Shown piece after piece: positions 1 through 64,000 of a stretch of DNA of 64,000 nt. The notes beneath the pieces are model-generated. The model ran no database searches, was not told the DNA's origin, and worked only from the letters and a program-made list of their open reading frames with translations. The stretch lies in the IMG/VR virus record IMGVR_UViG_3300044213_000090, positions 1 to 64,000 of that record; one strand, given 5' to 3'. The translations under genes and the position numbers were made by a program. The DNA comes from a virus. Every line of letters starts with the position of its first letter. The stretch's first letter is position 1.

Positions 1-2
1 AT

Positions 3-167
3 TTAATTCCTTCTAATTTTGTAGCATTAACTAAAGAAGAAATTATGGCAAGAGAGGCCAAATTTGCCGCAGATGCGCAAGCCGCTAAAAATGCAAAGGC
101 TTCCGCATTAGCTAAACTAACTGCACTTGGCTTAACTGCTGATGAAATTACAGCTTTGTTGGGGTAA
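3..167 (+). CDS. C-terminal part of a small phage protein, 5' end outside the window
   Basis: The reading frame is open from base 3 to a TAA at 165-167 and gives the last 54 residues of a protein. The tail is Ala/Lys rich (AREAKFAADAQAAKNAKA) and ends in LTALGLTADEITALLG, so it is probably helical. Similar Ala-rich endings occur on small proteins near phage tail-fibre genes, but I do not recognise the family and give no function. It lies directly upstream of the lysis cassette. If the genome is circular or circularly permuted it would follow the fibre gene that runs off the right end of the window. Confidence 0.6.
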   Translation, partial: LIPSNFVALTKEEIMAREAKFAADAQAAKNAKASALAKLTALGLTADEITALLG

Positions 168-173
168 TGCCCA

Positions 174-239
174 ATGAAGGAAATGTTCAAACACCTTTTG
201 ACAGGCAAAGATAACCAGACTCACGATGTAAATAGATAA
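174..239 (+). pseudogene. Truncated duplicate of the start of the holin-like gene
   Basis: A 21-codon ORF that reads MKEMFKHLLTGKDN then QTHDVNR and stops. The next gene, starting 1 nt after the stop, begins MGDYFKKLMSGKDNATPDLGR. The two share the pattern M..xFKxLxxGKDNxTxD and similar length to the first Arg, so the short ORF looks like a remnant of a duplicated or replaced copy whose membrane part was lost. It could instead be a short leader peptide translated just ahead of the holin gene. The resemblance is seen directly; decay is inferred. Confidence 0.5.
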
Positions 240-240
240 A

Positions 241-486
241 ATGGGTGACTATTTTAAAAAGCTAATGTCTGGTAAAGATAACGCTACTCCTGATTTGGGG
301 AGGCATTCTTGGCTTTTTTGCATGTTGTGTGTAGTTGGAGCTTCGATATGGAATGCTTTTAGTACCGGTATTTTTGATATGGAAAAGTTGTATATGGGCT
401 TATCTGCCGTAGTTGGCGCGCATGGTATGGCGCTATGGGCTAAGCAAAATACAGAACCTCAAGACAACGAAGGGCCGGGGGCATAA
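241..486 (+). CDS. Small membrane protein, candidate holin
   Basis: 81 aa. After a short N-terminal segment with the GKDNATPD stretch come two hydrophobic segments: WLFCMLCVVGASIWNAF (about residues 22-38) and a second around residues 50-66 (MGLSAVVGAHGMALWA). Charged residues lie at both ends (NTEPQDNEGPGA at the C-terminus). Size, two predicted membrane segments and position immediately before a spanin and an endolysin support a holin that would permeabilise the inner membrane for the endolysin. The stop codon shares its last base with the ATG of the next gene (TAATG). The family assignment is by context more than by motif; another small membrane lysis factor is possible. Confidence 0.6.
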   Translation: MGDYFKKLMSGKDNATPDLGRHSWLFCMLCVVGASIWNAFSTGIFDMEKLYMGLSAVVGAHGMALWAKQNTEPQDNEGPGA

Positions 487-905
487 TGTGGGATTTAATA
501 AATGAATATGCTAACTACATCAAAGTTGGATTGGTTGTTCTGGCTGCTTGCATTTGTTTTTATGGTGGCTTTCATATCGGTAACAATAGATATTTGGAAT
601 ACAAGGCGCGTGTTGAATCCGCCGCCAAAGAACAAGAAGAAAAAAACAAATCAGTAGAAGCACAACAAGCGCTAATAACTAAAGGAATCATAAATGAATA
701 TGAAGCTAAACTCGCTGCTGTTCGCAACTTTTATTCTATCGGGGTGCGCAACACCGGTGGCCGTACAATGTCCGGCATATCCCCAACCCCCAAAGGAACT
801 GATGCAGAAACCGCCTACCCAATACTTGCTGAACAATGCGCTAGGACAACCGCACAACTAACATCACTTCAGGATTGGGTAAACGAGCAGGTCGGAATTA
901 AATGA
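486..905 (+). CDS. Rz-like inner-membrane spanin
   Basis: 139 aa. One N-terminal membrane anchor at about residues 13-30 (VGLVVLAACICFYGGFHI) is followed by a Lys/Glu/Gln-rich coiled coil (about 38-85) and a C-terminal segment with CARTTAQLTSLQDWVNEQ. This is the architecture of Rz-type i-spanins, which span the periplasm and help fuse inner and outer membranes in the last lysis step. It starts on the last base of the holin candidate and overlaps the endolysin start by 4 nt (ATGA), so the three genes are probably translationally coupled. I found no embedded Rz1 frame with a lipobox, so the outer-membrane partner is not identified. Confidence 0.75.
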   Translation: MWDLINEYANYIKVGLVVLAACICFYGGFHIGNNRYLEYKARVESAAKEQEEKNKSVEAQQALITKGIINEYEAKLAAVRNFYSIGVRNTGGRTMSGISPTPKGTDAETAYPILAEQCARTTAQLTSLQDWVNEQVGIK

Positions 906-1492
906 ACGGGCAAGAAAAGTTACAAGCTCTTGGTATAGACCCTAAATGGGTGACGCCCCTTGATATGACGTTTGCTAAATATGACATCAGTACACCCCTC
1001 CGTCAAGCAGCGTTTATAGGGCAATGTCAGCATGAATCTAATAATTTTACTAGGCTTGAGGAAAACCTTAACTACAGCCCAGAACGACTAATGCAGGTGT
1101 GGCCTTCTAGATTCCCGAATTTAGAACAAGCAATCAAATACGCACATCAACCGCAACTGTTGGCAAACAAAGTCTATGCTGGGCGCCTTGGAAACAATCA
1201 AGAAAATGACGGTTTTGCATACAAAGGTAGGGGTTTACTTGGTTTGACAGGTAGGGACGCTTATGAGCGATGTGGAAAAGCAATTGGCGTTGACCTTATT
1301 GGGCAACCTAGTCTTTTGGCGCAGCCTGATTATGCTGCTCTGTCTGCGGGGTGGTTCTGGAACAAAGCGGGACTAAATGCCTTGGCGGATAGCAAGGATT
1401 ACGATACAATGACTAAGCGTATAAATGGCGGTTTAAATGGATTAGATAGCCGCAAAGCTCATATTGCCAAAGCACTGTCCGTATTAGGGTAA
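902..1492 (+). CDS. Endolysin, glycoside hydrolase family 19 (chitinase-like)
   Basis: 196 aa, about the usual length of single-domain GH19 phage lysins. The family signature is clear: IGQCQHESNNFT (residues 39-50), with Glu45 the likely general acid and a second acidic pair at 53-54, then YKGRGLLGLTGRDAY and the C-terminal WFWNKAGLN and RINGG motifs. These enzymes cut the glycan strands of peptidoglycan. No signal peptide or separate wall-binding domain is visible, which fits release through a holin. The start overlaps the stop of the spanin gene by 4 nt. Confidence 0.9.
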   Translation: MNGQEKLQALGIDPKWVTPLDMTFAKYDISTPLRQAAFIGQCQHESNNFTRLEENLNYSPERLMQVWPSRFPNLEQAIKYAHQPQLLANKVYAGRLGNNQENDGFAYKGRGLLGLTGRDAYERCGKAIGVDLIGQPSLLAQPDYAALSAGWFWNKAGLNALADSKDYDTMTKRINGGLNGLDSRKAHIAKALSVLG

Positions 1493-1495
1493 ACC

Positions 1496-3622
1496 ATGCC
1501 ATTACAGAAACTACAATTTAGACCCGGACTAAACCGAGAAGGTACTGACTACTCAAACGAGGGTGGCTGGTATGACGGCGATAAAGTGCGCTTTCGTTCA
1601 GGGTTTCCAGAAAAAATTGGTGGCTGGACGCAAGTTTCTTCACAGCAATATAACGGCGTGTGTCGTTCAATATGGGTTTGGTTAGACGCAGACGCCGGTG
1701 CTGGCAACACCTATATTGGTGTAGGCACAAACACAAAATACTATATTTACTCGGCTGGTGCATATAACGACATAACGCCAATCGTAAAAACAGACACACT
1801 ATCAAACCCATTTGCAACAACACTTGGCTCTACCTCAGTTACCGTAACAGATGCTACTTATAACCCGACTGTAAGTGATTTTGTTACTTTTTCTGGCGCA
1901 TCCGCTGTTGGTGGCATTACGATTAACGGTGATTATCAGGTTAAAACAGTTTTATCTTCAACAACATACACAATCACTGCGGCTACGGCGGCAACTTCAA
2001 CAGCTACAGGCGGCGGTACGGTTACGGCTGCTTATGAATACCCATCAGGATTAAACGTATATTCGATTGGTACCGGCTGGGGTGCGGGTCCTTGGAACGC
2101 TGGCTCTAGTTCAGATCCTTGGGCGCACGGCTGGGGAACTGCTTATTCTTCTGGTATTGGTGAACAGTTACGTCTTTGGTCAAACGATAACTTTGGTGCG
2201 GACCTTGTTATTGCTCCTCGCGGCGGCCCTATTTTTTACTGGCAGGACTCTAGTGGCGTATCAACACGCGCCCAGTATTTAAGTTCTTTAGCTAACTCGG
2301 CAACGCTTCTTACAGACGCAACAACTTTCAGTTCGGGTTCTACAACAATTAATTTAACTACGGCAAATGCTCCGTATGTTTACCCATACTCTTATATTAC
2401 GGGCACAGGGATTCCAGCGGGTACATATGTAACAGCAATAAACAATGTTACAGGCGTGGCAACCATTTCAAATACAACAACTGCTAATAGCTCCGGTAAC
2501 TATAGTTTTTCTTATTCTGGCGCATTTGTGCCCAATCAGACCTATCAAGTTAATACTTCCGCTATTCAAGAATTTGTGGTTGCGTTTGGAGCCAACCCGT
2601 ACACACCCGGAGTACCTAATAGTACATTTAACCCTCTTCTAGTACGTTGGTCTGATCAAGCAAATGCGTATCAATGGATTCCAGAAGTAACAAATCAATC
2701 AGGTGAATTTACGCTTACTAATGGCTCTTATATTATGGGCGCTCGTGCAACACGCCAAGAGATTTTAGTATGGACTGATTCTGCTCTATATTCTATGCAG
2801 TATATTGGCGCTCCGTATGTTTGGGGCTTCCAGATTTTGATGGACAACATTTCTGTGATGTCGCCAAATGCAATGGTTACAGTAAATAACGTAACGTACT
2901 GGATGGGTCGAGATCGTTTCTATATGTACTCAGGCCGTGTAGAAGTTTTACCTTGTGCCTTACGCCAATACATTTTTGATGACATTAATGAGAACCAAGC
3001 GTATCAGGTATTTGCTGGCGCTAACGAAGCGTTTAACGAGGTCTGGTGGTTCTATGTAAGTGACTCAAGCGCGGGTTCTACTGTTGATAAGTATGTAATT
3101 TATAACTATTTGGATAGGGTTTGGTACTACGGTACTTTAGGACGTTCTGCTTGGTTCCAATCTGGCACACAACCTTACCCTATTGCCGCTGACTATAATG
3201 GACGACTCTTATATCATGAAAACGGCTGCGATGACAATTCAACTTCTGCAACAGCGCCTATATATGCGTATGTGCAGTCTTCAGATTTTGATATCGGGGA
3301 TGGACACAACTTTGGCTTTGTGTGGCGCATATTGCCTGACGTAAACTTTAACGGGTCTACAACGAATCAGCCATCAGTGGTTATGACGGTTAAGCCTAGA
3401 GAAAACTCTGGTACTGCTTATGGCACTGCAGACTCCCCACAGATTCAATCGGCACAAAACTATACTAGTGTTCCGGAATACACAATTCAGCAATTTACGG
3501 GGCAGGTCTATACAAGGCTTAGAGGTCGTCAAATGGCGTTTAGGATTGAATCTAGTGGTATTGGTGTGGCTTGGCAGTTAGGCAGCCCTCGTATTGATAT
3601 TAGACCAGATGGGCGTAGATAA
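1496..3622 (+). CDS. Virion protein, possibly a tail or head-stabilisation protein
   Basis: 708 aa. The N-terminus (FRPGLNREGTDYSNEGGWYDGDK) matches a conserved start that I associate with phage structural proteins sometimes annotated as stabilisation proteins of the P22 gp10 type. The body is rich in Ser, Thr, Gly, Tyr and aromatic beta-strand-like stretches. Later motifs include QFVVAFGANPY-like segments and WMGRDRFYMYSGRVEVLPC. It is followed with a 1-nt overlap by a 100-aa gene and then the internal-core genes. Structural role is well supported by context and composition. The precise place in the virion (tail tube closure or plug) is inference. Confidence 0.6.
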   Translation: MPLQKLQFRPGLNREGTDYSNEGGWYDGDKVRFRSGFPEKIGGWTQVSSQQYNGVCRSIWVWLDADAGAGNTYIGVGTNTKYYIYSAGAYNDITPIVKTDTLSNPFATTLGSTSVTVTDATYNPTVSDFVTFSGASAVGGITINGDYQVKTVLSSTTYTITAATAATSTATGGGTVTAAYEYPSGLNVYSIGTGWGAGPWNAGSSSDPWAHGWGTAYSSGIGEQLRLWSNDNFGADLVIAPRGGPIFYWQDSSGVSTRAQYLSSLANSATLLTDATTFSSGSTTINLTTANAPYVYPYSYITGTGIPAGTYVTAINNVTGVATISNTTTANSSGNYSFSYSGAFVPNQTYQVNTSAIQEFVVAFGANPYTPGVPNSTFNPLLVRWSDQANAYQWIPEVTNQSGEFTLTNGSYIMGARATRQEILVWTDSALYSMQYIGAPYVWGFQILMDNISVMSPNAMVTVNNVTYWMGRDRFYMYSGRVEVLPCALRQYIFDDINENQAYQVFAGANEAFNEVWWFYVSDSSAGSTVDKYVIYNYLDRVWYYGTLGRSAWFQSGTQPYPIAADYNGRLLYHENGCDDNSTSATAPIYAYVQSSDFDIGDGHNFGFVWRILPDVNFNGSTTNQPSVVMTVKPRENSGTAYGTADSPQIQSAQNYTSVPEYTIQQFTGQVYTRLRGRQMAFRIESSGIGVAWQLGSPRIDIRPDGRR

Positions 3623-3924
3623 TGGCTGTAGCAAAACAATTTACCTATAACGGGCTACCGTTAGCGCCAACACCGCCTAACTTACCTATTGCGCCTACTG
3701 ACTATCAACAGGCTTTTCAAGATCAGTTTTCAAACGCACTGCGTCTTTATTTTACGCAGCTGAACAACTTTTCACAGGCGATATTAACGCCTGATTCCGG
3801 TACAAAAACTCAACGCCCACTTACTAATTTACAGGTCGGGCAACAGTTCTTTGACACTACTTTAGGCATTCCTATTTGGTGGAACGGAGCCCATTGGATA
3901 AACGCTTCCGGAACGACAGTTTAG
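3622..3924 (+). CDS. Small conserved phage protein, probably structural
   Basis: 100 aa starting on the last base of the preceding gene. The first third is Pro/Leu rich (GLPLAPTPPNLPIAPTDY), the middle helical (QDQFSNALRLYFTQLNNFSQ), and the end contains VGQQFFDTTLGIPIWWNGAHWINASG. A C-terminal 'G.P.WWNG..W..A.G' ending resembles short surface or fibre-associated segments of phage proteins. No enzymatic motif. Placed between a large structural protein and the Gly-rich core gene, it is most likely a minor virion or assembly protein. Function unknown. Confidence 0.55.
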   Translation: MAVAKQFTYNGLPLAPTPPNLPIAPTDYQQAFQDQFSNALRLYFTQLNNFSQAILTPDSGTKTQRPLTNLQVGQQFFDTTLGIPIWWNGAHWINASGTTV

Positions 3925-3957
3925 GTGCTAAAATCGAGAAAAAGTAAAGGATAGAAT

Positions 3958-5145
3958 ATGTCTGGTGGCGGTGGAGGAGGCGGAGGCCTTTTTAATAATC
4001 CCTTAGAACTGGCTCTTGTAGCCGGTACGGCTATTGCTGCTCCTTACGCAGCTCCAGCATTGTTTGGTGAAGGCGCCGCACTTGGCGGTCTTGGTATTGC
4101 TGGAGATAGTGCTTTAGCCTCGGGGTTAACTGGCGCTGGAATAGGCGCTTTAGGCGGGGCTGTGGCTGGCTATAATCCGGTACAAACAGGTTTAATGGGC
4201 GGTTTAGGTGGAGCTGCTGCAGGTGCTATGGGAGTTGGTGGTGCTGGTGCAGGCGCTACAGGAAATATGGCTAATGCGGGTTTAGAGTCTGGTATGGCTG
4301 GTACCGCTATGTCTAATCCAGCCGCCACAGCTGCTACCACTTCTCTTATTCCCGGCATTTCAAACACAGCTTTGGGCGTAGGTGCTGGCGGTGTCGGCTT
4401 AGCTGCTTTGATGGCTAACGAACAGAAAAAATATGGCGTTCCTTCTCCTCAAAGTGTGACATATACAGGCGGTAATTTAGCTAAGTTTAAATACGACCCT
4501 AATCAATATACACCCGATGTAGTAACTCCCCCTAACCCTGTATATCAAGCACAGTACGCTCAAGGTGGTCTGACAGCTGGAGGTCCAGCTAACGTCGATT
4601 TTATGGGCGGTGACATGTATCCACAAAGCCAACAGCAGCGTTCATACTATGCCACCCCAACCCAAGCGCCTACAAGTGCCCAAGAAGTAGGTTCTCTATA
4701 CGAGCCTAAGACCAATCCGCTAACCGGCGAAGAAGTAGCTCAAATGGCTGATGGCGGTAGCGTTTCTTATGACCCTAATGCAGAGCTTCAGCAACAGGCT
4801 ATGCTGGCAAGACTATCTGGTTTGCCTTCGTTAACTCCAACAGCTAGCGCTGCTGGTGGCAAGATTGAGTCTTTGGGTTCTTATTCTGATGGGGGTCAAA
4901 TGCTAAAAGGACCCGGTGACGGCATGAGCGATAGTATTCCAGCTAAGATTGGCGCTAATCAACCGGCTCGTCTTGCAGATAATGAGTTTGTTGTTCCGGC
5001 TGATGTTGTCAGCCATTTAGGTAATGGTTCTAGCGATGCTGGTGCTAAAAAGCTTTACTCCATGATGGACAAAGTACGTAAAGCACGTACCGGTAAAAAA
5101 GCACAAGCCCCAAAAATTAACGCAGACAAATACATGCCAGCATGA
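3958..5145 (+). CDS. Gly/Ala-rich virion-associated protein of unknown function
   Basis: 395 aa. It opens with a run of Gly residues and continues as a low-complexity Gly/Ala region to about residue 155, which could be membrane-active or structural. The C-terminal third carries a conserved phage motif: KGPGDGMSDSIPAKI, then ARLADNEFVVPADVVSHLG and KKLYSMMDKVRKARTGK. I know this motif from proteins next to tail and internal-core genes of aquatic podovirus-like phages, where the function is not established. An AAAGGATAG ribosome site precedes the ATG. The stop overlaps the next gene by 4 nt. It occupies a position equivalent to the start of the T7 internal-core gene group. Confidence 0.6.
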   Translation: MSGGGGGGGGLFNNPLELALVAGTAIAAPYAAPALFGEGAALGGLGIAGDSALASGLTGAGIGALGGAVAGYNPVQTGLMGGLGGAAAGAMGVGGAGAGATGNMANAGLESGMAGTAMSNPAATAATTSLIPGISNTALGVGAGGVGLAALMANEQKKYGVPSPQSVTYTGGNLAKFKYDPNQYTPDVVTPPNPVYQAQYAQGGLTAGGPANVDFMGGDMYPQSQQQRSYYATPTQAPTSAQEVGSLYEPKTNPLTGEEVAQMADGGSVSYDPNAELQQQAMLARLSGLPSLTPTASAAGGKIESLGSYSDGGQMLKGPGDGMSDSIPAKIGANQPARLADNEFVVPADVVSHLGNGSSDAGAKKLYSMMDKVRKARTGKKAQAPKINADKYMPA

Positions 5146-5555
5146 CACTTGAGGTAAAACATGTTCCTGTACAGTACGTTCATCAAGCTTGGCCAATGGT
5201 TGAGCGATTCATTGCAGATGCTGTGGAATTCGGTGGAGACGATTATACGTTGGACCAAGTACGCGTTTACGTCTCTTCGGGGCAATGGCTGTTGGTGGTA
5301 GCAGTAGATTTAGAAGGTGTAATAAAAGGTGCAGCGACAGTTAATTTTATTAACTATCCAAACGACAGAATAGCTTTCATTACATTTATAGGCGGTAGGT
5401 TAATCTCTAATAAAGAGACTTTTAAACAATTAAGTGATTTACTAAAGGCTAACGGAGCTACTAAAATACAGGGTGCAGCTAGAGAATCAATCGCCCGTTT
5501 ATGGAGCCGTTATGGGTTTGAAGAGCGTTACAGAATTGTAGAGACAAAGATATGA
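5142..5555 (+). CDS. GNAT-fold-like protein, T7 gp13-like position
   Basis: 137 aa. The order of strands and helices and the C-terminal segment SIARLWSRYGFEERYRIVETKI are typical of GNAT acetyltransferase-fold proteins, where the 'R...GF' portion forms the last strands. The acetyl-CoA binding loop (Q/RxxGxG/A) is not obvious, so it may not be catalytic. In T7-like phages the equivalent internal virion protein A (gp13) has a similar relation to this fold and precedes two larger ejected proteins, as here. ATGA overlaps tie it to both neighbours. A structural or assembly role is inferred from position. Confidence 0.55.
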   Translation: MTLEVKHVPVQYVHQAWPMVERFIADAVEFGGDDYTLDQVRVYVSSGQWLLVVAVDLEGVIKGAATVNFINYPNDRIAFITFIGGRLISNKETFKQLSDLLKANGATKIQGAARESIARLWSRYGFEERYRIVETKI

Positions 5556-6922
5556 AAACAAATTACTCAAGACGTGAGCTATACGCTTTAGGCGAACCCT
5601 TAGGCAATTCTGCTACGTATAAAAAAGCCACAGGCGGCTATGTTCTTGGTGGTGGCGGTGGTGGTTCTCCTCCCCCTCCTCCTGCTTCTCCAACGACTAC
5701 TACCGTTCAAAACACAAGTATTCCAGAATATGCTCAGCCATACGTTGAGACAATGCTTGGCGCTACTCAACAACAATTATTTAATACCTCTACAAACCCA
5801 GACGGCTCTGTACAAATAACTGGTGTTAAACCTTACGTTCCATATAGCCAAAATCCTTCAGACTACATAGCTGGCTTTAGTCCAATGCAACAGCAGGCGT
5901 TCAATACTACTGCAAATATGCAAGTACCCGGACAATACGGCGCAGCTACCGGTATGGCTATGGGCGCTGGTATGCAGTCTATGGGTTTAGCTGGACAAGA
6001 AGCGCAAGCGGGCAACCGTTACAATCAAATGGCAACTAACCCCGGCGCTGTTGGCGCTTTCATGAACCCATATGTGCAGCAATCGTTAGCCCCTCAACTA
6101 CAGCAGCTAGCACAACAAACAGGTATTAATACTGCAGCTGAACAAGGTGCTGCTACTTCTGCTGGTGCTTTTGGTGGCTCACGTGAAGCCTTAATGAATT
6201 CATTGCAGCAACAACAAGGTAACTTAGCCGCGCAACAAGCAATCGGTCAAGGATATAACACCGCATATAACAACGCTATGCAAAACATGCAGTATGGTGC
6301 TGGCTTAGGTTTACAAGGTCAACAAGCTGCTATGCAAGGTATTGGGCAAGGTTTAAGTGCCGCTAATCAATTAGCGGGTATTGGTGGTCAACAATTAGCG
6401 GCTCAACAAGGCATTGCTGCGGCACAAATGCAAGCGGGCACTGCACAACAACAGCAACAACAAAACATTATTAATCAAGCAGTTCAAAACTACGCTACTG
6501 CGCAACAATACCCAGAACAACAGTTGTCGTTTATGAACGCTATGCTACGTGGTCTGCCAACACAACAGATGACAACGCAAGGCTACCAAGCAGCTCCAAG
6601 TTCTTTAAGTCAGCTAACCGGTTTAGGCTTGGCGGGTCTTGGCGCATATAATGTGTTCGGTGGTGCAGGCGGGTCAAGCGGCACTTCGGGTTCAGATATT
6701 AACTTAAAAGAAAACATAGCTAAGTTGTGGCAAGCAGCTAACGGCTTAAATGTTTATGAGTTTGAATATAAGCCTGAGTTTAAAGATCATCCGCTTTGTG
6801 GTCACGGTAGATTCCTTGGCTATATGGCGCATGAAGTTGAGAAGGTTATGCCTGATGCAGTGGTCATTATGGACAACGGCTTTAAAGCTGTTAACTACGA
6901 TATGATTGGGAGGGCTGCATAA
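5552..6922 (+). CDS. Ala/Gln-rich core protein with a C-terminal S74-like chaperone domain
   Basis: 456 aa. Residues 1-50 include a Gly/Pro run. About 90-330 is an Ala/Gln/Gly-rich helical region (QQQ and AAQQ stretches) of the type seen in ejected internal virion proteins (T7 gp14 position). The last 76 residues begin SDINLKENI (Ser381, Lys386), then YEFEYKP and GYMAHEVEKVMPDAV. This is the signature of the intramolecular chaperone / peptidase S74 family, whose Ser and Lys, five residues apart, carry out self-cleavage just before the Ser. Finding it on a core-like protein rather than a fibre is unusual. Cleavage here is a prediction. Confidence 0.65.
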   Translation: MKTNYSRRELYALGEPLGNSATYKKATGGYVLGGGGGGSPPPPPASPTTTTVQNTSIPEYAQPYVETMLGATQQQLFNTSTNPDGSVQITGVKPYVPYSQNPSDYIAGFSPMQQQAFNTTANMQVPGQYGAATGMAMGAGMQSMGLAGQEAQAGNRYNQMATNPGAVGAFMNPYVQQSLAPQLQQLAQQTGINTAAEQGAATSAGAFGGSREALMNSLQQQQGNLAAQQAIGQGYNTAYNNAMQNMQYGAGLGLQGQQAAMQGIGQGLSAANQLAGIGGQQLAAQQGIAAAQMQAGTAQQQQQQNIINQAVQNYATAQQYPEQQLSFMNAMLRGLPTQQMTTQGYQAAPSSLSQLTGLGLAGLGAYNVFGGAGGSSGTSGSDINLKENIAKLWQAANGLNVYEFEYKPEFKDHPLCGHGRFLGYMAHEVEKVMPDAVVIMDNGFKAVNYDMIGRAA

Positions 6923-8757
6923 TGCTCGGCATGGAACAAATGTATCAAATGGCGCTTGATCCGCGCATCTTCCCTGATTCTCGTCTATTGGCTGTTTTAC
7001 AAGGTAAAGATAATTCACTGCCTATGGCTGTCGCCATGTCTGCTAAACAGCAACGGGATAAACTAGAAGCAGCTAGTAAAGCACAACAAGCTCAAATGGG
7101 GGCTAAACAACCTACCGTTCGTGATCAGATGTTGGCTAAAGATTTACCACGTGAAATGCCTCAAGGTGGCATTGATCAACTTCCTGCGCCGAATATGGAG
7201 TCTATGGGTGAACCTGCTATGGGCGCTGCTGGTGGTTTGGTGTCTTTTGCTACCGGTGGCTTTACTGACCCTGACGATGAAGATGAGGATACTGAACAAG
7301 ATGAGCTTGATGCACTAATTGCACGTCAAGGTGATTTGGGTGGACTAGGCGCTGGCATTATGTCAGTAGCAAACCCACAAGCAACCCCATATAGTTCTTT
7401 TACCGGTATTTCTCCAGAAAGCGGACCTACAGGTAAGTTTAGGGATATGGCAGCCGAAGCTGCTAAAAAACATGGCGCATCTTGGGATTTAGTGCAACAC
7501 GTTATGCACAAAGAAACCGGCGGTATGAAAGACCCCGCTAATGCCGTATCTAAAGCTGGCGCTGTTGGGGTAATGCAGTTAATGCCTAAGACAGCAAAAG
7601 AACTTGGTGTTAAAGACTCAACTAATCCAGCAGAGAACATTGATGCAGGTGTGCGTTACATTGCACAGCTGGAAAGCAAATATAAAGACCCTAAGTTAGC
7701 TGCTATGGCGTACAACTGGGGTCCGGGCAACGTAGATAAGTGGCTCAAACACGGCTCAAAAGAAAACGCTGTGCCTAAAGAAACGCGCATGTATGTTGCT
7801 GGCTTGGCTCAAGGCGGTATTGTCGCTTTTAAAAATAAAGGTACAGTAACCGACAACGATATCGCCAACACGGAAGACATGGAAGACTTAGAGTATGGTA
7901 ACGCAATGCGCCCTCAAGCAGACGATGCTGCTACAGAGTTAGGTTTACCTAGTTTAAATGCCCCGTCTTTATTTAAACGTAACAAAATTATCAACCCTCT
8001 TAAACCCGGAGTAAACCCACTTCAGTCCGCGCTTGGCATCCCACAATTAGGTGCGCAATTACCACCACCAGCAGCAGCGCCTGCACAACCTCCAGCAGCA
8101 GCACCAGCTGCAGCACCATCACAAGCTCCGAGTTCACACGATCAAGCAAAAGCAGATCAAGGCGACACGGGACCAACTAGAGATCAGCTAACTTCTTCAT
8201 TCCCATCATCAGACCGCTCACAAAGCATGTTAGATCAATATTTAGCAGGACTCGAGCAATCTAGAAAGCAGGCACCCGGTTTAGCTATGATGGCAGCTGG
8301 TTTAGGTATTGCTGGTCAACGATCTCCGTATGCGTTATCTAATATAGGTGCTGGTGGTTTACAGGGTCTACAATCTTACGAACAGGCTCAGAAACAAGAT
8401 CAAGCGGGCCAAGCTGCTGCCCTATCTGCGCAAGCTGCTTTGGAGAAAAACAAGACACTGCAAGACTATTACAGCACCCTAAAACCAGCTGCTTTAACGC
8501 AGCAACAAAACACAGCGTTTAGTAAACAACTTGGGCAATTTAATAAAACTATTGACGACGAAATTAAAAATAGCTCCAAGTATAAATATAATGATGCCGC
8601 TGCTACCGCCTATAGACAACAAAGATTAAGAGAGCTTATTAGCCAAGATCCTAACATGGCTAAATGGTATACTAACAGCGGTATGTCATTAGAAGCACCC
8701 GGTTTGCAATACGATAAACCAGATGGAAATGTATTGGGCGTAGTAAAACCAAAATAG
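6922..8757 (+). CDS. Virion protein with lytic transglycosylase (SLT) domain
   Basis: 611 aa. An SLT/goose-lysozyme-like domain lies at about residues 170-300: ASWDLVQHVMHKETGG with catalytic Glu198, then AVGVMQLMPKTAKELGV and AMAYNWGPGNVDKWL. Such virion transglycosylases open a local hole in peptidoglycan during genome entry (T7 gp16 is the classic case). It is flanked by an acidic linker (about 112-130) and a long Ala/Pro/Gln-rich stretch (385-410), with a helical C-terminus. Unlike T7, the enzyme is on a separate 611-aa protein and the following giant protein has no SLT motif that I can see. It starts on the last base of the preceding gene. Confidence 0.8.
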   Translation: MLGMEQMYQMALDPRIFPDSRLLAVLQGKDNSLPMAVAMSAKQQRDKLEAASKAQQAQMGAKQPTVRDQMLAKDLPREMPQGGIDQLPAPNMESMGEPAMGAAGGLVSFATGGFTDPDDEDEDTEQDELDALIARQGDLGGLGAGIMSVANPQATPYSSFTGISPESGPTGKFRDMAAEAAKKHGASWDLVQHVMHKETGGMKDPANAVSKAGAVGVMQLMPKTAKELGVKDSTNPAENIDAGVRYIAQLESKYKDPKLAAMAYNWGPGNVDKWLKHGSKENAVPKETRMYVAGLAQGGIVAFKNKGTVTDNDIANTEDMEDLEYGNAMRPQADDAATELGLPSLNAPSLFKRNKIINPLKPGVNPLQSALGIPQLGAQLPPPAAAPAQPPAAAPAAAPSQAPSSHDQAKADQGDTGPTRDQLTSSFPSSDRSQSMLDQYLAGLEQSRKQAPGLAMMAAGLGIAGQRSPYALSNIGAGGLQGLQSYEQAQKQDQAGQAAALSAQAALEKNKTLQDYYSTLKPAALTQQQNTAFSKQLGQFNKTIDDEIKNSSKYKYNDAAATAYRQQRLRELISQDPNMAKWYTNSGMSLEAPGLQYDKPDGNVLGVVKPK

Positions 8758-8786
8758 CAGCACCTGCAAACAGCTAGGAAAAATTT

Positions 8787-11700
8787 ATGCCGTATTTGAA
8801 ATTGCCCACAGGGGCATTTGTTGAAGTTCCAAGTGGACTAACTGACGCCGAAGCTCTAAGCCTTGCTAAAGAACAATTCCCTGAAGGTTTTGAAGATTAC
8901 GCAGCGCATAAAGAAAAGACTGGTGGTTTCTCAGCTCTCAAGGCGGGATTAAAAGGAGGCGCTGGTTCCGCACTTGAAGGTCTTGGCAATTTAGTTGGTA
9001 GCGACGAGTTTGCCAAATACGGCAAAGATATTAAAGACGAAGCCGCACAGCAATACCAAGCAACAACACCGCAAGATATTGATGTTGCAAAACGTCAAGG
9101 CATTACATCTTTACTTAGTACGGGAATTAATAGATACATCACTGAACCCGTAGGCTCAGCTGTCGGTAGTGTAGTGGGGCGTTATGGTGCTCCTATTGCC
9201 GCTGGCGCGGCTGCTGGCGTTGCTGCTCCCGAAGCTGCTTTAGCGGCTCCTATTGCTTTTGCTGCAACTAACTTTCCTATTCACTTCGGTGAAGACATTA
9301 CAGCCCAAAAAGCTGCTGGACAAGAACCTGATTATGGACGCGCATTAATTTCGGCTGTTGCGCAAACAGCAGTTGATTCTCTAGGCGGTGAGATTGTAGG
9401 CGGGGCTATGAAAGGCTTTGCTTTAAAAACCGCTACACAAGAAGCCCAGTTACTTGCCCCTAAAGTATTAAGTGGTGAACTAGCTGCTAAAGATGCTGCA
9501 GCGCAGATTAGTGGGAAGTTAGCTAGCGTAGTAAAAGGCACAGTAGAAGCCGCTGGTGCGGGTACATTGATGTCCACAGTCGGCACAGCCGGTCAAAGAT
9601 TTGCCGCTGGTCAAGATATTTTTAGTCCCGAAGCGTTAGATCAATATACTCAAGCTGCTAAAGAGCTGGGCTTGGTTGCTCCGTTCTTTGGTTTACTTCA
9701 TGCTGGACAGCCTGCACGTGCTAAAGCATTAATTGATAATGCCGCAAAAACAGGTGAAGCACAAAGATTAGATATTGCAAAAGAGCAACAAGCAGGTAAC
9801 GCACAAATTATGGCTGAGCATTATGCCAGTCCAGAAGGCCAGCTAGAATTAAAGCAAGCTCGTGAACCTATCGTTCAGGAGATGAACGACCTTAAAGAAG
9901 TATTAAAAGGTAAAGGCTTAGCTAAAAAAGAAAAGCAGGCTGGTAAAGATAGGCTTAACGAATTACAAAAGCAACTTGAAGAAATTAACAATCGAGTTGG
10001 CGTTCCTAAAGCCGAGTTGCCTGAAGGCGAAGTACCACAAACTATTCAAGGCCGCCTAGAAGCACTACGTCAAAAGCGTGCAGAAGATGCAGCCGCACAA
10101 GAAGAAGTGTTAAGAAAAGCTCGTGCTGGTTTAGAGCTTGGGGAAGAAGTAAAAGCGCAACCGATTAAAAGCGGTTTGCAAAAAACAGGTACGTACCTAA
10201 ACGAAAAAGGCGAAGAAGTACCTCAATATTCTCAAACAGCCCCAAGCACATTAACTGTTAGCGAAAAAGAAGCGCAAGCTAGAGAACTCCAATCTCACCG
10301 TGAGATGTTGGCTAATTCCATACCGCGTATGGAGGACATGGTTGACAATATTCAGAAGCAGTTAGACGGCGCTATTGCTAAAGGCGATACCGAAACCTAC
10401 CGCAAACTAGTGGGCGACAGAGCTAAGATTGTAGATGCGCTAGATGCCGCTAAGAAACAACAAGAAGCGCTGCCTAAACTGCCTGAAGAAGAGCGTGCTG
10501 CGTTAGAGAAAGAAGTTAAGACATTAACTAAAGAAGCTTCTAAATATACCGGCCCAGCTTTTGACCAAGAAAAAGTAGATAAGATTGTTACTAAGTTAGA
10601 AGCCGCTAAGAAACGTCTTGGTGAATTACCTGAACCAGAGCAAGAGAATTTATTTGCGCCTAAACAGCAAGGCTTGGCATTTGAGCCAACTAAAGAAGAG
10701 AAAGCACACGCAGAACGTCAAAAAGATTTGGAAGAAGCGTTTAGCAAAACCGATGAGCATTTGCTTGATAAAATCTTTGATGCAATCGGAGCTAGCGGCG
10801 AAGATAGGGGTTTACCGGAGACACCCACAGAACAGGCGCTTAGTCCACGTAATCGTATCGCACACGCACAGGAAAAACAGCGCCTTGCGCATGACAACTT
10901 AGCGGATGCTGTTGAAGATATTAGGGCAAACCCTGAAAGTGCTATGCGGCACACACTTGTGCCATCTGCCAAAGCTAGATACATTAAATCTGCGATTGCT
11001 GAAGTAGGGGCCATTCGTGAAGAGAACAAACAAAAGCCGCTAACTAATGATGAGAAGTTAAAGCTTGCCTACGATGTACAAGACACGCTTAATAAAGTAG
11101 TTGAAAATAAGAATGCGTCTGTATTAAACCGCATTAGCGGTACAGAGCCTACCCAGCTTGAAAAACAATTGGGACAAATTAAAGCTAAGTATCAGCAAGG
11201 TGAAAGCAGATTCCGTCCTGTTGAAGACTTTTATTTACGCCAAGAGCGTGACGCTACGTTGGCTCTTAAAGAAGAGATGGCTAAGAAAAAGCCAAACCTT
11301 GAAAGAGTTAAAGCATTGCGTCGTGAAGTTGAAGCGGGTCGCAAAGAAAACGCTAGACTTGAAGCTGAACGTGCTAAGCAAGAAGCTGTTGATATGGAGC
11401 GTTATGCTCCGTCTGGCGTAAACCCAGACCAATATAGTTTGTTTGGCGCTAAAGAATTAGAGCCTATTGCTACAGTGCGTGCTACCCCAGCCAACTTTAT
11501 GAAGTTTGTTGGCATCCAAAGAACTAAGTTACAACACGCTATTAAACAAGCTAAAGCTGCAATCGAAGCAGCTAAAGCAAAAGGCACATCCGCCGCCGAA
11601 GATAGAGCACGTGTAGAAGCTATTGCAGCTAAAAAAGGCCCGTTGATTGAGCGCCTTACTGACCGCTTAGAAGAATCGTTTGCTGCCAATAAAGAAAATG

Positions 11701-14700
11701 CTATGGATCGCAGCGCTAAGTTGCGTGAAATGTTTAGCAAGCCTTTAGAGTACAAGTTGTTATTCGATATTGCGCAGACTAAAGAAAAGATTGCTCAATA
11801 TAAAGAGATTGCCGCCGGTGAAAAAGGCAAGTTTAAAGCAGGCTACCTTAAGTATGTTAAGGAGTTAGAGAAGACTATCGAGCAGGCTGAGAAGTATCTT
11901 GATGATATTCGTGCTCGTGAGACTGAGTATTTTACTATTGAAGGTGAGAACAATAAGCGTTCAGTGCAGATGACTCGTAAGATTCTCAAAGAAGCACTAG
12001 ATGAGAACAAGGTAACTGAAGAACAAGCCGCTCCAGTACGTAGAGAGATTGATCGTATTGAGGCCGAGAACCAAGCTGAGTTAGAGCAACGTATTAAAGA
12101 GCGCCGTATTGCTGAGCAAGAAGCGCTTGAAAAACAAGCTGCACAACCTACGATACGTCAAGAAGTTATTGGCAGTAATGTGGTATTGCCCGGTACTAAA
12201 GATGTAGTTTTACAAAAGAAAATTGTAGAAAAGAAAAAGCCATTAACAGCAGAAGAAAAACAAGCTAAGTTATACAAAGAAAGCGCTGAAGGCGCTAAAG
12301 ATATGCAGGCTATCCGCAAACAGCTTGGACTAGATAAGCCTAACCGCAAAGATGTGATTGCTGATTCTAAAGCATATATTAAGGCATTGGAAGAGCGTAT
12401 TGAAGTTAACGACAAGAAGCGTCGTGTAACTAATCCTAAGAGCGAAGCTCGTGCCAAGTTTGAAGGTGTTGTTGATGCGCTTACTAAAGAGCTAGAAAAT
12501 GAGAAAAAAAACCTAGCTGAGCTACAAAAATTAGCAAAAGCCGAACGTGCCTTGGCGGTTGCTGGAAATGAACCCGGCCGCAAACAAAGACTTAAGCCAT
12601 TAAAGCGTGGTCAAGTTGATCTAGCTAAAAAATTTGAAGAAGGCGTAAAAGCCGAAAAAAGTTACGAGCCTGATTACAGTCCGCGTGTAAGTAGAGACGA
12701 GAATGGAAGCTATATTTTTAGGCAAACTGAAGGCGATATAGGCAGTTCGCTATTTAGGCGTGATGAAGGTAAAGTCGGAGCTGTTGATATAGCTGAAACC
12801 GCTAAACGTGCTGAGCAGTTTAAATCTGCTTTGCCTGAAGGAGTTAAGTTTGAGTACGCCGATACTTCTGAGCAGTTGCCTGATTACGTAAAAGCGCAAC
12901 TTTCTGAAAGTTCCCTAAACAATATGAAAGGCGCTTTGTTGCCTGATGGCACTATCGTAGTTGTCGGCGATAAGCACGCTAACATGTTGGACTTTGAAAA
13001 GACATTAGCACACGAAGCTATTGGTCACTATGGTGTAGAGCGTATCCTTGGCAAAGAAGGCCTTGTAAATCTTATTACTAAGATTGATGCGCAAAAAGGT
13101 GGATTCCATAAACTAGCTAGCGAGATGGGCGTTTTAGACGCCGTGCTTAAAGAAATTCGCGAAGAAAAAGAAGAGCGTGGTACGTTAACTCCACAGCAAG
13201 AAAAAATGATTGCTGTCCGAGAAATGATTGCCCGCTTTGAAGAAAAGCGTTTAGACGACACAGGGTTTATCAAAAAAGCTGAGCGCTTTATAAAAGAACT
13301 TATCGGTACGATGCGTCAGTGGATACGCAAGAGCGGGTTATCTAAGCTTGAAAATATCACAGATACAGACATGCTCTATTTATTAAAGCAGTCTAGAGAA
13401 GCGCTAAAAGGCAATCGTGAATTTACGTATACTCATATCGGCGGTGAAACAGCATTCCGTAAAGCTAAGTTTGAGAATGAGAATGATCCGCTTGCCCAGT
13501 TATCAGAGAAGTTAGTAGCTAAGCCAAAAGGAATTAAAGATACGTTGAAAGGCAACCTAGCTGCTTTCAATACGCAGTTCGTTGACCGCTTAGCTCCGTT
13601 AAAAGAGATTTGGCGTCGTATGGGCGAAACAGGCCTAGCTTCGCAGATGATTTATAACTTATTGGCGCACGGTCAACGCACAAACATTACTAGTGAAACC
13701 GTTACAAATGGCGCTAGAGTGTTTTATAAAGACCCCGTAACCGGTGAAGTTACTATTCGTGCTTCGGGTGGTCCGGGTATGAAGCAGGTATTGCAAGAGT
13801 TACTGCAATCTACTAAGGGTAATGCCCAAGCATTAAATGAAATGTTTACCGCATATGCTGCGGCTAAACGTGCTGAACTTGTTGGATATAAGAAGTTGGT
13901 AGCTGACGGAGAAATTAGCGCTAATATTACTCCTGCTATGTTGGAAGCGGCCAAAAAGTCTGGCGATGCTGACCCAGCTTTTGTTAAAGCATTTAAGACA
14001 TACCAAGAATATAACAACGGCTTGATTGATAATTTAGCGCAGTCAGGCTACATATCGGAAGCTAAAGCCAAAGAGTTTAAGAACAGAAACTATATTCCAT
14101 ACTATCGTTCACGTGGCGGAAATGTGGATTTGATTATTGGTTCTGAAAGCCCTATCCGTATTGGTACATTAAAAGACCAGCCTTACTTACATGAGTTAGT
14201 TGGCGGCGATCAAAAAATTCAAGACTTCTTCAAGTCTGCTGTTGCTAACACCAATATGATTACCGAAATGGCTTTGCGTAATAACGCAACTGCCAGCGTA
14301 GCTAGAACACTACAAGACTTGGGTATTGCCGAGATTCGTAAAGGCGAAGGCGCTATGGGGCCTGATGTTATCCGCTTTAAGTCTAACGGCAAAGATTATC
14401 ACGCTATTATTGATACATCTAAGAACGCAGAGTTTAGCGATATCAGTCCGCAACTTTTAGTCAAGGGTATGGAAGGTATTCCAACCCAGCTTCCGGGTAT
14501 CGTGCGTTTAATGGGAATGCCGGCAAATTGGCTACGTAAGGGCGTTACACGCAATCCTTTCTATGCCTACAAGCAGTTAGTTCGTGATCCAATGTCCGCT
14601 TGGTTAACAACAGGGGGCGAGTTCACACCGATTCTGTCATCACTTAAGGAAGTTAGTAACGCTTTTGGTAAAGGCTCCGATACGGCTAGACATTTACAAG

Positions 14701-16043
14701 AGTCAGGTATTTTGGGTGGGGAAGTTTACACAGGACGTGCTGAAGATTTAAACCAAATTGTTACTCGCTTGCAATCAGGCAAAGCAAACGTAACCGGCGC
14801 TTTGGCATTTATGGATAGGGTTGCTACTGAAGCTGACGCTTCTACCCGTTCTGTTCTTTATGATAGCTTCCGCAAACAGGGTTTGACGGATATGGAAGCG
14901 CAGATTGCCACAATGGAGTCCATGAACTTTAATACTCGTGGCGCTTCTCCGTCTATGCACTGGGTTAATACAATGGTGCCGTTCTTTAATTCGGCTATCC
15001 AAGGCTACAACGTAATGTACAAAGCGTTTACCGGCAAGATGCCGTACGCTAAGAAACTAGACTTGCAAAACAAGTTAATCAAACGTGGTGCCATGATTGC
15101 GGGTATGTCGATTCTGTACGCGATTGCACAACAAGATAACGAAGCCTATAAGAACGCTACACCTGAACAGAAGTATTTGAATTGGTTTGTACCCGGAATG
15201 GGTAAAGATGGGAAAGAGGCGTTTAGACTGCCTATCCCGTTTGAAGCAGGCTATATTTTCAAAGCGCTGCCCGAAGCCGTAGTAAACATGGCTTACAGTG
15301 ATGAGAAAGCTAGAGAAGGTCTTGATGCGATTAGAACAGTATTGAACGCCACTAATCCTTTGGGTATTCCTACCGCTGTTAAGGCCCCTATTGAACTGGC
15401 TATGAACCGGTCTATCTATACAGGTCGTGATATTGAAAGCCAGCGTATTCAACAGTTAGAACCCGGCAAGCGTGCCTACGATACAACCAGCGAGCCAGCT
15501 AAGATGCTTGGTGATATGTTAGGGATTTCCCCTATTACACTGGACTACTTGGCTAAGAGCTATCTCGGCGGTATTTTTACAACCGTTGCTTCCGTAGTTA
15601 ATCCTATGCTTGCGTCTAACGAAAACGTGAAACCTGACGGCACTATGTCTGATTTGCCTGTGTTTGGTCAGATGTTCCAGCCTGAAGACGCTGGCGGCAT
15701 TTCTATGCGTGCCTACGACGTACTACAACAAGCTGCGCAACGCTCAGCTACTTACAAAGATTTGGTTGCAAGAGGCGCCACAAAAGAGGCTGAATCGTAC
15801 GGTAAAGAGTACGCTCAAGAGATCGGTGTTGGCAATATGGCGGCTAGCATGAAGGCTGATTTGGACCAGTTATCGGGCGAAATTCGCAAGGTTAAAGAAC
15901 AGCGCTTACCCCCCGGCATGAGTCCACAGCAGTTTGCGGTTCAAAAACGTCAACAGCTAACTAAGTTGCAAGAACAGCGTGCCAAGCTAGCACAAGACTT
16001 CCTCAAGCAAGTCGCCGAAACAAAACGCCAAGCTTCCCGTTAA
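8787..16043 (+). CDS. Giant ejected-type virion protein (large polyvalent protein) with HEAIGH motif
   Basis: 2418 aa, the largest gene here. Residues about 1-30 are a conserved start (LPTGAFVEVPSGLTDAEA). A Gly/Ala hydrophobic segment lies at about 120-165. Roughly 310-1270 is a Lys/Glu/Ala/Gln-rich coiled coil. At 1409-1414 stands HEAIGHYG, a zinc-peptidase-like motif but with HExxxH spacing. The C-terminal third (DRVATEADASTR, MNFNTRGASPSMHWVNTMVPFFNSAIQG in pieces) resembles the LPD38-type domain of large polyvalent proteins. Length and position match giant proteins ejected into the host by short-tailed phages. The start has an AGGAAAAA ribosome site. It ends the rightward block and converges on the leftward early genes. 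Function at the enzyme level is not established. Confidence 0.75.
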   Translation: MPYLKLPTGAFVEVPSGLTDAEALSLAKEQFPEGFEDYAAHKEKTGGFSALKAGLKGGAGSALEGLGNLVGSDEFAKYGKDIKDEAAQQYQATTPQDIDVAKRQGITSLLSTGINRYITEPVGSAVGSVVGRYGAPIAAGAAAGVAAPEAALAAPIAFAATNFPIHFGEDITAQKAAGQEPDYGRALISAVAQTAVDSLGGEIVGGAMKGFALKTATQEAQLLAPKVLSGELAAKDAAAQISGKLASVVKGTVEAAGAGTLMSTVGTAGQRFAAGQDIFSPEALDQYTQAAKELGLVAPFFGLLHAGQPARAKALIDNAAKTGEAQRLDIAKEQQAGNAQIMAEHYASPEGQLELKQAREPIVQEMNDLKEVLKGKGLAKKEKQAGKDRLNELQKQLEEINNRVGVPKAELPEGEVPQTIQGRLEALRQKRAEDAAAQEEVLRKARAGLELGEEVKAQPIKSGLQKTGTYLNEKGEEVPQYSQTAPSTLTVSEKEAQARELQSHREMLANSIPRMEDMVDNIQKQLDGAIAKGDTETYRKLVGDRAKIVDALDAAKKQQEALPKLPEEERAALEKEVKTLTKEASKYTGPAFDQEKVDKIVTKLEAAKKRLGELPEPEQENLFAPKQQGLAFEPTKEEKAHAERQKDLEEAFSKTDEHLLDKIFDAIGASGEDRGLPETPTEQALSPRNRIAHAQEKQRLAHDNLADAVEDIRANPESAMRHTLVPSAKARYIKSAIAEVGAIREENKQKPLTNDEKLKLAYDVQDTLNKVVENKNASVLNRISGTEPTQLEKQLGQIKAKYQQGESRFRPVEDFYLRQERDATLALKEEMAKKKPNLERVKALRREVEAGRKENARLEAERAKQEAVDMERYAPSGVNPDQYSLFGAKELEPIATVRATPANFMKFVGIQRTKLQHAIKQAKAAIEAAKAKGTSAAEDRARVEAIAAKKGPLIERLTDRLEESFAANKENAMDRSAKLREMFSKPLEYKLLFDIAQTKEKIAQYKEIAAGEKGKFKAGYLKYVKELEKTIEQAEKYLDDIRARETEYFTIEGENNKRSVQMTRKILKEALDENKVTEEQAAPVRREIDRIEAENQAELEQRIKERRIAEQEALEKQAAQPTIRQEVIGSNVVLPGTKDVVLQKKIVEKKKPLTAEEKQAKLYKESAEGAKDMQAIRKQLGLDKPNRKDVIADSKAYIKALEERIEVNDKKRRVTNPKSEARAKFEGVVDALTKELENEKKNLAELQKLAKAERALAVAGNEPGRKQRLKPLKRGQVDLAKKFEEGVKAEKSYEPDYSPRVSRDENGSYIFRQTEGDIGSSLFRRDEGKVGAVDIAETAKRAEQFKSALPEGVKFEYADTSEQLPDYVKAQLSESSLNNMKGALLPDGTIVVVGDKHANMLDFEKTLAHEAIGHYGVERILGKEGLVNLITKIDAQKGGFHKLASEMGVLDAVLKEIREEKEERGTLTPQQEKMIAVREMIARFEEKRLDDTGFIKKAERFIKELIGTMRQWIRKSGLSKLENITDTDMLYLLKQSREALKGNREFTYTHIGGETAFRKAKFENENDPLAQLSEKLVAKPKGIKDTLKGNLAAFNTQFVDRLAPLKEIWRRMGETGLASQMIYNLLAHGQRTNITSETVTNGARVFYKDPVTGEVTIRASGGPGMKQVLQELLQSTKGNAQALNEMFTAYAAAKRAELVGYKKLVADGEISANITPAMLEAAKKSGDADPAFVKAFKTYQEYNNGLIDNLAQSGYISEAKAKEFKNRNYIPYYRSRGGNVDLIIGSESPIRIGTLKDQPYLHELVGGDQKIQDFFKSAVANTNMITEMALRNNATASVARTLQDLGIAEIRKGEGAMGPDVIRFKSNGKDYHAIIDTSKNAEFSDISPQLLVKGMEGIPTQLPGIVRLMGMPANWLRKGVTRNPFYAYKQLVRDPMSAWLTTGGEFTPILSSLKEVSNAFGKGSDTARHLQESGILGGEVYTGRAEDLNQIVTRLQSGKANVTGALAFMDRVATEADASTRSVLYDSFRKQGLTDMEAQIATMESMNFNTRGASPSMHWVNTMVPFFNSAIQGYNVMYKAFTGKMPYAKKLDLQNKLIKRGAMIAGMSILYAIAQQDNEAYKNATPEQKYLNWFVPGMGKDGKEAFRLPIPFEAGYIFKALPEAVVNMAYSDEKAREGLDAIRTVLNATNPLGIPTAVKAPIELAMNRSIYTGRDIESQRIQQLEPGKRAYDTTSEPAKMLGDMLGISPITLDYLAKSYLGGIFTTVASVVNPMLASNENVKPDGTMSDLPVFGQMFQPEDAGGISMRAYDVLQQAAQRSATYKDLVARGATKEAESYGKEYAQEIGVGNMAASMKADLDQLSGEIRKVKEQRLPPGMSPQQFAVQKRQQLTKLQEQRAKLAQDFLKQVAETKRQASR

Positions 16044-16197
16044 CAATACCAAGTTCGGCTTTGGCTTTGACTTGGTGGTAGACGGCAGCTTTTAATCCAG
16101 CTTCTCGGGTTTCGGCTAGCTTGAGCGAAGGAACGAAGAACGCCCCACGTGGGGGCGTTGTGAGCCAAGGGTAATGCACTCTAATTTTCCTGCTCAT
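16003..16197 (-). CDS. Small basic ORF filling the convergent gap
   Basis: 64 aa. It starts 17 nt inside the end of the primase-helicase gene and runs across the 137-nt gap into the last 41 nt of the giant virion gene on the other strand. It contains WLTTPPRGAFFVPSLKLAE followed by TREAGLKAAVYHQVKAKAE. I have an impression of similar PPRGAFFVP-type short ORFs in other phages and bacteria, but cannot confirm it. The full coverage of the otherwise empty gap, start overlap with the upstream gene and Lys/Arg-rich composition favour a real gene. The alternative is non-coding DNA with a terminator hairpin at 16139-16159. Confidence 0.45.
   Translation of the reverse strand: MSRKIRVHYPWLTTPPRGAFFVPSLKLAETREAGLKAAVYHQVKAKAELGIVNGKLGVLFRRLA
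16139..16159. terminator. GC-rich hairpin between convergent genes
   Basis: AACGCCCC at 16139-16146 pairs with GGGGCGTT at 16152-16159 around a 5-nt loop. It lies between the convergent 2418-aa gene and the leftward primase block, where a bidirectional terminator would be expected. No T-tract follows on either strand, and the same bases encode TTPPRGAFF of the small leftward ORF, so the hairpin may be a by-product of coding. Confidence 0.3.
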
Positions 16198-19048
16198 CTT
16201 CGTCTTCTACACGTCGGCTAATCTGCATCACGTTCACACGCATGCTTGGGCCTTTTGTTTTAGACAGCATGTTTTTCTTTTCTATATAGTTAACCTTAAA
16301 GCCTTTGAGCGCTTCCATCTGTTTCTTAAATACGGAATATCCAAAGCTCATAGATACACAATGTGAACGTAGCAGTTGTTCTTCAATATAGTAATCAATC
16401 CAGCCGGGGTTCATGTTTCTATCAATGCGCCCAGCTACTTGCGAACGAGTAATAGATTGGTCCACTACACCGCCTTCTCCTAGTGATGCCTCGATTACTC
16501 CATTGAAGTTCTTAACCACAATAAACTTGCCGTAGTTCTCACGAGTGTAAGCGTTAAGCACATCTTCCGCAGATTTCCTAGAACCAAAGACTACCGCCCT
16601 AGCCCGATCAACCATTCCACGAAGGACTTCAATGACAGGGCTAACAGGAATATCAATAATATTAGCGTACTTCCTACCCAAAAGAATGGCAATACTAACC
16701 ACAGCAGCGTTTCCAGCACTCCAGTAGCGCTCGTCATTCGTTGTATTGAACTCTTTCTTGAGCATCTCGTGCGTCTTCTTGAATACATCTTTAACAATCT
16801 CCTGATTCTGTACCATCCAACTAATGAGCATTTCACCCGCTACACCGTAATTGGTTTTAAGCTGGTCTAGGACTGCGGATTCTACATCACTCCATTCCAG
16901 TTTGACTGTTGGGCACTCTTCCAAAACACGAAGCATTTCAGCCTGTGATGCGTGCTTACGCATACCACCCAAGAAGTCAAACACGTGCGTATTAGAAGTT
17001 AACAAGGCGGTGGATTTCCAGTTCAGTACGTTCAATCTTTCCTTGTTAGCGTTGCTCTCCATACGCTCCTTACCCTTACCTTGTGATTGGTCTAGTAAGA
17101 ATGTAGGAAGCCACTCAAAATCACCCCGGTTCTTAGCGGTAATCTCGTCGGTTACTAAAGGCAAGCTACCTAAAATACCCTGACGTTGTTGCAAAGCCAC
17201 CGCTGAAGTTGCCTGACCTACACGATACATGCCGGGTTGACCAAAGAAACTTTCAGCAATAGACAGCGCTAACGATTTACCTGTACCTGATTCACTAGAG
17301 CCCAAGTGGTATGTCATACCATTAAATCCTGAGAACTCCATAAGCAACGATGCTGGACCAACTAAACCCATAGTCAAGATATTCCAAATCTCTCGCTTAA
17401 TAAAAAGATTGATAACGTCTTTCCAGCCATCAACTGTTCCTGATGGTTGTGTATGCTGATTGACGTTTTCAAGACCGGGTGTAGGAACAAATATCTTCTT
17501 GCCTGTCGGGGTATAGATATGACTGTTATAAACGAATGTCTTGTCTTCTTGCCATCCGCAGTTGTTTGGCACTTTAATTGCTTTCTTATTAGCACTAGCC
17601 TGTTCAACACAAGCCCGCACATAATCAGATAGGTTCTTATCATTGCCAGCGCCAAACGCCGCAATGATGTTTTGGTTTGCCAAAGCTTTAACTGTTTCAT
17701 CTTTACTTACCACAGCTCGTTGTGGAAGCAGAATATCAATTGCCCCTTCGGGTCTACAAGCTACCATGTGCACAATGTGGTCGCCATTACGGTTCAATAT
17801 ATCTACCACAAATAAGTCATACGGCAGTAGCATGATCTGCTTCCGCGTTTTGTTTCCCTGAGAATCTTCCTCAGTTTTATCTACATAAATACCGCCGCTT
17901 TGCCCGTAGCTATATCCTCTAGGTGGAACTGGTTTGGTAACTGTCGGCGCTTGAATCTCCGCCGCTTCTTCCTCAGCCGCCATGCGTTCCATGACAATTT
18001 CTTTTTCAGTATTGTCGGTCTTTAATTCTCTGCCCCAGATGAGCGGGTTTGTTATCTTGCCATTAAAGTGCGGACAGCTTGTGCATACCCCCGGATTTAC
18101 TTCATCCATCTTAAGGCATGGGCTTGGGCCTTTAGTGCTATTCCATTTGGCGTTGATGCGGTCTTCATCGTATGGGTGCATAGCACCTAACTTTTGTGCC
18201 CACTCGTAGCCATCATCGCAACGCTTAGCCCATGAAACTATATTGAAGAACAACGGCTCCATGCCGTCGTCGCTTGCGTGTTCCTGATAGTATTTTAACT
18301 GCGCACAGCCGTCAGCTTTTTTAATTATGTTTTTGAAGAAAGTGCTGGAGTTTTCAAGAAGCTTGACACTGGTTGCCCCTGTTTCTTTTGGGCGTTTGCC
18401 GGGTATGTTTAAAGAAGTTTCTTCGTACGTAGTAGTCAGGTGGTCTTTAATGATGGCGTTGATTTGTTCAAGCTCAAAAGTTATGCCTTCCACTTTAATG
18501 CGGACTTTGCGTGGCTTTTCTTTCTTGTAGTTGTTGGTGTCGGGCACCCGCAGTACCCTTGACGCATCGCCTGTTACGCCAAAGTCAATATTAAAACCTT
18601 TTTGTTTGCATAGACGCTTAAGGTTCTCTGCAACGGGTTTCCATACTGCTATGTCTGCGTCTTCAGTTAGAGGCCAGTAGACGTGTAATCCGCCACCACT
18701 ATCATTGACGTATGGCTCGCCGAGGTCTATTAGCGAAGTTTCGGACAAAAAGGTACCCAATGCCGCCACAGCCGCCTGTTGACTATCATAATCCTTTCCA
18801 TCGCCACAATCAATATCCAAGAATAGCGAACGCATCTTGACAGCGTTCTTGGAAAGCCTACTAGATTCACCAAATGATGCTAACGCAAAGTATGCGTCCA
18901 AGCCCCGTTGACTAAAATCAACGGCAACTTTATATAAGCTGTCAATGTCATCGACAAAGACATGTTCTTTTTTGTCTGTACTCAGTTCACAGGCGCAATA
19001 CTTACCTGAGGACGGAAGCACAGTCGCTAGGAACTCCTGCGACTTCAT
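16181..19048 (-). CDS. Primase-helicase (AEP-type primase plus DUF927-like helicase)
   Basis: 955 aa. The N-terminal half has primase-polymerase motifs: LFLDIDCG with Asp78 and Asp80, NDSGGGLHVYWPL (His122), and SRVLRVPDTNNYK (164-175). A Cys-rich segment follows (CTSCPHF). The C-terminal half is a phage helicase of the DUF927 kind: CGWQEDKTFVY, Walker A GSSESGTGKS (583-592, Lys591) and Walker B LPLVTDEIT (Asp634-Glu635). The protein should make RNA or DNA primers and unwind the fork for the phage polymerase encoded upstream. It is the last large gene of the leftward block. A 51-aa gene precedes it with a 15-nt gap. Confidence 0.85.
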   Translation of the reverse strand: MKSQEFLATVLPSSGKYCACELSTDKKEHVFVDDIDSLYKVAVDFSQRGLDAYFALASFGESSRLSKNAVKMRSLFLDIDCGDGKDYDSQQAAVAALGTFLSETSLIDLGEPYVNDSGGGLHVYWPLTEDADIAVWKPVAENLKRLCKQKGFNIDFGVTGDASRVLRVPDTNNYKKEKPRKVRIKVEGITFELEQINAIIKDHLTTTYEETSLNIPGKRPKETGATSVKLLENSSTFFKNIIKKADGCAQLKYYQEHASDDGMEPLFFNIVSWAKRCDDGYEWAQKLGAMHPYDEDRINAKWNSTKGPSPCLKMDEVNPGVCTSCPHFNGKITNPLIWGRELKTDNTEKEIVMERMAAEEEAAEIQAPTVTKPVPPRGYSYGQSGGIYVDKTEEDSQGNKTRKQIMLLPYDLFVVDILNRNGDHIVHMVACRPEGAIDILLPQRAVVSKDETVKALANQNIIAAFGAGNDKNLSDYVRACVEQASANKKAIKVPNNCGWQEDKTFVYNSHIYTPTGKKIFVPTPGLENVNQHTQPSGTVDGWKDVINLFIKREIWNILTMGLVGPASLLMEFSGFNGMTYHLGSSESGTGKSLALSIAESFFGQPGMYRVGQATSAVALQQRQGILGSLPLVTDEITAKNRGDFEWLPTFLLDQSQGKGKERMESNANKERLNVLNWKSTALLTSNTHVFDFLGGMRKHASQAEMLRVLEECPTVKLEWSDVESAVLDQLKTNYGVAGEMLISWMVQNQEIVKDVFKKTHEMLKKEFNTTNDERYWSAGNAAVVSIAILLGRKYANIIDIPVSPVIEVLRGMVDRARAVVFGSRKSAEDVLNAYTRENYGKFIVVKNFNGVIEASLGEGGVVDQSITRSQVAGRIDRNMNPGWIDYYIEEQLLRSHCVSMSFGYSVFKKQMEALKGFKVNYIEKKNMLSKTKGPSMRVNVMQISRRVEDEDEQEN

Positions 19049-19063
19049 AAATAACCCCTTAAA

Positions 19064-19219
19064 TTAGTAAACTCGTTCGTACAATCTGTGTACTATCTCT
19101 TGCTGGAATGACTCAGGCATACTGCTATGCGCCGTTAAAAATCGTTCAGCGTAGTTAACTAATTCTCGGTCGGTTAATATACGTGGGTTAATCGGTGATG
19201 TTACTTGCTCTTGTTGCAT
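19064..19219 (-). CDS. Small conserved-looking phage protein, 51 aa
   Basis: This gene is shorter than usual ORF cut-offs. It reads MQQEQVTSPINPRILTDREL then VNYAERFLTAHSSMPESF and ends EIVHRLYERVY. The segment LTDRELVNYAERFL recalls short helical phage proteins with a 'LTDREL..YA' start. The start codon lies 19 nt inside the 3' end of the HTH gene, and a purine-rich GAGGAGGCAATGAGA stretch sits just upstream of the ATG. It leaves only 15 nt before the primase-helicase. Function unknown; probably an early accessory protein. Confidence 0.7.
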   Translation of the reverse strand: MQQEQVTSPINPRILTDRELVNYAERFLTAHSSMPESFQQEIVHRLYERVY

Positions 19220-19467
19220 TTTCTCATTGCCTCCTCTGCTGTACTGCTTGATTGTAGGATGGCCAGTAAATTCTCTACACTTCTGCGGTATGCTGGCGAT
19301 ACTTCTGAACCACCAAACCAGTTATAAATAGACTGACGTGTTGCTCCGGTGTAATCGGATATTTTTATTACTGGGAAGTCGAGCTTAACCGCCCATCTTC
19401 CTAAAAGGTTTCCCAAACTCTTGGGAGCCTTAGATGTTTCTGCAATTATCTTGTCTGAATACGGCAT
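19201..19467 (-). CDS. Small helix-turn-helix DNA-binding protein
   Basis: 88 aa. Residues about 30-60 (FPVIKISDYTGATRQSIYNWFGG) form a typical helix-turn-helix, with ISDYTGATRQSIYNWF as the second and recognition helices. This is the only convincing HTH regulator in the window, so it is a candidate regulator of early transcription, possibly acting at the palindromes in 41950-42400. It lies downstream in the early operon rather than beside the control region, so a classic divergent repressor role is not supported. A G6/C6 hairpin lies between it and the gene upstream. Confidence 0.7.
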   Translation of the reverse strand: MPYSDKIIAETSKAPKSLGNLLGRWAVKLDFPVIKISDYTGATRQSIYNWFGGSEVSPAYRRSVENLLAILQSSSTAEEAMRKCNKSK

Positions 19468-19488
19468 TGTTATTTTTCTCGTTAGGTA

Positions 19489-19505
19489 GGGGGGACAAGC
19501 CCCCC
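19489..19505 (-). other. G6-C6 hairpin in the leader of the HTH gene
   Basis: GGGGGG at 19489-19494 pairs with CCCCCC at 19500-19505 around ACAAG. The stem lies in the 45-nt gap between the stop of the putative ssDNA-binding protein gene (19513) and the HTH gene start (19467). On the transcribed (minus) strand no T-tract follows directly, so it is more likely an attenuator, mRNA-end stabiliser or translation-control stem than a strong terminator. Confidence 0.45.
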
Positions 19506-19512
19506 ATGTTTA

Positions 19513-20403
19513 TCACTCGTCGTCTGTTTCCCACTCGCCAATTACTTCTGCTAGTTTGCCAGCCTTCTTAGCTGGGACTGCGTTTGGTTTTGTTGCAGGC
19601 TTACGTACTTCGGGTTCATCAACATCGTCGCTAGCCGCTTCTACTTTAGCCTTTGGTTTTTCACCGGCTAGTTGTAGCGGTTCGTCTTTCTTCTTAGCAA
19701 CAGTCATAGTAACTGCTTGCTTGGCTTCAGGCGATGCACCTTTCTTAGCGCATACAGCGTACTCATCATCGGTCAACCAGCGCATAGGTTGGAAGAACAA
19801 CTTAGGTACCGCCGCCTTAGTATCGAAGCGCATACGAGTTACAAGTGTCTCAGGGTTAATGCTTTGAGCCGCAAGATAACGTGCGTAGGCTTGTAGTGGT
19901 CGCTTGTCACCATCCTCTTTACCGAAGATAGAAGTAGCCGCTAGAGTCAACTGCATAACGTCGCCTTCCATATCGTTAGCCAAAACAACTGCTAAACGCT
20001 GACTAAAACGGCACGCACGTGAATCACCTAGACCTGAGCCTTTGGCATTTTGTGGGCAGTTTGCGCATGATGGCGCTTGTGGTTCGGCAAGGCTTGCATC
20101 AGGTGTATCGCCATCAGCAGACCAGCAAGTAGGTGCTGAGTTAGCGCCTTCCTCATAAGTGCCAGCATAGTAAGTACGGCTAATCTTTGGGGCAGCTTGA
20201 ACAATAACTACGTCAAGGTGTCTGTCATCAATCGCAGCAACTTCTTTACCGCCAGCAATTAAACGGAATACTCCGCCTTTCGTTGAGATACGTTTTTGTG
20301 AGACCCCGACACCGCCAGCTAAGCTCTTAGCTAATGAAGATAATTCTGCGCTCTTAGCAAACGCTGGTAGTTTTGAGGGGTTAAATGTAGTGAGTTCACT
20401 CAT
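19513..20403 (-). CDS. Putative single-stranded DNA-binding protein
   Basis: 296 aa. The core (to about residue 225) contains a beta-rich start (KGGVFRLIAGGKEV) and a Cys cluster CANCPQ...ACRFSQRL that could bind zinc. A Lys/Ala/Pro-rich flexible linker follows, and the protein ends in an acidic tail, EVIGEWETDDE. An acidic C-terminal tip after a disordered linker is the hallmark of replication ssDNA-binding proteins such as T7 gp2.5. Position between the primase-helicase and SNF2 helicase genes agrees. The assignment rests on architecture and context, not on a recognised OB-fold sequence. Confidence 0.5.
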   Translation of the reverse strand: MSELTTFNPSKLPAFAKSAELSSLAKSLAGGVGVSQKRISTKGGVFRLIAGGKEVAAIDDRHLDVVIVQAAPKISRTYYAGTYEEGANSAPTCWSADGDTPDASLAEPQAPSCANCPQNAKGSGLGDSRACRFSQRLAVVLANDMEGDVMQLTLAATSIFGKEDGDKRPLQAYARYLAAQSINPETLVTRMRFDTKAAVPKLFFQPMRWLTDDEYAVCAKKGASPEAKQAVTMTVAKKKDEPLQLAGEKPKAKVEAASDDVDEPEVRKPATKPNAVPAKKAGKLAEVIGEWETDDE

Positions 20404-20414
20404 TTCTTATTTCC

Positions 20415-20825
20415 TTATTTAGTTGGTTTACGTACTGTTACTGCAAAATCTTGTAGAGAGTTTAACCCTGCTGGAACTAACCCCGGGTTTTCCTCTAGAA
20501 ACAAGGCCATGTTCTTCTGCGATATACGTCGCTCGAACAAATCTAAAGCATCGTTGTCTACGGCAAACTGCTTGAAGGAATCCCAGTCGTCTGTGTAGTA
20601 ACGAGTCTTTTGCGACAGGATGATAGTACCTTCATCAGTCTTCACCGAATTAGTACCGAGCGCTACCATCTGATCTTTCATAGCGTTCTTTAATTCATCT
20701 TGTTGCGCTTTGAGCTTTTCTACTTCGCTTTCGTACTCACGAGTTAGCTCTTGAACTCTTGAGTATATCTTTCGGTAAATCCTCGCCAGTTTGTCTAGCG
20801 GTACTACTTCTATTTCATCAGACAT
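20415..20825 (-). CDS. Gp157/Gam-like coiled-coil protein
   Basis: 136 aa from the ATG at 20825, which has a good AAAGGAG ribosome site 6 nt upstream. An earlier in-frame start would add 20 unlikely residues. Residues about 15-55 are a coiled coil (RVQELTREYESEVEKLKAQQDELKN in two parts). Then comes MVALGTNSVKTDEGTIILSQK and a C-terminal EENPGLVPAGLN segment. The pattern 'coiled coil, then K.QM.ALG...VKT..GT' is that of phage Gp157 or Gam-like proteins, some of which protect phage DNA or bind DNA ends. The activity here is unproven. It lies between helicase and ssDNA-binding genes. Confidence 0.55.
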   Translation of the reverse strand: MSDEIEVVPLDKLARIYRKIYSRVQELTREYESEVEKLKAQQDELKNAMKDQMVALGTNSVKTDEGTIILSQKTRYYTDDWDSFKQFAVDNDALDLFERRISQKNMALFLEENPGLVPAGLNSLQDFAVTVRKPTK

Positions 20826-20906
20826 TTGATTTCTCCTTTCAACGTCTATGTCAAATACTTTACAACAGTAGAGGCACGAATACAACCCAAACTAGGGTTT
20901 TTATTT

Positions 20907-22466
20907 TTACTGATTTACTTCTTCTTTATACAAGCTTAACAGAATATCGTGACCTCTAACCCGCTTTTCTAATTGGGTAAACATCTTCTTTTCTATCTCG
21001 CTACCTTGTAAGTGTATCACAGTTACTTTTGTGGAATCTTGACCAATTCGGTCAGCTCTAGCAATACACTGCAAGTACGTCTCAACCGACATTACAGGCC
21101 CATAAAAGACTACTGTATCTGCGGCAGTTAGCGTTACACCATGACTTGCCGCTTGTGGTTGAACTACTAGTATACGAGGTTCGGGGAGCGTTTGAAAGCG
21201 CTTAAATATATCGGTTCTTTTGGATACCGACACATCCCCATGAATGACCTCGGATGCTACGTTGTGCTTTAGTAAGTGGTTATGGATAGTATCTATGCTG
21301 TGGCGGAATGGCGCAAAAACGATTACTTTGCGATTGGTTTCCTCTAGTACTTCCAGTAGTACCGACAAGCGTGGAGCACAGTCAAACTCAACAACTTCTT
21401 GCCCATCTGTATAAGCCGCCCCCGCAGATATTTGTAGCAACTTTGATACACCAGCCGCCGCATTAACTGCAGTAATTGTTTCACCAGCCGCTTCCATAAC
21501 CATCTTATCTTTGAGCAAGCGATAGTATTTAACTTGCTGGGGTGTCAGGGGTATTTCTCGGGTCTCTGTGAGGACTGGCGGTAGATCGGTACATTCTTCT
21601 TTGGTAAAGCGTATAGCGGGTTGTAGTGCGTCAAAAACAGCCTCAGCCGCCCCATGCTTGGGAACCCACTTAAACTGGGTTAATTTCTGCATAACTTTAT
21701 CCCGCCATGCGGTAGCGAATTTAGGTACTCCACTAGGGTTTACCAGCTTAGCCAAACCATAGGCATCCACAGGCGATTGTGAGGCTGGTGTGCCCGTCAT
21801 CATCCACAGTAGGGTGTTGGGGTTCAGAATCTTATTTAAAGACTTCCAGCGCTTTGTAGAGGGGTTCTTGTAGGCATTAGCCTCATCGACTATCACCAAA
21901 TCAAACTTCCCATTAGCAACCACCTCGTCAGCTATCAGGTTCAAGCCGTCATAATTCACCACTACAAACTCATAGTTGCCCTGTACCATTTCAATACGTC
22001 TTGTGGCTTGGGCATGGTGCGCTACGATAACCGACCTATGGATAATGCTCTTGCCAATGCCGTTCATCCAAGCGTCGTGCATGATAGACAACGGACACAA
22101 GATTAAACAACGACGAACTTTCCCTAACTTCATAAGGTAGTCAGCCGCCCATAAAGCACTAAGGGTTTTCCCTGTACCGGGGTCATTAAACACGAAAGCT
22201 CTTGAATGTAGCGTAAGAAATTCTGCGGTCTCTACTTGGTGCTCAAACGGCTTATACATACCCGGCCAGTTATACCTAGCGCGGATGGGTGAAGGCACAT
22301 TCTTAACACCTAGGTTGCGGAGCACACGCACTTCGTCTAAGCCCCATTTCACAGCGACTTTAGATATATTGCCGTTTGTTTCCACAATGGCGTGTTTAGG
22401 TATCACGCTGTATTTTTCAGGGTTGCGGGTGGTAAACACCAGCGCCTTATCTTCTATGATTTGCAT
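20907..22466 (-). CDS. SNF2-family DEAD/DEAH-like helicase
   Basis: 519 aa, normal for compact phage SNF2 proteins. Motifs in order: FEHQ (Q-motif like, 74-77), Walker A NDPGTGKT (94-101, Lys100), LCPLSIMHDAW (Ia), DLVIVDEANAYKN (Walker B, Asp194-Glu195), MTGTPASQSP (III, about 223-232), and in the second RecA-like lobe KVIVFAPF, VIHGDVS and ARADRIGQ (motif VI, 470-476). It would use ATP to translocate on double-stranded DNA, helping replication or recombination. It is flanked by ssDNA-binding-like and small accessory genes, and its start overlaps the preceding gene's stop by 13 nt. Confidence 0.9.
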   Translation of the reverse strand: MQIIEDKALVFTTRNPEKYSVIPKHAIVETNGNISKVAVKWGLDEVRVLRNLGVKNVPSPIRARYNWPGMYKPFEHQVETAEFLTLHSRAFVFNDPGTGKTLSALWAADYLMKLGKVRRCLILCPLSIMHDAWMNGIGKSIIHRSVIVAHHAQATRRIEMVQGNYEFVVVNYDGLNLIADEVVANGKFDLVIVDEANAYKNPSTKRWKSLNKILNPNTLLWMMTGTPASQSPVDAYGLAKLVNPSGVPKFATAWRDKVMQKLTQFKWVPKHGAAEAVFDALQPAIRFTKEECTDLPPVLTETREIPLTPQQVKYYRLLKDKMVMEAAGETITAVNAAAGVSKLLQISAGAAYTDGQEVVEFDCAPRLSVLLEVLEETNRKVIVFAPFRHSIDTIHNHLLKHNVASEVIHGDVSVSKRTDIFKRFQTLPEPRILVVQPQAASHGVTLTAADTVVFYGPVMSVETYLQCIARADRIGQDSTKVTVIHLQGSEIEKKMFTQLEKRVRGHDILLSLYKEEVNQ

Positions 22467-22810
22467 TTGTATTTTCCGTTTATCTCTGACCCATCAGTTT
22501 CAAATAGTCCAGCCCAAAACAATTTGTTTCCTATTTCCCAAGTTAAGTCATCTTGTTGAATAAGTTCGCTTGTGTCTACCCACTCATCACCATAACGTAC
22601 AAGCCACATAGCACGACAAGTTTCTATATCTAAATCTTTTGCTTCTGTTTTGTATTCGTGTGCGTCTACTTTTTTCTTGGGCATTATAGGAGACCCCCAT
22701 TTTCTTTCGTATTTATGTTCTGCCCCATACAGTTTGTCATCAATTTGTATAGCATGCCCAAAAATACTACGAACATCAGTCCACCCTTCTGCGTATCGTT
22801 CATGCCTCAT
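22454..22810 (-). CDS. Small protein, member 1 of a tandem paralogue triplet
   Basis: 118 aa. The C-terminal half contains ETCRAMWLVRYGDEWVDTSE and then a hydrophobic WEIGNKLFWAGLFET segment, ending KYKCKS. The same arrangement, 'xxMWxVxYxxxWV....(hydrophobic helix)....Y+(basic)', recurs in the next two genes upstream (22800-23075 and 23128-23454). No known family recognised. A winged-helix-like small domain is plausible from the spacing of Trp residues but is only a guess. It overlaps the genes on both sides by 11-13 nt. Confidence 0.65.
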   Translation of the reverse strand: MRHERYAEGWTDVRSIFGHAIQIDDKLYGAEHKYERKWGSPIMPKKKVDAHEYKTEAKDLDIETCRAMWLVRYGDEWVDTSELIQQDDLTWEIGNKLFWAGLFETDGSEINGKYKCKS

Positions 22811-23075
22811 GTTTTTTCAACCTGTATACCAGACCGCTATTACCATCTGGGGCAGTGACAATTCTGTGTGACTCAAGTTTATCTGCATTAGTTAAGCGCA
22901 TGAAGGCGCCTGTCCAAAACTTATCTTTTTCAAATTCTTCTACTGGCACCCATTCATTTGCCCACTTGACTTGCCACATAGCTTCAATTACGTGTAGTGG
23001 GGTATCATAAATTGGGTCTGCGTTTTCTGAGAACACTTTGCCAAAGTCGTCGAATAGATTTTTTAGTATTTCCAT
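22800..23075 (-). CDS. Small protein, member 2 of a tandem paralogue triplet
   Basis: 91 aa. It has HVIEAMWQVKWANEWVPVEE followed by FWTGAFMRLTNADKLESHRI and ends GLVYRLKKHEA. It shares the MW.V.(Y/W)..(E/R)WV core and a basic YR(L/I) ending with both neighbours. The first 25 residues are acidic and unlike the others. Function unknown. Sequence divergence between copies suggests an old duplication under selection for different roles. Confidence 0.65.
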   Translation of the reverse strand: MEILKNLFDDFGKVFSENADPIYDTPLHVIEAMWQVKWANEWVPVEEFEKDKFWTGAFMRLTNADKLESHRIVTAPDGNSGLVYRLKKHEA

Positions 23076-23127
23076 GTTATTTACCTATTGCTGTGTTATT
23101 CGAACTCGTAGTATTCATGGTGCAAAT

Positions 23128-23454
23128 TTAATCTTCGATGATTCTATATACGGGTTTATCAGTAGACGGCATGTATAGACGCTCCATCCTACCCGCTTTG
23201 TGCATCCTAAGAGCCGCTACATATTGAAAACCATCTAGCTCTGACTGCGGTACCCATCTGTTGCTATATGCCGCCAGCCAAATATTCTTTAGCGTTTCAA
23301 GACTAGCTTGCATAGCTTCGTGATCTATTTCAAAACTAGGTGCGTCAGGGTCGACTTCTACAAACGCTTTGGCTTTTATTATGCCGGGGGCAGTAGTAAT
23401 TGTAGTTGAACTCCACGTAGAGCTTGTCCCACTGCTAGTTAATAGCGTACTCAT
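23128..23454 (-). CDS. Small protein, member 3 of a tandem paralogue triplet
   Basis: 108 aa. A Ser/Thr-rich N-terminal 20 residues precede the conserved part: LETLKNIWLAAYSNRWVPQS, then FQYVAALRMHKAGRMERLY and the ending KPVYRIIED. The start has a strong ACGAAAGGAAAAG ribosome site. The Trp-V core aligns with the two downstream genes. It begins the sub-block that leads to the SNF2 helicase. No function can be assigned. Confidence 0.65.
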   Translation of the reverse strand: MSTLLTSSGTSSTWSSTTITTAPGIIKAKAFVEVDPDAPSFEIDHEAMQASLETLKNIWLAAYSNRWVPQSELDGFQYVAALRMHKAGRMERLYMPSTDKPVYRIIED

Positions 23455-23481
23455 TTTCTTTTCCTTTCGTTGTTGTCGATT

Positions 23482-23718
23482 TTATTTTTTATTATCTGAC
23501 ATATTAGCTTTGGGAGATCGCAGTCTTAAGTTGCCGCTTGTTGATTTCCCGCCTGACTTTAAGGGCTTGATATGGTCTATCTGTTTACCCTTGCGGTCGA
23601 TGCCTTCTTTGTCGTACTTACGTCTTGCACGCTGGCGCTCGAGTTGGTCTTCGGTTTCACCGCTTGCTTTTTGTAACTTGTATGCGTGTTTGTAGTCACG
23701 TTTGCCGTTCTTTTGCAT
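23482..23718 (-). CDS. Small HNH endonuclease
   Basis: 78 aa. A basic N-terminus (RQRARRKYDKEG) is followed by the compact HNH core RKGKQIDHIKPLKSGG (about 42-58), with KQIDHI supplying the first metal-site His and GNLRLRSPKANMSD the Asn-containing half. No zinc-binding Cys pairs are seen. Such minimal HNH proteins are found in T7-like and other phages as homing endonucleases, packaging-linked nickases or host-DNA nucleases. It lies between the paralogue triplet and a RecB-like nuclease. Which of these roles it has cannot be decided here. Confidence 0.75.
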   Translation of the reverse strand: MQKNGKRDYKHAYKLQKASGETEDQLERQRARRKYDKEGIDRKGKQIDHIKPLKSGGKSTSGNLRLRSPKANMSDNKK

Positions 23719-23726
23719 AGTCTTTC

Positions 23727-24401
23727 CTAATGTTTAGGGTTATGTTCACAAGACTTAACTTGGCACCATCCGCATAGAGGTGTACTTGTAGGGTTCCAAA
23801 CCCCAGTAGCGTGGCTATTAGCTAGCTTAGCTACTCTTTCTCTATACAACTGCCAATGAAAGTCTTTTTCATCTGCCATCATTTTACTCTTAACCATACT
23901 GTTTTTAACCACGAAAAGCAAAGATGAGTTAACTTGGCGTATGTGGGGGAAGTGAGCGAACACCATCAAAGACATCAGAATTAGCTGGTCTCGGTCAGGG
24001 TATTTATCGTTGCCTGTTTTATAGTCAACTACCCAAGCCTTTAAGCCGTCGTCATCAATGATTACTAAGTCAGCAATACCTCTAGCCCAAACATCATCAG
24101 CGTCAAATGCACAGGGTGTTAAGTCTTCCCTTACACCCATCTCGAGCTCAGGTAGTTTTCTACCCTTTATGCCCATCAATCTTTCCACAATCGGTTCCAT
24201 AAAGGCGTACTCGGGTGGGATTGGTGTGCCGTTTTTAACATAAAGCTCAGCCGCTTCATGCACTTGCTTGCCATACTTAGTATGAACAGTTTCTTGGAAT
24301 GGGTAGTTCTTAAGCACGTTTACTTCATAGAATCTTCTAGCACACCCTTCGTAATTTTTGAGACCGCTGTGTGACCATTTAATTTTTTTGATTTCGCTCA
24401 T
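23727..24401 (-). CDS. PD-(D/E)XK nuclease, Cas4/RecB-like, with possible iron-sulphur site
   Basis: 224 aa. Active-site order: His48 (KQVHEAAE), Asp111 (RGIADLVI), Asp126 and Lys128 (VVDYKTG), and a QLILMSLM helix (QhxxY-like). One Cys at 20 (EGCARRF) and three near the end (210, 213, 218) have the 1+3 arrangement that in Cas4 and AddB holds a 4Fe-4S cluster bracing the nuclease. Phage enzymes of this type are exonucleases in recombination or host-DNA breakdown. It is downstream of the DNA polymerase with one HNH gene between. The start overlaps that gene's stop by 4 nt. Confidence 0.8.
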   Translation of the reverse strand: MSEIKKIKWSHSGLKNYEGCARRFYEVNVLKNYPFQETVHTKYGKQVHEAAELYVKNGTPIPPEYAFMEPIVERLMGIKGRKLPELEMGVREDLTPCAFDADDVWARGIADLVIIDDDGLKAWVVDYKTGNDKYPDRDQLILMSLMVFAHFPHIRQVNSSLLFVVKNSMVKSKMMADEKDFHWQLYRERVAKLANSHATGVWNPTSTPLCGWCQVKSCEHNPKH

Positions 24402-24898
24402 AGGGTTCCTGCTGGATGGAGTATTCTTTTTGCTGTTACGTATGCCGCATGCGCCTCTTCTGCGGTGTTAAAATAGCCTAGATGTTTTGGTTTTCCGTTG
24501 ATTTTTATTTTGGCTATGTATTTATTGTTTAGTTTATGCCAACTAACCCCTAGTAAATGCGACGATTTATTATTTGGTCTGTGCGCACGTTGGTTTTGTC
24601 CGTTTAATATATGATTTGATAACCGCAAATTGCAAAACCTATTGTCTAGGGGGTTGCCATTTATATGGTCAAGCATGTCGGTAGGCCACTTTCCTGTTTC
24701 AAACAGCCATACAAGTTTGTGCGTGAATATCTGTTTTTTATTAACGCCAATTTGTGCTCTACCCAAAGCGTTTATGCGCCCAGCTTTCATACCTTTTCTA
24801 GCCTTTGGGTGTTTGTTATCCACAAGCCAGTAAAACGCACCTTCATCGGGTGCGTACCGTAGTATGCTTTTTAAATATTTTAGCGTCGTCATAAACAT
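24398..24898 (-). CDS. HNH endonuclease with C-terminal AP2-like domain
   Basis: 166 aa (160 aa if the second ATG at 24892 is used). The HNH core is MLDHINGNPLDNRFCNLRLS (about 75-94). A C-terminal AP2-like DNA-binding half reads LLGVSWHKLNNKYIAKIK, then LGYFNTAEEAHAAYVTAK. This HNH-plus-AP2 layout is the commonest free-standing homing endonuclease of phages. It sits directly downstream of the polymerase gene and overlaps the next nuclease start by 4 nt. I see no Shine-Dalgarno site at either start, unlike its neighbours. It probably entered as a mobile gene next to polA. Confidence 0.85.
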   Translation of the reverse strand: MFMTTLKYLKSILRYAPDEGAFYWLVDNKHPKARKGMKAGRINALGRAQIGVNKKQIFTHKLVWLFETGKWPTDMLDHINGNPLDNRFCNLRLSNHILNGQNQRAHRPNNKSSHLLGVSWHKLNNKYIAKIKINGKPKHLGYFNTAEEAHAAYVTAKRILHPAGTL

Positions 24899-24931
24899 AG
24901 TATAAAAGATTAAAGCGTGTTATGCAATCTT

Positions 24932-27769
24932 TTATTTTGCGTCTCCGTATCTTTTAGCATAGCTTGAGTCTGCGTCAAGTGGTATGCCCTTCATATATGG
25001 CGGTTCTTTAATCATCTGCGCATGAACCCATGTTTCCGCTATCTCAGCTTCATTCTCAGGTACAAGCACTACAACTTCATCGTGAACAGTCAACACACAA
25101 GGGTATCTTTCCTGTATCCGTAACATTCCATCAGTCATCACGCAACGGGCAACGGCCTGAACAATGTTTTCTACCAGCTTACCGCCGTATAGTTTTTTAT
25201 TGTCAGACCCATAAGACCACTGCGCTCTGCCTTTATCGTCATATGCAACTGTTAAATTCGGATAACGCAAAGACAAACCACTAGGTAGGATTATACGCTC
25301 TTTTTCAAATTTTAGACACTTGTATTCATAAGTATTTCCCTTATACAAACTGTGCTCTATCAGCGAACCACACAACTCCCAAAAGCTAACGACTGGGTGT
25401 GACTTCTCTCTGTAAATCTCAATAATCTTTTTAGCCGCTAGGCTGTGGACGGCAAGCTCTCTGTCGGTACAAGTGTGCGGTATTTTGTTAAGTAATTCCA
25501 CGTTCCTATCCCAACCCATAAAGTCCGCCGCATCTTGTTGGGTTACTCCAAGTTGTTTAGCAAATGCCTTATCGTATAGAGTAGGCGGTGCGCCGAGAAA
25601 CCCAGTCAATAACTGGGCAGAAAAGCTAGCCCAACCCATACCATAGCCACAGTTATGTACAATCATTGGACCCGCTTCAGTAAGAACCATATATCTATTT
25701 CTTGGACCCGCATAAGCGATGTCGTAAGTCTGCATTTTCTGCTTCAAGAAGTTTGATTGTTTTTCTAAGCTCTTCGACGTCTCGTGCTTTGATTTTTCTT
25801 TTATTTGACATGTTGACGCTCCTAGAACAGAACCGCAAATTGTTTGGTTCATATCCTTTATCATTGTCGATTCTGTCAAGCTGGTACTCGGGGACGTCCC
25901 AACCATCAAGGGTGACAAGATATTTAAGAAATGCAACCCTGTCTTTAATCCATCCCGGATATACGCCGATACCTCTTCCACCGTAGTCCGGATAGATTTT
26001 ACTTTTTGGATTGGTACATCGGACAATAATCGAGCTGATTCTGTCAAGTAGTCTGTCCCTGTGGTTTCTGTCAGGGCAAATGGCGTGATACCCCTTCTGT
26101 TCCCAACGAGTCTCGACAGCTTTTCTTTTAGCACACACGTTACATCTTGTAGTTTTCTGCCTCTTGAAGTTGTGCCTATCAACTCTTCCCTTCCAACCAC
26201 ATGAACAGGCGACGTACGGGTGAAATCCTTTGTTGTGGTTGACCCATCCGACGATGGTAAGCTCGCCTTGTTTATAGCCGATAGGAAACGGAGCGGGTTT
26301 GTACATACCTCTTTCCATTCCTGCCATCCATGTTCCGTCAGGATTTCGTGGTCCTGCGTAGCGCTTATGCCCCATGCTGTCAGTACTTCCTTTTCCCCTT
26401 GAGGAAGCAGTCCTTGATGTTTTACCCATTCTTCACCATCCCATAACAAATCCGTATCCTGAACACTTATTATGGACTTCCATCCGGCATCGGTCAACAC
26501 TTTAGTGTCTGCGCCAAAACAACCTAGCAGCGCCGATTTGGCCGACTGTCTAAGAGTCGGATGTGTTTCCTTACTGAGGTTCGGGATACCGAACATTTGC
26601 GCTCCGAACGCCGAATACGCATCCTGTCCCGAATTGAAAATGTCAAGTAGCGCTTGATAATCTGCGAGGTACGCCAAGACCCTAGGCTCAATTTGGGAGA
26701 GGTCGCAGACCACAAGGGTGTAGCCTTTCGGCGCTTTGATAGCTTTGCGTAAGAAAGAGTTCCGTTTAAGGTTTTGTAGATTAAGCCCCGAGCCCTTGCT
26801 CGCCGACCAACGACCGGTATGCGCTCCGTAATAATTAAGTGGGACAGGGAGCGTACCTCTTTGAGCAATATCTGCGAATCTCTGTGCTCTTGTTCGTTCC
26901 AGCGTAGATTTAACCTTGAGCCTAGCTTCACACAAGAGTGCCACATCCTCATTGTCAGAATTGAGTAGCGCTTGGAAGAGTGCGTCGTTTTTAGCAAATG
27001 CGAAAGTTTCTTTATTGGTCGTTTTGCTAATCTTTTTCGGCGGGCTAACTCCAAGCGTTTCCAAAATAACAGCGAACTTATCGTTACTAGCCAACGACGA
27101 TTCTTCAATGCCAATTTTTTGTAAGAGCGCTTCTCTTTTGGTGCGTTCGTCCTCAATCGCATTTTGTAATATCTCCTTGTCTAGCTCAAGCGTAGGGAAT
27201 ACAAACATCTTGAGCGTCATGTCAATCAATTTTAGCTCGTCGTTAGGGAACCCGCCGTCAACTTCACCCATCAGGTTTCTAAATATCTGAGCGCATAGCT
27301 CTACATCATGTTCGCAGTAGACGGCTAACTCTTGTTCAATTTCATATGTTATCTCGGCCAAGCCGTTAGTGCTATGCACCGCTTGTCCTTTAGGTGGTAG
27401 CCCATAATACTCGGCTAACGTCGCCAAGCTGTTGCCCACTTCCACACCACGTAAAGCACGAGCCATAGAAAGAGAATCAAGAATAAAGGCAGGGCGAGCA
27501 CCATATACCCAACAAAGGATAGAGACATCAAACTGAGCGTTATGTGCAAGGACATTTACATTCTCCCAATCAATCGAGCTAATCCACGCTGGTATATCGT
27601 CATGCGTAACCCAATATGTTAAGTCTTCGTCAAGCCACTTATACCCAACGCCAAACGCTTTAAACATGGGGCTACGTACGTATTGTTCCGTAGTCATCTT
27701 ACTTAGCGTGTAGTCTTTACTGTCCCAACGAGTTTCAAAATCAACTACGAGTGTTCTTCTTCCGTACAT
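24932..27769 (-). CDS. polA: DNA polymerase I (family A) interrupted by an intein
   Basis: 945 aa precursor; removing the 290-residue intein leaves 655 aa, close to T7-type polymerases. The exonuclease domain has VDFET (Asp10, Glu12), AHNAQFD (Asp81) and YCEHD (Tyr151, Asp155). Polymerase motif A is VVCDLSQIEPRVLAYL (Asp356). Motif B starts RQSAK (Arg407, Lys411), is broken after ALLG, and resumes CGYGMGW at 707. Rejoined it gives R-x3-K-x7-YG exactly. Motif C is VHDE (896-898). It is the replicative enzyme and should be inactive until the intein splices. Exonuclease residues are intact, so proofreading is likely. It overlaps the upstream 68-aa gene by 29 nt. Confidence 0.95.
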   Translation of the reverse strand: MYGRRTLVVDFETRWDSKDYTLSKMTTEQYVRSPMFKAFGVGYKWLDEDLTYWVTHDDIPAWISSIDWENVNVLAHNAQFDVSILCWVYGARPAFILDSLSMARALRGVEVGNSLATLAEYYGLPPKGQAVHSTNGLAEITYEIEQELAVYCEHDVELCAQIFRNLMGEVDGGFPNDELKLIDMTLKMFVFPTLELDKEILQNAIEDERTKREALLQKIGIEESSLASNDKFAVILETLGVSPPKKISKTTNKETFAFAKNDALFQALLNSDNEDVALLCEARLKVKSTLERTRAQRFADIAQRGTLPVPLNYYGAHTGRWSASKGSGLNLQNLKRNSFLRKAIKAPKGYTLVVCDLSQIEPRVLAYLADYQALLDIFNSGQDAYSAFGAQMFGIPNLSKETHPTLRQSAKSALLGCFGADTKVLTDAGWKSIISVQDTDLLWDGEEWVKHQGLLPQGEKEVLTAWGISATQDHEILTEHGWQEWKEVCTNPLRFLSAINKASLPSSDGSTTTKDFTRTSPVHVVGREELIGTTSRGRKLQDVTCVLKEKLSRLVGNRRGITPFALTETTGTDYLTESARLLSDVPIQKVKSIRTTVEEVSAYIRDGLKTGLHFLNILSPLMVGTSPSTSLTESTMIKDMNQTICGSVLGASTCQIKEKSKHETSKSLEKQSNFLKQKMQTYDIAYAGPRNRYMVLTEAGPMIVHNCGYGMGWASFSAQLLTGFLGAPPTLYDKAFAKQLGVTQQDAADFMGWDRNVELLNKIPHTCTDRELAVHSLAAKKIIEIYREKSHPVVSFWELCGSLIEHSLYKGNTYEYKCLKFEKERIILPSGLSLRYPNLTVAYDDKGRAQWSYGSDNKKLYGGKLVENIVQAVARCVMTDGMLRIQERYPCVLTVHDEVVVLVPENEAEIAETWVHAQMIKEPPYMKGIPLDADSSYAKRYGDAK
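25652..26521 (-). mobile_element. Intein in polymerase motif B, residues 417-706 of the precursor
   Basis: The splicing motifs are complete. Block A is CFGADTKVLTDAGWKSI with Cys1 (codon 26519-26521). Block B is ISATQDHEILTEHGW with Thr55 and His58 of the intein. The C-terminal blocks are YDIAYAGPRNRYMV and PMIVHN, with the final His-Asn followed by Cys+1 of the extein (codon 25649-25651). Between blocks B and F, about 190 Ser/Thr/Lys-rich residues show no LAGLIDADG, HNH or GIY-YIG motif in this frame. Instead that DNA carries a separate HNH ORF in another frame. Insertion between Gly416 and the next Cys splits the O-helix motif, a highly conserved target. Confidence 0.93.
25695..26429 (-). 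CDS. HNH-type homing endonuclease nested in the intein DNA in another frame
   Basis: 244 aa, same strand as the polymerase but shifted by one nucleotide, and wholly inside the intein. It has a possible zinc ribbon (CSCGWKGR...CNVCAKRK, about 74-102). A nuclease core follows: YPDYGGRGIGVYPGWIKD, then QLDRIDNDKGYEPNNLRFCS and VNMSNKR. This 'GGRGI.V...W...LDRIDN..GY.P.N.R' pattern is that of many phage homing endonucleases. A coiled-coil tail (ARDVEELRKTIKLLEAENAD) ends it. The ATG at 26429 has a weak upstream site; Met19 at 26375 has AAAAGGAAG about 10 nt upstream and may be the true start. It probably drives homing of the intein in trans-frame. Confidence 0.85.
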   Translation of the reverse strand: MGKTSRTASSRGKGSTDSMGHKRYAGPRNPDGTWMAGMERGMYKPAPFPIGYKQGELTIVGWVNHNKGFHPYVACSCGWKGRVDRHNFKRQKTTRCNVCAKRKAVETRWEQKGYHAICPDRNHRDRLLDRISSIIVRCTNPKSKIYPDYGGRGIGVYPGWIKDRVAFLKYLVTLDGWDVPEYQLDRIDNDKGYEPNNLRFCSRSVNMSNKRKIKARDVEELRKTIKLLEAENADLRHRLCGSKK

Positions 27770-27947
27770 TCTTCGCTTTCGTTTTTGTTTTAGCCTGTGC
27801 TTCTTTTTTGCACTGTTCTATATATTGTTTGAGGATTGCCAGCACGCCCTCTTGAACTAGAAAGCCTAGCCCTTCTGCATCAAACCTTACTAAGCAGTCG
27901 GCAGAGCCGTCAGGATTCTCTGTGGTTTTAATAATTGTGATGTTCAT
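27741..27947 (-). CDS. Small conserved phage protein ahead of the polymerase
   Basis: 68 aa: MNITIIKTTENPDGSADCLV, then EGLGFLVQEGVLAILKQYIE and a Lys-rich tail (KTKTKAKNVRKKN). The 'NIT(I/V).K..EN.DGSA...V.FD.EG..FLVQ.G' pattern is one I associate with small proteins upstream of replication genes in phages. Function unknown. Its 3' end overlaps the polymerase start by 29 nt, and its start overlaps the 39-aa gene by 4 nt, so it is part of a tightly coupled string. Confidence 0.7.
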   Translation of the reverse strand: MNITIIKTTENPDGSADCLVRFDAEGLGFLVQEGVLAILKQYIEQCKKEAQAKTKTKAKNVRKKNTRS

Positions 27948-28063
27948 TCGTTTCTCCAGTAAACATTGTTAGGGTTAGCTAGCATGGACTTAACTAACTC
28001 TTCTGCATTTTTAAACCATTGAATCACTTTTAGGCCGTCATCCTGAAAAATAGTAAAGCTCAT
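27944..28063 (-). CDS. 39-aa early protein
   Basis: A short ORF reading MSFTIFQDDGLKVIQWFKNA then EELVKSMLANPNNVYWRNE. It overlaps the stop of the upstream gene and the start of the downstream gene by 4 nt each (ATGA junctions), exactly as its longer neighbours do. A GGGGAGAGAA ribosome site lies just upstream of the ATG. The frame fills what would otherwise be a 112-nt gap. Function unknown. Confidence 0.7.
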   Translation of the reverse strand: MSFTIFQDDGLKVIQWFKNAEELVKSMLANPNNVYWRNE

Positions 28064-28695
28064 TTCTCTCCCCTTACTTTAGCTTCTATTGCCCTAGCAA
28101 AATTCAAAACCATACTTCTACCCCAAAAGAAAACTTGTTCAGTTAGATTTTCTCCACCGCTTATTTCCATAATTTCCTCATCACTTAATGGAGATACTTC
28201 GTGCTTTGTTTGTGGTGTGGTGTAGAGTGGTTCTGCATCTTTAATTCGTGTTTCCCAATCTGACCCACTACCGCTATCAATGTATTTGTAGCCATAACCA
28301 TCAAAGTCATAGCGCATTGCTATTGGTTCATTTTGATTTTCTTGCAGTATTTCAACGCATTTATGGTGTGCGTTCTTGTGTAGATTTAATTGCTTTTCCA
28401 ACTCCGCTATTTTGTCTGCTTGCGTCTTGAAAAGAATCGACATTGTTTTGACTCTTTCTTCTTGAGCCTTGTAAAGTGCGTTCATACTTTCAAGCCCGTC
28501 AAATCCATCTTTCATACATTTCTCGTATGTAGTGGATAACGCTACAATCTGCGACTCCAACTCCGCTATTCTGTCTGCTTGTTGGCGAAGCATTACCTTT
28601 GCATCTGCCACAGTAGAACGAATATGTCCCATAGCGTGTGCTTCAGCCTTATCTTCAACAATCTGTAATTCATCTGCTAATTCTAAAGCGTTCAT
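28060..28695 (-). CDS. Coiled-coil early protein, Ea22-like family candidate
   Basis: 211 aa from the ATG at 28695, chosen because it forms an ATGA overlap with the upstream stop (an upstream TTG/GTG-type start would add four residues). It has two coiled-coil stretches with ADRIAELESQ and ADKIAELEKQL. A beta-rich part (MRYDFDGYGYKYIDSG) is followed by DAEPLYTTP and a C-terminal helix (EEIMEI...ARAIEAKVRGE). The 'PLYTTPQ' motif after a coiled coil is typical of small phage early proteins of unknown function (Ea22/DUF551-like). The ADRI(A/V)ELE motif is shared with the next gene. Confidence 0.65.
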   Translation of the reverse strand: MNALELADELQIVEDKAEAHAMGHIRSTVADAKVMLRQQADRIAELESQIVALSTTYEKCMKDGFDGLESMNALYKAQEERVKTMSILFKTQADKIAELEKQLNLHKNAHHKCVEILQENQNEPIAMRYDFDGYGYKYIDSGSGSDWETRIKDAEPLYTTPQTKHEVSPLSDEEIMEISGGENLTEQVFFWGRSMVLNFARAIEAKVRGEK

Positions 28696-29003
28696 ACAAT
28701 CTCCCAATCAATATCACCATCATCAGACAATTTTGTAATACGCACCGTTACATTTGGTAATCGTATTGCCCTATGAATTTCAATTTCTTGACCCAATTCA
28801 ATATCAAATGCGTTTTGGTATTCCTCAAGTACAACATCCGAAATAGAGTAGTAAGAAAACTCAGGGTCATTATCATTCCAAAATAAATTAGGCTCTAATT
28901 GTTTCTCAAGTTCCACTATTCTGTCTGCTTGTTTGTCTAGCTTTTGAAGTGCGTAGTGGTGGGTATCCCGTAGCTTCTCGTATTCTTCTTTCCAGTCTTT
29001 CAA
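28692..29003 (-). CDS. Early protein with coiled-coil start, TTG start codon
   Basis: 103 aa. The N-terminal helix contains LDKQADRIVELEKQLEP, related to the ADRIAELE segments of the downstream gene, which suggests shared ancestry or module exchange. The remainder is a beta-rich domain (VTVRITKLSDDGDIDWEIV at the end). The start codon is TTG, with a GGAGG site 8 nt upstream, and it overlaps the preceding stop (TTGA). Function unknown. Confidence 0.6.
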   Translation of the reverse strand: MKDWKEEYEKLRDTHHYALQKLDKQADRIVELEKQLEPNLFWNDNDPEFSYYSISDVVLEEYQNAFDIELGQEIEIHRAIRLPNVTVRITKLSDDGDIDWEIV

Positions 29004-29158
29004 AATAATGCCTCCTCGAAGGTATATTGAGGTTGGGGGGCGTTACGTACACCTTTGTATGACCAGCCACTTCTTAGGGCGCACGTTGCTATTGCTTCTT
29101 CTTTGCGGTGTGTAACCCGCATTAGTTCTCCGTCCTCGTTGTAGATTTTGTATCTCAT
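29000..29158 (-). CDS. 52-aa early protein
   Basis: A short ORF reading MRYKIYNEDGELMRVTHRKE then EAIATCALRSGWSYKGVRNA and ending TFEEALF. It is joined to the next gene by a TTGA overlap and to the previous one by a 1-nt overlap, with coding-like composition. 'YKIYNEDGEL.R...RKEEA' is a common pattern of tiny phage proteins of unknown function. No catalytic motif. Confidence 0.7.
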   Translation of the reverse strand: MRYKIYNEDGELMRVTHRKEEAIATCALRSGWSYKGVRNAPQPQYTFEEALF

Positions 29159-29394
29159 TAATTTATTGTCCTGTCGTTAAGTTGATCTAGAACTCTATGC
29201 CCAATTTCAGCCGCAGTTTCAGTAAGTAATATAGGAACTTCCATTTCGTCAATGTTCAAACCGCAAACTTTAACGCTACTTGTTTCGCTATTAGCTACTA
29301 CTAAGATCATGGAAATATTTGGGTCATCTGCGCCTTCTTCAATCAAACCATAAATCGCTTCAAGGGCGCTGTCGTGTGTTGTTCTTTCCGTCAT
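29158..29394 (-). CDS. Small early protein, unknown function
   Basis: 78 aa, acidic. It contains LEAIYGLIEEGADDPNISMI, then a beta-strand LVVANSETSSVKVCGL and a C-terminal helix ETAAEIGHRVLDQLNDR. The length and helix-strand-helix layout suggest a single small domain. An AAAGGAAAAA site precedes the ATG. No family recognised. It starts a run of four overlapping small genes. Confidence 0.6.
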   Translation of the reverse strand: MTERTTHDSALEAIYGLIEEGADDPNISMILVVANSETSSVKVCGLNIDEMEVPILLTETAAEIGHRVLDQLNDRTIN

Positions 29395-29418
29395 TTATTT
29401 TTTCCTTTATTTGTTTTT

Positions 29419-29745
29419 TCAGTCATACAGTCTTTCTCGTATATGGTCTACTTCGTCAATCGTTGCTATGGTCATTTCTACTGTATCTAAATTCTGCTCG
29501 TTAATAACGAGCCCATACCCGCCAGCATCCTCAATCTTCTTGAGTTCTGCCTCTTGTAAAGCCGTTACTGTATTGTTTCCAGCCTTACATTCTATCGCAA
29601 TAAATCGGCCTTGATGACACGCAATAATATCGGGAATACCCGAACGCCCATACCCGCCCATTACTGGATAAAAGTAGTAAACGCTACGTGCCTTTAGGAT
29701 TTTTGTTACTGCGTCTTTTACCTTTTTCTCGGGTGTTTGTGCCAT
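29419..29745 (-). CDS. VRR-NUC domain nuclease
   Basis: 108 aa, the normal size of a stand-alone VRR-NUC protein. The active site is visible: SGIPDIIACHQGRFIAIECK with Asp39, Glu52 and Lys54 (the PD..(E)xK triad), and a helix with QEAELKKIEDAGG. These PD-(D/E)XK enzymes include structure-specific nucleases and Holliday-junction resolvase-like proteins. In a phage the likely job is resolving replication or recombination intermediates. An AAAGGAG site 7 nt before the ATG supports this start although it overlaps the upstream gene by 62 nt. Confidence 0.85.
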   Translation of the reverse strand: MAQTPEKKVKDAVTKILKARSVYYFYPVMGGYGRSGIPDIIACHQGRFIAIECKAGNNTVTALQEAELKKIEDAGGYGLVINEQNLDTVEMTIATIDEVDHIRERLYD

Positions 29746-30124
29746 TTGTTAACTCCTTTGTTAGTTCTTCAGATCGCTTTTCGTATTCCTCATCAAAGAC
29801 CTTGTTCAGTATGTTAGCCGCCAGCGTTTCTTTAGTATTCTGCATAGCCTGTGCAAGTCTACCCGCCATGCTATCACCCCACTTTGGTAGGCCGTTCATA
29901 AACTCATCGAACTCTTCGTCTTTCAAGTAGCGCATACCTTCGGGGGTTTCTATCATTACCCCGTTAGTCTTTAGCCAGCCTAGCTTATGGCTATCTGCGT
30001 TTAGTTCCGTTACTTGTTGCTTAAGCCCTTTTATTAAAGCGTCTCTACTATCTATGACGTTTTTTAGCCTTTCAATCTCAGCCCCTTTCGGGTCAATCGC
30101 TTTCAGTATTTCCTTCGAGTCCAT
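29684..30124 (-). CDS. Helical early protein, unknown function
   Basis: 146 aa. It has an N-terminal coiled coil (EIERLKNVIDSRDALIKGLK), a middle VMIETPEGMRYLKDEEFDEF and a strongly basic C-terminus (NTREKGKRRSNKNPKGT). The last 20 residues overlap the VRR-NUC gene in another frame for 62 nt, which is long for this genome. Its start overlaps the zinc-ribbon gene upstream by 32 nt. No family recognised. Confidence 0.6.
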   Translation of the reverse strand: MDSKEILKAIDPKGAEIERLKNVIDSRDALIKGLKQQVTELNADSHKLGWLKTNGVMIETPEGMRYLKDEEFDEFMNGLPKWGDSMAGRLAQAMQNTKETLAANILNKVFDEEYEKRSEELTKELTNGTNTREKGKRRSNKNPKGT

Positions 30125-30302
30125 TTATTTCTCCTTCGTTATAACTTAATTCCAACTCACTCATTGGTAGCTCTATTGTCGTTAATCTAAAGCCACAGTC
30201 AGCCGTACAAACCTTTCTTCTACGCACCCAGTCAGGGTGTTGGCTTGCCGTTCGTGTCTGCGTTATCTTTAGCTTGGCTCCGCAGTCGGGGCAGTTGCGC
30301 AT
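30093..30302 (-). CDS. Zinc-ribbon protein
   Basis: 69 aa. Two Cys pairs, CPDCGAKL (Cys4, Cys7) and CTADCGFRLTTIELP (Cys32, Cys36), form a zinc ribbon with an NrdR-like 'R.RRK.C...CGFR.TT.E' core. Small phage proteins of this kind resemble Ogr-type or NrdR-type DNA-binding ribbons and may act as transcription regulators. The C-terminus is acidic. It lies directly after the next gene with no gap. The regulatory role is inferred. Confidence 0.65.
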   Translation of the reverse strand: MRNCPDCGAKLKITQTRTASQHPDWVRRRKVCTADCGFRLTTIELPMSELELSYNEGEINGLEGNTESD

Positions 30303-30494
30303 TTAAAACTCCCATGTCTTGTTGATTGTTATTTGTTGGTCGTCGTTTGTTGCTTCGACTTTGATCTCTATACTGCTATCGGTTTTGGTCTTGTCTTTCT
30401 TACCAAATATCAAATCAAAGTTTCTATCAAACTCTTCCATACTTACACCTAATGGGCGAGGTGCATCACCTTTACCGCCGTCATGGTTACTCAT
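30303..30494 (-). CDS. Small conserved phage protein (NHxGGKGDxPRP start)
   Basis: 63 aa from the ATG at 30494, which has a GAGGAAG ribosome site. The longer frame would need a TTG start lying inside that site. It begins MSNHDGGKGDAPRPLGVSME and continues EFDRNFDLIFGKKDK. This 'GGKGD.PRP..V..EEFD.N.D.IFG' start is widely seen in small phage proteins of unknown function. The C-terminal part is beta-rich. It overlaps the 47-aa gene by 8 nt. Confidence 0.7.
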   Translation of the reverse strand: MSNHDGGKGDAPRPLGVSMEEFDRNFDLIFGKKDKTKTDSSIEIKVEATNDDQQITINKTWEF

Positions 30495-30630
30495 CTCTAT
30501 CTTCCTCAATTCGTTTCTGTATTAGCCTCACTAGACGCTCGTATTTAACAACGTCTTTCATAACTTCGTGCCTACCAAAGTTAGCCTCTAGCGCCAGCTT
30601 AACTACTTCTTCCCTACTTAGTTCTTCCAT
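30487..30630 (-). CDS. 47-aa helical early protein
   Basis: A short ORF reading MEELSREEVVKLALEANFGR, then HEVMKDVVKYERLVRLIQKR and ending IEEDRDE. It is almost entirely helical and charged. It overlaps the genes on both sides (8 nt downstream, 13 nt upstream) and fills the stretch between them, so it is probably a real gene of the early string. Function unknown. Confidence 0.65.
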   Translation of the reverse strand: MEELSREEVVKLALEANFGRHEVMKDVVKYERLVRLIQKRIEEDRDE

Positions 30631-30806
30631 ACTGGTTCCTTATCGCATACTGTAACCCCACCACACGTAGAGCATACTACAGTTTTGCCATCTATGATCA
30701 GTATTTCCTGTTCGCAAGCGTGTGCCATAGGTGGGAAGAAATAAAAGATAACCGCTACAAAAATAACGGCTCCAATTAACATCCACACTTCTTCTCTTAT
30801 GTTCAT
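30618..30806 (-). CDS. Small membrane or exported protein with Cys-rich tail
   Basis: 62 aa. A single hydrophobic segment at about residues 9-25 (MLIGAVIFVAVIFYFFPP) is followed by MAHACEQEILI and a C-terminal CSTCGGVTVC cluster. It could be a signal-anchored periplasmic peptide with disulphides or a cytoplasmic zinc knuckle, depending on orientation. Small early membrane proteins in phages often act on the host envelope or in superinfection exclusion, but nothing specific is seen here. Confidence 0.6.
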   Translation of the reverse strand: MNIREEVWMLIGAVIFVAVIFYFFPPMAHACEQEILIIDGKTVVCSTCGGVTVCDKEPVWKN

Positions 30807-31000
30807 TTGTCCTTTCCTTCCCAGTAAATGCGTTGTTCTTCAATTTCTTTCTCTAGCTTAGCTTTGTACTCGTTGCGTGCTTTGCCTAGGTTCTCGAATG
30901 TTTTTAATCCCACTACCAACCAAAAGGCAGCCCACCACCAGCCACCAGCGTCAGACTCATACAGAAAGTAACCTACAAATAAAGCTAGCATTTCAAACAT
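30803..31000 (-). CDS. Small membrane protein with coiled-coil tail
   Basis: 65 aa from the ATG at 31000, which has a strong GAGAGGAGAAACGAA leader; the longer frame would add ten residues overlapping the DUF3310 gene. Two hydrophobic stretches (MFEMLALFVGYFLYES and WWWAAFWLVVGLKTF) are followed by a charged helix (KARNEYKAKLEKEIEEQR). It is joined to the downstream membrane gene by a 4-nt overlap. Possibly the two act together at the inner membrane. Function unknown. Confidence 0.65.
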   Translation of the reverse strand: MFEMLALFVGYFLYESDAGGWWWAAFWLVVGLKTFENLGKARNEYKAKLEKEIEEQRIYWEGKDK

Positions 31001-31379
31001 TTCGTTTCTCCTCTCGAACTGCAATCTCATCTTGTAAATACCACATGGCTTTCTTTAAATCTTCTAAGTCTTTATCGGTAACTTCAGCATCTTTCAATCC
31101 CGCACGCCAAATATACTTCATCACATTACCTAGATTGAATCCCATATGCCTTGTGATTTCGATACACTCCACTCCGCTTGGATGTGAGGTGTAGTGCTTG
31201 GGGTGGTTAACTGGGTCGTGTTTTGTTTTGTTAATGTGTTTGGTAAGTTGGTCTGCTATGTCTTGTTGAATTTTTCTAGCGTCGGCGGGGTCATAAACCA
31301 TCGCCACAGTATCATCACTAAACTGAACCCAACCCCCAAACGGCACAGGCTCACCGCTACATTCATCTATCTTGCTCAT
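30993..31379 (-). CDS. DUF3310 protein (T7 gp1.7-related)
   Basis: 128 aa. The C-terminal 70 residues are the DUF3310 signature: DPVNHPKHYTSHPSGVECIE, then ITRHMGFNLGNVMKYIWRAG and a C-terminal DLEDLKKAMWYLQDEI. T7 gp1.7, of the same family, is a nucleotide kinase affecting thymidine nucleotide pools, and many phages carry a copy. The N-terminal 55 residues are an extra beta-rich part (WVQFSDDTVAMVYDP). The ATG overlaps the preceding stop by 4 nt. Kinase activity for this member is inferred from the family. Confidence 0.8.
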   Translation of the reverse strand: MSKIDECSGEPVPFGGWVQFSDDTVAMVYDPADARKIQQDIADQLTKHINKTKHDPVNHPKHYTSHPSGVECIEITRHMGFNLGNVMKYIWRAGLKDAEVTDKDLEDLKKAMWYLQDEIAVREEKRNV

Positions 31380-31639
31380 TTCTTCTTTCCTTTCTTTGGT
31401 TGTTCTGCTACTAGCGTAGCTCTATGGTGCTTCATTACTTCTTCGCCTAACTTCTCTAAGTCGTCAACATATTTCTCTAGCATTTCCCGAGCCGCCCATG
31501 CCGCACCGCTTTCGGGTTCATTGATAATACTTGACGCAACCATTTCAACTACATTAGCTACGCTATCAATCTTATATGCTACCGACTCAATCTCGTTAGC
31601 CAAATCCCACAGTTCTTTAGTACAAGTCTTGTTTTCCAT
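31376..31639 (-). CDS. Helical early protein, unknown function
   Basis: 87 aa. It is predominantly helical: LWDLANEIESVAYKIDSVAN, then NEPESGAAWAAREMLEKYVD and a basic end KKGKKK. A strong GGAAAGGAAG ribosome site precedes the ATG and supports the start inside the end of the upstream gene (23-nt overlap). It is coupled to the DUF3310 gene by an ATGA junction. No family recognised. Confidence 0.6.
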   Translation of the reverse strand: MENKTCTKELWDLANEIESVAYKIDSVANVVEMVASSIINEPESGAAWAAREMLEKYVDDLEKLGEEVMKHHRATLVAEQPKKGKKK

Positions 31640-31769
31640 CTATCTTCCTTTCCAGTTTTGCGTATGCGGTAAGCGCTCTATCAAAGGCTGTGCGCCAGTA
31701 GAACACCTCGTCTTTCAGTTTTAATACTTCTGCTTCTAGCTCTTTAACTTTTGCTTCTAGCTCGTTCAT
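31617..31769 (-). CDS. 50-aa coiled-coil protein
   Basis: A short ORF reading MNELEAKVKELEAEVLKLKD then EVFYWRTAFDRALTAYAKLE and ending RKIDGKQDLY. It has near-perfect heptads of Leu/Val in the first 25 residues. It overlaps its neighbours by 23 and 26 nt. Small Leu-heptad proteins are frequent in phage early regions and may dimerise with host proteins. No specific function can be given. Confidence 0.6.
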   Translation of the reverse strand: MNELEAKVKELEAEVLKLKDEVFYWRTAFDRALTAYAKLERKIDGKQDLY

Positions 31770-31971
31770 TTTTCTTACTCTCGTATTTCCTACTACTCTT
31801 TCGTTCCTTACATGTACTACATAGCCACCGCTTGATGTTCTTGTTTGCGGTGGCTACCATGCCCCCTTGATCTTCGGGTTTATACGCATGACAAGACGAG
31901 CAGTATCTCTTGTGCGTTACCTTTACTGCCGCCTTGCGTATATCTTCCCGAGTCTTTGTTAAATCACCCAC
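31744..31971 (-). CDS. Zinc-ribbon early protein
   Basis: 75 aa, strongly basic. Two pairs, CSSCHAYKPEDQGG and CSTCKERK (about residues 24-27 and 51-54), form a zinc ribbon of the kind seen in HNH-associated or RNA-binding phage proteins. It ends with a Lys/Arg/Ser tail (SSRKYESKKNERARSKS). Its start shares one base with the upstream stop. It lacks the His/Asn residues of an HNH nuclease, so a DNA- or RNA-binding role is more likely. Confidence 0.65.
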   Translation of the reverse strand: MGDLTKTREDIRKAAVKVTHKRYCSSCHAYKPEDQGGMVATANKNIKRWLCSTCKERKSSRKYESKKNERARSKS

Positions 31972-32183
31972 TAATTACCTCTCCTTGCGCTTGTTACATA
32001 GAGCGACTCCATACGGACTCTACCGCCAGCCATAAGCAAATCGCTTTCTATATACTTGCGCCCGCATGGGCCGATATAAATACCCGCTTCGTTGTAGGTG
32101 GGGACATAGAGAACTCCTTTCACTTCGTAGCATTTAAACATATCCTTCTCGTGTTTGGTTTGATTGTTTGTGTTGAACGACAT
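31971..32183 (-). CDS. Small early protein, unknown function
   Basis: 70 aa. The core KCYEVKGVLYVPTYNEAGIY, then IGPCGRKYIESDLLMAGG, is beta-rich, with a basic end. An AAAGGTG site lies 9 nt before the ATG at 32183. A second ATG (residue 15, MFKCYEV) preceded by GAGAAGG is a possible shorter start. No family recognised. Confidence 0.6.
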   Translation of the reverse strand: MSFNTNNQTKHEKDMFKCYEVKGVLYVPTYNEAGIYIGPCGRKYIESDLLMAGGRVRMESLYVTSARRGN

Positions 32184-32201
32184 TATTTATACACCTTTCT
32201 A

Positions 32202-32393
32202 TTATTGATCTAAAAACGGAATTGTTGGCTGATCTCCACGAAGTGCGTGATACTCTAGTTGCACCTTAGCCGAGCCAATCATTTTACCCGCTATGTTTGC
32301 AAGTTCTGATGCCGCTTTTACTTCTACTGTGCCGTTGCGTAGTTCTGTAAATACTTCTGATAGTTGGTCACGTAGTTCTGTGATATTTTTCAT
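32202..32393 (-). CDS. Small helical protein, conserved-looking
   Basis: 63 aa: MKNITELRDQLSEVFTELRN, then TVEVKAASELANIAGKMIGS and VQLEYHALRGDQPTIPFLDQ. The 'NIT.LR..L...F..L..G......A.E..N.AGK.I....V.L.Y...R' pattern recurs in phage early regions as small proteins without assigned function. It overlaps the upstream gene by 4 nt. Confidence 0.65.
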   Translation of the reverse strand: MKNITELRDQLSEVFTELRNGTVEVKAASELANIAGKMIGSAKVQLEYHALRGDQPTIPFLDQ

Positions 32394-33139
32394 TGTGCTA
32401 CTCCTTGTTGTTTAAGTTTAAGTTTAAGTTTACGTTTTGCTACTGCCGCTCTTGCCAAAGCATTTATATGTGCCCTTTGTTCAGGCGTTATATTTCTACG
32501 CTTAGCGTTAATTACTTCTTTGTTTTCATGATATTTTGCTCTTCGTTTTGCCTTTAACTCCTCTCTGTTTTTCTCTTGATACATTTGGTTTTTTTGTCTG
32601 TGCTTTTCTAAGTTAGTGTGATACCTTTGACGAGCCTGTTCTTTTCTCCTTTCGATAGTTGCTTTCTTTTGCTCTGCAATTTTAGCGGCACGAAGTAAAG
32701 CTTTCTCCGCTTTTTCCATGGCTTTTCTTTTAGCTGGCGGGATTATTTCATCAACAAGGCGCTTGAGTTTTATCTCTGCTTGTTTAGCCTCAAGCAATGC
32801 AATCGGTATGTCCCTACCCACTAAGGCTTTACTGCTTTTAACCAAAAGTTCTCTAGCATAACGAAGCTCTACATCTTTAGCTTTTTTGCGCCCATTCTCT
32901 TTGCCTTTGTGTAAATACCATTCTTTTCTTTTTTTCTTTAGCTTTTCTTGAACTTCGGGACGTTGATTGTATATTTTCATGCGTGCCGCTATCTTGTCTT
33001 TGTTGCGCCGATAGTAGTCACGACATTGTTTGCGGTTTGCCTCAGCTACTTCGGGGTTGTTAGCGTATCTTTCCCTTTCTCTTGCTAGATACTCAGGTGT
33101 TTTGCGCATAGCATCGTATAGTTGTCTAGCTGTTTGCAT
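32390..33139 (-). CDS. Highly basic protein with repeated Tyr/Asn/Lys motifs
   Basis: 249 aa with a very high Lys/Arg content and almost no hydrophobic core except about 110-140. The N-terminus (YLARERERYANNPEVAEANR, then CRDYYRRNKDKI) and the C-terminal part (RYHTNLEKHRQKNQ, EKNREELKAKRRAKY, ENKEVINAKRR) show a repeating 'Y..N.e....rr..Y' pattern. Similar basic repeats precede the nuclease core in some phage HNH proteins, but no HNH or Cys pairs are present here. It may be a DNA-binding protein or a nuclease that has lost its catalytic end. It has an ATGA junction with the next gene. Confidence 0.6.
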   Translation of the reverse strand: MQTARQLYDAMRKTPEYLARERERYANNPEVAEANRKQCRDYYRRNKDKIAARMKIYNQRPEVQEKLKKKRKEWYLHKGKENGRKKAKDVELRYARELLVKSSKALVGRDIPIALLEAKQAEIKLKRLVDEIIPPAKRKAMEKAEKALLRAAKIAEQKKATIERRKEQARQRYHTNLEKHRQKNQMYQEKNREELKAKRRAKYHENKEVINAKRRNITPEQRAHINALARAAVAKRKLKLKLKQQGVAQ

Positions 33140-33140
33140 T

Positions 33141-33383
33141 TTATTTATACACCTTTCCGTCTTTACGTTGAATAAAATTATCAGGGTGGCATAGGTATTT
33201 ATTTCCCATAGCCAAAATCATTTCTTCTGCACGTGCTTGATTGTGCATTTGCAAAGCTTCAATGATGTCGTCGCTGACGACCCCACGCAAATCTGCCCTT
33301 GACACTGGTTGCCCATGCCTTGTTAGGGGTGGGGACATTTTAATTAACGCACGACTGTTGCTGATTCTAATTACTGAGTTCAT
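33141..33383 (-). CDS. Small early protein, unknown function
   Basis: 80 aa. It contains MSPPLTRHGQPVSRADLRGV, then VSDDIIEALQMHNQARAEEM and ends CHPDNFIQRKDGKVYK. The middle looks like a short helical domain, and the end like a beta-turn with His/Asp/Asn. It lies 9 nt downstream of the 290-aa gene of the MoxR-VWA module and 1 nt before the next gene. It may be part of that module or independent. No family recognised. Confidence 0.55.
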   Translation of the reverse strand: MNSVIRISNSRALIKMSPPLTRHGQPVSRADLRGVVSDDIIEALQMHNQARAEEMILAMGNKYLCHPDNFIQRKDGKVYK

Positions 33384-33392
33384 GGTGTTTCC

Positions 33393-34265
33393 TTAAAAGT
33401 TAAAGTTGGATAGGATTGCATCAACGTCTTTCTTAACTGCCTCACGTGTATCTAAGTCCTTACGCAAGTCGGCTACATCTAATCCGTTAATACTTTCATA
33501 TAACTTAATCCTAGCTTGTTCTAGTTCTGCGTCTTGTGTGATGTTCAAGTCCTTAGCTAGAGTGCATAACTCATGCGCTGTTTCTAACAAGCTATCTCTA
33601 AACACACGAGGCTGTGCCATGTTGCCTACGTAATCTACCGCCAGTCTATCTGACATACGCTTGAGGTGCTCTTTGAGTCTTGTCTTGATGTCACTCATAG
33701 CGTTCTCGATACGCTCGTCTGCTAGCTTGGCTAACTTCTTACGTAGTTCTTCCTGTGCATCATTACCTACGTCAACCCTAAAGTCACCCGAGGTAGGCAC
33801 AGGCATATAGTTCACTCGGAAACCAAAGCGGTGTTTAAGGCTGTCAGGGGTTGGATACTCGTTGCGGTTAAACATATCACCAAGAGCCATAGCTTGCGCC
33901 GTAATCAGGTGAGGGTATGCTTCAACAAAGTCATCTACTAGCTGATTGAACTTGTCCTCATACTCTGAGATACGCTGATTGAACTCCATGAACTTAGCGG
34001 TAGTCAATAGTCTTAATCCGTTATCCGACCATGGCAAAGTCACTTCGTTAACCCACGTGCGCACCGAGCCTATGAACAGGGTAATACTCTCTAACTCAGG
34101 GCGACCAGCTAGCAAGTGTTTGTTAACACGAGCCGCACCCTTACTACCCGCTTGCTTGTAGGCAAGCACTTCGTCTGTTGTTGATTTGTCTAGCTTGCGT
34201 GCTGTCCATTGGTGCATATTAACTTCTACCAACATAGCGCAAGTGTCTAAGTTATAACGTGTCAT
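33393..34265 (-). CDS. MoxR/VWA-associated helical protein (DUF3150-like candidate)
   Basis: 290 aa, nearly all helical. It starts MTRYNLDTCAMLVEVNMHQW then TARKLDKSTTDEV, and contains LPWSDNGLRLLTTAKFMEFN and YMPVPTSGDFRVDVGN. The opening 'L.....LV.....W..RK.D' and helical body resemble DUF3150-type proteins found next to phage MoxR and VWA genes. It follows the VWA-metallopeptidase (18-nt gap) and the MoxR ATPase, all leftward with similar ribosome sites, so the three probably act together. It may be an adaptor or substrate. Family assignment is from memory and should be tested. Confidence 0.55.
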   Translation of the reverse strand: MTRYNLDTCAMLVEVNMHQWTARKLDKSTTDEVLAYKQAGSKGAARVNKHLLAGRPELESITLFIGSVRTWVNEVTLPWSDNGLRLLTTAKFMEFNQRISEYEDKFNQLVDDFVEAYPHLITAQAMALGDMFNRNEYPTPDSLKHRFGFRVNYMPVPTSGDFRVDVGNDAQEELRKKLAKLADERIENAMSDIKTRLKEHLKRMSDRLAVDYVGNMAQPRVFRDSLLETAHELCTLAKDLNITQDAELEQARIKLYESINGLDVADLRKDLDTREAVKKDVDAILSNFNF

Positions 34266-34283
34266 GTGATTCTCCTTTGTTGT

Positions 34284-35486
34284 TTATGAATAAATACGAA
34301 CAGTCTTACCCTTGTTGCTAACGAATTGATCGTTGTCAACTACACCGAATAGGATAGGGCAGTCAGGTAATACATAGTCTGATTCAATGTAGCCATCAGA
34401 TAAAACAATGCAAGCTTTGGGCTTGAGTTTGTGCTTGGTAAAGTATTCTGATACGCAAGTCAAGCGTGTGCCACCACCACCTTTGGGTTGAAGCATTTCA
34501 GGTATGCGGTGGTAGTCCTGCGGTTTGAAGATTTGCTCACCCTCAATGTCGCACTCCCACCATAGGACACGCACTTGCTCAGGCTTGACGTTCTCGCAGA
34601 TACGAGCAATCTCACCAAAGACTGTGCCATACAGACCCATCATAGAACCCGAGGTATCGCAAGCTACAACTAACTCGCCTGTTGATTCCGAGAAGTGTGA
34701 TGGCATGAGTATGCCTTGCGGTAGCAAGCGTTTGTTAGGTGGGGCAAAGCGGGAATAGTCGTCGCCTTCGCATAGTTGTGTAACGAACTCACGTAGATGT
34801 TCACGCCAGTTGGTGTCACGTTTCTGTGTTAGCTTGTCGAGTGGGCTACCACCCCTAGCATTACCTCGTTCTTGTATGCGCTTGGCTAGCATCTTGCCTT
34901 GATGTAGTGCCTCGCTGATCTCGGTTGCAGTCTTAGCTTCGATTGCTTCGGCAAGTTTACCTAGTATGTGTCCGTCAAGCGTGCCGTCACCATCACCGCT
35001 ACCCGCAGTTGGGTCGCCACCTGATTCCTCACACTCCTTGATTAAGTCTTGCAATACTTCAACAAACGACCAGCCAAAGTATTTCTTATCGAGTAAAGGT
35101 GCGACTGCTGTTGGGTGTTCGATAAAGCTATGCGTTGGGTCTGTTTCCTCTATCGTGCCGTTGACTACGTAATCCATAGCCTGATTGCACAACATAGGAT
35201 ACTTCTCGCATAACGCTTTATACGCAGTGCAGTGATGTAGTGCTTTGTGTAACGACTCATGCAAAACAAGAAAGCGTAGTTGTTTCCTAGATAAAGGTTC
35301 GATAAAGCTAGGCGCATAGATAACATTACGACCATCAGTTGCGGCAGTCTTGATGTCCTCGTCTAGCTTTACGTCACCGACATAAACAATACCCGATAGG
35401 GTAGCGAAGCTAGCGTTGTTACTGATGTCAACGTGGCACGCAATAATGCGGTCGTTCAAAGACATCTTATCCCATATGCTTGACAT
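34284..35486 (-). CDS. VWA-domain protein with metallopeptidase-like N-terminus
   Basis: 400 aa. The N-terminal half has LRFLVLHESLHKALHH with an HExxH motif (His76, Glu77, His80), as in the metallopeptidase-like part of DUF2201 proteins. A Gly/Asp-rich linker at about 155-172 follows. The C-terminal half is a von Willebrand factor A domain with MIDAS motif ACDTSGSM (Asp277, Ser279, Ser281) and later GGGGTRL and VLSDGY. Proteins like this work with a MoxR AAA+ ATPase to remodel or insert metal into partner proteins. The MoxR gene is directly upstream (21-nt gap). Both halves look intact. Confidence 0.85.
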   Translation of the reverse strand: MSSIWDKMSLNDRIIACHVDISNNASFATLSGIVYVGDVKLDEDIKTAATDGRNVIYAPSFIEPLSRKQLRFLVLHESLHKALHHCTAYKALCEKYPMLCNQAMDYVVNGTIEETDPTHSFIEHPTAVAPLLDKKYFGWSFVEVLQDLIKECEESGGDPTAGSGDGDGTLDGHILGKLAEAIEAKTATEISEALHQGKMLAKRIQERGNARGGSPLDKLTQKRDTNWREHLREFVTQLCEGDDYSRFAPPNKRLLPQGILMPSHFSESTGELVVACDTSGSMMGLYGTVFGEIARICENVKPEQVRVLWWECDIEGEQIFKPQDYHRIPEMLQPKGGGGTRLTCVSEYFTKHKLKPKACIVLSDGYIESDYVLPDCPILFGVVDNDQFVSNKGKTVRIYS

Positions 35487-35507
35487 ATGTTTTCCTTTCG
35501 TTGTTGA

Positions 35508-36629
35508 TTACTTGCCAGTAAAGTAAATCTTGTTATCTTGCAACATGGTTTGGAACGGCTTGACAGTAACGAAACTGGAAACCCTAGAGGACTGAGCAAG
35601 ATTGTGGCAGAACATAGACTGCATCTCCCGTCTCATTCTTAAAATATACTCACATACTGCCTCGGCTTCCTCACGTCCATTGGTTTGTGTAATACACTTG
35701 AGAACGGTAATGATCTGCGCCATAGGATTCTCAGGGACAGGGCAAGTCTTAGGTTCTTTCAAGATACGTGGGAACGGAGGGGTTTGCTCACCGAACTGAA
35801 TGAAAGCCTTAAGCGATTCAGCGCCAGCCTCACCCATAGTGCCTGACAAAGACGCAAGCAAAGTTTCTAAGTCCATGCCATCCTTGCTATACACAATGTC
35901 CGAACCAGCGTGCAAGCTACGAGGTGTAACGTATGAAGTCTGCGCTACTGATGGGTTGAAGATGTAGGGATTGTGTGCTTCCATGCGTTGCCCATCATAC
36001 TTACCGCCTGATTGGTAATCGAGAAAGCTATCGAACAACTGCTGACCTAGCTCGTCAGTCCATGCAATAACCTCGGGCGCTAAGCCACGATCAATAGCCC
36101 ACTCACGCCACTCAGTCTGAGTAGGCTTACGCATTTTGACAAACACCAAGCGGTTACGTAAGTGCGCTTGAATAGAATCGCCTAGGCCCTCGACTGATAA
36201 GTTAGTTGCACAAAACACTACGCTACCCTCGGGCATATGGTAGTTGCCGACACGTCGCTCGTAAACGATTGGTGCTAGCACGTCCTTGATATACTGCCGA
36301 GCCTTTGCAATCTCGTCTAAGAACACGAGTGCGGGACGTGAACCATTGATACCTTTCTGATTGTCCTTGTGAACACCAAAGCGTTCGTTAGGTAATTCTC
36401 TAGACACACCAAGCTCACGATCAATGTCAGGCATCCACACCGAGCCGTCAGATAACTGGGTGCAATCAATCGGGTCAACGTGAACGTGGTTAGCAAAGAA
36501 TGGGTCGTTAGCTAAGTGATAGAACAAGCCAGTCTTACCGATACCGTTTTCTCCTTCTACGATAATCGTTCTCTTATGTCCTACTGCCTTGATGAGTTGT
36601 GTTACTTGTTTGAATGAAAGCATTGTCAT
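35508..36629 (-). CDS. MoxR-type AAA+ ATPase
   Basis: 373 aa from the ATG at 36629, with an AAAGGAA site 5 nt upstream. The open frame extends 35 residues further but across the hairpin-rich leader, and those residues are unlike the family. Walker A is GENGIGKT (26-33, Lys32). Walker B is PALVFLDEIAKA (Asp105, Glu106). Sensor 1 is VVFCATN and an arginine-finger region is IQAHLRNRLVFVKM. It should hydrolyse ATP as a hexamer to drive the VWA partner encoded downstream. In the archaeal virus ATV a MoxR/VWA pair has been linked to virion tail development, which gives one possible precedent. Confidence 0.87.
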   Translation of the reverse strand: MTMLSFKQVTQLIKAVGHKRTIIVEGENGIGKTGLFYHLANDPFFANHVHVDPIDCTQLSDGSVWMPDIDRELGVSRELPNERFGVHKDNQKGINGSRPALVFLDEIAKARQYIKDVLAPIVYERRVGNYHMPEGSVVFCATNLSVEGLGDSIQAHLRNRLVFVKMRKPTQTEWREWAIDRGLAPEVIAWTDELGQQLFDSFLDYQSGGKYDGQRMEAHNPYIFNPSVAQTSYVTPRSLHAGSDIVYSKDGMDLETLLASLSGTMGEAGAESLKAFIQFGEQTPPFPRILKEPKTCPVPENPMAQIITVLKCITQTNGREEAEAVCEYILRMRREMQSMFCHNLAQSSRVSSFVTVKPFQTMLQDNKIYFTGK

Positions 36630-36726
36630 ACGATTTCCTTTACGTTTGTTAAGTTGTTTATATACTGCGGAAGGTCTGCGCCCTCTTGGAACTATCAATG
36701 ATAAAACTACTAGGGGTGAACTACAT

Positions 36727-36739
36727 AGGGACATACCCT
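36727..36739 (-). other. Short hairpin in the MoxR leader
   Basis: AGGG at 36727-36731 region and ACCCT at 36735-36739 form a small stem (AGGGacaTACCCT type on the plus strand). It sits between the 32-nt inverted repeat at 36743 and the MoxR start. On its own it is weak; together the two make the 150-nt leader unusually structured. Confidence 0.3.
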
Positions 36740-36742
36740 GAT

Positions 36743-36774
36743 ACTACATATAGTGCTTAGATACTAGATGTAGT
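36743..36774 (-). promoter_or_regulatory. 12-bp inverted repeat ahead of the MoxR-VWA genes
   Basis: ACTACATATAGT at 36743-36754 and ACTAGATGTAGT at 36763-36774 are inverted copies matching at 11 of 12 positions around an 8-nt spacer. It lies 6 nt downstream of the stop of the 325-aa gene and about 115 nt upstream of the MoxR start. A further ACTACATA copy is at 36720-36727. No T-tract follows, so an operator or processing site is more likely than a terminator. Related ACTA..TAGT sequence is present near the main leftward promoter (41972-41988). Confidence 0.45.
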
Positions 36775-36779
36775 TGGGT

Positions 36780-37757
36780 TTAATAAAAAGATTTGCGAGG
36801 TAGCGTGTCCATGAACTGACCCCATGCGGTTTTAACTGTGCCTGTCTTGAGATTGACCATGCTAAGTATGCGATTGGTTAACGACTTCTTAAACTCCTCG
36901 GCAGTAACTTCGCTAGCTATCTCACGTTGCTTATCGTGCATTTCTTTAATCTGCTCTGCCGTTTTATTCCATGTGCGGAACAGACTGCCTTGCCAACGCT
37001 CATCTTCGGGGACATAGTTGTAAACCCTGTGGCTAGCAAGAATGTCGAACACCGCTTGACCCATATCAAGGAAGGCTTCTATGTAACGTGGGTCTTCCGT
37101 ATTCCCTGAGCCTACGTTCCTAATGACTTTGGCAAACTCATCAATCTGACGTGGAGAAATTCTCCACGCTGTGCCAAAGGGTTCGCCTAGTGATGAGTTA
37201 ATTTCTACATTAGCTCGATACTCAGGTAGCCTGAACATGGCAAGCGTCATAAGCACATCAACTTTCTTCTTGAACTCCTTGCGCTTAGCTTTGTCCTCGT
37301 CTGATGACTTGAATGTATAGATGTCCCTGTGTTGTGAGAGTTTTGTTATTAGTTTGTGGTCTTTGTTAAACCATAGAACTGCGCTTGGTTTGTGGATTCC
37401 CTCTGCTCTATCCCAGCTAGGCACATACGGCACACGCACTCGCTTACCCTCTGTTGTTTCTAGTTCGCTAAAGTTCAAACCATTCTCATACATAAAGATG
37501 TTGGTAGTTTGGCTAGCGTAGTAGTTTGTTACAACTTTGTAGTCGCCGTTAGGTTCAGGTGGGTAGAACTTGGCTACTTGTGTGTTGTATAGGCGGTAGT
37601 AGATTGCGCCTGTTGCGCTTTCTTTGTGGATACCCATATGGTCTGCTGATACGTTGCGTAGGTATCTTGGACTGTCGGGCATATTCAACCACTTCTTACT
37701 GCGGGTTGGTGCTTTGCTGTTTTCGTAGCGTTGTAATGCGTGTTCATATGTAATCAT
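36780..37757 (-). CDS. Unknown 325-aa early protein upstream of the MoxR-VWA module
   Basis: 325 aa. Residues about 50-110 are beta-rich (GAIYYRLYNTQVAKFYPPEP, VVTNYYASQTTNIF). The second half is helical and basic (KAKRKEFKKKVDVLMTLAMF, WRISPRQIDEFAKVIRN). I do not recognise a family or catalytic motif. It is large for the accessory part of this operon and is the gene immediately before MoxR. The hairpin-rich 150-nt gap separates them, so shared control is possible but not shown. One GTGGAGAAnTTCTCCAC palindrome lies inside it at 37151-37167. Confidence 0.65.
   Translation of the reverse strand: MITYEHALQRYENSKAPTRSKKWLNMPDSPRYLRNVSADHMGIHKESATGAIYYRLYNTQVAKFYPPEPNGDYKVVTNYYASQTTNIFMYENGLNFSELETTEGKRVRVPYVPSWDRAEGIHKPSAVLWFNKDHKLITKLSQHRDIYTFKSSDEDKAKRKEFKKKVDVLMTLAMFRLPEYRANVEINSSLGEPFGTAWRISPRQIDEFAKVIRNVGSGNTEDPRYIEAFLDMGQAVFDILASHRVYNYVPEDERWQGSLFRTWNKTAEQIKEMHDKQREIASEVTAEEFKKSLTNRILSMVNLKTGTVKTAWGQFMDTLPRKSFY
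37151..37167. repeat. GTGGAG...CTCCAC palindrome, copy 1
   Basis: GTGGAGAAATTCTCCAC: 8-bp arms around a single base, inside the 325-aa gene, where it encodes part of AWRISPR. It belongs to a set of four such palindromes on this early block; flanking bases differ from the other three, so it is the least certain member. Confidence 0.5.
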
Positions 37758-37792
37758 CTTTACTTTTCCTTTACTTTGTTTGTGTTGTTTAT

Positions 37793-37993
37793 TTATTTGT
37801 TGCGTTTGATAGCGACACTCTTGCCGTTATTGCTTACTTCTACTGTTGCGTTGCCTTCTCCTATCTCTTTGATTATTTCAGCCGACCATATTAACAACTC
37901 CTTTAAGCGCAGAGTTTTTATATACATCTGCGTCGCTACCCACGTAGCACCTACGCACCACAGGCATAAGCCAAATAGAACTGCATCACTCAT
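37793..37993 (-). CDS. Small membrane protein
   Basis: 66 aa. An N-terminal hydrophobic segment (AVLFGLCLWCVGATWVAT, about residues 4-21) is followed by a helix with basic residues (YIKTLRLKELLIWSAEII) and a beta-rich end (ATVEVSNNGKSVAIKRNK). It is probably anchored in the inner membrane with a cytoplasmic tail. It is joined to the upstream 228-aa gene by a 4-nt overlap. Function unknown. Confidence 0.6.
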   Translation of the reverse strand: MSDAVLFGLCLWCVGATWVATQMYIKTLRLKELLIWSAEIIKEIGEGNATVEVSNNGKSVAIKRNK

Positions 37994-38676
37994 ACTAATC
38001 CTCTCCCTTCGTCATCAAATCTCCAATCGTTTATCTCGCACATCTCTATTAAGTTTGCTTCGCTTGTAATGTATTCGTATTCGTTTTTCAGCAAGTCATA
38101 TATCTCATCAGCATAATCTCGTGCGCTTTGTTCGATAGCTTCCGCTAGGTCTGCCATGCTCTTGTATTCAAAGTCGCTGGTTGTTATTAAATTTAAAAGG
38201 TCGAGTGCGTTCATGCCTTGAAAGATAGACTCTCGTTGCATGAGTCTATCTTCTTCTTTTATATTTTTAATACTGTCAGGGTCGCCGATCAAACCCTCCC
38301 AATAACCTACTGACATAGTGCCTGAATGAGAGTAGTGACTGTTGCCGTAACCGATTGTCATATTCTTATCTGCCCAACCCTCGCTGATAAGTTGAATCCA
38401 AGCCTCTCTAGCTATGCTGTCCTCGGTGTGCGTTCTGAGCCACTCCACAATATCAACATGACCTGACCAACAAGCGCCATCACCCTGACTATAAAAACCT
38501 GAGAAGTTAATGCGCCCAACACCAAAGCCTAAGTCTTTCCCATTCTCCGTAGCGCACTCATAAACATTCTCATACCAGTCATGCTCTGCGCCATGCTCAT
38601 ACCACCATTGTCTGACTCTCTCTTGTGCTTCTTCGTCTAGGTCTTCGTATTTATATCTTGTTTGTTCTTCTACCAT
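37990..38676 (-). CDS. Conserved phage protein of unknown function (FSGFxSQGDGAxW motif)
   Basis: 228 aa. The centre contains GVGRINFSGFYSQGDGACWS, a motif I know from proteins scattered through phages and bacterial accessory regions with no assigned activity. Before it is a Tyr/Trp/Glu-rich helix (RQWWYEHGAEHDWYENVYEC). After it come HYSHSGTMSVGYWEG and a C-terminal acidic helical part. The pattern of Trp, Asp, His and Ser around QGDGA could be an active site, but this is speculation. The gene stands in the early operon among small accessory genes. Confidence 0.65.
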   Translation of the reverse strand: MVEEQTRYKYEDLDEEAQERVRQWWYEHGAEHDWYENVYECATENGKDLGFGVGRINFSGFYSQGDGACWSGHVDIVEWLRTHTEDSIAREAWIQLISEGWADKNMTIGYGNSHYSHSGTMSVGYWEGLIGDPDSIKNIKEEDRLMQRESIFQGMNALDLLNLITTSDFEYKSMADLAEAIEQSARDYADEIYDLLKNEYEYITSEANLIEMCEINDWRFDDEGRGLV

Positions 38677-38684
38677 ATAACCCC

Positions 38685-39260
38685 CTATCCAAAAGTAATC
38701 GTTGCTGTTCTCAACTTGTCGTCTAGTATTTCGCTTAACTTCTCCTCTACGATTTCATCAATAACCGACTCGACTCTATCCTGAACCAAATCCCCAAAGT
38801 CTACATGATCATTTGCATCAAACTGATTACGCATATACCTTTCTACCTGATCGCCAATCTCGTATTCAAAATCTTTATCTCTAACTGCATCATCTAACTG
38901 CTCGTCAACCATTTCTCTAAACCATTCAGCCTGTTGTAAAACAATCCCTACTGCCTCCGCTAAATCCCCCGAAGAAGATGACACTGGTTGTTTGGGTTGT
39001 AGTTCGAGAAGGGCATTGACTAATTGATTAAAGGATTGTGTAAGTTGTTGTGCTAGTTGGGTGATGTCTGTCGTGGAGATTTTCTCCACTTGTATTACCC
39101 CGCCTTGCGGTGCTTCAAACTTCTTAAAATCAATAGCCTCATATTGCGCCCCAGTTGCGCCTTGTATAATTTGATTCTGCTCTTGGTTTTGTATTGCGTC
39201 CATCGCTTCTTTCTCCTCAGGTGTTTCGGTTGTTAAGTCTTGCATTGTGAATGTTGTCAT
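38685..39260 (-). CDS. Acidic early protein, unknown function
   Basis: 191 aa, strongly acidic and Gln-rich. The N-terminal 60 residues are disordered-looking (EQNQIIQGATGAQYEAID). About 65-95 is a Gln/Leu helix (TQLAQQLTQSFNQLVNALLE), and the second half is helical with many Asp/Glu (VESVIDEIVEEKLSEILDDK). A palindrome copy at 39073-39089 is in frame and reads VEKIST. An acidic helical protein of this kind could mimic DNA, but no evidence beyond composition. It overlaps the upstream gene by 4 nt. Confidence 0.6.
   Translation of the reverse strand: MTTFTMQDLTTETPEEKEAMDAIQNQEQNQIIQGATGAQYEAIDFKKFEAPQGGVIQVEKISTTDITQLAQQLTQSFNQLVNALLELQPKQPVSSSSGDLAEAVGIVLQQAEWFREMVDEQLDDAVRDKDFEYEIGDQVERYMRNQFDANDHVDFGDLVQDRVESVIDEIVEEKLSEILDDKLRTATITFG
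39073..39089. repeat. GTGGAG...CTCCAC palindrome, copy 2
   Basis: GTGGAGATTTTCTCCAC: 7-bp arms around TTT, flanked by TC and TTG like copies 3 and 4. It is inside the 191-aa gene and encodes VEKIST there on the leftward strand. Confidence 0.6.
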
Positions 39261-39697
39261 GTTGTTTCGCTTTCTGTTAGTTCGTTGTTTTCATTTAAGA
39301 TTGGTTTGGTATTGCCTACATCAATACAGATACTCGGGCGGTTCACGCTAATGTAGTCATACAAGTCCCAACAGTCATCGCCGTTGCCGTCTTCTTCTAG
39401 GTCATCAGCTTGTTCACCGCACCTGATAAACAATGATGCCGTTTCTTCATAGTCTTCTACTGCATCTTCTAACAGCTTTTGGTGTGCCTTAACATCAGGG
39501 TAATCGTCATACCACTTCACTTCTTGGGCGTAGAAATATAGGTATTGCTCTGTCTGTGTCGTTTGTATTTGATGTAGTTCGCCTAGTGCTTGGGTTATGT
39601 GTTCGTCTTTCTTGCACAGTTGCACCCCTATGAATGTATCTAACTGCTCTTTATCCCTGAACCTAATTACATACGCTACCTCTGATCTATACCCCAT
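39257..39697 (-). CDS. Conserved phage protein (MGYRSEVAYVIRF start)
   Basis: 146 aa. It starts MGYRSEVAYVIRFRDKEQLD, a start I recognise from small proteins in many phages. The middle has YLYFYAQEVKWYDDYPDVKA and the end an acidic Cys-containing stretch (IRCGEQADDLEEDGNGDDCW) followed by DYISVNRPSICID. The fold appears beta-alpha with an acidic loop. Function not known. It starts 11 nt inside the end of a 33-aa membrane-peptide gene. Confidence 0.65.
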   Translation of the reverse strand: MGYRSEVAYVIRFRDKEQLDTFIGVQLCKKDEHITQALGELHQIQTTQTEQYLYFYAQEVKWYDDYPDVKAHQKLLEDAVEDYEETASLFIRCGEQADDLEEDGNGDDCWDLYDYISVNRPSICIDVGNTKPILNENNELTESETT

Positions 39698-39788
39698 AAA
39701 CCCCCCTGATTGATAAGCGAATAACAGAAACTAAAATAATAAATGCGACTAAAACTACTGCAAACACAATTCTATCTGCCAACATCAT
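39687..39788 (-). CDS. 33-aa membrane peptide
   Basis: MMLADRIVFAVVLVAFIILV then SVIRLSIRGVYGV. A single hydrophobic helix of about 18 residues with a basic tail. A GGGGAGG ribosome site lies directly upstream (inside the end of the 31-aa ORF). The start overlaps that ORF's stop (TGATG). Two such peptides in tandem, both with ribosome sites, fill the 180-nt gap and are likely real. Confidence 0.55.
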   Translation of the reverse strand: MMLADRIVFAVVLVAFIILVSVIRLSIRGVYGV

Positions 39789-39883
39789 CACCTCCCCAAA
39801 AACCAAATGAAATGCCCCAAAAAATAAAGGCTACCGAGAACGATAGCCACCCTAAATACCCAATCTAAATCAAACCACCTCAT
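39788..39883 (-). CDS. 31-aa membrane peptide
   Basis: MRWFDLDWVFRVAIVLGSLY then FLGHFIWFLGR. One hydrophobic segment with an Arg at each end. A GGAGG site lies 6-7 nt before the ATG, inside the end of the 71-aa gene, which it overlaps by 4 nt (ATGA). It may be a short membrane-acting peptide, for example affecting membrane proteins of the host. Function unknown. Confidence 0.55.
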   Translation of the reverse strand: MRWFDLDWVFRVAIVLGSLYFLGHFIWFLGR

Positions 39884-40095
39884 AGTAAAACCTCCTGTAA
39901 TCGTAGTGCGTGTAATGTTTGTGTTGTGTATAAGTAGCCATCGTCCCCCGTTAAATACCGCACCCTTGCTGTGCCGTCATCATAGAACTTCAATATCTCA
40001 TACCTACTGTATAGTCCTCGTTTGTCTTTCAATGTAACCCATTGATTCTCAAATACTTCTTGCCCTGTCTTCTTGTTGATGATGATGGTTTTCAT
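39880..40095 (-). CDS. Small beta-rich early protein
   Basis: 71 aa: MKTIIINKKTGQEVFENQWV, then TLKDKRGLYSRYEILKFYDD and ARVRYLTGDDGYLYTTQ. It looks like a small SH3-like or Tudor-like barrel (V...V.L.D.RG.Y.R.E...F.DDG.A.V), suggesting a binding role. It overlaps both neighbours by 4 nt. No specific family recognised. Confidence 0.6.
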   Translation of the reverse strand: MKTIIINKKTGQEVFENQWVTLKDKRGLYSRYEILKFYDDGTARVRYLTGDDGYLYTTQTLHALRLQEVLL

Positions 40096-40292
40096 TTGAT
40101 TAGTCCTCCTTTGTTGTTGATACCTTTGAGATCGTCTGTATTAAACATCGCCACATAGTTGCTCTTGTGCATCGGCACCACCGTAAACTTCCTTTTCTTC
40201 GCCTCAACATCACCGCACTTTAAACAAACCCTATACCCTAGCCTGTATCTTTCAATACTTATTTCCTCTTTTCCGCACTCGCATTCAATCAT
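40092..40292 (-). CDS. Zinc-ribbon early protein
   Basis: 66 aa. An N-terminal CECGKEE (Cys4, Cys6) and CLKCGDVEAKKRK (Cys23, Cys26) make a short zinc ribbon. A Lys-rich stretch and VVPMHKSNYVAMFNTDDLKG follow. This is the third small zinc-ribbon protein of the early block. It overlaps the upstream gene by 8 nt. A nucleic-acid-binding or transcription-related role is likely by fold only. Confidence 0.6.
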   Translation of the reverse strand: MIECECGKEEISIERYRLGYRVCLKCGDVEAKKRKFTVVPMHKSNYVAMFNTDDLKGINNKGGLIK

Positions 40293-40782
40293 CTTGGTTC
40301 TCCTTTAGTTTTGGTCGTGGGAATATGGCTTTCCTCTTTGCTTTGTAGCAATAAGGTATTGAATCGTATAGTTTTATTAGTTCTTCCTTTTCTTTTGGGT
40401 TTACCCAATCTACCCATGTTCTTTTCTCCCTGTCTGTGTTGATTGGTGTTGCCTTGCGTTCTAGTTTGTGTTTGGTAAGCGTGATGCGGGTATCTAGTAG
40501 GGCATCGAGGTATTGGCGGTAGAAGTCGGCAGTCTGAGGGTTTGCCTTTGCGTGATAGACGATGTTTGCCCTGACCACGTTGATCTCCTTAGTTAGCGGT
40601 CGTATCATTTCGAGCCACCTCTTATACCTGATCTTGTTCTCGACTCGGGTTTGGTTTATCTGTTTCTTGCGTAGTGCTACTTGTTCTTTGATTTGATCTA
40701 CTGTGTAGTCAGGTAAGTTTCGTTTCATCAATAGGTTGTGTAGTTGATTACGTGATAGCTTGGTGTATGTTGAGTGTCGCAT
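40285..40782 (-). CDS. Basic helical early protein, unknown function
   Basis: 165 aa. It is Lys/Arg-rich and helical: MRHSTYTKLSRNQLHNLLMK, then YTVDQIKEQVALRKKQINQT, and RTWVDWVNPKEKEELIKLYD. Its leader carries palindrome copy 3 (40795-40811), with the ribosome site ACGAAAGGACAAC directly after it. The short leader sits just downstream of the inverted-repeat element at 40882-41092. No family recognised. Confidence 0.6.
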   Translation of the reverse strand: MRHSTYTKLSRNQLHNLLMKRNLPDYTVDQIKEQVALRKKQINQTRVENKIRYKRWLEMIRPLTKEINVVRANIVYHAKANPQTADFYRQYLDALLDTRITLTKHKLERKATPINTDREKRTWVDWVNPKEKEELIKLYDSIPYCYKAKRKAIFPRPKLKENQDD

Positions 40783-40794
40783 TGTTGTCCTTTC

Positions 40795-40811
40795 GTGGAG
40801 GTTTTCTCCAC
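40795..40811. repeat. GTGGAG...CTCCAC palindrome, copy 3 (leader)
   Basis: GTGGAGGTTTTCTCCAC with 6-bp arms around GTTTT. It lies 13 nt upstream of the 165-aa gene start and abuts its ribosome site, so in RNA it would form a stem right beside the Shine-Dalgarno sequence. Identical to copy 4. Confidence 0.65.
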
Positions 40812-40817
40812 TTTGTC

Positions 40818-40916
40818 CTACTTGTTTGTGATTTTGTCCACTTGATACCTCGGTTTAATTAAACTCTCTGTATCTGTCGGACGACCGCTAAGCCTTATAG
40901 TATTTGAGTTTGCCAT
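40818..40916 (-). CDS. Possible 32-aa ORF
   Basis: MANSNTIRLSGRPTDTESLI then KPRYQVDKITNK. It contains one arm of the 28-bp inverted repeat, so part of its sequence (TIRLSGR) is fixed by that repeat. No good ribosome site is seen before the ATG. It may be a genuine tiny gene or only an open frame in a control region. I favour the second view slightly. Confidence 0.25.
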   Translation of the reverse strand: MANSNTIRLSGRPTDTESLIKPRYQVDKITNK

Positions 40917-41092
40917 GGTTGTGTCCCGATGTCCATTAAAATTTGGGAAAATATGAAAGCCAAAGGAAGAACCAAGTTCTGAAGATGTCCACTTATATAA
41001 GCCTATATATATAAATATCTTTATCTTTAATTATATATATACATTGTGGACAGAAGTGGACAGGACTCATATAGCATAAGGCTTAGCGGTCG
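40882..41092. repeat. 28-bp inverted repeats around an AT-rich core, possible replication origin
   Basis: CGACCGCTAAGCCTTAT at 40882-40898 is repeated perfectly in inverse orientation at 41076-41092; with three mismatches the match extends to 28 bp (40882-40909 and 41065-41092). Between them is an AT-rich core (40993-41045, nearly all A/T with TATATATA runs). TGTCCAC motifs stand at 40835-40841 and 40986-40992, and inverse copies at 41046-41052 and 41056-41062. AT-rich DNA flanked by repeats and short iterons is typical of origins. A degenerate transposon-like element is the alternative. The 254-nt stretch 40917-41170 holds no convincing gene. Confidence 0.5.
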
Positions 41093-41170
41093 ACCATTGC
41101 GGTTCCACCACTATAAAATAAGGTGATTTTGTCGGACTACTGTATATAACACCAGTAGCCCCCTCATCTA

Positions 41171-41413
41171 TCAAGACCTCGCTTCCTCCCATTGTGTTTT
41201 ATGGTTCATAGCAAGCTGATACGTGGTCATCATGAGCCATTCGCCACCTAGTTGATAGCTAGCCCTCATCTCATTCCATGCGTGCTTAGCGGTGTTGTAT
41301 GACAGGAATGGTTGGGGTTGTTTCTTGGTGTTGCGCTTGAACTCAATGATTACCCCATCACGCTTGCATACTACATACCAGTTGTTAGGGTTACGTTGTG
41401 CTTTGTTTTTCAT
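41171..41413 (-). CDS. Small early protein, unknown function
   Basis: 80 aa from the ATG at 41413, which has an AAAGGAG site; the open frame extends 25 residues upstream without a better site. It begins MKNKAQRNPNNWYVVCKRDG, then VIIEFKRNTKKQPQPFLSYN and TAKHAWNEMRASYQLGGEW. It is basic and beta-rich at the start. No family recognised. It is the second gene from the main leftward promoter, so it is expected to be made early and strongly. Confidence 0.65.
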   Translation of the reverse strand: MKNKAQRNPNNWYVVCKRDGVIIEFKRNTKKQPQPFLSYNTAKHAWNEMRASYQLGGEWLMMTTYQLAMNHKTQWEEARS

Positions 41414-41489
41414 GTTGATTCTCCTTTGGTTTGACATGATATGAAACTGCGTAGAAGCCTCGCACTCCCACGCTTTTCCTGATAACACC

Positions 41490-41903
41490 TTAAATCTTTG
41501 CGAGGAATTGTTTGCGCTGTGTTGCTGTGAGAGCTTTGAATTGCTTGAGTAGTTGCTCTACTTTGTTTGGCTTAGCCTTAGTAGCTTTCTTCGTGGAGGT
41601 TTTCTCCACTTGGCTTGGCATATAGTATTTGAGCATGGCTCTCGCTTGCTCGCTTGCATCACTACCACCATTCTGCTTAGCCTCAAAGCCTAGCGAGCCT
41701 GCATAGTTGCCTTTGGTAATTTCGATTGTGGGAACTCGTTTCTTAATGCTAATCAGGCGTGCTATGTTGCTACGCACCTCTAACTGTTGTGCAATCTTCA
41801 TGGCGTTGAACACAGGTGCGAACTTCTGCATGGCATCACCGAGATTAAAGCCTGACTCAATGTGTTGCTCGACCGCGTTGATGTAGTTAGTTACTTGTTT
41901 CAT
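41490..41903 (-). CDS. First gene of the leftward operon, unknown function
   Basis: 137 aa from the ATG at 41903, which has an ACGAAAGGTAAT site; an upstream in-frame start would add 11 residues. Residues 1-90 are helical (MKQVTNYINAVEQHIESGFN, then MKIAQQLEVRSNIARLISIK). A short beta part (GNYAGSLGFEAKQNGGSD) is followed by a Lys/Ala-rich linker and a final helix (QLLKQFKALTATQRKQFLAK). Palindrome copy 4 is in frame in the linker and reads VEKTST. As the promoter-proximal gene it is a candidate host-takeover protein, by position only. Confidence 0.65.
   Translation of the reverse strand: MKQVTNYINAVEQHIESGFNLGDAMQKFAPVFNAMKIAQQLEVRSNIARLISIKKRVPTIEITKGNYAGSLGFEAKQNGGSDASEQARAMLKYYMPSQVEKTSTKKATKAKPNKVEQLLKQFKALTATQRKQFLAKI
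41593..41609. repeat. GTGGAG...CTCCAC palindrome, copy 4
   Basis: GTGGAGGTTTTCTCCAC, identical to copy 3 including the preceding TCG and following TT. It is inside the first early gene and codes for VEKTST in its low-complexity linker. Confidence 0.65.
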
Positions 41904-41950
41904 GATATTACCTTTCGTTGTGTATCGGCTTGGCACTATGCCTTACTCGA

Positions 41951-41988
41951 TAACTCTATTATACCAAATGGACTACTATATCTAGTAT
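41951..41988 (-). promoter_or_regulatory. Leftward extended -10 promoter with ACTA/TAGT element
   Basis: On the minus strand TGGTATAAT gives a perfect -10 (41958-41963) with the TGn extension, which can work without a good -35. Transcription would begin near 41951, 48 nt before the ATG of the first early gene. Just upstream is ACTAGATATAGTAGTCC (41972-41988), related to the inverted repeat at 36743 and to a GGACTACTGTATAT copy near 41136. These may be operator sites. Confidence 0.6.
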
Positions 41989-42110
41989 GGATTTGGCTTA
42001 TTCTGACCCCACCCTACCCCCACCAAGCCATATTTGGCTGACCATGCCCACGGTGCCCATACACTATTTGTCTGGCGCAAACTAAAAAATGTCAAAATTT
42101 TGTAAAATTT

Positions 42111-42138
42111 TCTATAAAATCAATCACTTCCATGTCAA
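42111..42138 (-). promoter_or_regulatory. Leftward sigma70-type promoter with a perfect -35
   Basis: On the minus strand TTGACA (42133-42138) is followed after 16 nt by TATAGA (42111-42116). It is about 150 nt upstream of the extended -10 promoter and would give a second, longer leader for the same early operon. The -35 lies inside a 14-bp perfect palindrome, so occupancy of that site by a regulator would block it. Confidence 0.55.
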
Positions 42139-42147
42139 ATATTTGAC
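42134..42147. promoter_or_regulatory. 14-bp perfect palindrome, operator candidate
   Basis: GTCAAATATTTGAC is its own reverse complement and overlaps the -35 hexamer of a leftward promoter. TGTCAA half-sites recur at 42090-42095 and near 42251. A dimeric repressor or host factor is the likely ligand. Confidence 0.5.
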
Positions 42148-42169
42148 CAAAAATAGGACATCACCTGCT

Positions 42170-42314
42170 TATTAAAGGACTCATTAATAAGGCCTTAACC
42201 TACTTAAAGACTCTTTAATAAGGCAATAAAAACGCACATAAACCAAACAACATGTTAAAAATGTCAACAAAACGGTAAATAGACCCAAAAGCCGTCAATA
42301 AAAACGCAAATAAA
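42170..42314. repeat. Two pairs of direct repeats in AT-rich DNA
   Basis: The 24-nt unit at 42170-42193 (TATTAAAGGACTC...AAGGC) recurs at 42201-42224 with 20 of 24 identical. A 19-nt unit CAATAAAAACGCACATAAA at 42224-42242 recurs at 42296-42314 with 18 of 19 identical. The surrounding DNA is AT-rich and gene-free (41940-42432). Iteron-like repeats between divergent promoters may bind an initiator or regulator; this is a second origin candidate. Confidence 0.5.
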
Positions 42315-42315
42315 A

Positions 42316-42334
42316 AGGTTCCAAAACGGAACCT
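42316..42334 (-). terminator. Leftward intrinsic terminator-like hairpin
   Basis: AGGTTCC (42316-42322) and GGAACCT (42328-42334) pair around AAAAC. On the minus strand the stem is followed by TTTTTATTT. It lies directly upstream of the rightward promoter at 42343 and would stop leftward transcripts coming from beyond it. Confidence 0.5.
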
Positions 42335-42342
42335 AAAAAATA

Positions 42343-42371
42343 TTGCAGTGCAACAAAATGTAGCGTATACT
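42343..42371 (+). promoter_or_regulatory. Rightward promoter with GTAGCGTATACT box
   Basis: TTGCAG (42343-42348) and TATACT (42366-42371) are 17 nt apart. The -10 is preceded by GTAGCG. The transcript would start near 42378 and lead to the 42-aa gene and possibly the packaging genes. The GTAGCnTATACT block is repeated before TerS. Confidence 0.65.
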
Positions 42372-42395
42372 TTACAAAAACCCGGAATTGTAAAG
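42370..42395. promoter_or_regulatory. 8-bp inverted repeat over the rightward start site
   Basis: CTTTACAA (42370-42377) and TTGTAAAG (42388-42395) are perfect inverted copies separated by 10 nt. The repeat covers the end of the -10 box and the predicted start of transcription, a normal position for a repressor operator. Confidence 0.5.
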
Positions 42396-42432
42396 TTTTG
42401 GGATCATCAATGTAAACTTAAAAGGAAACGCT

Positions 42433-42561
42433 ATGTACGATTTTTATAAACCGCTAGAACTAAACAAAACTTACCAACAGGTTGAGGGCTGGGTAAAAAC
42501 CGCCTATGACTTCTGGTTAGATGTTGCAATCGACACCATCAAGATGATCAAAACCAAGTAA
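42433..42561 (+). CDS. 42-aa protein, first gene of the rightward transcript
   Basis: MYDFYKPLELNKTYQQVEGW then VKTAYDFWLDVAIDTIKMIK and TK. A clear AAAGGAAACGCT ribosome site precedes the ATG, and a promoter lies 60 nt upstream. The second half is an amphipathic helix. It stands alone between the rightward promoter and a hairpin, so it is expressed independently of the packaging genes. A short helical peptide in this position could be a regulator of the early-late switch; this is inference only. No homologue recognised. Confidence 0.65.
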   Translation: MYDFYKPLELNKTYQQVEGWVKTAYDFWLDVAIDTIKMIKTK

Positions 42562-42565
42562 CCAT

Positions 42566-42601
42566 AAAAAAAAAAACCCCCGGGCGTTTTAAGTCCGGGG
42601 G
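42566..42601 (-). terminator. Strong intrinsic terminator facing leftward
   Basis: CCCCCGG (42577-42583) pairs with CCGGGGG (42595-42601). On the minus strand the stem is followed by 11 T (42566-42576). On the plus strand no T-run follows, but the hairpin directly follows the 42-aa gene and could also slow rightward transcription. Its main use would be to block leftward transcripts arising in the late region from entering the control region. Confidence 0.7.
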
Positions 42602-42686
42602 CTAACCTCACACCGACGCCACAACGAAAGGAGAAGTAAAAACGCCGGTAAGTGAAAGTATACAGAAAAAATTAAAAAACAAAACC

Positions 42687-42740
42687 TAGCAAAATCAAAA
42701 AAAGTAGCATATACTACGCAAAATCGTGGGCCCATCCACG
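42687..42740 (+). promoter_or_regulatory. Second GTAGCnTATACT promoter and hairpin before TerS
   Basis: TATACT (42710-42715), preceded by GTAGCA, matches the -10 region of the promoter at 42343; the -35 (TAGCAA at 42687-42692) is weak. It is followed by CGTGG (42725-42729) and CCACG (42736-42740), a short stem in the leader of the terminase genes. The stretch 42602-42768 has no gene, although it contains an orphan ACAACGAAAGGAGAAG ribosome-like site at 42620-42636. Confidence 0.5.
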
Positions 42741-42768
42741 CAACCAAAAGGGATTAAAACTTATCACA

Positions 42769-43392
42769 ATGCTACTAGACCATCTAGTTTCAGCAAAAGC
42801 GGCAGACTACGCTCCGGAAACACTACCGGACGAGACTCTCTTCGTCCCCATTAAAGACGCCAGCGTAAAAGAAACCATCGACGCCCAAGTAAACACAGCG
42901 GATTGGCTAAAAACCATAACCGACGATGACGAAGAATTATTGGATAGGGCTCAGGAACAAAGAGTTGGCGAAGCATTTGGCGCGTTAATAACAAACAACC
43001 CCCAAGCCAAGGAAAAGCTGCTCGAACTCGAGCTCCCCGAAGAAGTAAAGTCAGCCGTATCCATGGTGACAGCCTATCAGTGGAAGTTCGTAGAGCAAGC
43101 GCAAGAGCTGCGCAGTATGAGCGTAGCTAAAATCGTAAAAGAAACCGACCATCCGGATGCAAGAATAAGACTTAAAGCATTGGAACTATTAGGAAAAGTG
43201 ACAGAGGTCGCCCTGTTTACAGACAGGGTAGAAGTTAAAAAGACTGAGATGAGCGACGAGGAGCTTGAAGCCCAGATCAAGAAAAAGCTAGAAAGATACA
43301 TGGGCGTGGTGGATGTAGTTGAGGCGGAAGCCAAGCCAGTAGAAGACGATGAAGACGTTGGAATCGTAAAAGAAGTTAAGCCTAAAGACTAA
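42769..43392 (+). CDS. Terminase small subunit
   Basis: 207 aa. The central and C-terminal parts, KIVKETDHPDARIRLKALEL then LGKVTEVALFTDRVEVKK and DEELEAQIKKKLERYMG, resemble TerS proteins that end in an acidic helical oligomerisation region. TerS binds the packaging site and regulates TerL, encoded 10 nt downstream. The ATG at 42769 is the only candidate start, but the nearest AAAGGGA is about 16 nt away, further than usual, so translation may be weak or depend on the leader hairpin. No HTH is obvious in the N-terminus. Confidence 0.7.
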   Translation: MLLDHLVSAKAADYAPETLPDETLFVPIKDASVKETIDAQVNTADWLKTITDDDEELLDRAQEQRVGEAFGALITNNPQAKEKLLELELPEEVKSAVSMVTAYQWKFVEQAQELRSMSVAKIVKETDHPDARIRLKALELLGKVTEVALFTDRVEVKKTEMSDEELEAQIKKKLERYMGVVDVVEAEAKPVEDDEDVGIVKEVKPKD

Positions 43393-43402
43393 AACAAAAC
43401 GG

Positions 43403-44923
43403 ATGAATCTCGACTTCCTAACCCCCGAAGAAGCGATGGCTGCACGCCTAGCGCTAAAGGATATGACAACCGCTGAGAAGGAAGCGTACTTGGCGTTGTT
43501 AGATGAGAAGGAAAGACGGCACGAATTAAAGCTAGCGCAACAAAACCCCATCTCATTTGCTAAATACGTCTACCCCGGATTCAAAGTAGGACCGCACCAT
43601 AAAAAGCTCGCCAAGATATTTGAGGATGTGATCGCAGGTAAGAAAAAGCGTGTAATCATAAATATTGCACCACGTATGGGAAAGTCTGAGTTTTCTAGCT
43701 ATCTGTTTCCTGCATACTTTCTAGGTAAATACCCTAATAAAAAAATCATTATGGCTACGCATACGGCGGGTTTGTCTGAGGATTTTGGTAGAAGAGTCAG
43801 GAATTTAATTGACAGTGAAGAATACCACGAAGTGTTTCCGGGAACGGTGGTTGCCGACGATCAAAAAGCCGCAGGTAAATGGAGCACTGGTGCTGGCGGG
43901 CAGTATTACGCTGTTGGTGTTGGGGGAGCCTTGGCAGGACGAGGCGCTGACTTGTTTGTTATTGACGACCCTCATTCTGAACAAGATATAAAAGCGAACT
44001 CTAGGGCTACGTTTGATAATGCGTGGTCTTGGTTTCAGACTGGTCCGTTGCAGCGTTTGATGCCGGGTGGTGCAATTATTGTCATTATGACAAGGTGGAG
44101 TCTTGTTGATTTAACAGGGCGGTTGGTGAACTTCACTATGCAGAACCCCGAAGCAGAACCATGGGAAGTGGTAGAGCTACCAGCGATCCTCCCATCAGGC
44201 AAATCATTGTGGCCAGAGCAATGGCCGTTAGAACAACTAGAAGCTAAAAAACTTCAGATGGACCCGCGGTACTGGAACGCTCAGTACATGCAAAACCCCA
44301 CAGGGGATACAAGCGCATTAATAAAAAGGTCGGACTGGAGAATCTGGGAAGCAGAAAGTCCCCCGGAAGTAAAGTACGTAATACAGTCTTGGGATACGGC
44401 GTTTGAAACAAAGACAACATCTGACTATAGCGCCTGCACAACTTGGGGTGTTTGGTATAACGAGGAAGAGGGCAATGCCCCGCAGTTAATTTTGTTAGAT
44501 GCGTTCAAAGATCGGATGACATTCCCAGAACTCAAAGCCACAGCGCTAAAACACTACAAAGAGTGGGAGCCAGACGCCTTCATAGTGGAGAAAAAAGCAT
44601 CGGGAGCGCCGCTAATACAAGAACTTAGAAGAATGGGGATACCTGTGGACGAGTTCACCCCCAGCAGAGGAAACGACAAAATTGCTAGGGTTAATTCGAT
44701 ATCAGACCTTTTTGCTTCAGGGATTGTTTGGGCTCCAGATAGGCGGTGGGCCAAGGACGTGATAGAAGAAGTGGCTGCGTTCCCAGTTGGCGAGCATGAT
44801 GACTTTGTGGATACGGTATCTCAGGCGTTAATCCGATACAGAAACGGCGGGTTTATTAGCTTAGATACTGATGAGAAAGATGATTTGACGTACAAGTACC
44901 GCCGTCGAGCGGCGTATTACTAA
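43403..44923 (+). CDS. terL: Terminase large subunit
   Basis: 506 aa, full length. The ATPase has NIAPRMGKSEFSSYLFP (Walker A-like, 89-96), ADLFVIDDPHSEQD (Walker B, about 183-195) and VIMTRW (motif III-like). The nuclease domain begins VIQSWDTAFET with Asp331, continues LLDAFKDRMTFPEL and contains AFIVEKKASG and the C-terminal HDDFVDTVSQALI. The protein powers genome packaging through the portal and cuts the concatemer. TerS is directly upstream. The family suggests headful or cos-type cutting but I cannot tell which from the sequence alone. Confidence 0.95.
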   Translation: MNLDFLTPEEAMAARLALKDMTTAEKEAYLALLDEKERRHELKLAQQNPISFAKYVYPGFKVGPHHKKLAKIFEDVIAGKKKRVIINIAPRMGKSEFSSYLFPAYFLGKYPNKKIIMATHTAGLSEDFGRRVRNLIDSEEYHEVFPGTVVADDQKAAGKWSTGAGGQYYAVGVGGALAGRGADLFVIDDPHSEQDIKANSRATFDNAWSWFQTGPLQRLMPGGAIIVIMTRWSLVDLTGRLVNFTMQNPEAEPWEVVELPAILPSGKSLWPEQWPLEQLEAKKLQMDPRYWNAQYMQNPTGDTSALIKRSDWRIWEAESPPEVKYVIQSWDTAFETKTTSDYSACTTWGVWYNEEEGNAPQLILLDAFKDRMTFPELKATALKHYKEWEPDAFIVEKKASGAPLIQELRRMGIPVDEFTPSRGNDKIARVNSISDLFASGIVWAPDRRWAKDVIEEVAAFPVGEHDDFVDTVSQALIRYRNGGFISLDTDEKDDLTYKYRRRAAYY

Positions 44924-44931
44924 AGGAGAAG

Positions 44932-45231
44932 ATGATGTATATGTTAAGCACATTAGATGTTTTGTATGGGGAAGTACAGCGGGCTAAACGCATAGAAGCG
45001 TACTGTGAAGAAGAGCCAAAAATGCAGATTCGTTGGAAAAACAGTTCTAGAGAAGGTATGGGACGCGGCGATTGGGAGAAACGGTTTGCTAAAGAGGCAC
45101 TAAGCGCCTACCCAGACATTAAAGATTATGTAGCGGCTGTTGAAGCTAAAAACATAATGCTGGAAGAAACGGTGCGTGAACTGCGGGTAAAAATACTAGA
45201 GCTAGAAGAAGGTAAAACCGATGCTAAATAA
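44932..45231 (+). CDS. Small helical protein between TerL and a dioxygenase
   Basis: 99 aa, with an AAAGGAG site and two adjacent ATGs (44932 and 44935). The N-terminal half has MLSTLDVLYGEVQRAKRIEA and KMQIRWKNSSREGMG. The C-terminal half is a coiled coil (AVEAKNIMLEETVRELRVKI, LELEEGK). It overlaps the next gene by 11 nt. No family recognised. It is possibly a minor packaging or head assembly factor by position. Confidence 0.6.
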   Translation: MMYMLSTLDVLYGEVQRAKRIEAYCEEEPKMQIRWKNSSREGMGRGDWEKRFAKEALSAYPDIKDYVAAVEAKNIMLEETVRELRVKILELEEGKTDAK

Positions 45232-45772
45232 CTTTTTTTGGGTGTATCCGGGTGTAATTTCGGGTGTTTTATGCGATTACATGGTCAAATCTGCGCCATG
45301 GAAAGACAAATACAGCGCAGAACTATCAAAGGATAATAAAAATTTATTTGTGGATGACGACATTCGCAAAACAGAGGTCACATTTACAAACCCCTACACA
45401 CCGTTAGGCTGCATGCTGCAGACCTATACCAACTTAGCTAACAAAGAAGCGGGTTGGAATTTTGATATTACGGATTTTGAGCAAATTCAAATAGGAAAAT
45501 ATGAAGACGGCGGCCATTATGATTGGCATATTGATAGTTTTACTCCCGATGCGGCTAATAAACAGCGTAAACTATCGGCAGTAGCGTTCTTAAGTGACCC
45601 AGACACCTATGAAGGCGGCGTTTTTGAATTTAAAATAGCAGCATTACCGGAAAAAATGCCGAAAGGTACGCTTATTGTTTTTCCTTCGGTATTGGAGCAC
45701 AGAGTTACTGCCGTAGATGACGGCATACGATACACCGCAGCATGCTGGGCTTCAGGTCCAGCTTTTAGATAG
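45221..45772 (+). CDS. 2-oxoglutarate/Fe(II)-dependent oxygenase, prolyl-hydroxylase-like
   Basis: 183 aa, a usual size for phage PKHD/P4H-like enzymes. The iron ligands are visible: His103 and Asp105 in YDWHIDSF and His160 in VLEHRVTAV, with Arg170 (DGIRYTAACW) to bind 2-oxoglutarate. Strand motifs GKYEDGGHYDWHID and LSAVAFLSDPDTYEGG complete the jelly-roll fold. Substrate is unknown: a virion or host protein residue is the common proposal. It lies between terminase and portal genes, so capsid modification is an inference from position. Confidence 0.85.
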   Translation: MLNNFFWVYPGVISGVLCDYMVKSAPWKDKYSAELSKDNKNLFVDDDIRKTEVTFTNPYTPLGCMLQTYTNLANKEAGWNFDITDFEQIQIGKYEDGGHYDWHIDSFTPDAANKQRKLSAVAFLSDPDTYEGGVFEFKIAALPEKMPKGTLIVFPSVLEHRVTAVDDGIRYTAACWASGPAFR

Positions 45773-45780
45773 GATAGATT

Positions 45781-48288
45781 ATGTCAGTAGATAAGGGTTT
45801 ATACCAAGCACCTAAAGGTTTAGAAGAATTGACGCAGAATCAAGCGCCAGATATTGAGATTGAGATTGAAGACCCAGAAGCAATGCACATTAGTGCTGAT
45901 GGTTTTGAACTTGATATTGAAAAGATGGACGAAGTCGACGGCAGTGAAGAGTTTAATGAAAACCTAGTCGAGCACATGGACGATGGCGACATTGAGTCTT
46001 TAGCTTCTGAATTAGCAGGCGATATTGATAACGACATTGCAGCCCGTAAAGACTGGGAGCAAATGTATAAAGATGGTATTACTCTGCTCGGCTTAAAATT
46101 TGAAGAGCGCGTTGAACCATGGGACGGCGCTTGCGGTGTATTCCACCCGATGATTACTGAGGCGGTTGTACGTTTTCAAGCTGAAGCAATTATGGAGACT
46201 TTCCCAGCAGCAGGTCCAGTACGCACCCAGATTATCGGTAAAGAAACCCGTGAGAAAGTAGAAGCAGCGCAACGTGTTGAGCAAGATATGAACTATCAGC
46301 TCACAGAGAAAATGCCTGAGTTTAGAAACGAGCATGAAAGAATGCTTTGGAATTTGCCATCTGCGGGTTCTGCGTTTAAGAAAGTCTACTACGACCCAAG
46401 TATCGGACGTCAAATCTCAATCTTTATTCCTGCTGAAGACATCATTATTCCTTACGGCGCTAGCGAGATCGCATCATGCCATCGTGTTACACACCGCATG
46501 CGCAAGACAAAACAAGAACTGATCAAGCTACAAAAAGCTGGGTTCTATAGAGACTTTGATCTTGGTGAACCACAAAAATTCCGTACAGAAATTCAAGAAA
46601 AGAAAGATAAAGAAACCGGCTTTAGCGCATCATACGATGATCGCTTTGAGCTGTATGAGGCTCACGTAGATTTAGATTTACCGGGCTTTGAAGATAAAGA
46701 CGACAGCGGCGAGATGACTGGTATTGCTTTGCCATACGTCGTAACTATGGTTAGGGGCACAAATGAGATTCTTGCAATTCGTAGAAACTGGAAAGAGGAA
46801 GATCCGCTTCGCCTTAAACGCCAGCACTTCGTACATTATCAATATATCCCCGGATATGGTGCTTATGGCTTTGGTTTGTTTCACCTTATTGGAGGATTTG
46901 CTAAGTCCGCTACTTCCATATTGCGTCAATTGGTTGATGCCGGTACTCTTTCCAATTTACCGGGTGGATTAAAGTCTAGAGGGTTGCGCATTAAAGGTGA
47001 CGATACTCCAATCGCACCGGGTGAATTCCGTGACGTTGATGTTGGTAGCGGCACAATTCGTGATAACATTCTTCCATTACCATACAAAGAGCCATCTGCA
47101 GTTTTAGCCGGCTTAATGGATAAGATCATTGAAGAAGGACGTCGCTTTGCGGCTACTTCGGATATGCAGGTCTCTGATATGAGCGCTAATGCGCCTGTTG
47201 GAACAACGCTTGCAATTTTGGAAAGAACCTTGAAGGTGATGTCTGCCGTTCAAGCTCGAGTACATTACGCCTTAAGACAAGAACTCAAGCTGCTTGCTGG
47301 CATTATTAGAGACTACACTGATGATGACTACAACTACGAACCAGAAAGCGGAGACTTCCAAGTCAAAAAATCTGACTACAGTCACGTGGATGTGTTGCCT
47401 GTATCCGATCCTAATGCGGCAACCCTATCGCAACGAGTGGTCCAGTACCAAGCTGTTATCCAGTTGGCGCAAAGTGCCCCCCAGATTTATAACCTACCCG
47501 AGCTCCACAGGCAGATGCTTGACGTTCTTGGAATTAAAAACGCCGACAAACTGGTGCCTTTGGAGGATGACCAAAAACCACGCGACCCTGTAAGCGAGAA
47601 CATGAATGCGCTAAAGGGCAAACCGCTCAAGGCGTTTATCTACCAAGACCACGAAGCACACATCAAAGTGCATCAGATGGCGATGCAGGATCCACTAGTC
47701 CAGCAGATGATTGGCCAGAATCCACAAGCTCAAGCCATTCAGGGAGCGATGATGGCGCATATTGCCGAGCATTTAGGGTTTGCATACCGTCAAAAGATCG
47801 AGCAGGCTATGGGCGCAGCATTACCAGCCCCAGACGCAGAAATGCCAGAAGACATGGAGATTCAGATTTCTCAGCTTGTCGCACAAGCTGCTCCACAAGT
47901 ATTGGCCCAGTCCCAAGCAGTCGTTGCGCAGCAACAAGCACAACAAAACGCACAAGACCCAGTCATGCAAGCGCAGCTTATTGACCAGCAAGTCAAGCAA
48001 GGCGAACTCGAGCGTAAGAAACAGAAAGACGCCCAAGACGCCATCTTCAAACAAAGAGAGCTCATGCTCGAGGAACAGAAGATTAAGCAAGACGCCCTTG
48101 GCAAGACAGCAAACATCATGCTCCAAGCTGAAGATAAACGTGTTGGCAGACATAAAGCCACAGCCGATGTTGCGATGCAAGCCGCACAATTGCAGCAAAA
48201 CGATAAGCAACATAAGGCCGATACAGCCAGCGACTTATTTAAGCATCAATCAACCCTACTTAACCAACAAGGAGGCACTGAAGAGTGA
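45781..48288 (+). CDS. Portal protein
   Basis: 835 aa. It has the typical portal start after an acidic N-terminus: DNDIAARKDWEQMYKDGITL, then VEPWDGACGVFHPMITEAVV and LPSAGSAFKKVYYDP. The core region includes QRVVQYQAVIQLAQSAPQIY and IKNADKLVP. The last 200 residues are Gln/Ala-rich helices (VVAQQQAQQNAQ, QVKQGELERKKQKD), as in long portal barrels or C-terminal crowns of podovirus-type portals. It forms the dodecameric ring through which DNA enters and leaves. It follows the packaging genes and precedes scaffold and capsid, the normal head order. Confidence 0.88.
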   Translation: MSVDKGLYQAPKGLEELTQNQAPDIEIEIEDPEAMHISADGFELDIEKMDEVDGSEEFNENLVEHMDDGDIESLASELAGDIDNDIAARKDWEQMYKDGITLLGLKFEERVEPWDGACGVFHPMITEAVVRFQAEAIMETFPAAGPVRTQIIGKETREKVEAAQRVEQDMNYQLTEKMPEFRNEHERMLWNLPSAGSAFKKVYYDPSIGRQISIFIPAEDIIIPYGASEIASCHRVTHRMRKTKQELIKLQKAGFYRDFDLGEPQKFRTEIQEKKDKETGFSASYDDRFELYEAHVDLDLPGFEDKDDSGEMTGIALPYVVTMVRGTNEILAIRRNWKEEDPLRLKRQHFVHYQYIPGYGAYGFGLFHLIGGFAKSATSILRQLVDAGTLSNLPGGLKSRGLRIKGDDTPIAPGEFRDVDVGSGTIRDNILPLPYKEPSAVLAGLMDKIIEEGRRFAATSDMQVSDMSANAPVGTTLAILERTLKVMSAVQARVHYALRQELKLLAGIIRDYTDDDYNYEPESGDFQVKKSDYSHVDVLPVSDPNAATLSQRVVQYQAVIQLAQSAPQIYNLPELHRQMLDVLGIKNADKLVPLEDDQKPRDPVSENMNALKGKPLKAFIYQDHEAHIKVHQMAMQDPLVQQMIGQNPQAQAIQGAMMAHIAEHLGFAYRQKIEQAMGAALPAPDAEMPEDMEIQISQLVAQAAPQVLAQSQAVVAQQQAQQNAQDPVMQAQLIDQQVKQGELERKKQKDAQDAIFKQRELMLEEQKIKQDALGKTANIMLQAEDKRVGRHKATADVAMQAAQLQQNDKQHKADTASDLFKHQSTLLNQQGGTEE

Positions 48289-48497
48289 TCGACCTACTAA
48301 CGGCTGATTTCATAGCCGCACTGCGTGACAAGTTGCGCACAGATATGAATAACTACACTGATGATTTGGCAAATGGTCAGTGCACCACTTTTGAGCAGTA
48401 CAAAGAGCTCTGCGGCGTGATTCGAGGCCTAGCGTTTGCAGAGCGCCATTTACTTGACCTCGCTGAGTATTTACAGAAAGAAGACGACGATGAGTGA
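48285..48497 (+). CDS. Small helical protein, GTG start
   Basis: 70 aa. The start is GTG, with a GGAGG site 9 nt upstream, and overlaps the portal stop (GTGA). It reads TADFIAALRDKLRTDMNNYT, then CTTFEQYKELCGVIRGLAFA and ERHLLDLAEYLQKEDDDE. The helical Cys-containing body with an acidic end resembles small phage head-region proteins found after portals. Function unknown. The GroES-like gene starts inside its last codons. Confidence 0.65.
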   Translation: MIDLLTADFIAALRDKLRTDMNNYTDDLANGQCTTFEQYKELCGVIRGLAFAERHLLDLAEYLQKEDDDE

Positions 48498-48939
48498 TAC
48501 CATCGCATTACCACCGGAAGGATTGATACTCCCACCGGGCGTAGTACCAACGAAAGCCAATGCACCAACTGAAGAAGAGTTGGCAACCATGGATGCTATC
48601 GAAAAAGCAACGCAAGTACCCACCCCATCAGGGCATAAGATTCTGTGCGCCTTAGTTGACGCTACGGATAAATATGACAGCGGTATTGTAAAAGCCGAAG
48701 AAACAAAGATGGTCGAGGAATTAACTTCTCCGGTCTTGTTTGTTATCAAGCTAGGTGAATCAGCGTATAAAGACAAAGACCGTTTTCCAGACGGACCTTG
48801 GTGTAAAGAAGGTGACTTTGTGCTTACTCGCCCGTACACCGGCACTCGGATCAAGATTCACGGTAAGGAGTTTCGCATTATCAACGACGACCAAGTTGAC
48901 GGTACTGTGATGGACCCCCGTGGTATTTCACGCGTTTAA
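48490..48939 (+). CDS. GroES-like co-chaperonin-fold protein
   Basis: 149 aa from the ATG at 48490, which overlaps the preceding stop by 8 nt; an upstream frame extension would run through that gene. The core is HKILCALVDATDKYDSGIVK, then SPVLFVIKLGESAYKDKDRF and PWCKEGDFVLTRPYTGTRIK. This matches phage Cpn10-like proteins (mobile-loop-like KAEETKMVEE, then V..LG..AY......GD.V). It may help fold the capsid protein with host GroEL or be a capsid component. It is located just before the scaffold, in agreement with either role. Confidence 0.7.
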   Translation: MSDTIALPPEGLILPPGVVPTKANAPTEEELATMDAIEKATQVPTPSGHKILCALVDATDKYDSGIVKAEETKMVEELTSPVLFVIKLGESAYKDKDRFPDGPWCKEGDFVLTRPYTGTRIKIHGKEFRIINDDQVDGTVMDPRGISRV

Positions 48940-48951
48940 TAAGGAGCTACC

Positions 48952-49929
48952 ATGGCTGATAATTTTAAATTTCCGGACGAAGATCCTAACTTCGATGCTG
49001 CACCGGAAGACAAAGTAGATTTACAAGTAGCAGCAGAAGGCGATAATGAGCCAGAACTTATCATTGAAGACGACACACCGGAGCGTGACCGTAAGGCACA
49101 ACCTCTAAATCGTGAAGTCGAAGACCCTTCTGAAGAAGAAATTGATGGCTACACTAAAGGTGTACAGGCTCGTATCAAAGAGCTAACCCATGCCCGTCAT
49201 GACGAGCGCCGTGCTAAAGAAGCTGCATTGCGTGAGCGCGAGGAGGCTTTGCGTTTGGCGCAAACAGCGATTGAAGAAAACAAAAAACTGAAGCAGTATG
49301 TTCAGACTGGCGAAACTTCATACCAAGAGATGTTGCAGAAATCCGCTGAAGGCGAGCTAGAAATGGCACGCCGTAAGTTGAAAGAAGCACAAGAATCTTT
49401 TGATGCTGACGCTATTATTGAGGCACAAGAAGCTTTGACTTCTGCAATGTTTAAGAGAGAGGCTGCGAAAAATTTTAAGCCAACCCCTTTACAAACAGAA
49501 GAAAAGAATGTAACAATACAACCATCGGTACAAGAAGTCCCACGGCCCGACGAAAAAACCTTGCGCTGGCAAGCCAAAAACCAGTGGTTCGGTAGCCCGG
49601 GATATGAAGAGATGACAGCCTTCGCACTTGGACTGCACCAAAAACTTGTCGCCACGGGTGTTGACCCGCGTAGTGAAGAATATTTCGAGCGCATTGATGC
49701 TCGCTTAAAGACGGTGTTTCCTGATGTATTTGAGGATTCGACACCTAGCCGTAAACAAACGGAACCTGCTAAAAAGCCAGCAACAGTGGTAGCTTCAGCG
49801 TCCCGAACTACGGGTGCTAAGAAAACCGTCAAGTTAACAACAACGCAGGCAGCGTTGGCTGACAAACTTGGAATCCCCCGTGAATTGTATGCTCAGGAAT
49901 TTTTAAAACAGGAGGCCCGAAATGGCTAA
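48952..49929 (+). CDS. Scaffolding protein
   Basis: 325 aa. It has an acidic N-terminus (EDPNFDAAPEDKVDLQ), a long charged coiled coil at about 70-170 (HARHDERRAKEAALREREEA, RRKLKEAQESFDADAI) and a basic C-terminus (ASRTTGAKKTVKLTTTQAAL). Acidic start, helical centre and basic end are the usual composition of phage scaffolds, which line the procapsid and leave before maturation. Position directly before the capsid genes agrees. Overlaps the next gene by 8 nt. Confidence 0.75.
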   Translation: MADNFKFPDEDPNFDAAPEDKVDLQVAAEGDNEPELIIEDDTPERDRKAQPLNREVEDPSEEEIDGYTKGVQARIKELTHARHDERRAKEAALREREEALRLAQTAIEENKKLKQYVQTGETSYQEMLQKSAEGELEMARRKLKEAQESFDADAIIEAQEALTSAMFKREAAKNFKPTPLQTEEKNVTIQPSVQEVPRPDEKTLRWQAKNQWFGSPGYEEMTAFALGLHQKLVATGVDPRSEEYFERIDARLKTVFPDVFEDSTPSRKQTEPAKKPATVVASASRTTGAKKTVKLTTTQAALADKLGIPRELYAQEFLKQEARNG

Positions 49930-50374
49930 TAGTCGTACACCACGTGATCTTGAAACACGTGAAAAAAATCAAGCTCGTGCAGTTTATCAACCTGCAGCAA
50001 CATTACCTACTCCAGCTCCTCAGGACGGATATACGTTCCATTGGGTAGCAACCCATGTGAACGGACAAGCTGTTCCTACGAACGTGTCACAAAAGTTCCG
50101 TGACGGTTACGAGCCTTGCAAGGCGGAAGACCACCCAGAACTGATGCTCCCGGGGAATGCAGACGGTAATATTGAGGTCGGCGGATTAATGTTATGTAAG
50201 ATTCTTGAAGAAAGATATTACGCACGAAAAGAGTATTACGAAAAGCAAGCTATGGACCAAATGAACTCGGTAGATAACCATTTCATGCGGAACAATGATG
50301 CTCGTATGCCTTTATTCTCTGAGCGTAAAAGTTCAGTTAGCAAGGGCGGCGGGTTCGGTAGTGGTACAAAATAA
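49922..50374 (+). CDS. Small head-region protein, unknown function
   Basis: 150 aa, with an AGGAGG site inside the end of the scaffold gene. Motifs are DGYTFHWVATHVNGQAVPTN, then DGYEPCKAEDHPELMLPGNA and LEERYYARKEYYEKQAMDQM. The N-terminus is disordered and basic, the C-terminus polar. Proteins with 'F.WV........V......GY.PV...D.P' features stand beside capsid genes of several phages as unassigned head proteins. A minor capsid or scaffold partner is likely by position. Confidence 0.6.
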   Translation: MANSRTPRDLETREKNQARAVYQPAATLPTPAPQDGYTFHWVATHVNGQAVPTNVSQKFRDGYEPCKAEDHPELMLPGNADGNIEVGGLMLCKILEERYYARKEYYEKQAMDQMNSVDNHFMRNNDARMPLFSERKSSVSKGGGFGSGTK

Positions 50375-50391
50375 TTTTTTAGGAGGCTTTT

Positions 50392-51048
50392 ATGAGCACA
50401 GTGTCAGCCCCGTACGGGCTAAAGCCGATTAGTTTAATCGGCGGTCAATCATTTACTGGCGGTACAATCCGTGAGTATCTGCTGACCACAAACAACACAG
50501 CACCTATTTACACCGGCGACTTAGTTCAGCTCGGTGCATCTGTTGCTGGTCAACCAACCGTTGTATCTTCAACCCCAACTACTAGCACTGCTGGTATTGC
50601 GGGTGTTTGCGTAGGCGTTCGCTACCAGTTATCTGGTCAGCAACTAGGTTATCCTTTGTATGCAGAATATTTGCCTGCAAATGCTGTAACCTCTGGCTAC
50701 ACAAACATTTTCATTCGCGTAGTAGAAGATCCAGATCAACTGTATCAAGTACAGTCTTTGGGTTCTGTAGGCTATGGTTCTATTGGTAAAACAGTTGCTT
50801 TGGCAAACTTTACTGCTGGTACAGGCTCTACAACTGGTAATAGCACTTCTGGTAACTCAGTTGTTGCATTGTCGGCTACCATCGCTAACACAAACGCGCT
50901 TGCAGTTAAGATTGTTGATTTGGTTAACTCCAGCTCCACTTTTGGCGGCAACTTCCCATCTAACCCCGGTGACGCATATACCGATTGCATCGTTAAATTA
51001 AACTTTGGCGTGCATCAGTACTATCAGTCTGCTGGTACAGCTAACTAA
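50392..51048 (+). CDS. Putative capsid-associated (decoration-type) protein
   Basis: 218 aa, with a strong AGGAGG site. It opens MSTVSAPYGLKPISLIGGQS and continues YTGDLVQLGASVAGQPTVVS; the body is beta-rich in Thr, Ser, Gly and Val. This start recurs in proteins encoded immediately before the major capsid gene in phages with this head cassette, where it is often called a structural protein. It ends 15 nt before the capsid gene. I think decoration or a minor capsid role is most likely. Confidence 0.65.
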   Translation: MSTVSAPYGLKPISLIGGQSFTGGTIREYLLTTNNTAPIYTGDLVQLGASVAGQPTVVSSTPTTSTAGIAGVCVGVRYQLSGQQLGYPLYAEYLPANAVTSGYTNIFIRVVEDPDQLYQVQSLGSVGYGSIGKTVALANFTAGTGSTTGNSTSGNSVVALSATIANTNALAVKIVDLVNSSSTFGGNFPSNPGDAYTDCIVKLNFGVHQYYQSAGTAN

Positions 51049-51063
51049 TAAAGGAGCTTAATA

Positions 51064-51975
51064 ATGGCTATTTCACGTTCACAACTCCTTAAAGAGTTAC
51101 TACCGGGTCTAAACGCTTTGTTCGGATTAGAATATAAGCGCTATGGCGAAGAGCACAAAGAGCTCTACGAAACAGAAACTTCTGAGCGTTCATTCGAAGA
51201 AGAAACAAAACTGTCTGGTTTCTCGGCTGCTCCAGTCAAGAACGAAGGCGGTGCAATTTCTTACGATAATGCGCAAGAAGCTTTCACAGCTCGCTACTCA
51301 CACGAAACCATCGCTTTGGGCTTCTCTATCACTGAAGAAGCAATTGAAGATAACTTGTATGACTCTTTGTCTGCTCGTTACACCAAAGCATTGGCTCGTG
51401 CAATGGCTTACACCAAACAGGTTAAAGCTGCATCTGTATTGAACAACGGTTTTAACTCTAGCTACGTAGGTGGCGATGGTCAACCATTGTTTAGCAATGC
51501 ACACCCATTGGTATCTGGCGGCACAAACAGCAACGTTCCTCCTACATCAGTTGACTTGAATGAGACTTCTTTGGAAGCAGCTACAATTCAAATCGCTGCT
51601 TGGACAGATGAGCGCGGTCTCTTGATCGCTGCTAAGCCACGTAAGTTGGTAATCCCTCCAGCTTTGATGTTCGTTGCAACTCGTTTGCTAGAAACTAACC
51701 TCCGTGTTGGTACTAACAACAACGATATCAACGCCATCAAAAACAATGGTACCGTTCCAGAAGGTTACACAGTTAACCACTTCTTGACCGACGTTAACGC
51801 ATGGTTCTTGTTAACCGACGTTCCAAACGGCTTGAAGCACTTCGAGCGTACCCCATTGCAAAACAGCATGGACGGTGACTTCGACACAGGTAACGTACGT
51901 TACAAGTCACGTGAGCGTTATAGCTTCGGTTGGTCTGATCCACTCGGAGCATGGGGCTCAAGCGGTTCGTTCTAA
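51064..51975 (+). CDS. Major capsid protein (HK97-fold, Mu gpT-like group)
   Basis: 303 aa. The start MAISRSQLLKELLPGLNALF, then KRYGEEHKELYETETSERSF and EEETKLSGFSAAPVKNEGGA, is typical of phage capsid proteins. Later motifs are GDGQPLFSNAHPLVSGG, RKLVIPPALMFVATRLLETN and TDVPNGLKHFERTPL. These agree with Mu gpT-like major heads. It has an AAAGGAG site and is followed by a strong terminator, consistent with high expression of one abundant product. No cleaved scaffold domain is attached. Confidence 0.9.
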   Translation: MAISRSQLLKELLPGLNALFGLEYKRYGEEHKELYETETSERSFEEETKLSGFSAAPVKNEGGAISYDNAQEAFTARYSHETIALGFSITEEAIEDNLYDSLSARYTKALARAMAYTKQVKAASVLNNGFNSSYVGGDGQPLFSNAHPLVSGGTNSNVPPTSVDLNETSLEAATIQIAAWTDERGLLIAAKPRKLVIPPALMFVATRLLETNLRVGTNNNDINAIKNNGTVPEGYTVNHFLTDVNAWFLLTDVPNGLKHFERTPLQNSMDGDFDTGNVRYKSRERYSFGWSDPLGAWGSSGSF

Positions 51976-51992
51976 TCGGAACAAACCCAATA

Positions 51993-52022
51993 AAAACCCA
52001 GCTCAAAAGGCTGGGTTTTTTT
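51993..52022 (+). terminator. Rho-independent terminator after the major capsid gene
   Basis: AAAACCCAGC (51993-52002) and GCTGGGTTTT (52010-52019) pair around TCAAAAG, and the T-run continues to 52022. A textbook intrinsic terminator 18 nt after the capsid stop. Confidence 0.9.
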
Positions 52023-52039
52023 AAATACAGGAGATAAAA

Positions 52040-52246
52040 ATGGAAGAAAACTTTCAAATTAAATCGAGCACCGTAGCTTTTGCTGATGAAGTTAAATCAA
52101 AAGTAGAAGCGGTTGTGCAAAAAGTCGAGGCCGCTGCAGCGCCCGTGGTTGAAAAAGTAGAAGCCGTAACTGAGTCTTTAGCAGATAAAGTAATGGATGC
52201 TGTTGAATCAGTATTCCATATTGGTGATACGGAAGTTAAAGAGTAA
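52040..52246 (+). CDS. Small amphipathic helical protein, unknown function
   Basis: 68 aa, with an AGGAG site. It reads MEENFQIKSSTVAFADEVKS, then KVEAVVQKVEAAAAPVVEKV and EAVTESLADKVMDAVESV. It has an apolipoprotein-like pattern of repeated 'VEAV..KVEA' heptads. It is flanked on both sides by intrinsic terminators, so it is a separately bounded unit, made either by read-through from the capsid transcript or from its own promoter (none obvious). Possibly a virion or membrane-associated helical peptide; function not known. Confidence 0.65.
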   Translation: MEENFQIKSSTVAFADEVKSKVEAVVQKVEAAAAPVVEKVEAVTESLADKVMDAVESVFHIGDTEVKE

Positions 52247-52253
52247 GCATTGG

Positions 52254-52276
52254 ACCCCACTTCGGTGGGGTTTTTC
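52254..52276 (+). terminator. Rho-independent terminator with TTCG tetraloop
   Basis: ACCCCAC (52254-52260) pairs with GTGGGGT (52265-52271) around TTCG, followed by TTTTC. It closes the 68-aa gene. Confidence 0.85.
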
Positions 52277-52277
52277 T

Positions 52278-52340
52278 TTCCCGTTCGGGAACTTTTTCCT
52301 ACATTTGCTCACTTTTTCTTACATTCTTCCCGTTCGGGAA
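52278..52340. repeat. Two identical CCCGTTCGGG hairpins and ACTTTTTC repeats
   Basis: TTCCCGTTCGGGAA occurs at 52278-52291 and again at 52327-52340, each followed by ACTTTTTC. ACTTTTTCyTACATT is repeated between them. On the plus strand each stem has a T-rich tail, so they may be extra terminators. They also mark the left edge of the reverse-strand HNH/GNAT insert, and the second copy codes for the last residues of the HNH protein. Confidence 0.6.
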
Positions 52341-52678
52341 ACTTTTTCTTCGTAGTGATGCACTCTGTGGCAGTTGGCGCATAGGACTATGCACTTTTTT
52401 ACTTCTTCGTACGCCTTGGCAAAGCGTTTATTAGAGATTAGATTGCTGATGCTATCTTCTTTTTCATCTGGGTTTTCATGGTGAAAGTCTAGTGCTGCTG
52501 GATGCGAAAAGCTGCACTTCGTGCACTTTAAATCTTTCTTATACTCGTCCCATAGTTTTTTGCCAGACTTGCGTTGCTTTGCAGAGCGCTCTATTATTTC
52601 TTCTCTATTGTTTACATAATGCTTACGGCTGTACTCCGCATGTTTGGCTTTTCTTACGTTCGCGTCTTTGTACGGCAT
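52319..52678 (-). CDS. HNH endonuclease (reverse-strand insert)
   Basis: 119 aa from the ATG at 52678 (MPYKDANVRKAKHAEYSRKH); the longer frame runs through the GNAT gene. It has the zinc-supported HNH fold: CTKCSFSHPAALDFHHENPD with the first Cys pair and catalytic His-His, then KRFAKAYEEVKKCIVLCANC and HRVHH. Such enzymes are commonly free-standing homing endonucleases. It is encoded against the direction of the surrounding late genes, with a GNAT gene upstream (56-nt overlap), and lies between terminators. This suggests lateral acquisition. Confidence 0.85.
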   Translation of the reverse strand: MPYKDANVRKAKHAEYSRKHYVNNREEIIERSAKQRKSGKKLWDEYKKDLKCTKCSFSHPAALDFHHENPDEKEDSISNLISNKRFAKAYEEVKKCIVLCANCHRVHHYEEKVSRTGRM

Positions 52679-53111
52679 CTGGCTGGACCTTATATTTCCA
52701 ATAGATTGCGTTGCGAAAGCCCCAAGGCTGTCCGGGCTGATAGATTTTGAAACCCGCATTGATAAGCGAGTTTGATGATGCTGGATTTTTTGTTGTATCG
52801 GTGACTAGCCAATTCCATCCCAACTTCCTAGCTTGTTTGATTCGCGCTAGTATAAGACGTTTTTGTAAACCGTGTCCAGTATACCCATCCATTACACCTG
52901 CTCTACATAAGTAACCTGTATCGCTCCAACGCATCGACCGAACTAAACCCGCAAATCCCACAGGCTTTCCATCTTCCGCATAAGCAATCCACCAATGGCC
53001 TCTGTCCGGTTGGTATGGAGAGTCCGCGGGCAATATCACTTTTTGTAAATGTATTAGCAGCGAGCGAATCGCTTGATTTCTTATGTCCACTTTTTTTACC
53101 GTAAAGTTCAT
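52623..53111 (-). CDS. GNAT-family N-acetyltransferase (reverse-strand insert)
   Basis: 162 aa. GNAT features are WWIAYAEDGKPVGFAGLVRS (strands 2-4), AGVMDGYTGHGLQKRLILAR with the acetyl-CoA binding loop Y.GHGLQKRL, and the C-terminal NPASSNSLINAGFKIYQP typical of the fold's last strands. It could modify a host or phage protein or small molecule. It is the only non-HNH gene on the minus strand in the late region and probably forms a cargo unit with the HNH gene that overlaps its end. The basic C-terminal tail (QRRERKKSQ) lies in the overlap. Confidence 0.85.
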   Translation of the reverse strand: MNFTVKKVDIRNQAIRSLLIHLQKVILPADSPYQPDRGHWWIAYAEDGKPVGFAGLVRSMRWSDTGYLCRAGVMDGYTGHGLQKRLILARIKQARKLGWNWLVTDTTKNPASSNSLINAGFKIYQPGQPWGFRNAIYWKYKVQPDAVQRRERKKSQTCGVQP

Positions 53112-53165
53112 GTCCCATAACCCCCCAAAATTTTTGCCGTTTTAGATTATTTTACTGAAAAATCC

Positions 53166-53193
53166 TTGCACAAATATAAAAAAAGAGTAAACT
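53166..53193 (+). promoter_or_regulatory. Possible rightward promoter after the reverse-strand insert
   Basis: TTGCAC (53166-53171) and TAAACT (53188-53193), 16 nt apart in A-rich DNA, about 85 nt before the next structural gene. The insert and terminators upstream would cut this gene from the capsid transcript, so a promoter here makes sense, but the hexamers are imperfect. The 170 nt between 53112 and 53281 contain no other feature. Confidence 0.4.
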
Positions 53194-53281
53194 AGCACTA
53201 ACTGGGTGATTAGCCATACCACCACTGCCCCAGCAGACGATGCAACGATCGGTATGGTACTTTTGCATAAGGAAACTTAAC

Positions 53282-53959
53282 ATGGCACGTAGTACTTTTG
53301 ACGGTCCCATTCTATCTGGTGACCAGCGTTTCGGCGCACTTCGCAACGTAGGTTATGCTGCATTAGCACAATTTGCTTCTTTAAATTTTACAAACACCAC
53401 TGCTAATTCTGCTGGCTACGCCGGTACTTCTGGCCAGTTTGTTGATTCTAACGGTATTCCTAACGGAAACGGTGTGGTTTATAGCCCGTCTTCTTCTGTT
53501 TATCCCCCTGTAGTAGTAACCCCAACAGCGGATTCTGCTACTGTTGTATATCGTGGTTTTGTGGCTTATTTGCCTATTAATGCCCGTATTGAAGACCTTA
53601 TTGTTGACGTTGGCGTAGTACCAACAGAAACAGGCGCTACTAGCACTTCTTTGTATATTTCTAACGGTTTTAACACCGGTACTAGCCCACAATACGGTTC
53701 GATCTCTAGCTTGACTACTGGCCGTAACGCTGTGACTGTAACCGCTACTCAATTAGCTGCATGGCAAGCTACTACTGCCGATATCACAAACAGCCCAGCA
53801 CCAAGCGAATTTTCACAAGTTGTATTTACATTCGCAATCAACGGTACAGGCATGAGCGGCGGGCCTACAGCCGGCCAAGTTTATTTGACTATCCGCTATA
53901 CACAAGCTGATAATCAGATTGGTTCTACAACAGCTTACCCATACGGTAACTTTGATTAA
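53282..53959 (+). CDS. Virion structural protein, beta-rich
   Basis: 225 aa from the ATG at 53282, with AAGGAAACTTAAC upstream; an earlier in-frame ATG would add 14 unlikely residues. It starts MARSTFDGPILSGDQRFGAL and contains VVYRGFVAYLPINARIEDLI, then VGVVPTETGATSTSLYISNG, and ends in a strand-rich part with VYLTIRYTQADN. Composition (Thr, Ser, Gly, Val) and position after the capsid, followed by a terminator, suggest a capsid-surface or head-tail structural protein. No family recognised with certainty. Confidence 0.6.
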   Translation: MARSTFDGPILSGDQRFGALRNVGYAALAQFASLNFTNTTANSAGYAGTSGQFVDSNGIPNGNGVVYSPSSSVYPPVVVTPTADSATVVYRGFVAYLPINARIEDLIVDVGVVPTETGATSTSLYISNGFNTGTSPQYGSISSLTTGRNAVTVTATQLAAWQATTADITNSPAPSEFSQVVFTFAINGTGMSGGPTAGQVYLTIRYTQADNQIGSTTAYPYGNFD

Positions 53960-53969
53960 TTGATCCCCG

Positions 53970-53990
53970 GGGGTCTTCGGACCCCTTTTT
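53970..53990 (+). terminator. Rho-independent terminator with TTCG tetraloop
   Basis: GGGGTC (53970-53975) and GACCCC (53980-53985) pair around TTCG, with TTTTT at 53986-53990. It follows the structural gene by 11 nt. Confidence 0.85.
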
Positions 53991-54010
53991 AAAAATTTAG
54001 GAGATTAATT

Positions 54011-54295
54011 ATGACAATGCAAACCGATGTATTAAATTCAAGCCTAACAGCTTCAGGGCAGTTGTTTACTGGGCGTCAGCGTATTCGTCAGATTACTTTT
54101 GTCGGTAATACAACTGCGGGTAGTATTGCTATATACGACAATACAGTGGGTTCTGGGCGTGTTGTATGGAGCATTAATTTTCATACCTCTAACGTACCAT
54201 GTTCAATAGACATCCCGGGTGAAGGCATTTTGTGCTATAACGGCGCATACGCTACTTTGTCTAATGTTGTTGGTATTAGTATCTGCTATGGCTAA
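54011..54295 (+). CDS. Small structural protein
   Basis: 94 aa with an AGGAG site. It reads MTMQTDVLNSSLTASGQLFT, then RQRIRQITFVGNTTAGSIAI and WSINFHTSNVPCSIDIPGEG. The beta-rich domain of 'G...I..I.....A..GS..IYDNT..SG..VW.I' type resembles small phage head or tail decoration proteins. It lies between two terminator-bounded units and the run of small basic genes. The next gene starts inside its last codons. Confidence 0.6.
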   Translation: MTMQTDVLNSSLTASGQLFTGRQRIRQITFVGNTTAGSIAIYDNTVGSGRVVWSINFHTSNVPCSIDIPGEGILCYNGAYATLSNVVGISICYG

Positions 54296-54551
54296 AAAAG
54301 GTGTTTCTCTTGCCGTTGGACGTGGCGAAAAGTTACCAGTATCTAAGGGTGCTGGGCTTACCGCTAAAGGACGTGCTAAGTACAATAAGGCTACTGGATC
54401 AAACTTAAAGGCTCCACAACCTGAAGGTGGCCCACGCAAGAAATCATTTTGTGCTCGTATGTCTGGCATGCCCGGTCCAATGAAAGATGAGAAAGGCCGT
54501 CCTACTCGTAAAGCAGCTAGTCTTAAACGCTGGAATTGTGGATCAAAATGA
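54288..54551 (+). CDS. Small basic conserved phage protein (DUF6321-like)
   Basis: 87 aa from the ATG at 54288, overlapping the previous stop by 8 nt; the upstream frame extension lies inside that gene. The sequence SLAVGRGEKLPVSKGAGLTA, then AKYNKATGSNLKAPQPEGGP and KKSFCARMSGM, ending KAASLKRWNC, is one of the most conserved small-protein patterns in phages of this general type. It is Lys/Arg rich with two Cys residues and is probably DNA-bound or virion-packed. Function not established. Confidence 0.75.
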   Translation: MAKKGVSLAVGRGEKLPVSKGAGLTAKGRAKYNKATGSNLKAPQPEGGPRKKSFCARMSGMPGPMKDEKGRPTRKAASLKRWNCGSK

Positions 54552-54796
54552 GTGATATTGACCCAATCCAAACTGCAAGAGAATTAGCAACACACGCTAA
54601 TGACATTGAACATCTACAGGAAGATATGGATAAGATGGTAAAAGAAATGCAAGAAATTAAACTTGCCGTTCAAGCTATTCAAAAAACCCTATCAGAAGCG
54701 CATGGTGGTTGGAGAATGTTGTTGGGTGTAGGCGGCGCTGCTGCATTAGTTGGAGCTATTGTTGCTAATCTGTTTCAAGGATTTTGGAGTAAGTAA
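54548..54796 (+). CDS. Coiled-coil protein with C-terminal membrane segment, holin/XhlA-like
   Basis: 82 aa from the ATG at 54548 (4-nt ATGA overlap with the previous gene). A helical N-terminal part (HANDIEHLQEDMDKMVKEMQ, then EIKLAVQAIQKTL) precedes one hydrophobic segment (WRMLLGVGGAAALVGAIVAN, about 58-77). This layout resembles haemolysin XhlA-like and some holin-like proteins. Its place among small virion-like genes, far from the lysis cassette, also allows a structural or DNA-ejection role. Not decided. Confidence 0.55.
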   Translation: MSDIDPIQTARELATHANDIEHLQEDMDKMVKEMQEIKLAVQAIQKTLSEAHGGWRMLLGVGGAAALVGAIVANLFQGFWSK

Positions 54797-55275
54797 TGCC
54801 TAGCAAGTCTAAAAAACAACACAACTTAATGGCCATGGTTGCGCATAATCCTGAGAAGGCAAAACAGCTAGGGATTAAACAGTCAGTTGGCGAAGAGTTT
54901 TTGAAGGCTGATAAAGGGCGTAAGTTTGGTACTGGTGGTAGCCCCACTATTACTCGCGGCGGCAAAGGAATGATTAACCGTCAGGCTACAAGATATGGCA
55001 GCATACTAGGCGAAGAAAAGAACGTTCCTAACGTTAATTTGAACAAGTACATTGGCAAGAAAGAAGGCGGTATGGTTGAGTCAAAAGCTGAAGAACGTAA
55101 AGAAATGTCTGAAGATAAGAAGCAAGATGTTGCTTTGATTAAAAAGGCATTTAAACAACATGATAAGCAAGAGCACAAAGGCGGTAAAGGCACTACGCTC
55201 AAACTTAAAAAGGGCGGCTCTGTAAAGGGCTGTGGTATTGCATCTAAAGGTTTAACAAAAGGAAGAATGGTATGA
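54796..55275 (+). CDS. Basic phage protein, probably virion-associated
   Basis: 159 aa, Lys/Gly rich. It starts MPSKSKKQHNLMAMVAHNPE, has KADKGRKFGTGGSPTITRGG in the middle, then a charged helix and a final KLKKGGSVKGCGIASKGLTK. The 'PS.S..Q...M...AHNP..A...GI....G.EF..AD.G' start is known from small phage proteins next to structural genes. The KGGSVKGCGIA.KG ending also occurs in phage tail-region proteins. Its function is unknown; binding of packaged DNA is plausible from charge. Confidence 0.65.
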   Translation: MPSKSKKQHNLMAMVAHNPEKAKQLGIKQSVGEEFLKADKGRKFGTGGSPTITRGGKGMINRQATRYGSILGEEKNVPNVNLNKYIGKKEGGMVESKAEERKEMSEDKKQDVALIKKAFKQHDKQEHKGGKGTTLKLKKGGSVKGCGIASKGLTKGRMV

Positions 55276-55466
55276 AAAACGATCACGCACCACTAGAAGC
55301 TGGCGTAGAGCCAATCAAACACGAGACAATGGCTAAAGCGTTAACTATGCATGCATCTGGTCACAAGCCTCATGCAGAAGTTTTTGGTGAGCACGCTGCT
55401 GGCCACGTACGTCATGACGACCACGTAGAAAAACTATGCGGCGGTGGAATGGCTAAAGGCAAATAA
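55272..55466 (+). CDS. His-rich small protein
   Basis: 64 aa, with a 4-nt overlap to the previous gene. It has ten His residues, concentrated in ASGHKPHAEVFGEHAAGHVR then HDDHVEKLCGGGMAKGK. It may bind a metal ion. Members of this small-protein run all end in Lys/Gly-rich tails. Function unknown. Confidence 0.6.
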   Translation: MKNDHAPLEAGVEPIKHETMAKALTMHASGHKPHAEVFGEHAAGHVRHDDHVEKLCGGGMAKGK

Positions 55467-55696
55467 TGAAAGCCAGTCGCGGAATGGGCGCTGTACGTCC
55501 TTCCAAAAGACCTCAGTCGGGTAAGTCCGCTGTGCTGTTAAAAAAAGGTGGGGAAGTTTGGGATAAACCCAACCCCGTCAAGAAGCACACAAAACTTACA
55601 CCCGCTAAAAAGTCCGCAGCAAAAGCGATGGCTAAAGCTGCCGGCAGGCCTTATCCTAATATGGTAGATAACATTAGAGCTGCGAGGAAAAAATAA
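55466..55696 (+). CDS. Small basic protein of the late cluster
   Basis: 76 aa, starting on the last base of the previous gene. Lys/Arg/Ala rich: MGAVRPSKRPQSGKSAVLLK, then EVWDKPNPVKKHTKLTPAKK and AKAAGRPYPNMVDNIRAARK. The C-terminal 'SAAKA.AKAAGRPYPN..DN..A.' helix is a pattern I know from small phage proteins. A DNA-condensing or virion-packed role is plausible. The next gene starts on its final base. Confidence 0.65.
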   Translation: MKASRGMGAVRPSKRPQSGKSAVLLKKGGEVWDKPNPVKKHTKLTPAKKSAAKAMAKAAGRPYPNMVDNIRAARKK

Positions 55697-55875
55697 TGGC
55701 AGAAAAGTGGATTCAAAAAGCAATTAAGAAACCCGGCGCATTACGTGCTGAATTAGGCGTAGCTAAAGACAAAAAGATTCCGTCAAGCAAACTAGCTGCA
55801 GCTGCAAAGAAACCCGGTGTCGAGGGTAAGCGGGCTAGGCTTGCGGAAACCTTAAAAGGGATAAAAAAGAAATGA
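55696..55875 (+). CDS. 59-aa basic protein (EKWIQKAIKKPGALR motif)
   Basis: This gene is below the usual ORF length limit. It reads MAEKWIQKAIKKPGALRAEL, then GVAKDKKIPSSKLAAAAKKP and ends ARLAETLKGIKKK. The sequence 'KWIQKA.KKPGALR..LG.K....IP..KL..A......G.RARLA.TL' is a widely conserved small-protein family in phages, function unknown. The 1-nt and 4-nt overlaps with neighbours and the family match make it a secure gene. Confidence 0.8.
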   Translation: MAEKWIQKAIKKPGALRAELGVAKDKKIPSSKLAAAAKKPGVEGKRARLAETLKGIKKK

Positions 55876-56105
55876 TTAAAAAACTGCTTGCATGGATAGC
55901 AAAGCTACCCGGCCATCCTAAGAAAGAAGAAGTTATTTTTAGTAAAGCAGAGATAGCTGTTTGGCCTTTTCCTGTTCCTGAACCAGAGCCAAAAATTAAA
56001 CCGGCGAAGAAACGTGGACGTCCTGCTTTAAAAAAAGCAACCACTCGTAAGACAGCAACAAAAACAGCGGTAAAAACAGCTAAACCAAAGGCTAAAAAGA
56101 AATGA
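55872..56105 (+). CDS. Basic protein with an AT-hook
   Basis: 77 aa. An amphipathic N-terminus (MIKKLLAWIAKLPGHPKKEE) and a Pro-rich linker (WPFPVPEPEPKIKP) precede KKRGRPALKKATTRK and a Lys/Ala/Thr repeat tail. KRGRP is the core of an AT-hook, which binds the minor groove of AT-rich DNA, and the histone H1-like tail adds non-specific binding. It could compact the genome in the capsid or act on host DNA. ATGA overlaps on both sides place it firmly in the late operon. Confidence 0.7.
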   Translation: MIKKLLAWIAKLPGHPKKEEVIFSKAEIAVWPFPVPEPEPKIKPAKKRGRPALKKATTRKTATKTAVKTAKPKAKKK

Positions 56106-56857
56106 CAACAACCGGTACCTCGTCGTTTAATTTAGATCTAGGCGATATTGTCGAAGAAGCGTTTGAGCGCTGTGGGCAAGAGCTTAGGTCTGGCTACGAC
56201 TTTAGAACCGCACGTCGTTCTTTGAATTTGCTTACTATTGAGTGGGCAAATAGAGGTATTAATCTATGGACTATTGAGCAAGGGCAGATTACTTTAGTTC
56301 AAGGCACTAACACGTACGATTTACCGATTGATACGATTGACCTTTTAGAGCACCAGATTCGCACAAATGCTGGGCAGCAGGCTACGCAAACAGATATCAA
56401 CATTTCTAGAATTTCAGTATCAACCTACGCCACAATCCCAAACAAATTAAGTCAGGGACGCCCTATCCAAGTATGGGTACAGCGCATGTCTGGAGCACAA
56501 TACCCTAGCACAACAAACCCAAATGGCGTTAATTCAGCTGGTGTAGATGCTCCCAAAATTACAGTATGGCCTACACCTGATGGATCTCAAACATATACTT
56601 TTGTTTATTGGCGTTTACGTCGTATGCAGGATGCCGGTAATGCAGTTAATACTCAAGATATTCCGTTCCGTTTTGTAACAGCTATGGTCGCTGGATTGGC
56701 GTATTATTTATCTATTAAACTCCCCGGAGTTGACCCCAATCGAGTTGCTGCGCTTAAAGCGGATTATGAACAGCAGTTCCAACTGGCTGCAGACGAAGAC
56801 AGAGAGAAAGCCCCAGTTAGATTTGTACCACGTAGGATGTTTATTGGGGGTGGCTAA
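56102..56857 (+). CDS. Head-tail adaptor candidate 1 (tail-tube A / gp4-like)
   Basis: 251 aa. It has a helical start (DLGDIVEEAFERCGQELRSG, then FRTARRSLNLLTIEWANRGI). A strand-rich segment follows with QITLVQGTNTYDLPIDTIDL, and a late KITVWPTPDGSQTYTFVYWR. The 'helix-helix-NLWTI..G...L..G...Y.LP' layout is that of adaptor proteins that dock under the portal (P22 gp4, T7 gp11 group). A second, distantly similar protein is encoded at 57841. Its exact ring position is unknown. It overlaps the AT-hook gene by 4 nt. Confidence 0.65.
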   Translation: MTTTGTSSFNLDLGDIVEEAFERCGQELRSGYDFRTARRSLNLLTIEWANRGINLWTIEQGQITLVQGTNTYDLPIDTIDLLEHQIRTNAGQQATQTDINISRISVSTYATIPNKLSQGRPIQVWVQRMSGAQYPSTTNPNGVNSAGVDAPKITVWPTPDGSQTYTFVYWRLRRMQDAGNAVNTQDIPFRFVTAMVAGLAYYLSIKLPGVDPNRVAALKADYEQQFQLAADEDREKAPVRFVPRRMFIGGG

Positions 56858-57234
56858 TGCCTAATAAATTTTCTTCGGGTAAGTATGCGATTGCCGAATG
56901 TGATAGATGCGCTTTTAGGTATAAGTTAACTGAGCTGCGTACGGAAATTATTAAAACCAAGCCATATCAGTTAAAAGTTTGTAAAACCTGTTGGGACCCA
57001 GATCAACCGCAGTTACAATTAGGTATGTATCCAATCAACGACCCACAAGCTGTACGGGAACCGAGACGGGATTTGAGTTATGTAGCATCAGGACTAACAG
57101 CAAACGGGTTTCAAGGTGGTGGTAGTAGAGATACGCAGTGGGGTTGGAATCCTGTAGGACAAGGGTACGATTATAATGAAACGCCCAACTATTTAGTAGC
57201 ACAAGGGCAAGTTGGACAAGTAACAATTAACTAG
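56857..57234 (+). CDS. Zinc-ribbon virion-region protein
   Basis: 125 aa, starting on the final base of the previous gene. AIAECDRCAFRYKLTELRTE with Cys pair 1 and LKVCKTCWDPDQPQLQLGMY with Cys pair 2 form a zinc ribbon. Then comes NDPQAVREPRRDLSY and a Gly/Tyr/Gln-rich end. The same 'SGKYAIAECDRC..RY' and 'CWDPD.PQ..LG' pattern appears in proteins next to phage adaptors. A minor virion or assembly role is inferred. No catalytic motif. Confidence 0.7.
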   Translation: MPNKFSSGKYAIAECDRCAFRYKLTELRTEIIKTKPYQLKVCKTCWDPDQPQLQLGMYPINDPQAVREPRRDLSYVASGLTANGFQGGGSRDTQWGWNPVGQGYDYNETPNYLVAQGQVGQVTIN

Positions 57235-57243
57235 GAGTATGAT

Positions 57244-57429
57244 ATGGGATATAGAAGCGCAGCCGACGGCATTACGCACAAAGGCAAAACAAAAGGACGT
57301 AATCTAGGCGATTCAGGTCCAAACGATAAAATTGAAATGGGTAAGAAAAGCTCAACCGGCGGCATCAATCAAGATAAGATGGAAGCTGTTGGACGTGGTT
57401 TGGCTAAAGTAGCAGCTAACGGGAAATAA
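57244..57429 (+). CDS. Small basic late protein
   Basis: 61 aa, after AGGAGTATGAT. MGYRSAADGITHKGKTKGRN, then LGDSGPNDKIEMGKKSSTGG. It is Gly/Lys rich and disordered-looking, with a helical end (GRGLAKVAANGK). It resembles the neighbouring small proteins in composition but shares no clear motif. Function unknown. Confidence 0.6.
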   Translation: MGYRSAADGITHKGKTKGRNLGDSGPNDKIEMGKKSSTGGINQDKMEAVGRGLAKVAANGK

Positions 57430-57431
57430 TC

Positions 57432-57674
57432 ATGGCTAAGAATAATAAACCTGCTGAAGTTTATGCTAAACCGCATACTATGAGCGGTAAGCCTGTAGGC
57501 AATGAACTGCCTGCTGAAGCTGTTGAAACCGGTGCTGAGTATATGAACAATGCTAACATCGGTGCTGGTACGGTCACTAAAGGTAACTACGCTAAAACTA
57601 AAACTGATGGCGTTGCACAACGCGGCCATGGCGCAGCTACTAAAGGCTTTACTTCTAGAGGACCAATGGCGTAA
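57432..57674 (+). CDS. Small late protein, unknown function
   Basis: 80 aa. MAKNNKPAEVYAKPHTMSGK, then PVGNELPAEAVETGAEYMNN and KTDGVAQRGHGAATKGFTSR. The disordered Lys/Gly/Thr-rich end (RGHGAATKGF.SRGPMA) looks like the short tails of phage minor virion proteins. The stop shares one base with the next ATG. Function unknown. Confidence 0.6.
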   Translation: MAKNNKPAEVYAKPHTMSGKPVGNELPAEAVETGAEYMNNANIGAGTVTKGNYAKTKTDGVAQRGHGAATKGFTSRGPMA

Positions 57675-57841
57675 TGGATGCAAACATAGCAATCACGTTA
57701 AATGTCACGCTTAATGAAGTAGAAGGTATTTTGGCGGGGCTTGGCGAGTTACCAACTAAAACTGGAGCTTTTGCGTTGCTAATGAAAATTCGTGCGCAAA
57801 CGGAAGCCCAACTTCCAAAAGAAGAACCTAAAGAGCAATAA
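57674..57841 (+). CDS. 55-aa late protein (LNEVEGILAGLGELP motif)
   Basis: Reads MDANIAITLNVTLNEVEGIL, then AGLGELPTKTGAFALLMKIR and a Gln/Glu/Pro/Lys-rich end. 'VT..EVN.IL.ALGELP......L..KI..Q...QL' is a small-protein pattern that I know from many phage tail regions. The ATG overlaps the previous stop by one base and the TAA overlaps the following ATG, so it is a certain member of the operon. Function unknown. Confidence 0.8.
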   Translation: MDANIAITLNVTLNEVEGILAGLGELPTKTGAFALLMKIRAQTEAQLPKEEPKEQ

Positions 57842-58788
57842 TGAATTACGAACAGTTATATAACAACATTCAGGCGTACGCTGAAAATACTGAGCAGCTT
57901 TTTGTTGCCAGTATTCCTGTGTTTATTCAGGAAGCCGAAGACCGCATATATAACTCTGTAAATCTTCCGTCATTGCGTAAAAACGTGACAGGCACCGTTA
58001 CAGCCGGTAATCAGTATCTTTCTTTGCCGACTGATTGGTTAGCCAATTATTCAATAGCTGTTATAGATTCCACAAATAACTATAACTATCTTTTAAATAA
58101 AGACGTTAACTTTTTACGTGAAGCCTATCCATCGGTTGTCTATACAGCGCCAACATACCAAGGCACACCCGGCGGAGTTCCAAGATATTACGCATTATTT
58201 GGATCCCAGTTATCAAATGTTAACGACATGACTTTGATGTTGGCCCCCACCCCAGATCAAAACTACACGGTGGAAATGCACTATTTCTACTACCCGCCGA
58301 CTATTGTTCAAGGTCAAATCGCTACTCTCGGCGCTTTTACTGGTGGTTCGCTATATACCAATGGTGTATATCAAAACGTTGCTTTAACGGGAGGTTCAGG
58401 TGCAAACGCTACTGCAGATATTGTCGTTTCCGGCGGAGCCGTCACAAGCGTTAGCCTTAAGTTTGGCGGTAATTTTTATGTCGTGGGCGATATTCTTTCT
58501 TGCGCTTCCCTTGGTTCTACTGGTACTGGCTTTAGTATTCCAGTAGCCTCTATATCCAACGCCACGGGAACTAGCTGGCTTGGCGATAACTATGATCCAG
58601 TTCTTTTTTACGGGGCTATGCGTGAAGCTATGCTTTTTATGAAGGGTGAAGCTGATTTAGTTAAGTACTATGAAGATAAATACCAAGAGTCCTTAATGCA
58701 GCTTAAACGCCTTGCTGACGGCCTTGACCGCGGTGACTTCTATAGAGATGGTCAAGCTAAAATAAACGTTGGTGGTAGAGGCTCGTAA
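57841..58788 (+). CDS. Head-tail adaptor candidate 2, with extra beta domain
   Basis: 315 aa. The start FVASIPVFIQEAEDRIYNSV then NLPSLRKNVTGTVTAGNQYL and SLPTDWLANYSI, with the later TLMLAPTPDQNYTVEMHYFY, resembles adaptor or stopper proteins of the gp4/gp11 type. An inserted Gly/Ser/Thr-rich segment at about 165-240 (AFTGGSLYTNGVYQNVALTG) interrupts it before DNYDPVLFYGAMREAMLFMK. The insert looks like a fibre-type domain. The gene probably belongs to the tail-tube base. It is distantly similar to the protein at 56102. Confidence 0.65.
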   Translation: MNYEQLYNNIQAYAENTEQLFVASIPVFIQEAEDRIYNSVNLPSLRKNVTGTVTAGNQYLSLPTDWLANYSIAVIDSTNNYNYLLNKDVNFLREAYPSVVYTAPTYQGTPGGVPRYYALFGSQLSNVNDMTLMLAPTPDQNYTVEMHYFYYPPTIVQGQIATLGAFTGGSLYTNGVYQNVALTGGSGANATADIVVSGGAVTSVSLKFGGNFYVVGDILSCASLGSTGTGFSIPVASISNATGTSWLGDNYDPVLFYGAMREAMLFMKGEADLVKYYEDKYQESLMQLKRLADGLDRGDFYRDGQAKINVGGRGS

Positions 58789-59228
58789 TGTCTAATATTG
58801 TTCAGGGTCAAACCACCACATTTAAAGTTAATCTTCTTAGCGGAGTTGAGAATTTTGCTGTTGGTACACCTTATACGTACAACATCGCTTTATATACAGG
58901 TAATGCCGTTTTAAACAACGCTACGACCGCCTACACGCCTTCAAATGAGGTAATTGGTGGCGGATATACGGCTGGCGGAAAAGCGCTTACTATTTCACAG
59001 GCGCCTGTTGGAGATGTTATCTCTAATACCGCCTATATTTCTTTTGCCCCAGTAACATGGACTGGAGCGACCTTTACTGCTCGTTGCGCTTTAATTTATA
59101 ATAGTACAACTGGTGCGTCTATAGCAGTTTTAGATTTTGGCTCGGATAAAAACACAACCGCGGCAAATACTTTTACTGTTACTTTTCCAACCCCTACGGC
59201 GACAACCGCCATTATTAGAACTTCTTAA
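58788..59228 (+). CDS. Beta-rich tail protein
   Basis: 146 aa. MSNIVQGQTTTFKVNLLSGV, then YTYNIALYTGNAVLNNATTA and VTWTGATFTARCALIYNSTT. It is a strand-rich single domain of the type 'Q..F...L..G.......YKIALY...A......TAY....EV.G.GY.AGG..L', conserved in tail regions of many phages. A tail-tip or fibre-connecting role is likely. It starts on the last base of the adaptor gene. Confidence 0.65.
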   Translation: MSNIVQGQTTTFKVNLLSGVENFAVGTPYTYNIALYTGNAVLNNATTAYTPSNEVIGGGYTAGGKALTISQAPVGDVISNTAYISFAPVTWTGATFTARCALIYNSTTGASIAVLDFGSDKNTTAANTFTVTFPTPTATTAIIRTS

Positions 59229-59237
59229 GGAGTAGTT

Positions 59238-59846
59238 ATGCAAAAAGAATTAGCAAGTTGTGGCGACAAGGCAGAAATTACTCTGCAAGCTGGCGCTGTA
59301 CAAGATGAAACCGTTGGTATTGAAGGCGCGTACCACGTTGTTTGCCGTGATAAAGACGGTAGTGTTAAATGGGAAGAATCTTTCCCTAACCTAGTCAATG
59401 CTGTTGGTAAACAGTTGATGCTTGACACTTTATTGCGCACTTCTGGTACATACACAACTACTGGTCCATACCTTGGTTTAATTGGTACAACTAGCCCAAC
59501 ATTTAGTGCGTCTGACACGATGACTAGCCATACAGGCTGGACAGAGTTTGTTAACTACACAGTTGGCGGTTCTGCTGTTCGTGGTACTGCAGCTTTTGGC
59601 GCTTCTAGCTCAACTGGTTCCTCACCGTCTAACGTAACAACTTCTTCTGCTACCGCTATTACATACACTATTACTGGCGCTGGTGGTAACGTAACAGGTT
59701 GTTTCTTGACCTTAGGTTCTGGCGCTTCTTCCACACAGAATAATACTGGTGGTACTTTATATAGCGCAGGTGCTTTTGCAACGGCTAAAACTACAACTGC
59801 TGGCGATACTGTAAGCGTTACATATTCAACAACTGCTACAAGCTAA
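59238..59846 (+). CDS. Beta-rich tail protein with Ser/Thr-rich end
   Basis: 202 aa with an AAGGAG site. An alpha-beta start (DETVGIEGAYHVVCRDKDGS, then WEESFPNLVNAVGKQLMLDT) is followed by a long Ser/Thr/Gly strand region. 'Y...C.D..G...W.E.F.N.V...G...LLD..' is common to small tail proteins upstream of fibres. It is followed by the two fibre genes. Role in tail-fibre attachment is inferred by position. Confidence 0.65.
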   Translation: MQKELASCGDKAEITLQAGAVQDETVGIEGAYHVVCRDKDGSVKWEESFPNLVNAVGKQLMLDTLLRTSGTYTTTGPYLGLIGTTSPTFSASDTMTSHTGWTEFVNYTVGGSAVRGTAAFGASSSTGSSPSNVTTSSATAITYTITGAGGNVTGCFLTLGSGASSTQNNTGGTLYSAGAFATAKTTTAGDTVSVTYSTTATS

Positions 59847-59856
59847 GGAGTCTTAA

Positions 59857-62472
59857 ATGGCTCTGGTAGTTTATGACCGTATTCAAGAGACTACGGCTAC
59901 TACTGGTACGGGTTCTATTACTCTTGCTGGTGCTGTAGCCGGGTATCAATCTTTTGCTGCCGTAGGTACTGGCAATACTACTTACTACACAATCCTTAAT
60001 GGAACGCAGTGGGAAGTTGGTATTGGCACGTACTCAACTACTGGACCCACTTTAGCTCGTACAACAATTCTTTCCAATTCAAACGGAAACACATCGCCAA
60101 TCACGTTGTCCGGCGCATCAAATGTATGGTGTGATTACCCAGCAGAGCAGGCTGTATATTTAAACGCTTCAGGAAACGTTACTCCGCTTGGAACTATTTC
60201 TTCTGGTACTTGGCAAGGCTCTACTATTGCTACTGCTTATGGCGGTACTGGCGTAACTAGCTCTTCTGGCGCAAATTCTGTTGTATTACGTGATGCTAAC
60301 CAAAATATAACTGCAAATAATTTATTTTTAAACTTTACTAGTACAGCTACAGCGGCAGGAACAACTACTCTAACAGCGGCTTCTTCTAGCTACCAACGTT
60401 TTACTGGTACCTCTACACAAACAGTTAAATTACCCGATGCCACAACTCTTACTACAGGCATTATTTTTATCATTGATAATGATTCTTCACAAACAATTAC
60501 GGTAGTAGATAACGCTTCTGCTACATTAGACACTATACCTTCTGGTGGCGTAGACCAATGGGTTTTATTAGCGAATGGAACTTCTGCCGGTTCTTGGGTT
60601 GCGTATAGCTCAGTACCATCTGCTTTTGACTTTGGTACTAACCTTGCTAGTTTTAACAATGCCCCGATCACTAACGCTGTATGGAATGGTACAACTATTG
60701 CTTCTGGGTATGGTGGTACAGGTTTAACTACATTTACTGGTGCCAATAACGCTCTTTACTCTACGTCAGCCTCTGCCTTAACTGCGGGTACTTTGCCTGT
60801 TGCAGCTGGTGGTACAGGCGTTACAACATCTACTGGTTCTGGGTCGGTTGTTTTAAATACTTCTCCTTCATTAGTAACTCCTGCTTTAGGTACACCGTCT
60901 TCTGGTAACTTTAGTTCTGGTACGTTTACTTGGCCCACATTTAACCAAAACACAACGGGTCAAGCTGGGTCAGTTGCAAACTCTCTCACTGCCGGTACAG
61001 GCTTAAGCGGTTCTTCATTTAATGGGTCTGCTGCAGTAACTTGGAACATAGCTAACACAACTGTAACTGCTGGTTCATACACAAATGCTTCAATTACAGT
61101 TAATGCTCAAGGGCAGTTAACAGCAGCGTCTAGTGGAACAGCCCCAGTAACTTCTGTATCTGGCACTTCACCAGTAAGCTCTTCCGGCGGTACTACTCCA
61201 GCAATCAGTCTTGCTTCTGGTTATGGTGATACTCAAAACCCATACGCTTCTAAGACCGCAAACTATTTTTTAGCTGCACCTAATGGTTCTTCTGGAACTC
61301 CATCATTTAGGGCGGTTGTTGCTGCAGACATTCCTACGCTAAACCAAAACACAACGGGTACTGCTGGTGGTTTATCGGGCACTCCAAATATTACTGTTGG
61401 TACAGTAAACGGCACAACCATTACAGCTTCTTCTCAGTTTAGCGGTCCCGGTACAGGTTTAACAGGTACAGCCTCTAGTTTAAATATTGGTGGGAATGCT
61501 GCAACAGCTACATCTGCTACCTCAGCTACAACAGCCACTAACTGGGGAACATATGGCGGTGTTCCTGCAGCGGGCACAAGTTTTGGTATCGCTAATACGA
61601 TTGGTCGTTCAGATGGTAATGGATATACTTATTTTGGTTACATAAACTCAAGTACTGGCAACTCAGAAAATCCATCAGTAAGCCAAGTTATTGTTACTAA
61701 CGGTTCGGATAACTTCTATCGTAAGTCTAGTATTGCTTCGTTTACTACGTATTTAACTGGAACAGCCTCAGGATTAACTGCTGGCTCTGCCACTACCGCA
61801 ACAACGGCAACAACGGCAACAACGGCTAATGCTTTAAATACTTCTAATAGTTATACCGTTGCTGGATTAACAGTAAGCGGAACTTTTACACAAAGCAATG
61901 GCTTTGGAACAATAGGTCAATTTAATACTCAAAGTTACCCTTCATACGGTGGTTTAGGAACAGTATTTTCTTGGAATTTTACTGGTGGTGCGGCAGAACA
62001 AAATATTTGGAATACTATAAATCCAACAACCTATACCAGCACAGGCTTTAGGTTTATGCAAATGACTGGTTCTGCCAGTTATAGAGATTTAGTATTTTTT
62101 AGGCAAGATGGTGCTGTTGGTTTTGGCGGCACGGGAAATGTAGGAACATCAGGACAGCTTTTGCAATCCGCTGGCGGCGCATCGCCAACTTGGGTAAATC
62201 AATCATCTATTGCGGCTGGATCAGCTACAACGGCTACAACGGCTACAACTGCAAATGCGTTAAATACTTCAAATGCTTACACAGGTGCAGGGTTCACTTC
62301 AACCGCTGGTTTTACTGCTACTTCTAACAACCCGTTTATTTATAATGCAAATACTGTGGCTGCTAATGTAACTATTCCTACAAATTACAATGCTCATGCA
62401 GCAGGTAAAATCACGGTAAATACAGGCGTTACAGTAACAGTTTCAACTGGTTCTCGTTTGGTTATTGTGTAA
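59857..62472 (+). CDS. Tail fibre / receptor-binding protein candidate
   Basis: 871 aa with an AAGGAG site. The first 100 residues are a conserved base (MALVVYDRIQETTATTGTGS, then WEVGIGTYSTTGPTLARTTI). The shaft is built of 'GGTGVTTSTGSG.VVL..SP.L..PALGTPSSGN' units as in many phage fibres. Two copies of an Ala/Thr segment (ATTATTATTANALNTSN, 61800 and 62230) contain 9-bp tandem repeats. The last 40 residues form a small domain with no S74 chaperone motif. It probably forms trimers contacting the host surface. Confidence 0.85.
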   Translation: MALVVYDRIQETTATTGTGSITLAGAVAGYQSFAAVGTGNTTYYTILNGTQWEVGIGTYSTTGPTLARTTILSNSNGNTSPITLSGASNVWCDYPAEQAVYLNASGNVTPLGTISSGTWQGSTIATAYGGTGVTSSSGANSVVLRDANQNITANNLFLNFTSTATAAGTTTLTAASSSYQRFTGTSTQTVKLPDATTLTTGIIFIIDNDSSQTITVVDNASATLDTIPSGGVDQWVLLANGTSAGSWVAYSSVPSAFDFGTNLASFNNAPITNAVWNGTTIASGYGGTGLTTFTGANNALYSTSASALTAGTLPVAAGGTGVTTSTGSGSVVLNTSPSLVTPALGTPSSGNFSSGTFTWPTFNQNTTGQAGSVANSLTAGTGLSGSSFNGSAAVTWNIANTTVTAGSYTNASITVNAQGQLTAASSGTAPVTSVSGTSPVSSSGGTTPAISLASGYGDTQNPYASKTANYFLAAPNGSSGTPSFRAVVAADIPTLNQNTTGTAGGLSGTPNITVGTVNGTTITASSQFSGPGTGLTGTASSLNIGGNAATATSATSATTATNWGTYGGVPAAGTSFGIANTIGRSDGNGYTYFGYINSSTGNSENPSVSQVIVTNGSDNFYRKSSIASFTTYLTGTASGLTAGSATTATTATTATTANALNTSNSYTVAGLTVSGTFTQSNGFGTIGQFNTQSYPSYGGLGTVFSWNFTGGAAEQNIWNTINPTTYTSTGFRFMQMTGSASYRDLVFFRQDGAVGFGGTGNVGTSGQLLQSAGGASPTWVNQSSIAAGSATTATTATTANALNTSNAYTGAGFTSTAGFTATSNNPFIYNANTVAANVTIPTNYNAHAAGKITVNTGVTVTVSTGSRLVIV
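61797..61830 (+). repeat. 9-bp tandem repeats in the tail-fibre gene
   Basis: GCAACAACG is repeated three times and more, encoding Ala-Thr-Thr units. A second block with ACAACGGCT units is at about 62225-62250 in the matching place of a duplicated module. Such short repeats can gain or lose units in frame and change fibre length. Confidence 0.65.
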
Positions 62473-63620
62473 TGTTTGGTTTATCTACCTTTGCACAAAC
62501 ACCTTTTGCTGCATTAGGCGGTGGTAATCAGTACGCATTAAATATCACAGAGGCTTTTACTTCTGGCGATTCAAACGTCAATACGTTTGCTTTTTTACAA
62601 AACTTAACTGAGCCTTTTACAATAATTGATAATAACTCAGAGGCGGCTTTATTTATTGAGGCTATTACAGAGAGTTGGAGCGCCGCCGATTCTTCTACGC
62701 AACAGTCGACATTTTTACAAAGTCTTACGGAAAACTATAATCCCGCCGACTCCGAATCCATAGCCGCTCAGTTTGCTGCATCACAAACAGAAAACGCAAA
62801 CTTAGCAGACTCCAGCGTTCAGTATTTTGCCGCCTTGGAAAGCCTAAGTGAACCTATTAGCCCAGTTTTAGATTCCAGCACTCAGCAAACCGCTTTTGGT
62901 CAAACTATTAGTGAAAACGCTAACTTAGCTGAAACCGACTCAATCACTGCTCAGTTTGCTTCTAGTTTGACTGAGCCTTTTACATCTGCCGAAACCGAGT
63001 CTACAACTGCCCAGTTTGCCGCTAGTAAAGCCGAGAATGTGAATATGGCGGATGTAAACTCCGTTGCTTCTGTGTTCTTGTTTACCGATACGGAAAATAT
63101 CAATTCTGCGGATTCTGAGTCTATCACTGCCCAATTTGCACAAAGCGTTAATGAGCCAAGCTACATACTGGAAGCCGAGACAATTGCCGCCCAGTTTGCC
63201 TCTAGTATTACTGAAAGCCTTACGGTTACTGACCTTATTTCTATAGCCGCCCAGTTTGCCACTACTATTTCTGAAAATGCTGGTTTGGCTGATGTTTTGG
63301 TTATTGTTGAAAACTTCTTCCTTACTATTACTGAAAACCTAAGCGCCGCAGCACTACAATCAATTACCGCCCAGTTTGCCCAAAGCGTAACTGAAAAACT
63401 AACTTCTGGCGATGCTGCTTCAGTTCGGGCTGCGTTTAAAGAAACTATCGTAGAAAATACCTACCTACTAGACTCGCTTATTGCTCGTGGATGGGTTAAA
63501 ATCAACGACAATCAGGCAGCAAATTGGGCTAATATTAATAATGCTGGTGGCGGTTCTTGGACTCAGGTTAACGATGTGCAGAACCCCGGTTGGACCCAAA
63601 TCAATGATTTTCAAGGATAA
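62472..63620 (+). CDS. Repetitive fibre protein with fifteen 20-residue repeats
   Basis: 382 aa. After a 25-residue start, residues 26-326 are about fifteen 20-residue units of the form (T/S)E..x.AD..S..AQFA.S. (one unit has 21). The regular TE/SE start and hydrophobic positions suggest a beta-solenoid or trimeric stalk. The C-terminus (341-382) has four 'W..(I/V)ND' units: GWVKINDNQ, NWANINN, SWTQVNDVQ, GWTQINDFQ, a pattern seen at the ends of phage adhesins and carbohydrate-contacting proteins. The gene starts on the last base of the preceding fibre gene. It is probably a second fibre or a fibre-tip subunit. Confidence 0.7.
   Translation: MFGLSTFAQTPFAALGGGNQYALNITEAFTSGDSNVNTFAFLQNLTEPFTIIDNNSEAALFIEAITESWSAADSSTQQSTFLQSLTENYNPADSESIAAQFAASQTENANLADSSVQYFAALESLSEPISPVLDSSTQQTAFGQTISENANLAETDSITAQFASSLTEPFTSAETESTTAQFAASKAENVNMADVNSVASVFLFTDTENINSADSESITAQFAQSVNEPSYILEAETIAAQFASSITESLTVTDLISIAAQFATTISENAGLADVLVIVENFFLTITENLSAAALQSITAQFAQSVTEKLTSGDAASVRAAFKETIVENTYLLDSLIARGWVKINDNQAANWANINNAGGGSWTQVNDVQNPGWTQINDFQG
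62547..63449 (+). repeat. Tandem 60-bp coding repeats
   Basis: About fifteen 60-bp units that code for the 20-residue repeats. The DNA copies diverge considerably, but short blocks such as GCCCAGTTTGCC recur at fixed spacing, so both slippage and recombination between units are possible. Confidence 0.7.
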
Positions 63621-63623
63621 ATT

Positions 63624-64000
63624 ATGGCGAGTTCGTACACAACTAGCTTAAAAATTCAGCAGATTGGCAACGGCGAACAGTCGGGCGTCTGGGGTTCTGC
63701 AACCAATACAAACTGGAATCTGATTGAACAGGCGGTATCTGGTGTACAAACCATTACCATGTCAAATGCCAACTACACCCTAAGCAATTTAAACGGGGTA
63801 TTGGACGAAGCCCGTAATATGGTTCTTGTTGTGCAAGGCACAAATTCAGGTATTTACCAAGTCATTATTCCGTTAAACCAGTCTAAGATGTATGTAGTAT
63901 CAAATCAGACTACTGGTGGTTATGCGATTACGATTGGCTCTTCTAGCGGTTCTGTAGTATCTATTCCTAACGGAGTAACGGCGCAGGTTTATACGGACGG
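63624..64000 (+). CDS. Tail-fibre-type protein, truncated by the window end
   Basis: The first 125 residues are present. It starts MASSYTTSLKIQQIGNGEQS, then GVWGSATNTNWNLIEQAVSG and VQTITMSNANYTLSNLNGVL. This 'SLK.Q.IG.GEQ.G.WG..TN.NW.LIEQAV.G' start is typical of phage tail-fibre or tail-tip proteins with a beta-helix-like body. The ATG lies 3 nt after the previous stop. The length and C-terminus are outside the window. Confidence 0.75.
   Translation, partial: MASSYTTSLKIQQIGNGEQSGVWGSATNTNWNLIEQAVSGVQTITMSNANYTLSNLNGVLDEARNMVLVVQGTNSGIYQVIIPLNQSKMYVVSNQTTGGYAITIGSSSGSVVSIPNGVTAQVYTD

Follow-up and report, generated by a model that had tools for sequence, protein, structure and literature searches.

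The window, the whole 64,000-nucleotide stretch of DNA analysed here and a 64-kb part of a 64.5-kb phage record, carries a family-A DNA polymerase gene, polA, whose product matches PF00476 in Pfam (E = 3.6e-25) and PHROG 17 in PHROG (Table 1). In the O-helix region of the polymerase, at RQSAKSALLG^CGYGMGW, the gene contains an insert through which the host frame stays open, as the original prediction had it, with the full set of intein splicing motifs: a cysteine at the first position (C1), block A (CFGADTKVLTDAGW), a TxxH block B (T55..H58), block F (TYDIAYAGPRNRY) and a C-terminal VHN, giving the HN end, followed by a +1 residue of the C/S/T set, here Cys.

Table 1. Features of the polA locus; positions are those of the window, and residue numbers refer to the protein named in each row.
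Feature	Position	Strand	Length or extent	Remarks
polA, phage family-A DNA polymerase gene with intein	24932..27769	-	945 codons
Intein	25652..26521	-	290 codons	polA residues 417-706, in frame, stop-free
N-terminal splicing half, blocks A and B	26252..26521	-	intein residues 1-90	predicted Hint beta-fold, pLDDT 90-98
C-terminal splicing half, blocks F and G	25652..25750	-	intein residues 258-290	pLDDT about 97
Zinc-ribbon/HNH-family ORF	25695..26429	-	244 codons	+2 (= -1) frame relative to the intein
HNH core segment	25772..26291	-		intein frame here a Ser/Thr/Lys-rich linker, predicted disordered, without stops
Zinc-ribbon cysteines C75, C77, C96 and C99 of the HNH-frame protein	26133..26207	-		invariant in 77 sequences
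Nuclease motif LDRIDNDKGYEPNNLRF	25830..25880	-		D185, R186 and N197 invariant
WDGEEW motif codons, also SD-like purine run GGTGAAGA and ATG of the HNH ORF (26427-26429)	26426..26443	-		start codon in 86/91

Structure prediction agrees with these motifs. AlphaFold models the intein frame with confidence over the two splicing halves, residues 1–90 and 258–290, and this model finds the Hint-fold DnaB, gp41-1 and RecA inteins in the PDB (Foldseek, best E 2.9e-4); profile matches likewise link the splicing domain to the RecA intein PI-MtuI, while a Pfam search with 80 intein members returned no consistent intein model. By its sequence motifs and predicted Hint fold, then, the polA insert is an intein, one that would be expected to splice. 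Between blocks B and F its own frame contains no endonuclease motif, which upholds the initial reading, and residues 93–248 are predicted to be disordered, mostly with pLDDT below 50.

The same DNA holds a second ORF on the same strand, shifted by one nucleotide, whose coordinates, zinc ribbon and GGRGIGVYPGW motif are all as originally described. Its translation matches HNH endonucleases in PHROG (phrog_374, E = 2.8e-29; also PHROGs 3377 and 2081) and resembles, in BFVD, the folds predicted for HNH proteins of phages (E about 1e-10 to 1e-12). Against Pfam, neither the window's ORF nor 77 HNH members gave a consistent HNH model match; the predicted structure had no significant match among PDB folds, and a profile search against the PDB returned only unrelated zinc-ribbon-like chains. 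Since neither the HNH nor the intein has a consistent Pfam model, both would escape annotation that relies on Pfam. In its AlphaFold model the ORF product is mostly above pLDDT 90 at residues 45–240 and below 50 at residues 1–22; up to about residue 45 it is disordered and free of constraint, the shifted frame here reading through the codons for blocks A to B. All 77 HNH-frame sequences share D185-R186, N197 and N206, and no histidine is invariant among them, so that the canonical H-N-H set is absent; R186 stands at what would be, relative to the HNH_3-type motif, the position of the usual first catalytic histidine, and the replacement of the usual D-H by an invariant D185-R186 leaves the nuclease chemistry uncertain. 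Of the earlier description of a 'complete HNH endonuclease', the family assignment is borne out by PHROG homology, whereas completeness is put in doubt by this arginine and by the disordered N-terminal residues; it is by family homology that we regard the ORF as a putative HNH endonuclease. That the frame is open at all is more than chance: in 200 synonymous shuffles of the window's intein codons the HNH frame was never open, and its stops averaged 6.2.

Relatives of the locus were sought in viral contigs, bacterial genomes and phage records, yielding several hundred loci that we classified by frame with HMMs of the intein N-block, the C-block and the HNH core. Those of the window's kind, class I, comprise 111 unique inteins in 92 clusters, every one of them with its HNH in the +2 (= -1) frame; the arrangement first read from a single sequence, with splicing and homing-type functions in two overlapping frames, is thus conserved. 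Class I inteins begin with C1 and end in Asn, nearly always as part of HN, with a +1 Cys or Ser after it and no stop in the intein frame; C1, T55, H58 and N290 are invariant and H289 nearly so. Their intein-frame identity to the window's intein falls as low as 24%, which makes the arrangement an old one. Further polymerase lineages carry the same composite, as does one helicase-like gene (L011, flank LTGTPLPNRPREAYVLARNL).

A second group, class II, consists of about 40 unique inteins (35 clusters) whose HNH belongs to another lineage and lies in the +1 frame. Its members, among them that of phage APSE-1 (P45/P46), mostly occupy either a polymerase site further downstream, YGGKL^C, or helicase-like genes; in several phages a single polymerase gene holds both classes (L389, L399, L402, L405, L426 and L463). 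A further variant, at the upstream polymerase site, is that of Gardnerella phage AB1 and Streptococcus phage Javan255, whose HNH scores more weakly and is read in the +1 frame. The in-frame endonuclease between blocks B and F that marks a bifunctional intein is missing, the HNH lying in the +2 (class I) or the +1 (class II) frame; a frame-0 HNH was sought in every fetched locus and found in neither class, an absence that covers the family from which the searches were seeded, that of the window, rather than phage inteins generally. As judged from these sequences, the split-frame design is a real, recurring way to build such a putative mobile element.

The original prediction held that the overlap would constrain both sequences. 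A codon-position test on 29 independent pairs of relatives contradicts this: selection acts in each frame somewhere, never in both over the same sites. Over the first 215 nt of the intein dN/dS is 0.30 in the intein frame versus 1.02 in the HNH frame, and over the last 90 nt 0.23 versus 0.83, with variation peaking at intein third positions in both segments; across the HNH core the values are reversed, at 0.25 in the HNH frame versus 0.91 in the intein frame, and variation peaks at HNH third positions, which are intein second positions. AlphaFold confidence swaps between the frames in the same way, being low for intein residues 93–248 and high for HNH residues 45–240. A true overprinted pair under dual constraint is accordingly rejected, dN/dS being close to 1 in whichever frame of a segment is not the working one and avoidance of stops being all that the frames have in common. 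Although the ORFs overlap, the functional domains lie next to one another: each segment is selected in one frame and merely open in the other, and the in-frame linker is a near-neutral, stop-free by-product, predicted to be disordered.

We propose that the insert is very probably a mobile intein with its homing endonuclease in a shifted frame. The HNH gene lies between blocks B and F, the usual place of an intein endonuclease, but in the -1 (+2) frame. Ribosomes translating polA would read through it, residues 1–90 and 258–290 folding together as the Hint domain and the nuclease DNA between the splicing halves yielding, in the polA frame, only a floppy linker; the intein would then excise to give active polymerase. 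Other ribosomes would start at intein nt 93 or 99 and produce the nuclease as a separate protein, the WDGEEW(V) codons supplying both an SD-like sequence and the start codon, and this protein would cut the intein-less polA site, whose repair would copy the element in. Sequence statistics show the conservation, the frame, the avoidance of stops, the mode of selection, the start region and the pattern of mobility; splicing, internal initiation, cleavage and homing are steps that we infer here from the sequences.

The distribution of the element is that of a mobile one: some host genes have it while others closely similar to them do not, and there is lateral transfer. A junction query recovered 80 uninterrupted polA genes, one of them 87% identical in amino acid sequence over its full length of 655 aa (L316) and another 100% identical across the 72-aa junction (L310), and HNH cores 91–93% identical occur in polymerases that are only about 51% identical (L107 and L109 versus L108). 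At a similar site, one mini-intein (L202) has had its HNH core deleted, leaving an intact 141-aa intein in which remnants of the HNH ends are still legible; another, from a Ruminococcus phage (L479), has kept the splicing frame and lost the HNH. Intein-less polA genes, lateral transfer and HNH-deleted mini-inteins fit a cycle of homing as it might be read from sequence. The HNH-frame protein could instead be expressed without being the homing enzyme of the intein, its catalysis altered or its role a different one, a reading to which D-R in place of the canonical D-H and the lack of an invariant histidine lend some weight. We consider it unlikely, because the HNH is tightly co-inherited with the intein and under strong purifying selection (HNH dN/dS 0.25), because its relatives are phage proteins annotated as HNH endonucleases, and because of the intein-less alleles and lateral transfer.

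How the nuclease is made is suggested by the start of its frame. Across 91 clusters, HNH-frame stops number 150 at intein nt 6–90, 6 at nt 99–117 and 0 at nt 118–230, the 6 at nt 99–230 comparing with 96 expected; related inteins thus keep the inner frame open. A start codon stands at nt 93 in 86 of the 91 (ATG in 53, GTG in 26, TTG in 7) and an ATG at nt 99 in 31, so that an open start at one or other position is present in 85 and lacking in 6. These starts fall in the conserved intein motif WDGEEW(V), and the SD-like run beside them averages -7.7 kcal/mol, against -2.3 elsewhere. Synonymous versions of the motif already reach -7.0 kcal/mol, which suggests that the ribosome site arises for the most part as a side effect of the protein motif; the idea that the SD is selected beyond the protein motif gains little from a difference of -7.7 versus -7.0 and was set aside. 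Frameshifts are used by phage genes, and a single -1 shift would join the two frames, so that programmed frameshifting might yield a nuclease fused to the intein N-terminus in place of internal initiation. This seems a little less likely still than a protein with no part in homing: the HNH frame has almost no stops from nt 93 on and none at all from nt 118, even though its first 45 or so residues are neutral (dN/dS 1.02), an openness that a later shift would not need, and the start codon at nt 93/99 is conserved. Internal initiation fits these patterns better than frameshifting, and most likely the nuclease would start at intein nt 93 or 99.

The insert might also be a group I intron with an ordinary intron-encoded HNH, the open polA frame being accidental. 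The record of Sodalis phage SO-1 speaks of a 'type I self-splicing intron', and independent HNH ORFs are common in introns; in those with HNH ORFs such as I-PfoP3I (PMC3428280) the nuclease likewise lies within a phage polymerase gene and is separately translated. Group I introns, however, splice as RNA (PMC3428280), whereas the polA insert appears to be translated and has intein motifs. When the HNH codons of the 92 class I clusters were permuted between synonymous positions, with protein and codon usage unchanged, 273 intein-frame stops were expected across the HNH cores and 0 were observed; the third frame, as a control in the same test, had 1205 stops observed against 1169 expected, and in class II 0 intein-frame stops were observed versus 167 expected. 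An insert that is translated through in this way points to an intein rather than an intron. Rfam gave no match at E <= 1 for 24000-28800 of the window; C1, TxxH, HN and the +1 Cys/Ser are conserved; a Hint fold is predicted; and both ends of the insert are under strong purifying selection in the polA frame. An intron is on this evidence highly improbable. A pair of sequencing or assembly frameshifts, or a chance ORF, for which we found nothing in favour, is more improbable again, the same offset recurring in 111 unique sequences whose samples and isolates are independent and the HNH homology reaching E = 2.8e-29. Group I intron and frameshift error are excluded as far as sequence can exclude them.

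In canonical bifunctional inteins the nuclease, usually of the LAGLIDADG type, is in frame and stays within the excised intein. PI-SceI and the RecA intein PI-MtuI resemble the out-of-frame polA element in having a Hint domain with a nuclease between blocks B and F. Overlapping CDSs like those described here have been deposited for Hamiltonella phage APSE-1 (P45/P46, AF157835; class II, +1), where P46 is unnamed in GenBank and an HNH endonuclease in RefSeq, and for Sodalis phage SO-1 (gp38/gp39; class I, +2), where it is gp39 that is noted as a self-splicing intron. The 'intein-containing DNA polymerase' of Jerseyviruses (Salmonella phage vB_SenS-Ent1, SETP3) carries an intein of this family together with its +2 HNH; the Ent1 record gives the intein as 'splicing domains' only, and the HNH ORF is unannotated in Ent1 and SETP3. 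ShiLan-type insertions in mycobacteriophage DNA methylases contain an out-of-frame HNH; their authors detected neither an intein, with its splicing motifs, nor an intron in the insertion, and think that it stays in the methylase protein (Arsenault, Gosselin & Gogarten 2025, PMC11855218). These share with the polA intein a hidden out-of-frame HNH, an open host gene and a patchy, homing-like distribution (PMC11855218); unlike them, the polA element lies in another host gene and has all the intein motifs, a predicted Hint fold and a conserved SD-like start. The arrangement is therefore not unseen, given the overlapping CDSs of APSE-1 and SO-1 and the non-intein out-of-frame HNH of 2025. Our literature search returned no paper on inteins with an out-of-frame endonuclease, its coverage ending short of one preprint (bioRxiv 2025.01.02.630785, 'Actinobacteriophage Inteins ... 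Non-Canonical Architecture').

Taken more broadly, phage inteins with an out-of-frame HNH may form a widespread, convergent class of homing element, not described as a class, that draws on at least two HNH lineages, both shifted frames, several insertion sites and phages of many hosts, and in which internal initiation within a conserved motif of the intein itself would uncouple the nuclease from splicing; we put the chances of this at about even. In the textbook intein an in-frame nuclease must fold alongside the splicing domain, whereas the polA element separates the frames of splicing and mobility, and recurrence of the design in both shifted frames argues that an uncoupling of the two activities is favoured. 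It is a clean case of overlapping ORFs arising without dual constraint, and one in which splicing domains appear to tolerate an arbitrary disordered linker of about 160 aa. The element is found in phages that can be cultured (Salmonella Jerseyvirus, Shigella EP23, Caulobacter RW and Shewanella SFCi1), and 'mini-inteins' annotated in phage polymerases may be complete homing elements with a nuclease that gene callers miss.

The closest predicted fold in BFVD to the AlphaFold model of the 244-aa out-of-frame protein is an uncharacterised 247-aa protein of Salmonella phage LPSE1 (KY379853); because this is the best match, the hidden HNH seems to have been called already as a gene in that record.

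Several related loci, drawn from viral contigs, bacterial genomes and phage records, carry two different inteins in a single polymerase gene (L015, and also L389, L399, L402, L405, L426 and L463), with the HNH of each intein in a different shifted frame, one +2 and the other +1. Inteins of Gardnerella phage AB1 (L477) and Streptococcus phage Javan255 (L478), inserted at RQKGKIAELA^C, the polymerase site typical of class I (the window's kind, with HNH in +2), hold a lower-scoring +1-frame HNH open for 253 codons, and probably represent a third arrangement.

In the longer inteins of L089 and L204, the zinc-ribbon region of the HNH frame appears to be duplicated; the intein frame remains open, and stops interrupt the HNH frame close to its usual start. 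The window also holds a free-standing homing endonuclease ORF immediately downstream of polA and a smaller ORF, weakly matching HNH, that falls in a PHROG family of unknown function. No HNH was detectable in the natural mini-inteins of L406, L440 and L479, which would make good controls for splicing without the nuclease.

Inteins of related loci (locus coordinates) and ORFs of the window with HNH matches
Feature	Locus	Coordinates	Strand	Match
Natural mini-intein (about 135-152 aa)	L406	3922-4326		
Natural mini-intein (about 135-152 aa)	L440	3001-3456		
Natural mini-intein (about 135-152 aa)	L479	from 2001		
Longer intein (364 aa)	L089	2388-3479		
Longer intein (364 aa)	L204	4001-5092		
Two different inteins	L015	4831-5688 and 6163-7080		
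Free-standing HNH_3/AP2-type homing endonuclease ORF	Window	24398-24898	-	phrog_99, E = 1.2e-54
Small ORF (78 aa)	Window	23482-23718	-	Pfam HNH (weak), E = 5e-4

Follow-up and report, generated by a model that had tools for sequence, protein, structure and literature searches.

A MoxR-type ATPase, an HExxH-VWA protein and a DUF3150-like protein encoded as a linked trio in phages and on conjugative plasmids

Gene content of the locus

The DNA analysed here comprises 64,000 nucleotides (positions 1-64,000 of the IMG/VR record IMGVR_UViG_3300044213_000090) and is subsequently referred to as the window. The locus at 33393-37757 encodes a MoxR-type ATPase, a 400-aa HExxH-VWA protein and a 290-aa helical protein, together called the trio in this text, and a 325-aa neighbour (Table 1). 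The phage carrying the trio is a freshwater or marine one. All four ORFs were found on the minus strand where an earlier note, made from the sequence alone, had placed them. The 408-aa version of the ATPase ORF, starting at 36734, is over-long. Most ATPase homologues align from residue 34-36 of this ORF and an AAAGGA sequence lies just before an internal ATG, so we set the start at 36629.

Table 1. Positions of the trio, its motifs and neighbouring features in the window
Feature	Position	Strand	Basis or remark
MoxR/midasin-type AAA+ ATPase, 373 aa	35508..36629	-	phrog_1297 E 6.3e-40, conserved motifs
Shine-Dalgarno-like AAAGGA, just 5' of the ATPase ATG at 36629	36636..36641	-	sequence
400-aa protein, DUF2201_N metallopeptidase-like (1-~260) and VWA/MIDAS (~266-400)	34284..35486	-	Pfam; phrog_1314 E 2.9e-64
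HExxH, H76-H80, in the 400-aa protein	35247..35261	-	51-sequence alignment
MIDAS DxSxS, D277-S281, in the 400-aa protein	34644..34658	-	51-sequence alignment
290-aa third protein, mostly helical, distantly DUF3150	33393..34265	-	PF11348 20.7 bits, below cut-off
325-aa protein, lineage-specific linked neighbour, no assigned function	36780..37757	-	linkage counts
PDDEXK exonuclease	23727-24401		in the trio's strand block

Gaps of 21 nt and 18 nt separate the ATPase gene from the VWA gene and the VWA gene from the helical gene, and the next ORF follows after 9 nt. The 325-aa gene is separated from the ATPase gene by 150 nt. The trio lies in one strand block with genes for a DNA polymerase, the PDDEXK exonuclease, an SNF2-type helicase and a primase/helicase-like protein; head and tail genes are on the opposite strand. 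The window ORFs scanned included neither an SSB nor an annealing protein.

The 400-aa protein scored above the Pfam cut-offs for both DUF2201_N (62 bits, cut-off 23.2) and the DUF2201 VWA domain (44.5 bits, cut-off 26.4). It carries HExxH at residues 76-80, H85, D105 and a MIDAS formed by D277, S279, S281, T340 and D364. An alignment of 51 sequences showed H76, H80, H85 and D105 in every one of them, and both E77 and a complete MIDAS in 50. The residues singled out by the earlier note (His76/Glu77 and Asp277) are correct and conserved in this alignment. One relative (L138) has HAVMH in place of HExxH. H76, H80 and D105 are the probable zinc ligands of the HExxH domain. Its sequence matches to MJ1213 and M48-type peptidases are weak (E 0.019 to 0.22). 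In the predicted structure (pLDDT 80.9) the VWA fold was recovered with Z ~11, and the model resembles NorD among many VWA domains; the structure-match lists were filled by the VWA domain. Many records give such proteins the name HNH endonuclease, copied from phrog_1314, but no HNH domain was detected in the 400-aa protein (Pfam E<=1).

In the ATPase, residues G29, G31, K32, D105, N143, R160 and R237 are invariant in all 19 aligned sequences. By our own assignment, G29/G31/K32 form Walker A, D105 belongs to Walker B and N143 is sensor-1, with the arginine finger and sensor 2 among R160/R237. Against PDB profiles, the best match was midasin (E 1.2e-39); NorQ (1.2e-8) and CbbQ (5.3e-7) ranked behind Clp and VCP-like chains. 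The Pfam family AAA_5 gave 15 bits only.

The 290-aa protein reached 20.7 bits with DUF3150 (PF11348), under the gathering cut-off of 24.9, while 42 of its 49 relatives matched this family at E<=0.01 (best 6.1e-9). We therefore refer to it as DUF3150-like and do not file it as a DUF3150 member. Its structure model (pLDDT 80.5) had no convincing match in the PDB. The best hit, with Z 9.6 and rmsd 4.0 across 120 residues, falls in the range of helical bundles, and thus we claim no fold. A literature search for DUF3150 returned no paper.

Linkage of the three genes

The earlier note had proposed that the ATPase, the VWA/metallopeptidase-like protein and the helical partner are one module and had suggested a gene-neighbourhood survey, which we carried out. 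Using the helical protein alone as query, we collected 80 environmental viral loci. All three genes were present in 70 of these, and the remaining 10 were cut near contig ends. Of 14 bacterial contigs, 13 likewise had the complete trio and the remaining one was cut off. As a control, we considered the 36 loci that had room to either side. Both the ATPase and the VWA gene were present in 36/36 of them, against 20, 21, 21, 5, 2 and 2 for six other neighbours (neighbour p66 was left out). Parsimony counted five order changes in the trio, one of them an ORF-start artefact (~4 real), compared with at least 26 in shuffles. One locus (L144) was scored as an order change, yet its gene coordinates read ATPase-DUF3150-VWA. 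The distance matrices of the three proteins are concordant (r ~0.96, 88 loci). The earlier note had named a lack of co-occurrence as refuting its module; co-occurrence and conserved adjacency thus uphold the module, and the three genes form a genuine unit.

We also found exceptions and reduced forms. Tunturi_3 has a DUF3150-like gene and no matching ATPase or VWA gene in its whole record, an exception to the trio rule. No DUF3150-like gene was seen in the loci of the pSYSA, Thermus and Vequintavirinae pairs, and phage G gp569 and the gene adjoining the CarlMeissner VWA gene had no DUF3150 match among the matches listed. The 325-aa gene, also regarded as part of the neighbourhood by the earlier note, is tightly linked within this phage group (56/80 loci; 35/36 with room) but not beyond it. 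It was not found in six of the seven records searched, including the trio-bearing MinM2, and N4, nor in the plasmid loci scanned.

Relatives in phages and on plasmids

The ATPase-VWA pair was present in 9/9 fetched phage loci, which had been picked by a VWA or ATPase match, a DUF3150 match (MinM2) or by name (N4). By sequence comparison the pair is N4 gp24/gp25, so it is not unusual among phages. In published descriptions, gp24 (AAA ATPase) and gp25 (vWFA) are of unknown function (PMC2784036, PMC4193335), and the pair is given as core in 25/25 N4-like phages (Schitoviridae). The window itself does not appear to come from an N4-like virus: its 2418-aa protein had no RNA polymerase Pfam match (only LPD38 was above cut-off), and its terminase is nearest to those of HTVC027P, 023Pt_psg01, DSL-LC04 and MinM2, outside the N4-like records. 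Four phages with terminases 47-54% identical but with other replication genes lack all three trio genes. MinM2 has the trio, but neither the polymerase nor the primase of the window had a match there, which leaves no single replication protein of phages as a shared target.

Conjugative plasmids and bacterial contigs carry the trio as well. On an IncC plasmid the order is ATPase-hyp-ssb-bet-exo-DUF3150-VWA. Two further plasmids have ssb-recT-exo-hyp-ATPase-DUF3150-VWA (in one, a small gene precedes VWA), pAZI09 has ATPase...ssb...DUF3150-VWA, and in pCAR1 ssb/recT lie ~10 kb beyond the trio. In the fetched stretch of four of the nine annotated plasmid loci (L043, L044, L045, L163), neither ssb nor recT was found. 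The recombination-linked trios (IncC, the two further plasmids and pAZI09) sit in a pCAR1-like branch distant from the phage branch, with hhalign probabilities between phage and pCAR1-like trios, protein by protein, of 55, 96 and 39%. The pCAR1 ORF101-103 trio is reported to be conserved in R478, Rts1, SXT and R391. A pCAR1-type DUF3150 match occurs in 1118 plasmid records, 969 of which are typed conjugative. In the 14 bacterial contigs, 98 ORFs flank the trio on its own strand; among them were RecT (3), SSB (3), DUF3799 exonuclease-like proteins (3), RadC (3), Toprim (4) and primase zinc ribbons (3); the three RecT/SSB contigs are probably close relatives and would represent about one event.

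Possible functions and comparison with known systems

We tentatively favour, at somewhat less than even confidence, a MoxR-type remodelling machine that acts on recombination or replication complexes, because several plasmid lineages have the trio in or beside ssb-recT/bet-exonuclease clusters. Gene content, conserved motifs, linkage and plasmid neighbourhoods are observed, and the VWA fold is modelled; by analogy with MoxR-VWA pairs, we infer the following assembly and order of action. The ATPase would assemble into a ring, on which the VWA protein would dock, its MIDAS metal gripping an acidic side chain of the substrate. The DUF3150-like protein would be a fixed third subunit for substrate recognition or regulation. 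ATP hydrolysis would then pull apart or reshape the substrate, and the HExxH domain, a putative protease, may act on the substrate once it is opened, by cutting or sensing it. The likeliest substrate would be a recombination, replication or ssDNA protein complex on the DNA of the element, and not the virion. The conserved linkage of the trio and the DNA polymerase, exonuclease and helicase genes in its strand block also count in favour of this reading. The plasmid loci without ssb or recT, the distance between the phage and pCAR1-like branches, the lack of an SSB or annealing protein among the window ORFs scanned and the case of MinM2 speak against it.

A second reading, only slightly less probable, is that the trio takes apart, modifies or cuts a host complex, such as one of transcription, respiration or defence. 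Such an action would explain its retention by very different elements. In its favour, the ATPase-VWA pair occurs on plasmids and in phages that are unrelated and differ in their replication genes, MinM2 keeps the trio without the polymerase and primase matches, and the N4 pair is reported as middle-transcribed. However, no host target is known, and the plasmid ssb-recT/bet-exo neighbourhoods suggest DNA work; the plasmid context points to the element's own recombination/replication complexes at least as much as to a host complex. We consider a conflict module, directed against other elements or killing the cell, improbable. Its general plan is that of counter-invader ternary systems, in which a MoxR protein, a vWA protein fused to a peptidase and a third protein are described (PMC12839542, PMC7159879). 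On the other hand, nine module proteins gave a single PADLOC match, a weak one for the ATPase (E 0.0078), in a library that may lack VMAP or iSTAND families. The catalytic motifs are strictly kept, and the published core status in the N4-like phages differs from that of accessory defence genes.

Metal insertion into, or activation of, one enzyme, as by NorQ-NorD, CbbQ-CbbO or CobS-CobT, has a similarly low probability. The profile matches to NorQ and CbbQ, the likeness of the VWA model to NorD among many VWA domains and the annotation of one plasmid copy as cobalamin biosynthesis protein would fit, but the names are based on distant similarity and no linked metalloenzyme was seen across the loci. 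A role in virion assembly or maturation is very improbable, despite the precedent of an archaeal virus MoxR-vWA system for tail assembly (cited in PMC7159879). The absence of the trio from the four phages with related terminases argues against it; moreover, the head and tail genes occupy the strand opposite the trio, and conjugative plasmids have no virion. This agrees with the earlier note, which had judged virion maturation the less likely reading.

A wider version of the recombination/replication reading is decidedly speculative, and we doubt it more than we do the narrower one. Lytic phages and conjugative plasmids might have in common a single, ancient AAA+ machine of three subunits, with a zinc-peptidase-like domain built in, which would disassemble or police ssDNA recombination/replication complexes. 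It would represent an unrecognised class of helpers to single-strand annealing systems, with a two-subunit form doing the same work in schitoviruses. Parts of the trio were known before without a function, among them the N4 core genes gp24/gp25; IncC-type plasmids carry a related trio. The genome-wide CRISPRi-ART screens covered T4, T5, SUSP1 and PTXU04, and N4 is not among them. If one machine serves phage and plasmid, its role could be studied in E. coli, using either N4 or an IncC plasmid, and the ssb-bet-exo neighbourhood on the plasmid gives a concrete lead.

In RavA-ViaA, NorQ-NorD, CbbQ-CbbO and midasin, a MoxR-type ATPase works with a VWA/MIDAS domain, and the window probably has this plan in common with them. 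Neither a DUF2201_N HExxH domain nor a DUF3150 subunit is known from any of these systems. N4 resembles the window in its adjoining genes for a homologous ATPase and HExxH-VWA protein, but its whole record holds no DUF3150-like partner and no 325-aa gene. By description, orf66/orf63 of Bacillus phage 0305phi8-36 is likewise a MoxR pair in a phage, proposed there on the grounds of linkage (PMC2147016). The pCAR1/IncC systems have the MoxR ATPase, DUF3150 and VWA genes in one cluster, as in the window, with weak sequence homology of the parts. Their VWA protein is larger (annotated NorD in pCAR1), and in IncC ssb/bet/exo lie within the cluster; no ssb-recT/bet-exo set was found among the window ORFs scanned. 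Closer homologues of all three proteins are encoded near one another on pBVIE02, Simplicispira and Rhodovastum plasmids (Burkholderiales and other). The Burkholderiales-type trio has the order ATPase-DUF3150-VWA, and some copies adjoin T4SS and PRTRC genes.

Co-occurrence and inheritance of the three genes

The earlier note had proposed that a MoxR-type ATPase, a VWA protein and a helical partner form a module, and our scans of viral contigs confirm that this trio is real and conserved together. A scan with the 400-aa VWA protein gave 39 loci, and those with enough sequence display the gene order 325-aa gene, ATPase, VWA, DUF3150-like. A profile scan with the 290-aa DUF3150-like protein returned at least 571 confirmed relatives, and 80 loci were kept. 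All three genes were present in 70 of these; the ATPase was missing in six, and both the ATPase and the VWA gene in four. In all ten incomplete loci the DUF3150-like gene starts 1.9 kb or less from one end of the locus. The failure to co-occur in phages that would have spoken against the module was thus not observed. As a control we took the 36 loci with sufficient sequence to either side. The ATPase and the VWA gene were each present in 36/36 and the 325-aa gene in 35, against 20, 21, 21, 5, 2 and 2 for six further neighbours from the window; the wider training of the trio models somewhat favours the trio over these neighbours, an advantage that the 325-aa model did not have.

Three gene orders occur (ATPase-VWA-DUF3150, VWA-ATPase-DUF3150 and ATPase-DUF3150-VWA). 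On a tree of 88 loci, parsimony requires 5 order changes versus at least 26 in shuffles, and one of these changes, at L144, arises artefactually from the ORF starts. The distance matrices of the three proteins agree (r about 0.96), as expected under joint inheritance.

Gene layout and protein domains

The window covers 64000 of the 64518 bases of the virus record. The strand block of the trio also encodes the DNA polymerase, a PDDEXK exonuclease, a SNF2-type helicase and a primase/helicase-like protein, and the head and tail genes lie on the opposite strand. We place the ATPase start at 36629 instead of 36734, since the alignment of most relatives begins at residue 34-36; the sequence AAAGGA precedes the ATG at 36629.

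Features of the window
Feature	Position	Strand	Remarks
325-aa ORF	36780-37757	-	first in transcription order, followed by the trio and smaller ORFs
MoxR-type ATPase	35508-36629	-	second
400-aa VWA protein	34284-35486	-	third
290-aa DUF3150-like protein	33393-34265	-	fourth
DNA polymerase, family A	24932-27769	-	in-frame insert of ~289 aa, about residues 418-706
HNH_3 + weak AP2 protein	24398-24898	-	resembles homing endonucleases; immediately 3' of the polymerase gene
2418-aa protein	8787-16043	+	LPD38 domain near the C-terminus; probably a polyvalent protein of the virion or one that is ejected

The polymerase insert starts with CFGADTKV, ends with VHN before C and is missing in one relative's polymerase; judged by its sequence, it is an intein sited at the SALLG/CGYGMGW active-site motif.

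In the 400-aa protein, DUF2201_N and DUF2201 (VWA-like) both score far over their cut-offs. Its predicted structure (pLDDT 80.9) places the VWA domain at 266-400, and this model resembles many VWA domains of known structure (best Z 11.8, rmsd 2.6, 131 residues); its Foldseek matches include the midasin MIDAS domain and NorD. Helix 67-82 carries the HExxH motif, and helix 97-115 the invariant D105. H76, H80, H85 and D105 are conserved in 51/51 rows, and E77 and the MIDAS in 50/51 each, the single MIDAS exception being a cut alignment. We read H76, H80 and D105 as a putative zinc site. HExxH, D105 and MIDAS are also conserved in 19/19 rows drawn from plasmids and from other groups of phages. The name of family phrog_1314, 'HNH endonuclease', has been applied to DUF2201 VWA proteins and propagated into many phage records.

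The ATPase is of the AAA+ class, and its motifs are conserved in 19/19 aligned sequences. The best match of the ATPase profile is midasin, with NorQ and CbbQ matched too. The 290-aa protein has a chiefly helical predicted structure (pLDDT 80.5). Its DUF3150 match of 20.7 bits is under the cut-off of 24.9; among 49 relatives, 42 have a DUF3150 match at E<=0.01.

Occurrence in bacteria, plasmids and other phages

A single scan through bacterial genomes yielded 14 loci; all three genes are present in 13, and the remaining locus is cut. Among the complete loci, a Chthoniobacterales MAG contig (L145) carries a module near-identical to that of a viral contig (L093), and so probably comes from a phage and was binned together with the bacterium. 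The DUF3150-like and the VWA protein each match 44 plasmid records. The trio is present in all three plasmid regions first fetched (L043-L045) and, by annotation, in a fourth (L163). A 75-kb Acinetobacter baumannii 'plasmid', pRBH2-3, carries genes for a DNA-directed RNA polymerase, the ATPase and the VWA protein, and could be the genome of an N4-like phage.

The VWA protein matches 495 phage records and the ATPase 372. Both genes were present in 9/9 of those fetched phage loci that had been chosen on a VWA or ATPase match, on a DUF3150 match (cyanophage MinM2) or by name (N4); the DUF3150-like gene was found in MinM2 only. When complete phage records were searched, the gene turned up in 1 of 12. 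Tunturi_3 carries the DUF3150-like gene but neither the ATPase nor the VWA gene. The MinM2 trio is interspersed with small genes and clusters with the plasmid and bacterial clade. Three cyanophage records with differing names and hosts (OQ594354, OL906435, PP438419) are all 65014 long with identical match values, and are possibly one phage. Two Campylobacter phage records (MG065646, MG065677) share ATPase match range, identity and E-value with Escherichia phages of vequintavirus size; mislabelling or contamination is possible.

Four phages (023Pt_psg01, HTVC027P, DSL-LC04, HTVC023P) have terminases 47-54% identical to the window's. In none of these four did searches find a trio gene, the 325-aa gene or anything matching the polymerase or primase of the window, so that absence of the trio is accompanied by a change of replication region. 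In MinM2, searches found the trio but not the 325-aa gene, and nothing that matched this polymerase or primase. From these cases we conclude that the three genes are inherited together as one block, are dispensable for this packaging type and are independent of any one phage polymerase.

Neighbourhoods and possible role

The IncC plasmid pEc78 has the order ATPase, hypothetical, ssb, bet, lambda-type exonuclease, DUF3150, VWA. Two further plasmids have ssb, recT, exonuclease, hypothetical, ATPase, DUF3150, VWA, the first one with a small gene before VWA. In pAZI09 the ATPase is followed by two genes, ssb, further genes, DUF3150 and VWA, and in pCAR1 ssb and recT lie some 10 kb beyond the trio. 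The fetched stretches of L043, L044, L045 and L163 yielded no ssb or recT, though toprim genes do occur in L043 and L045. Around the 14 bacterial loci (98 of 110 flanking ORFs scanned) we found RecT, SSB, DUF3799, RadC and primase zinc ribbon three times each and Toprim four times, most of them probably in three related contigs (L133, L134, L136), amounting to about one event. pEc78, the two further plasmids and pAZI09 belong to the pCAR1-like branch, and the proteins of that branch are no more than distant relatives of the window's. The neighbourhood is hence a real clue to function, though an indirect one.

The best reading, which we hold tentatively, is that the trio would be a remodelling machine for recombination or replication complexes. 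Alternatively, it could act on the host, a reading that we consider only somewhat less likely. None of the titles and abstract openings surveyed gives a function for the phage ATPase-VWA pair, and none reports the trio from phages.

A phage MoxR pair was reported in 2007 (PMC2147016), and N4 gp24/gp25, the ATPase and VWA pair of that phage, are described as core genes of unknown function on middle transcripts (PMC4193335, PMC2784036). MoxR-vWA counter-invader systems with peptidases have been described (PMC7159879, PMC12839542). In pCAR1, ORF101 is given as a MoxR ATPase and ORF103 as a VWA protein, and ORF100-103 as conserved in R478, Rts1, SXT and R391 (PMC2642839). The module is of this MoxR-VWA kind, with a third subunit that phages and plasmids have in common.
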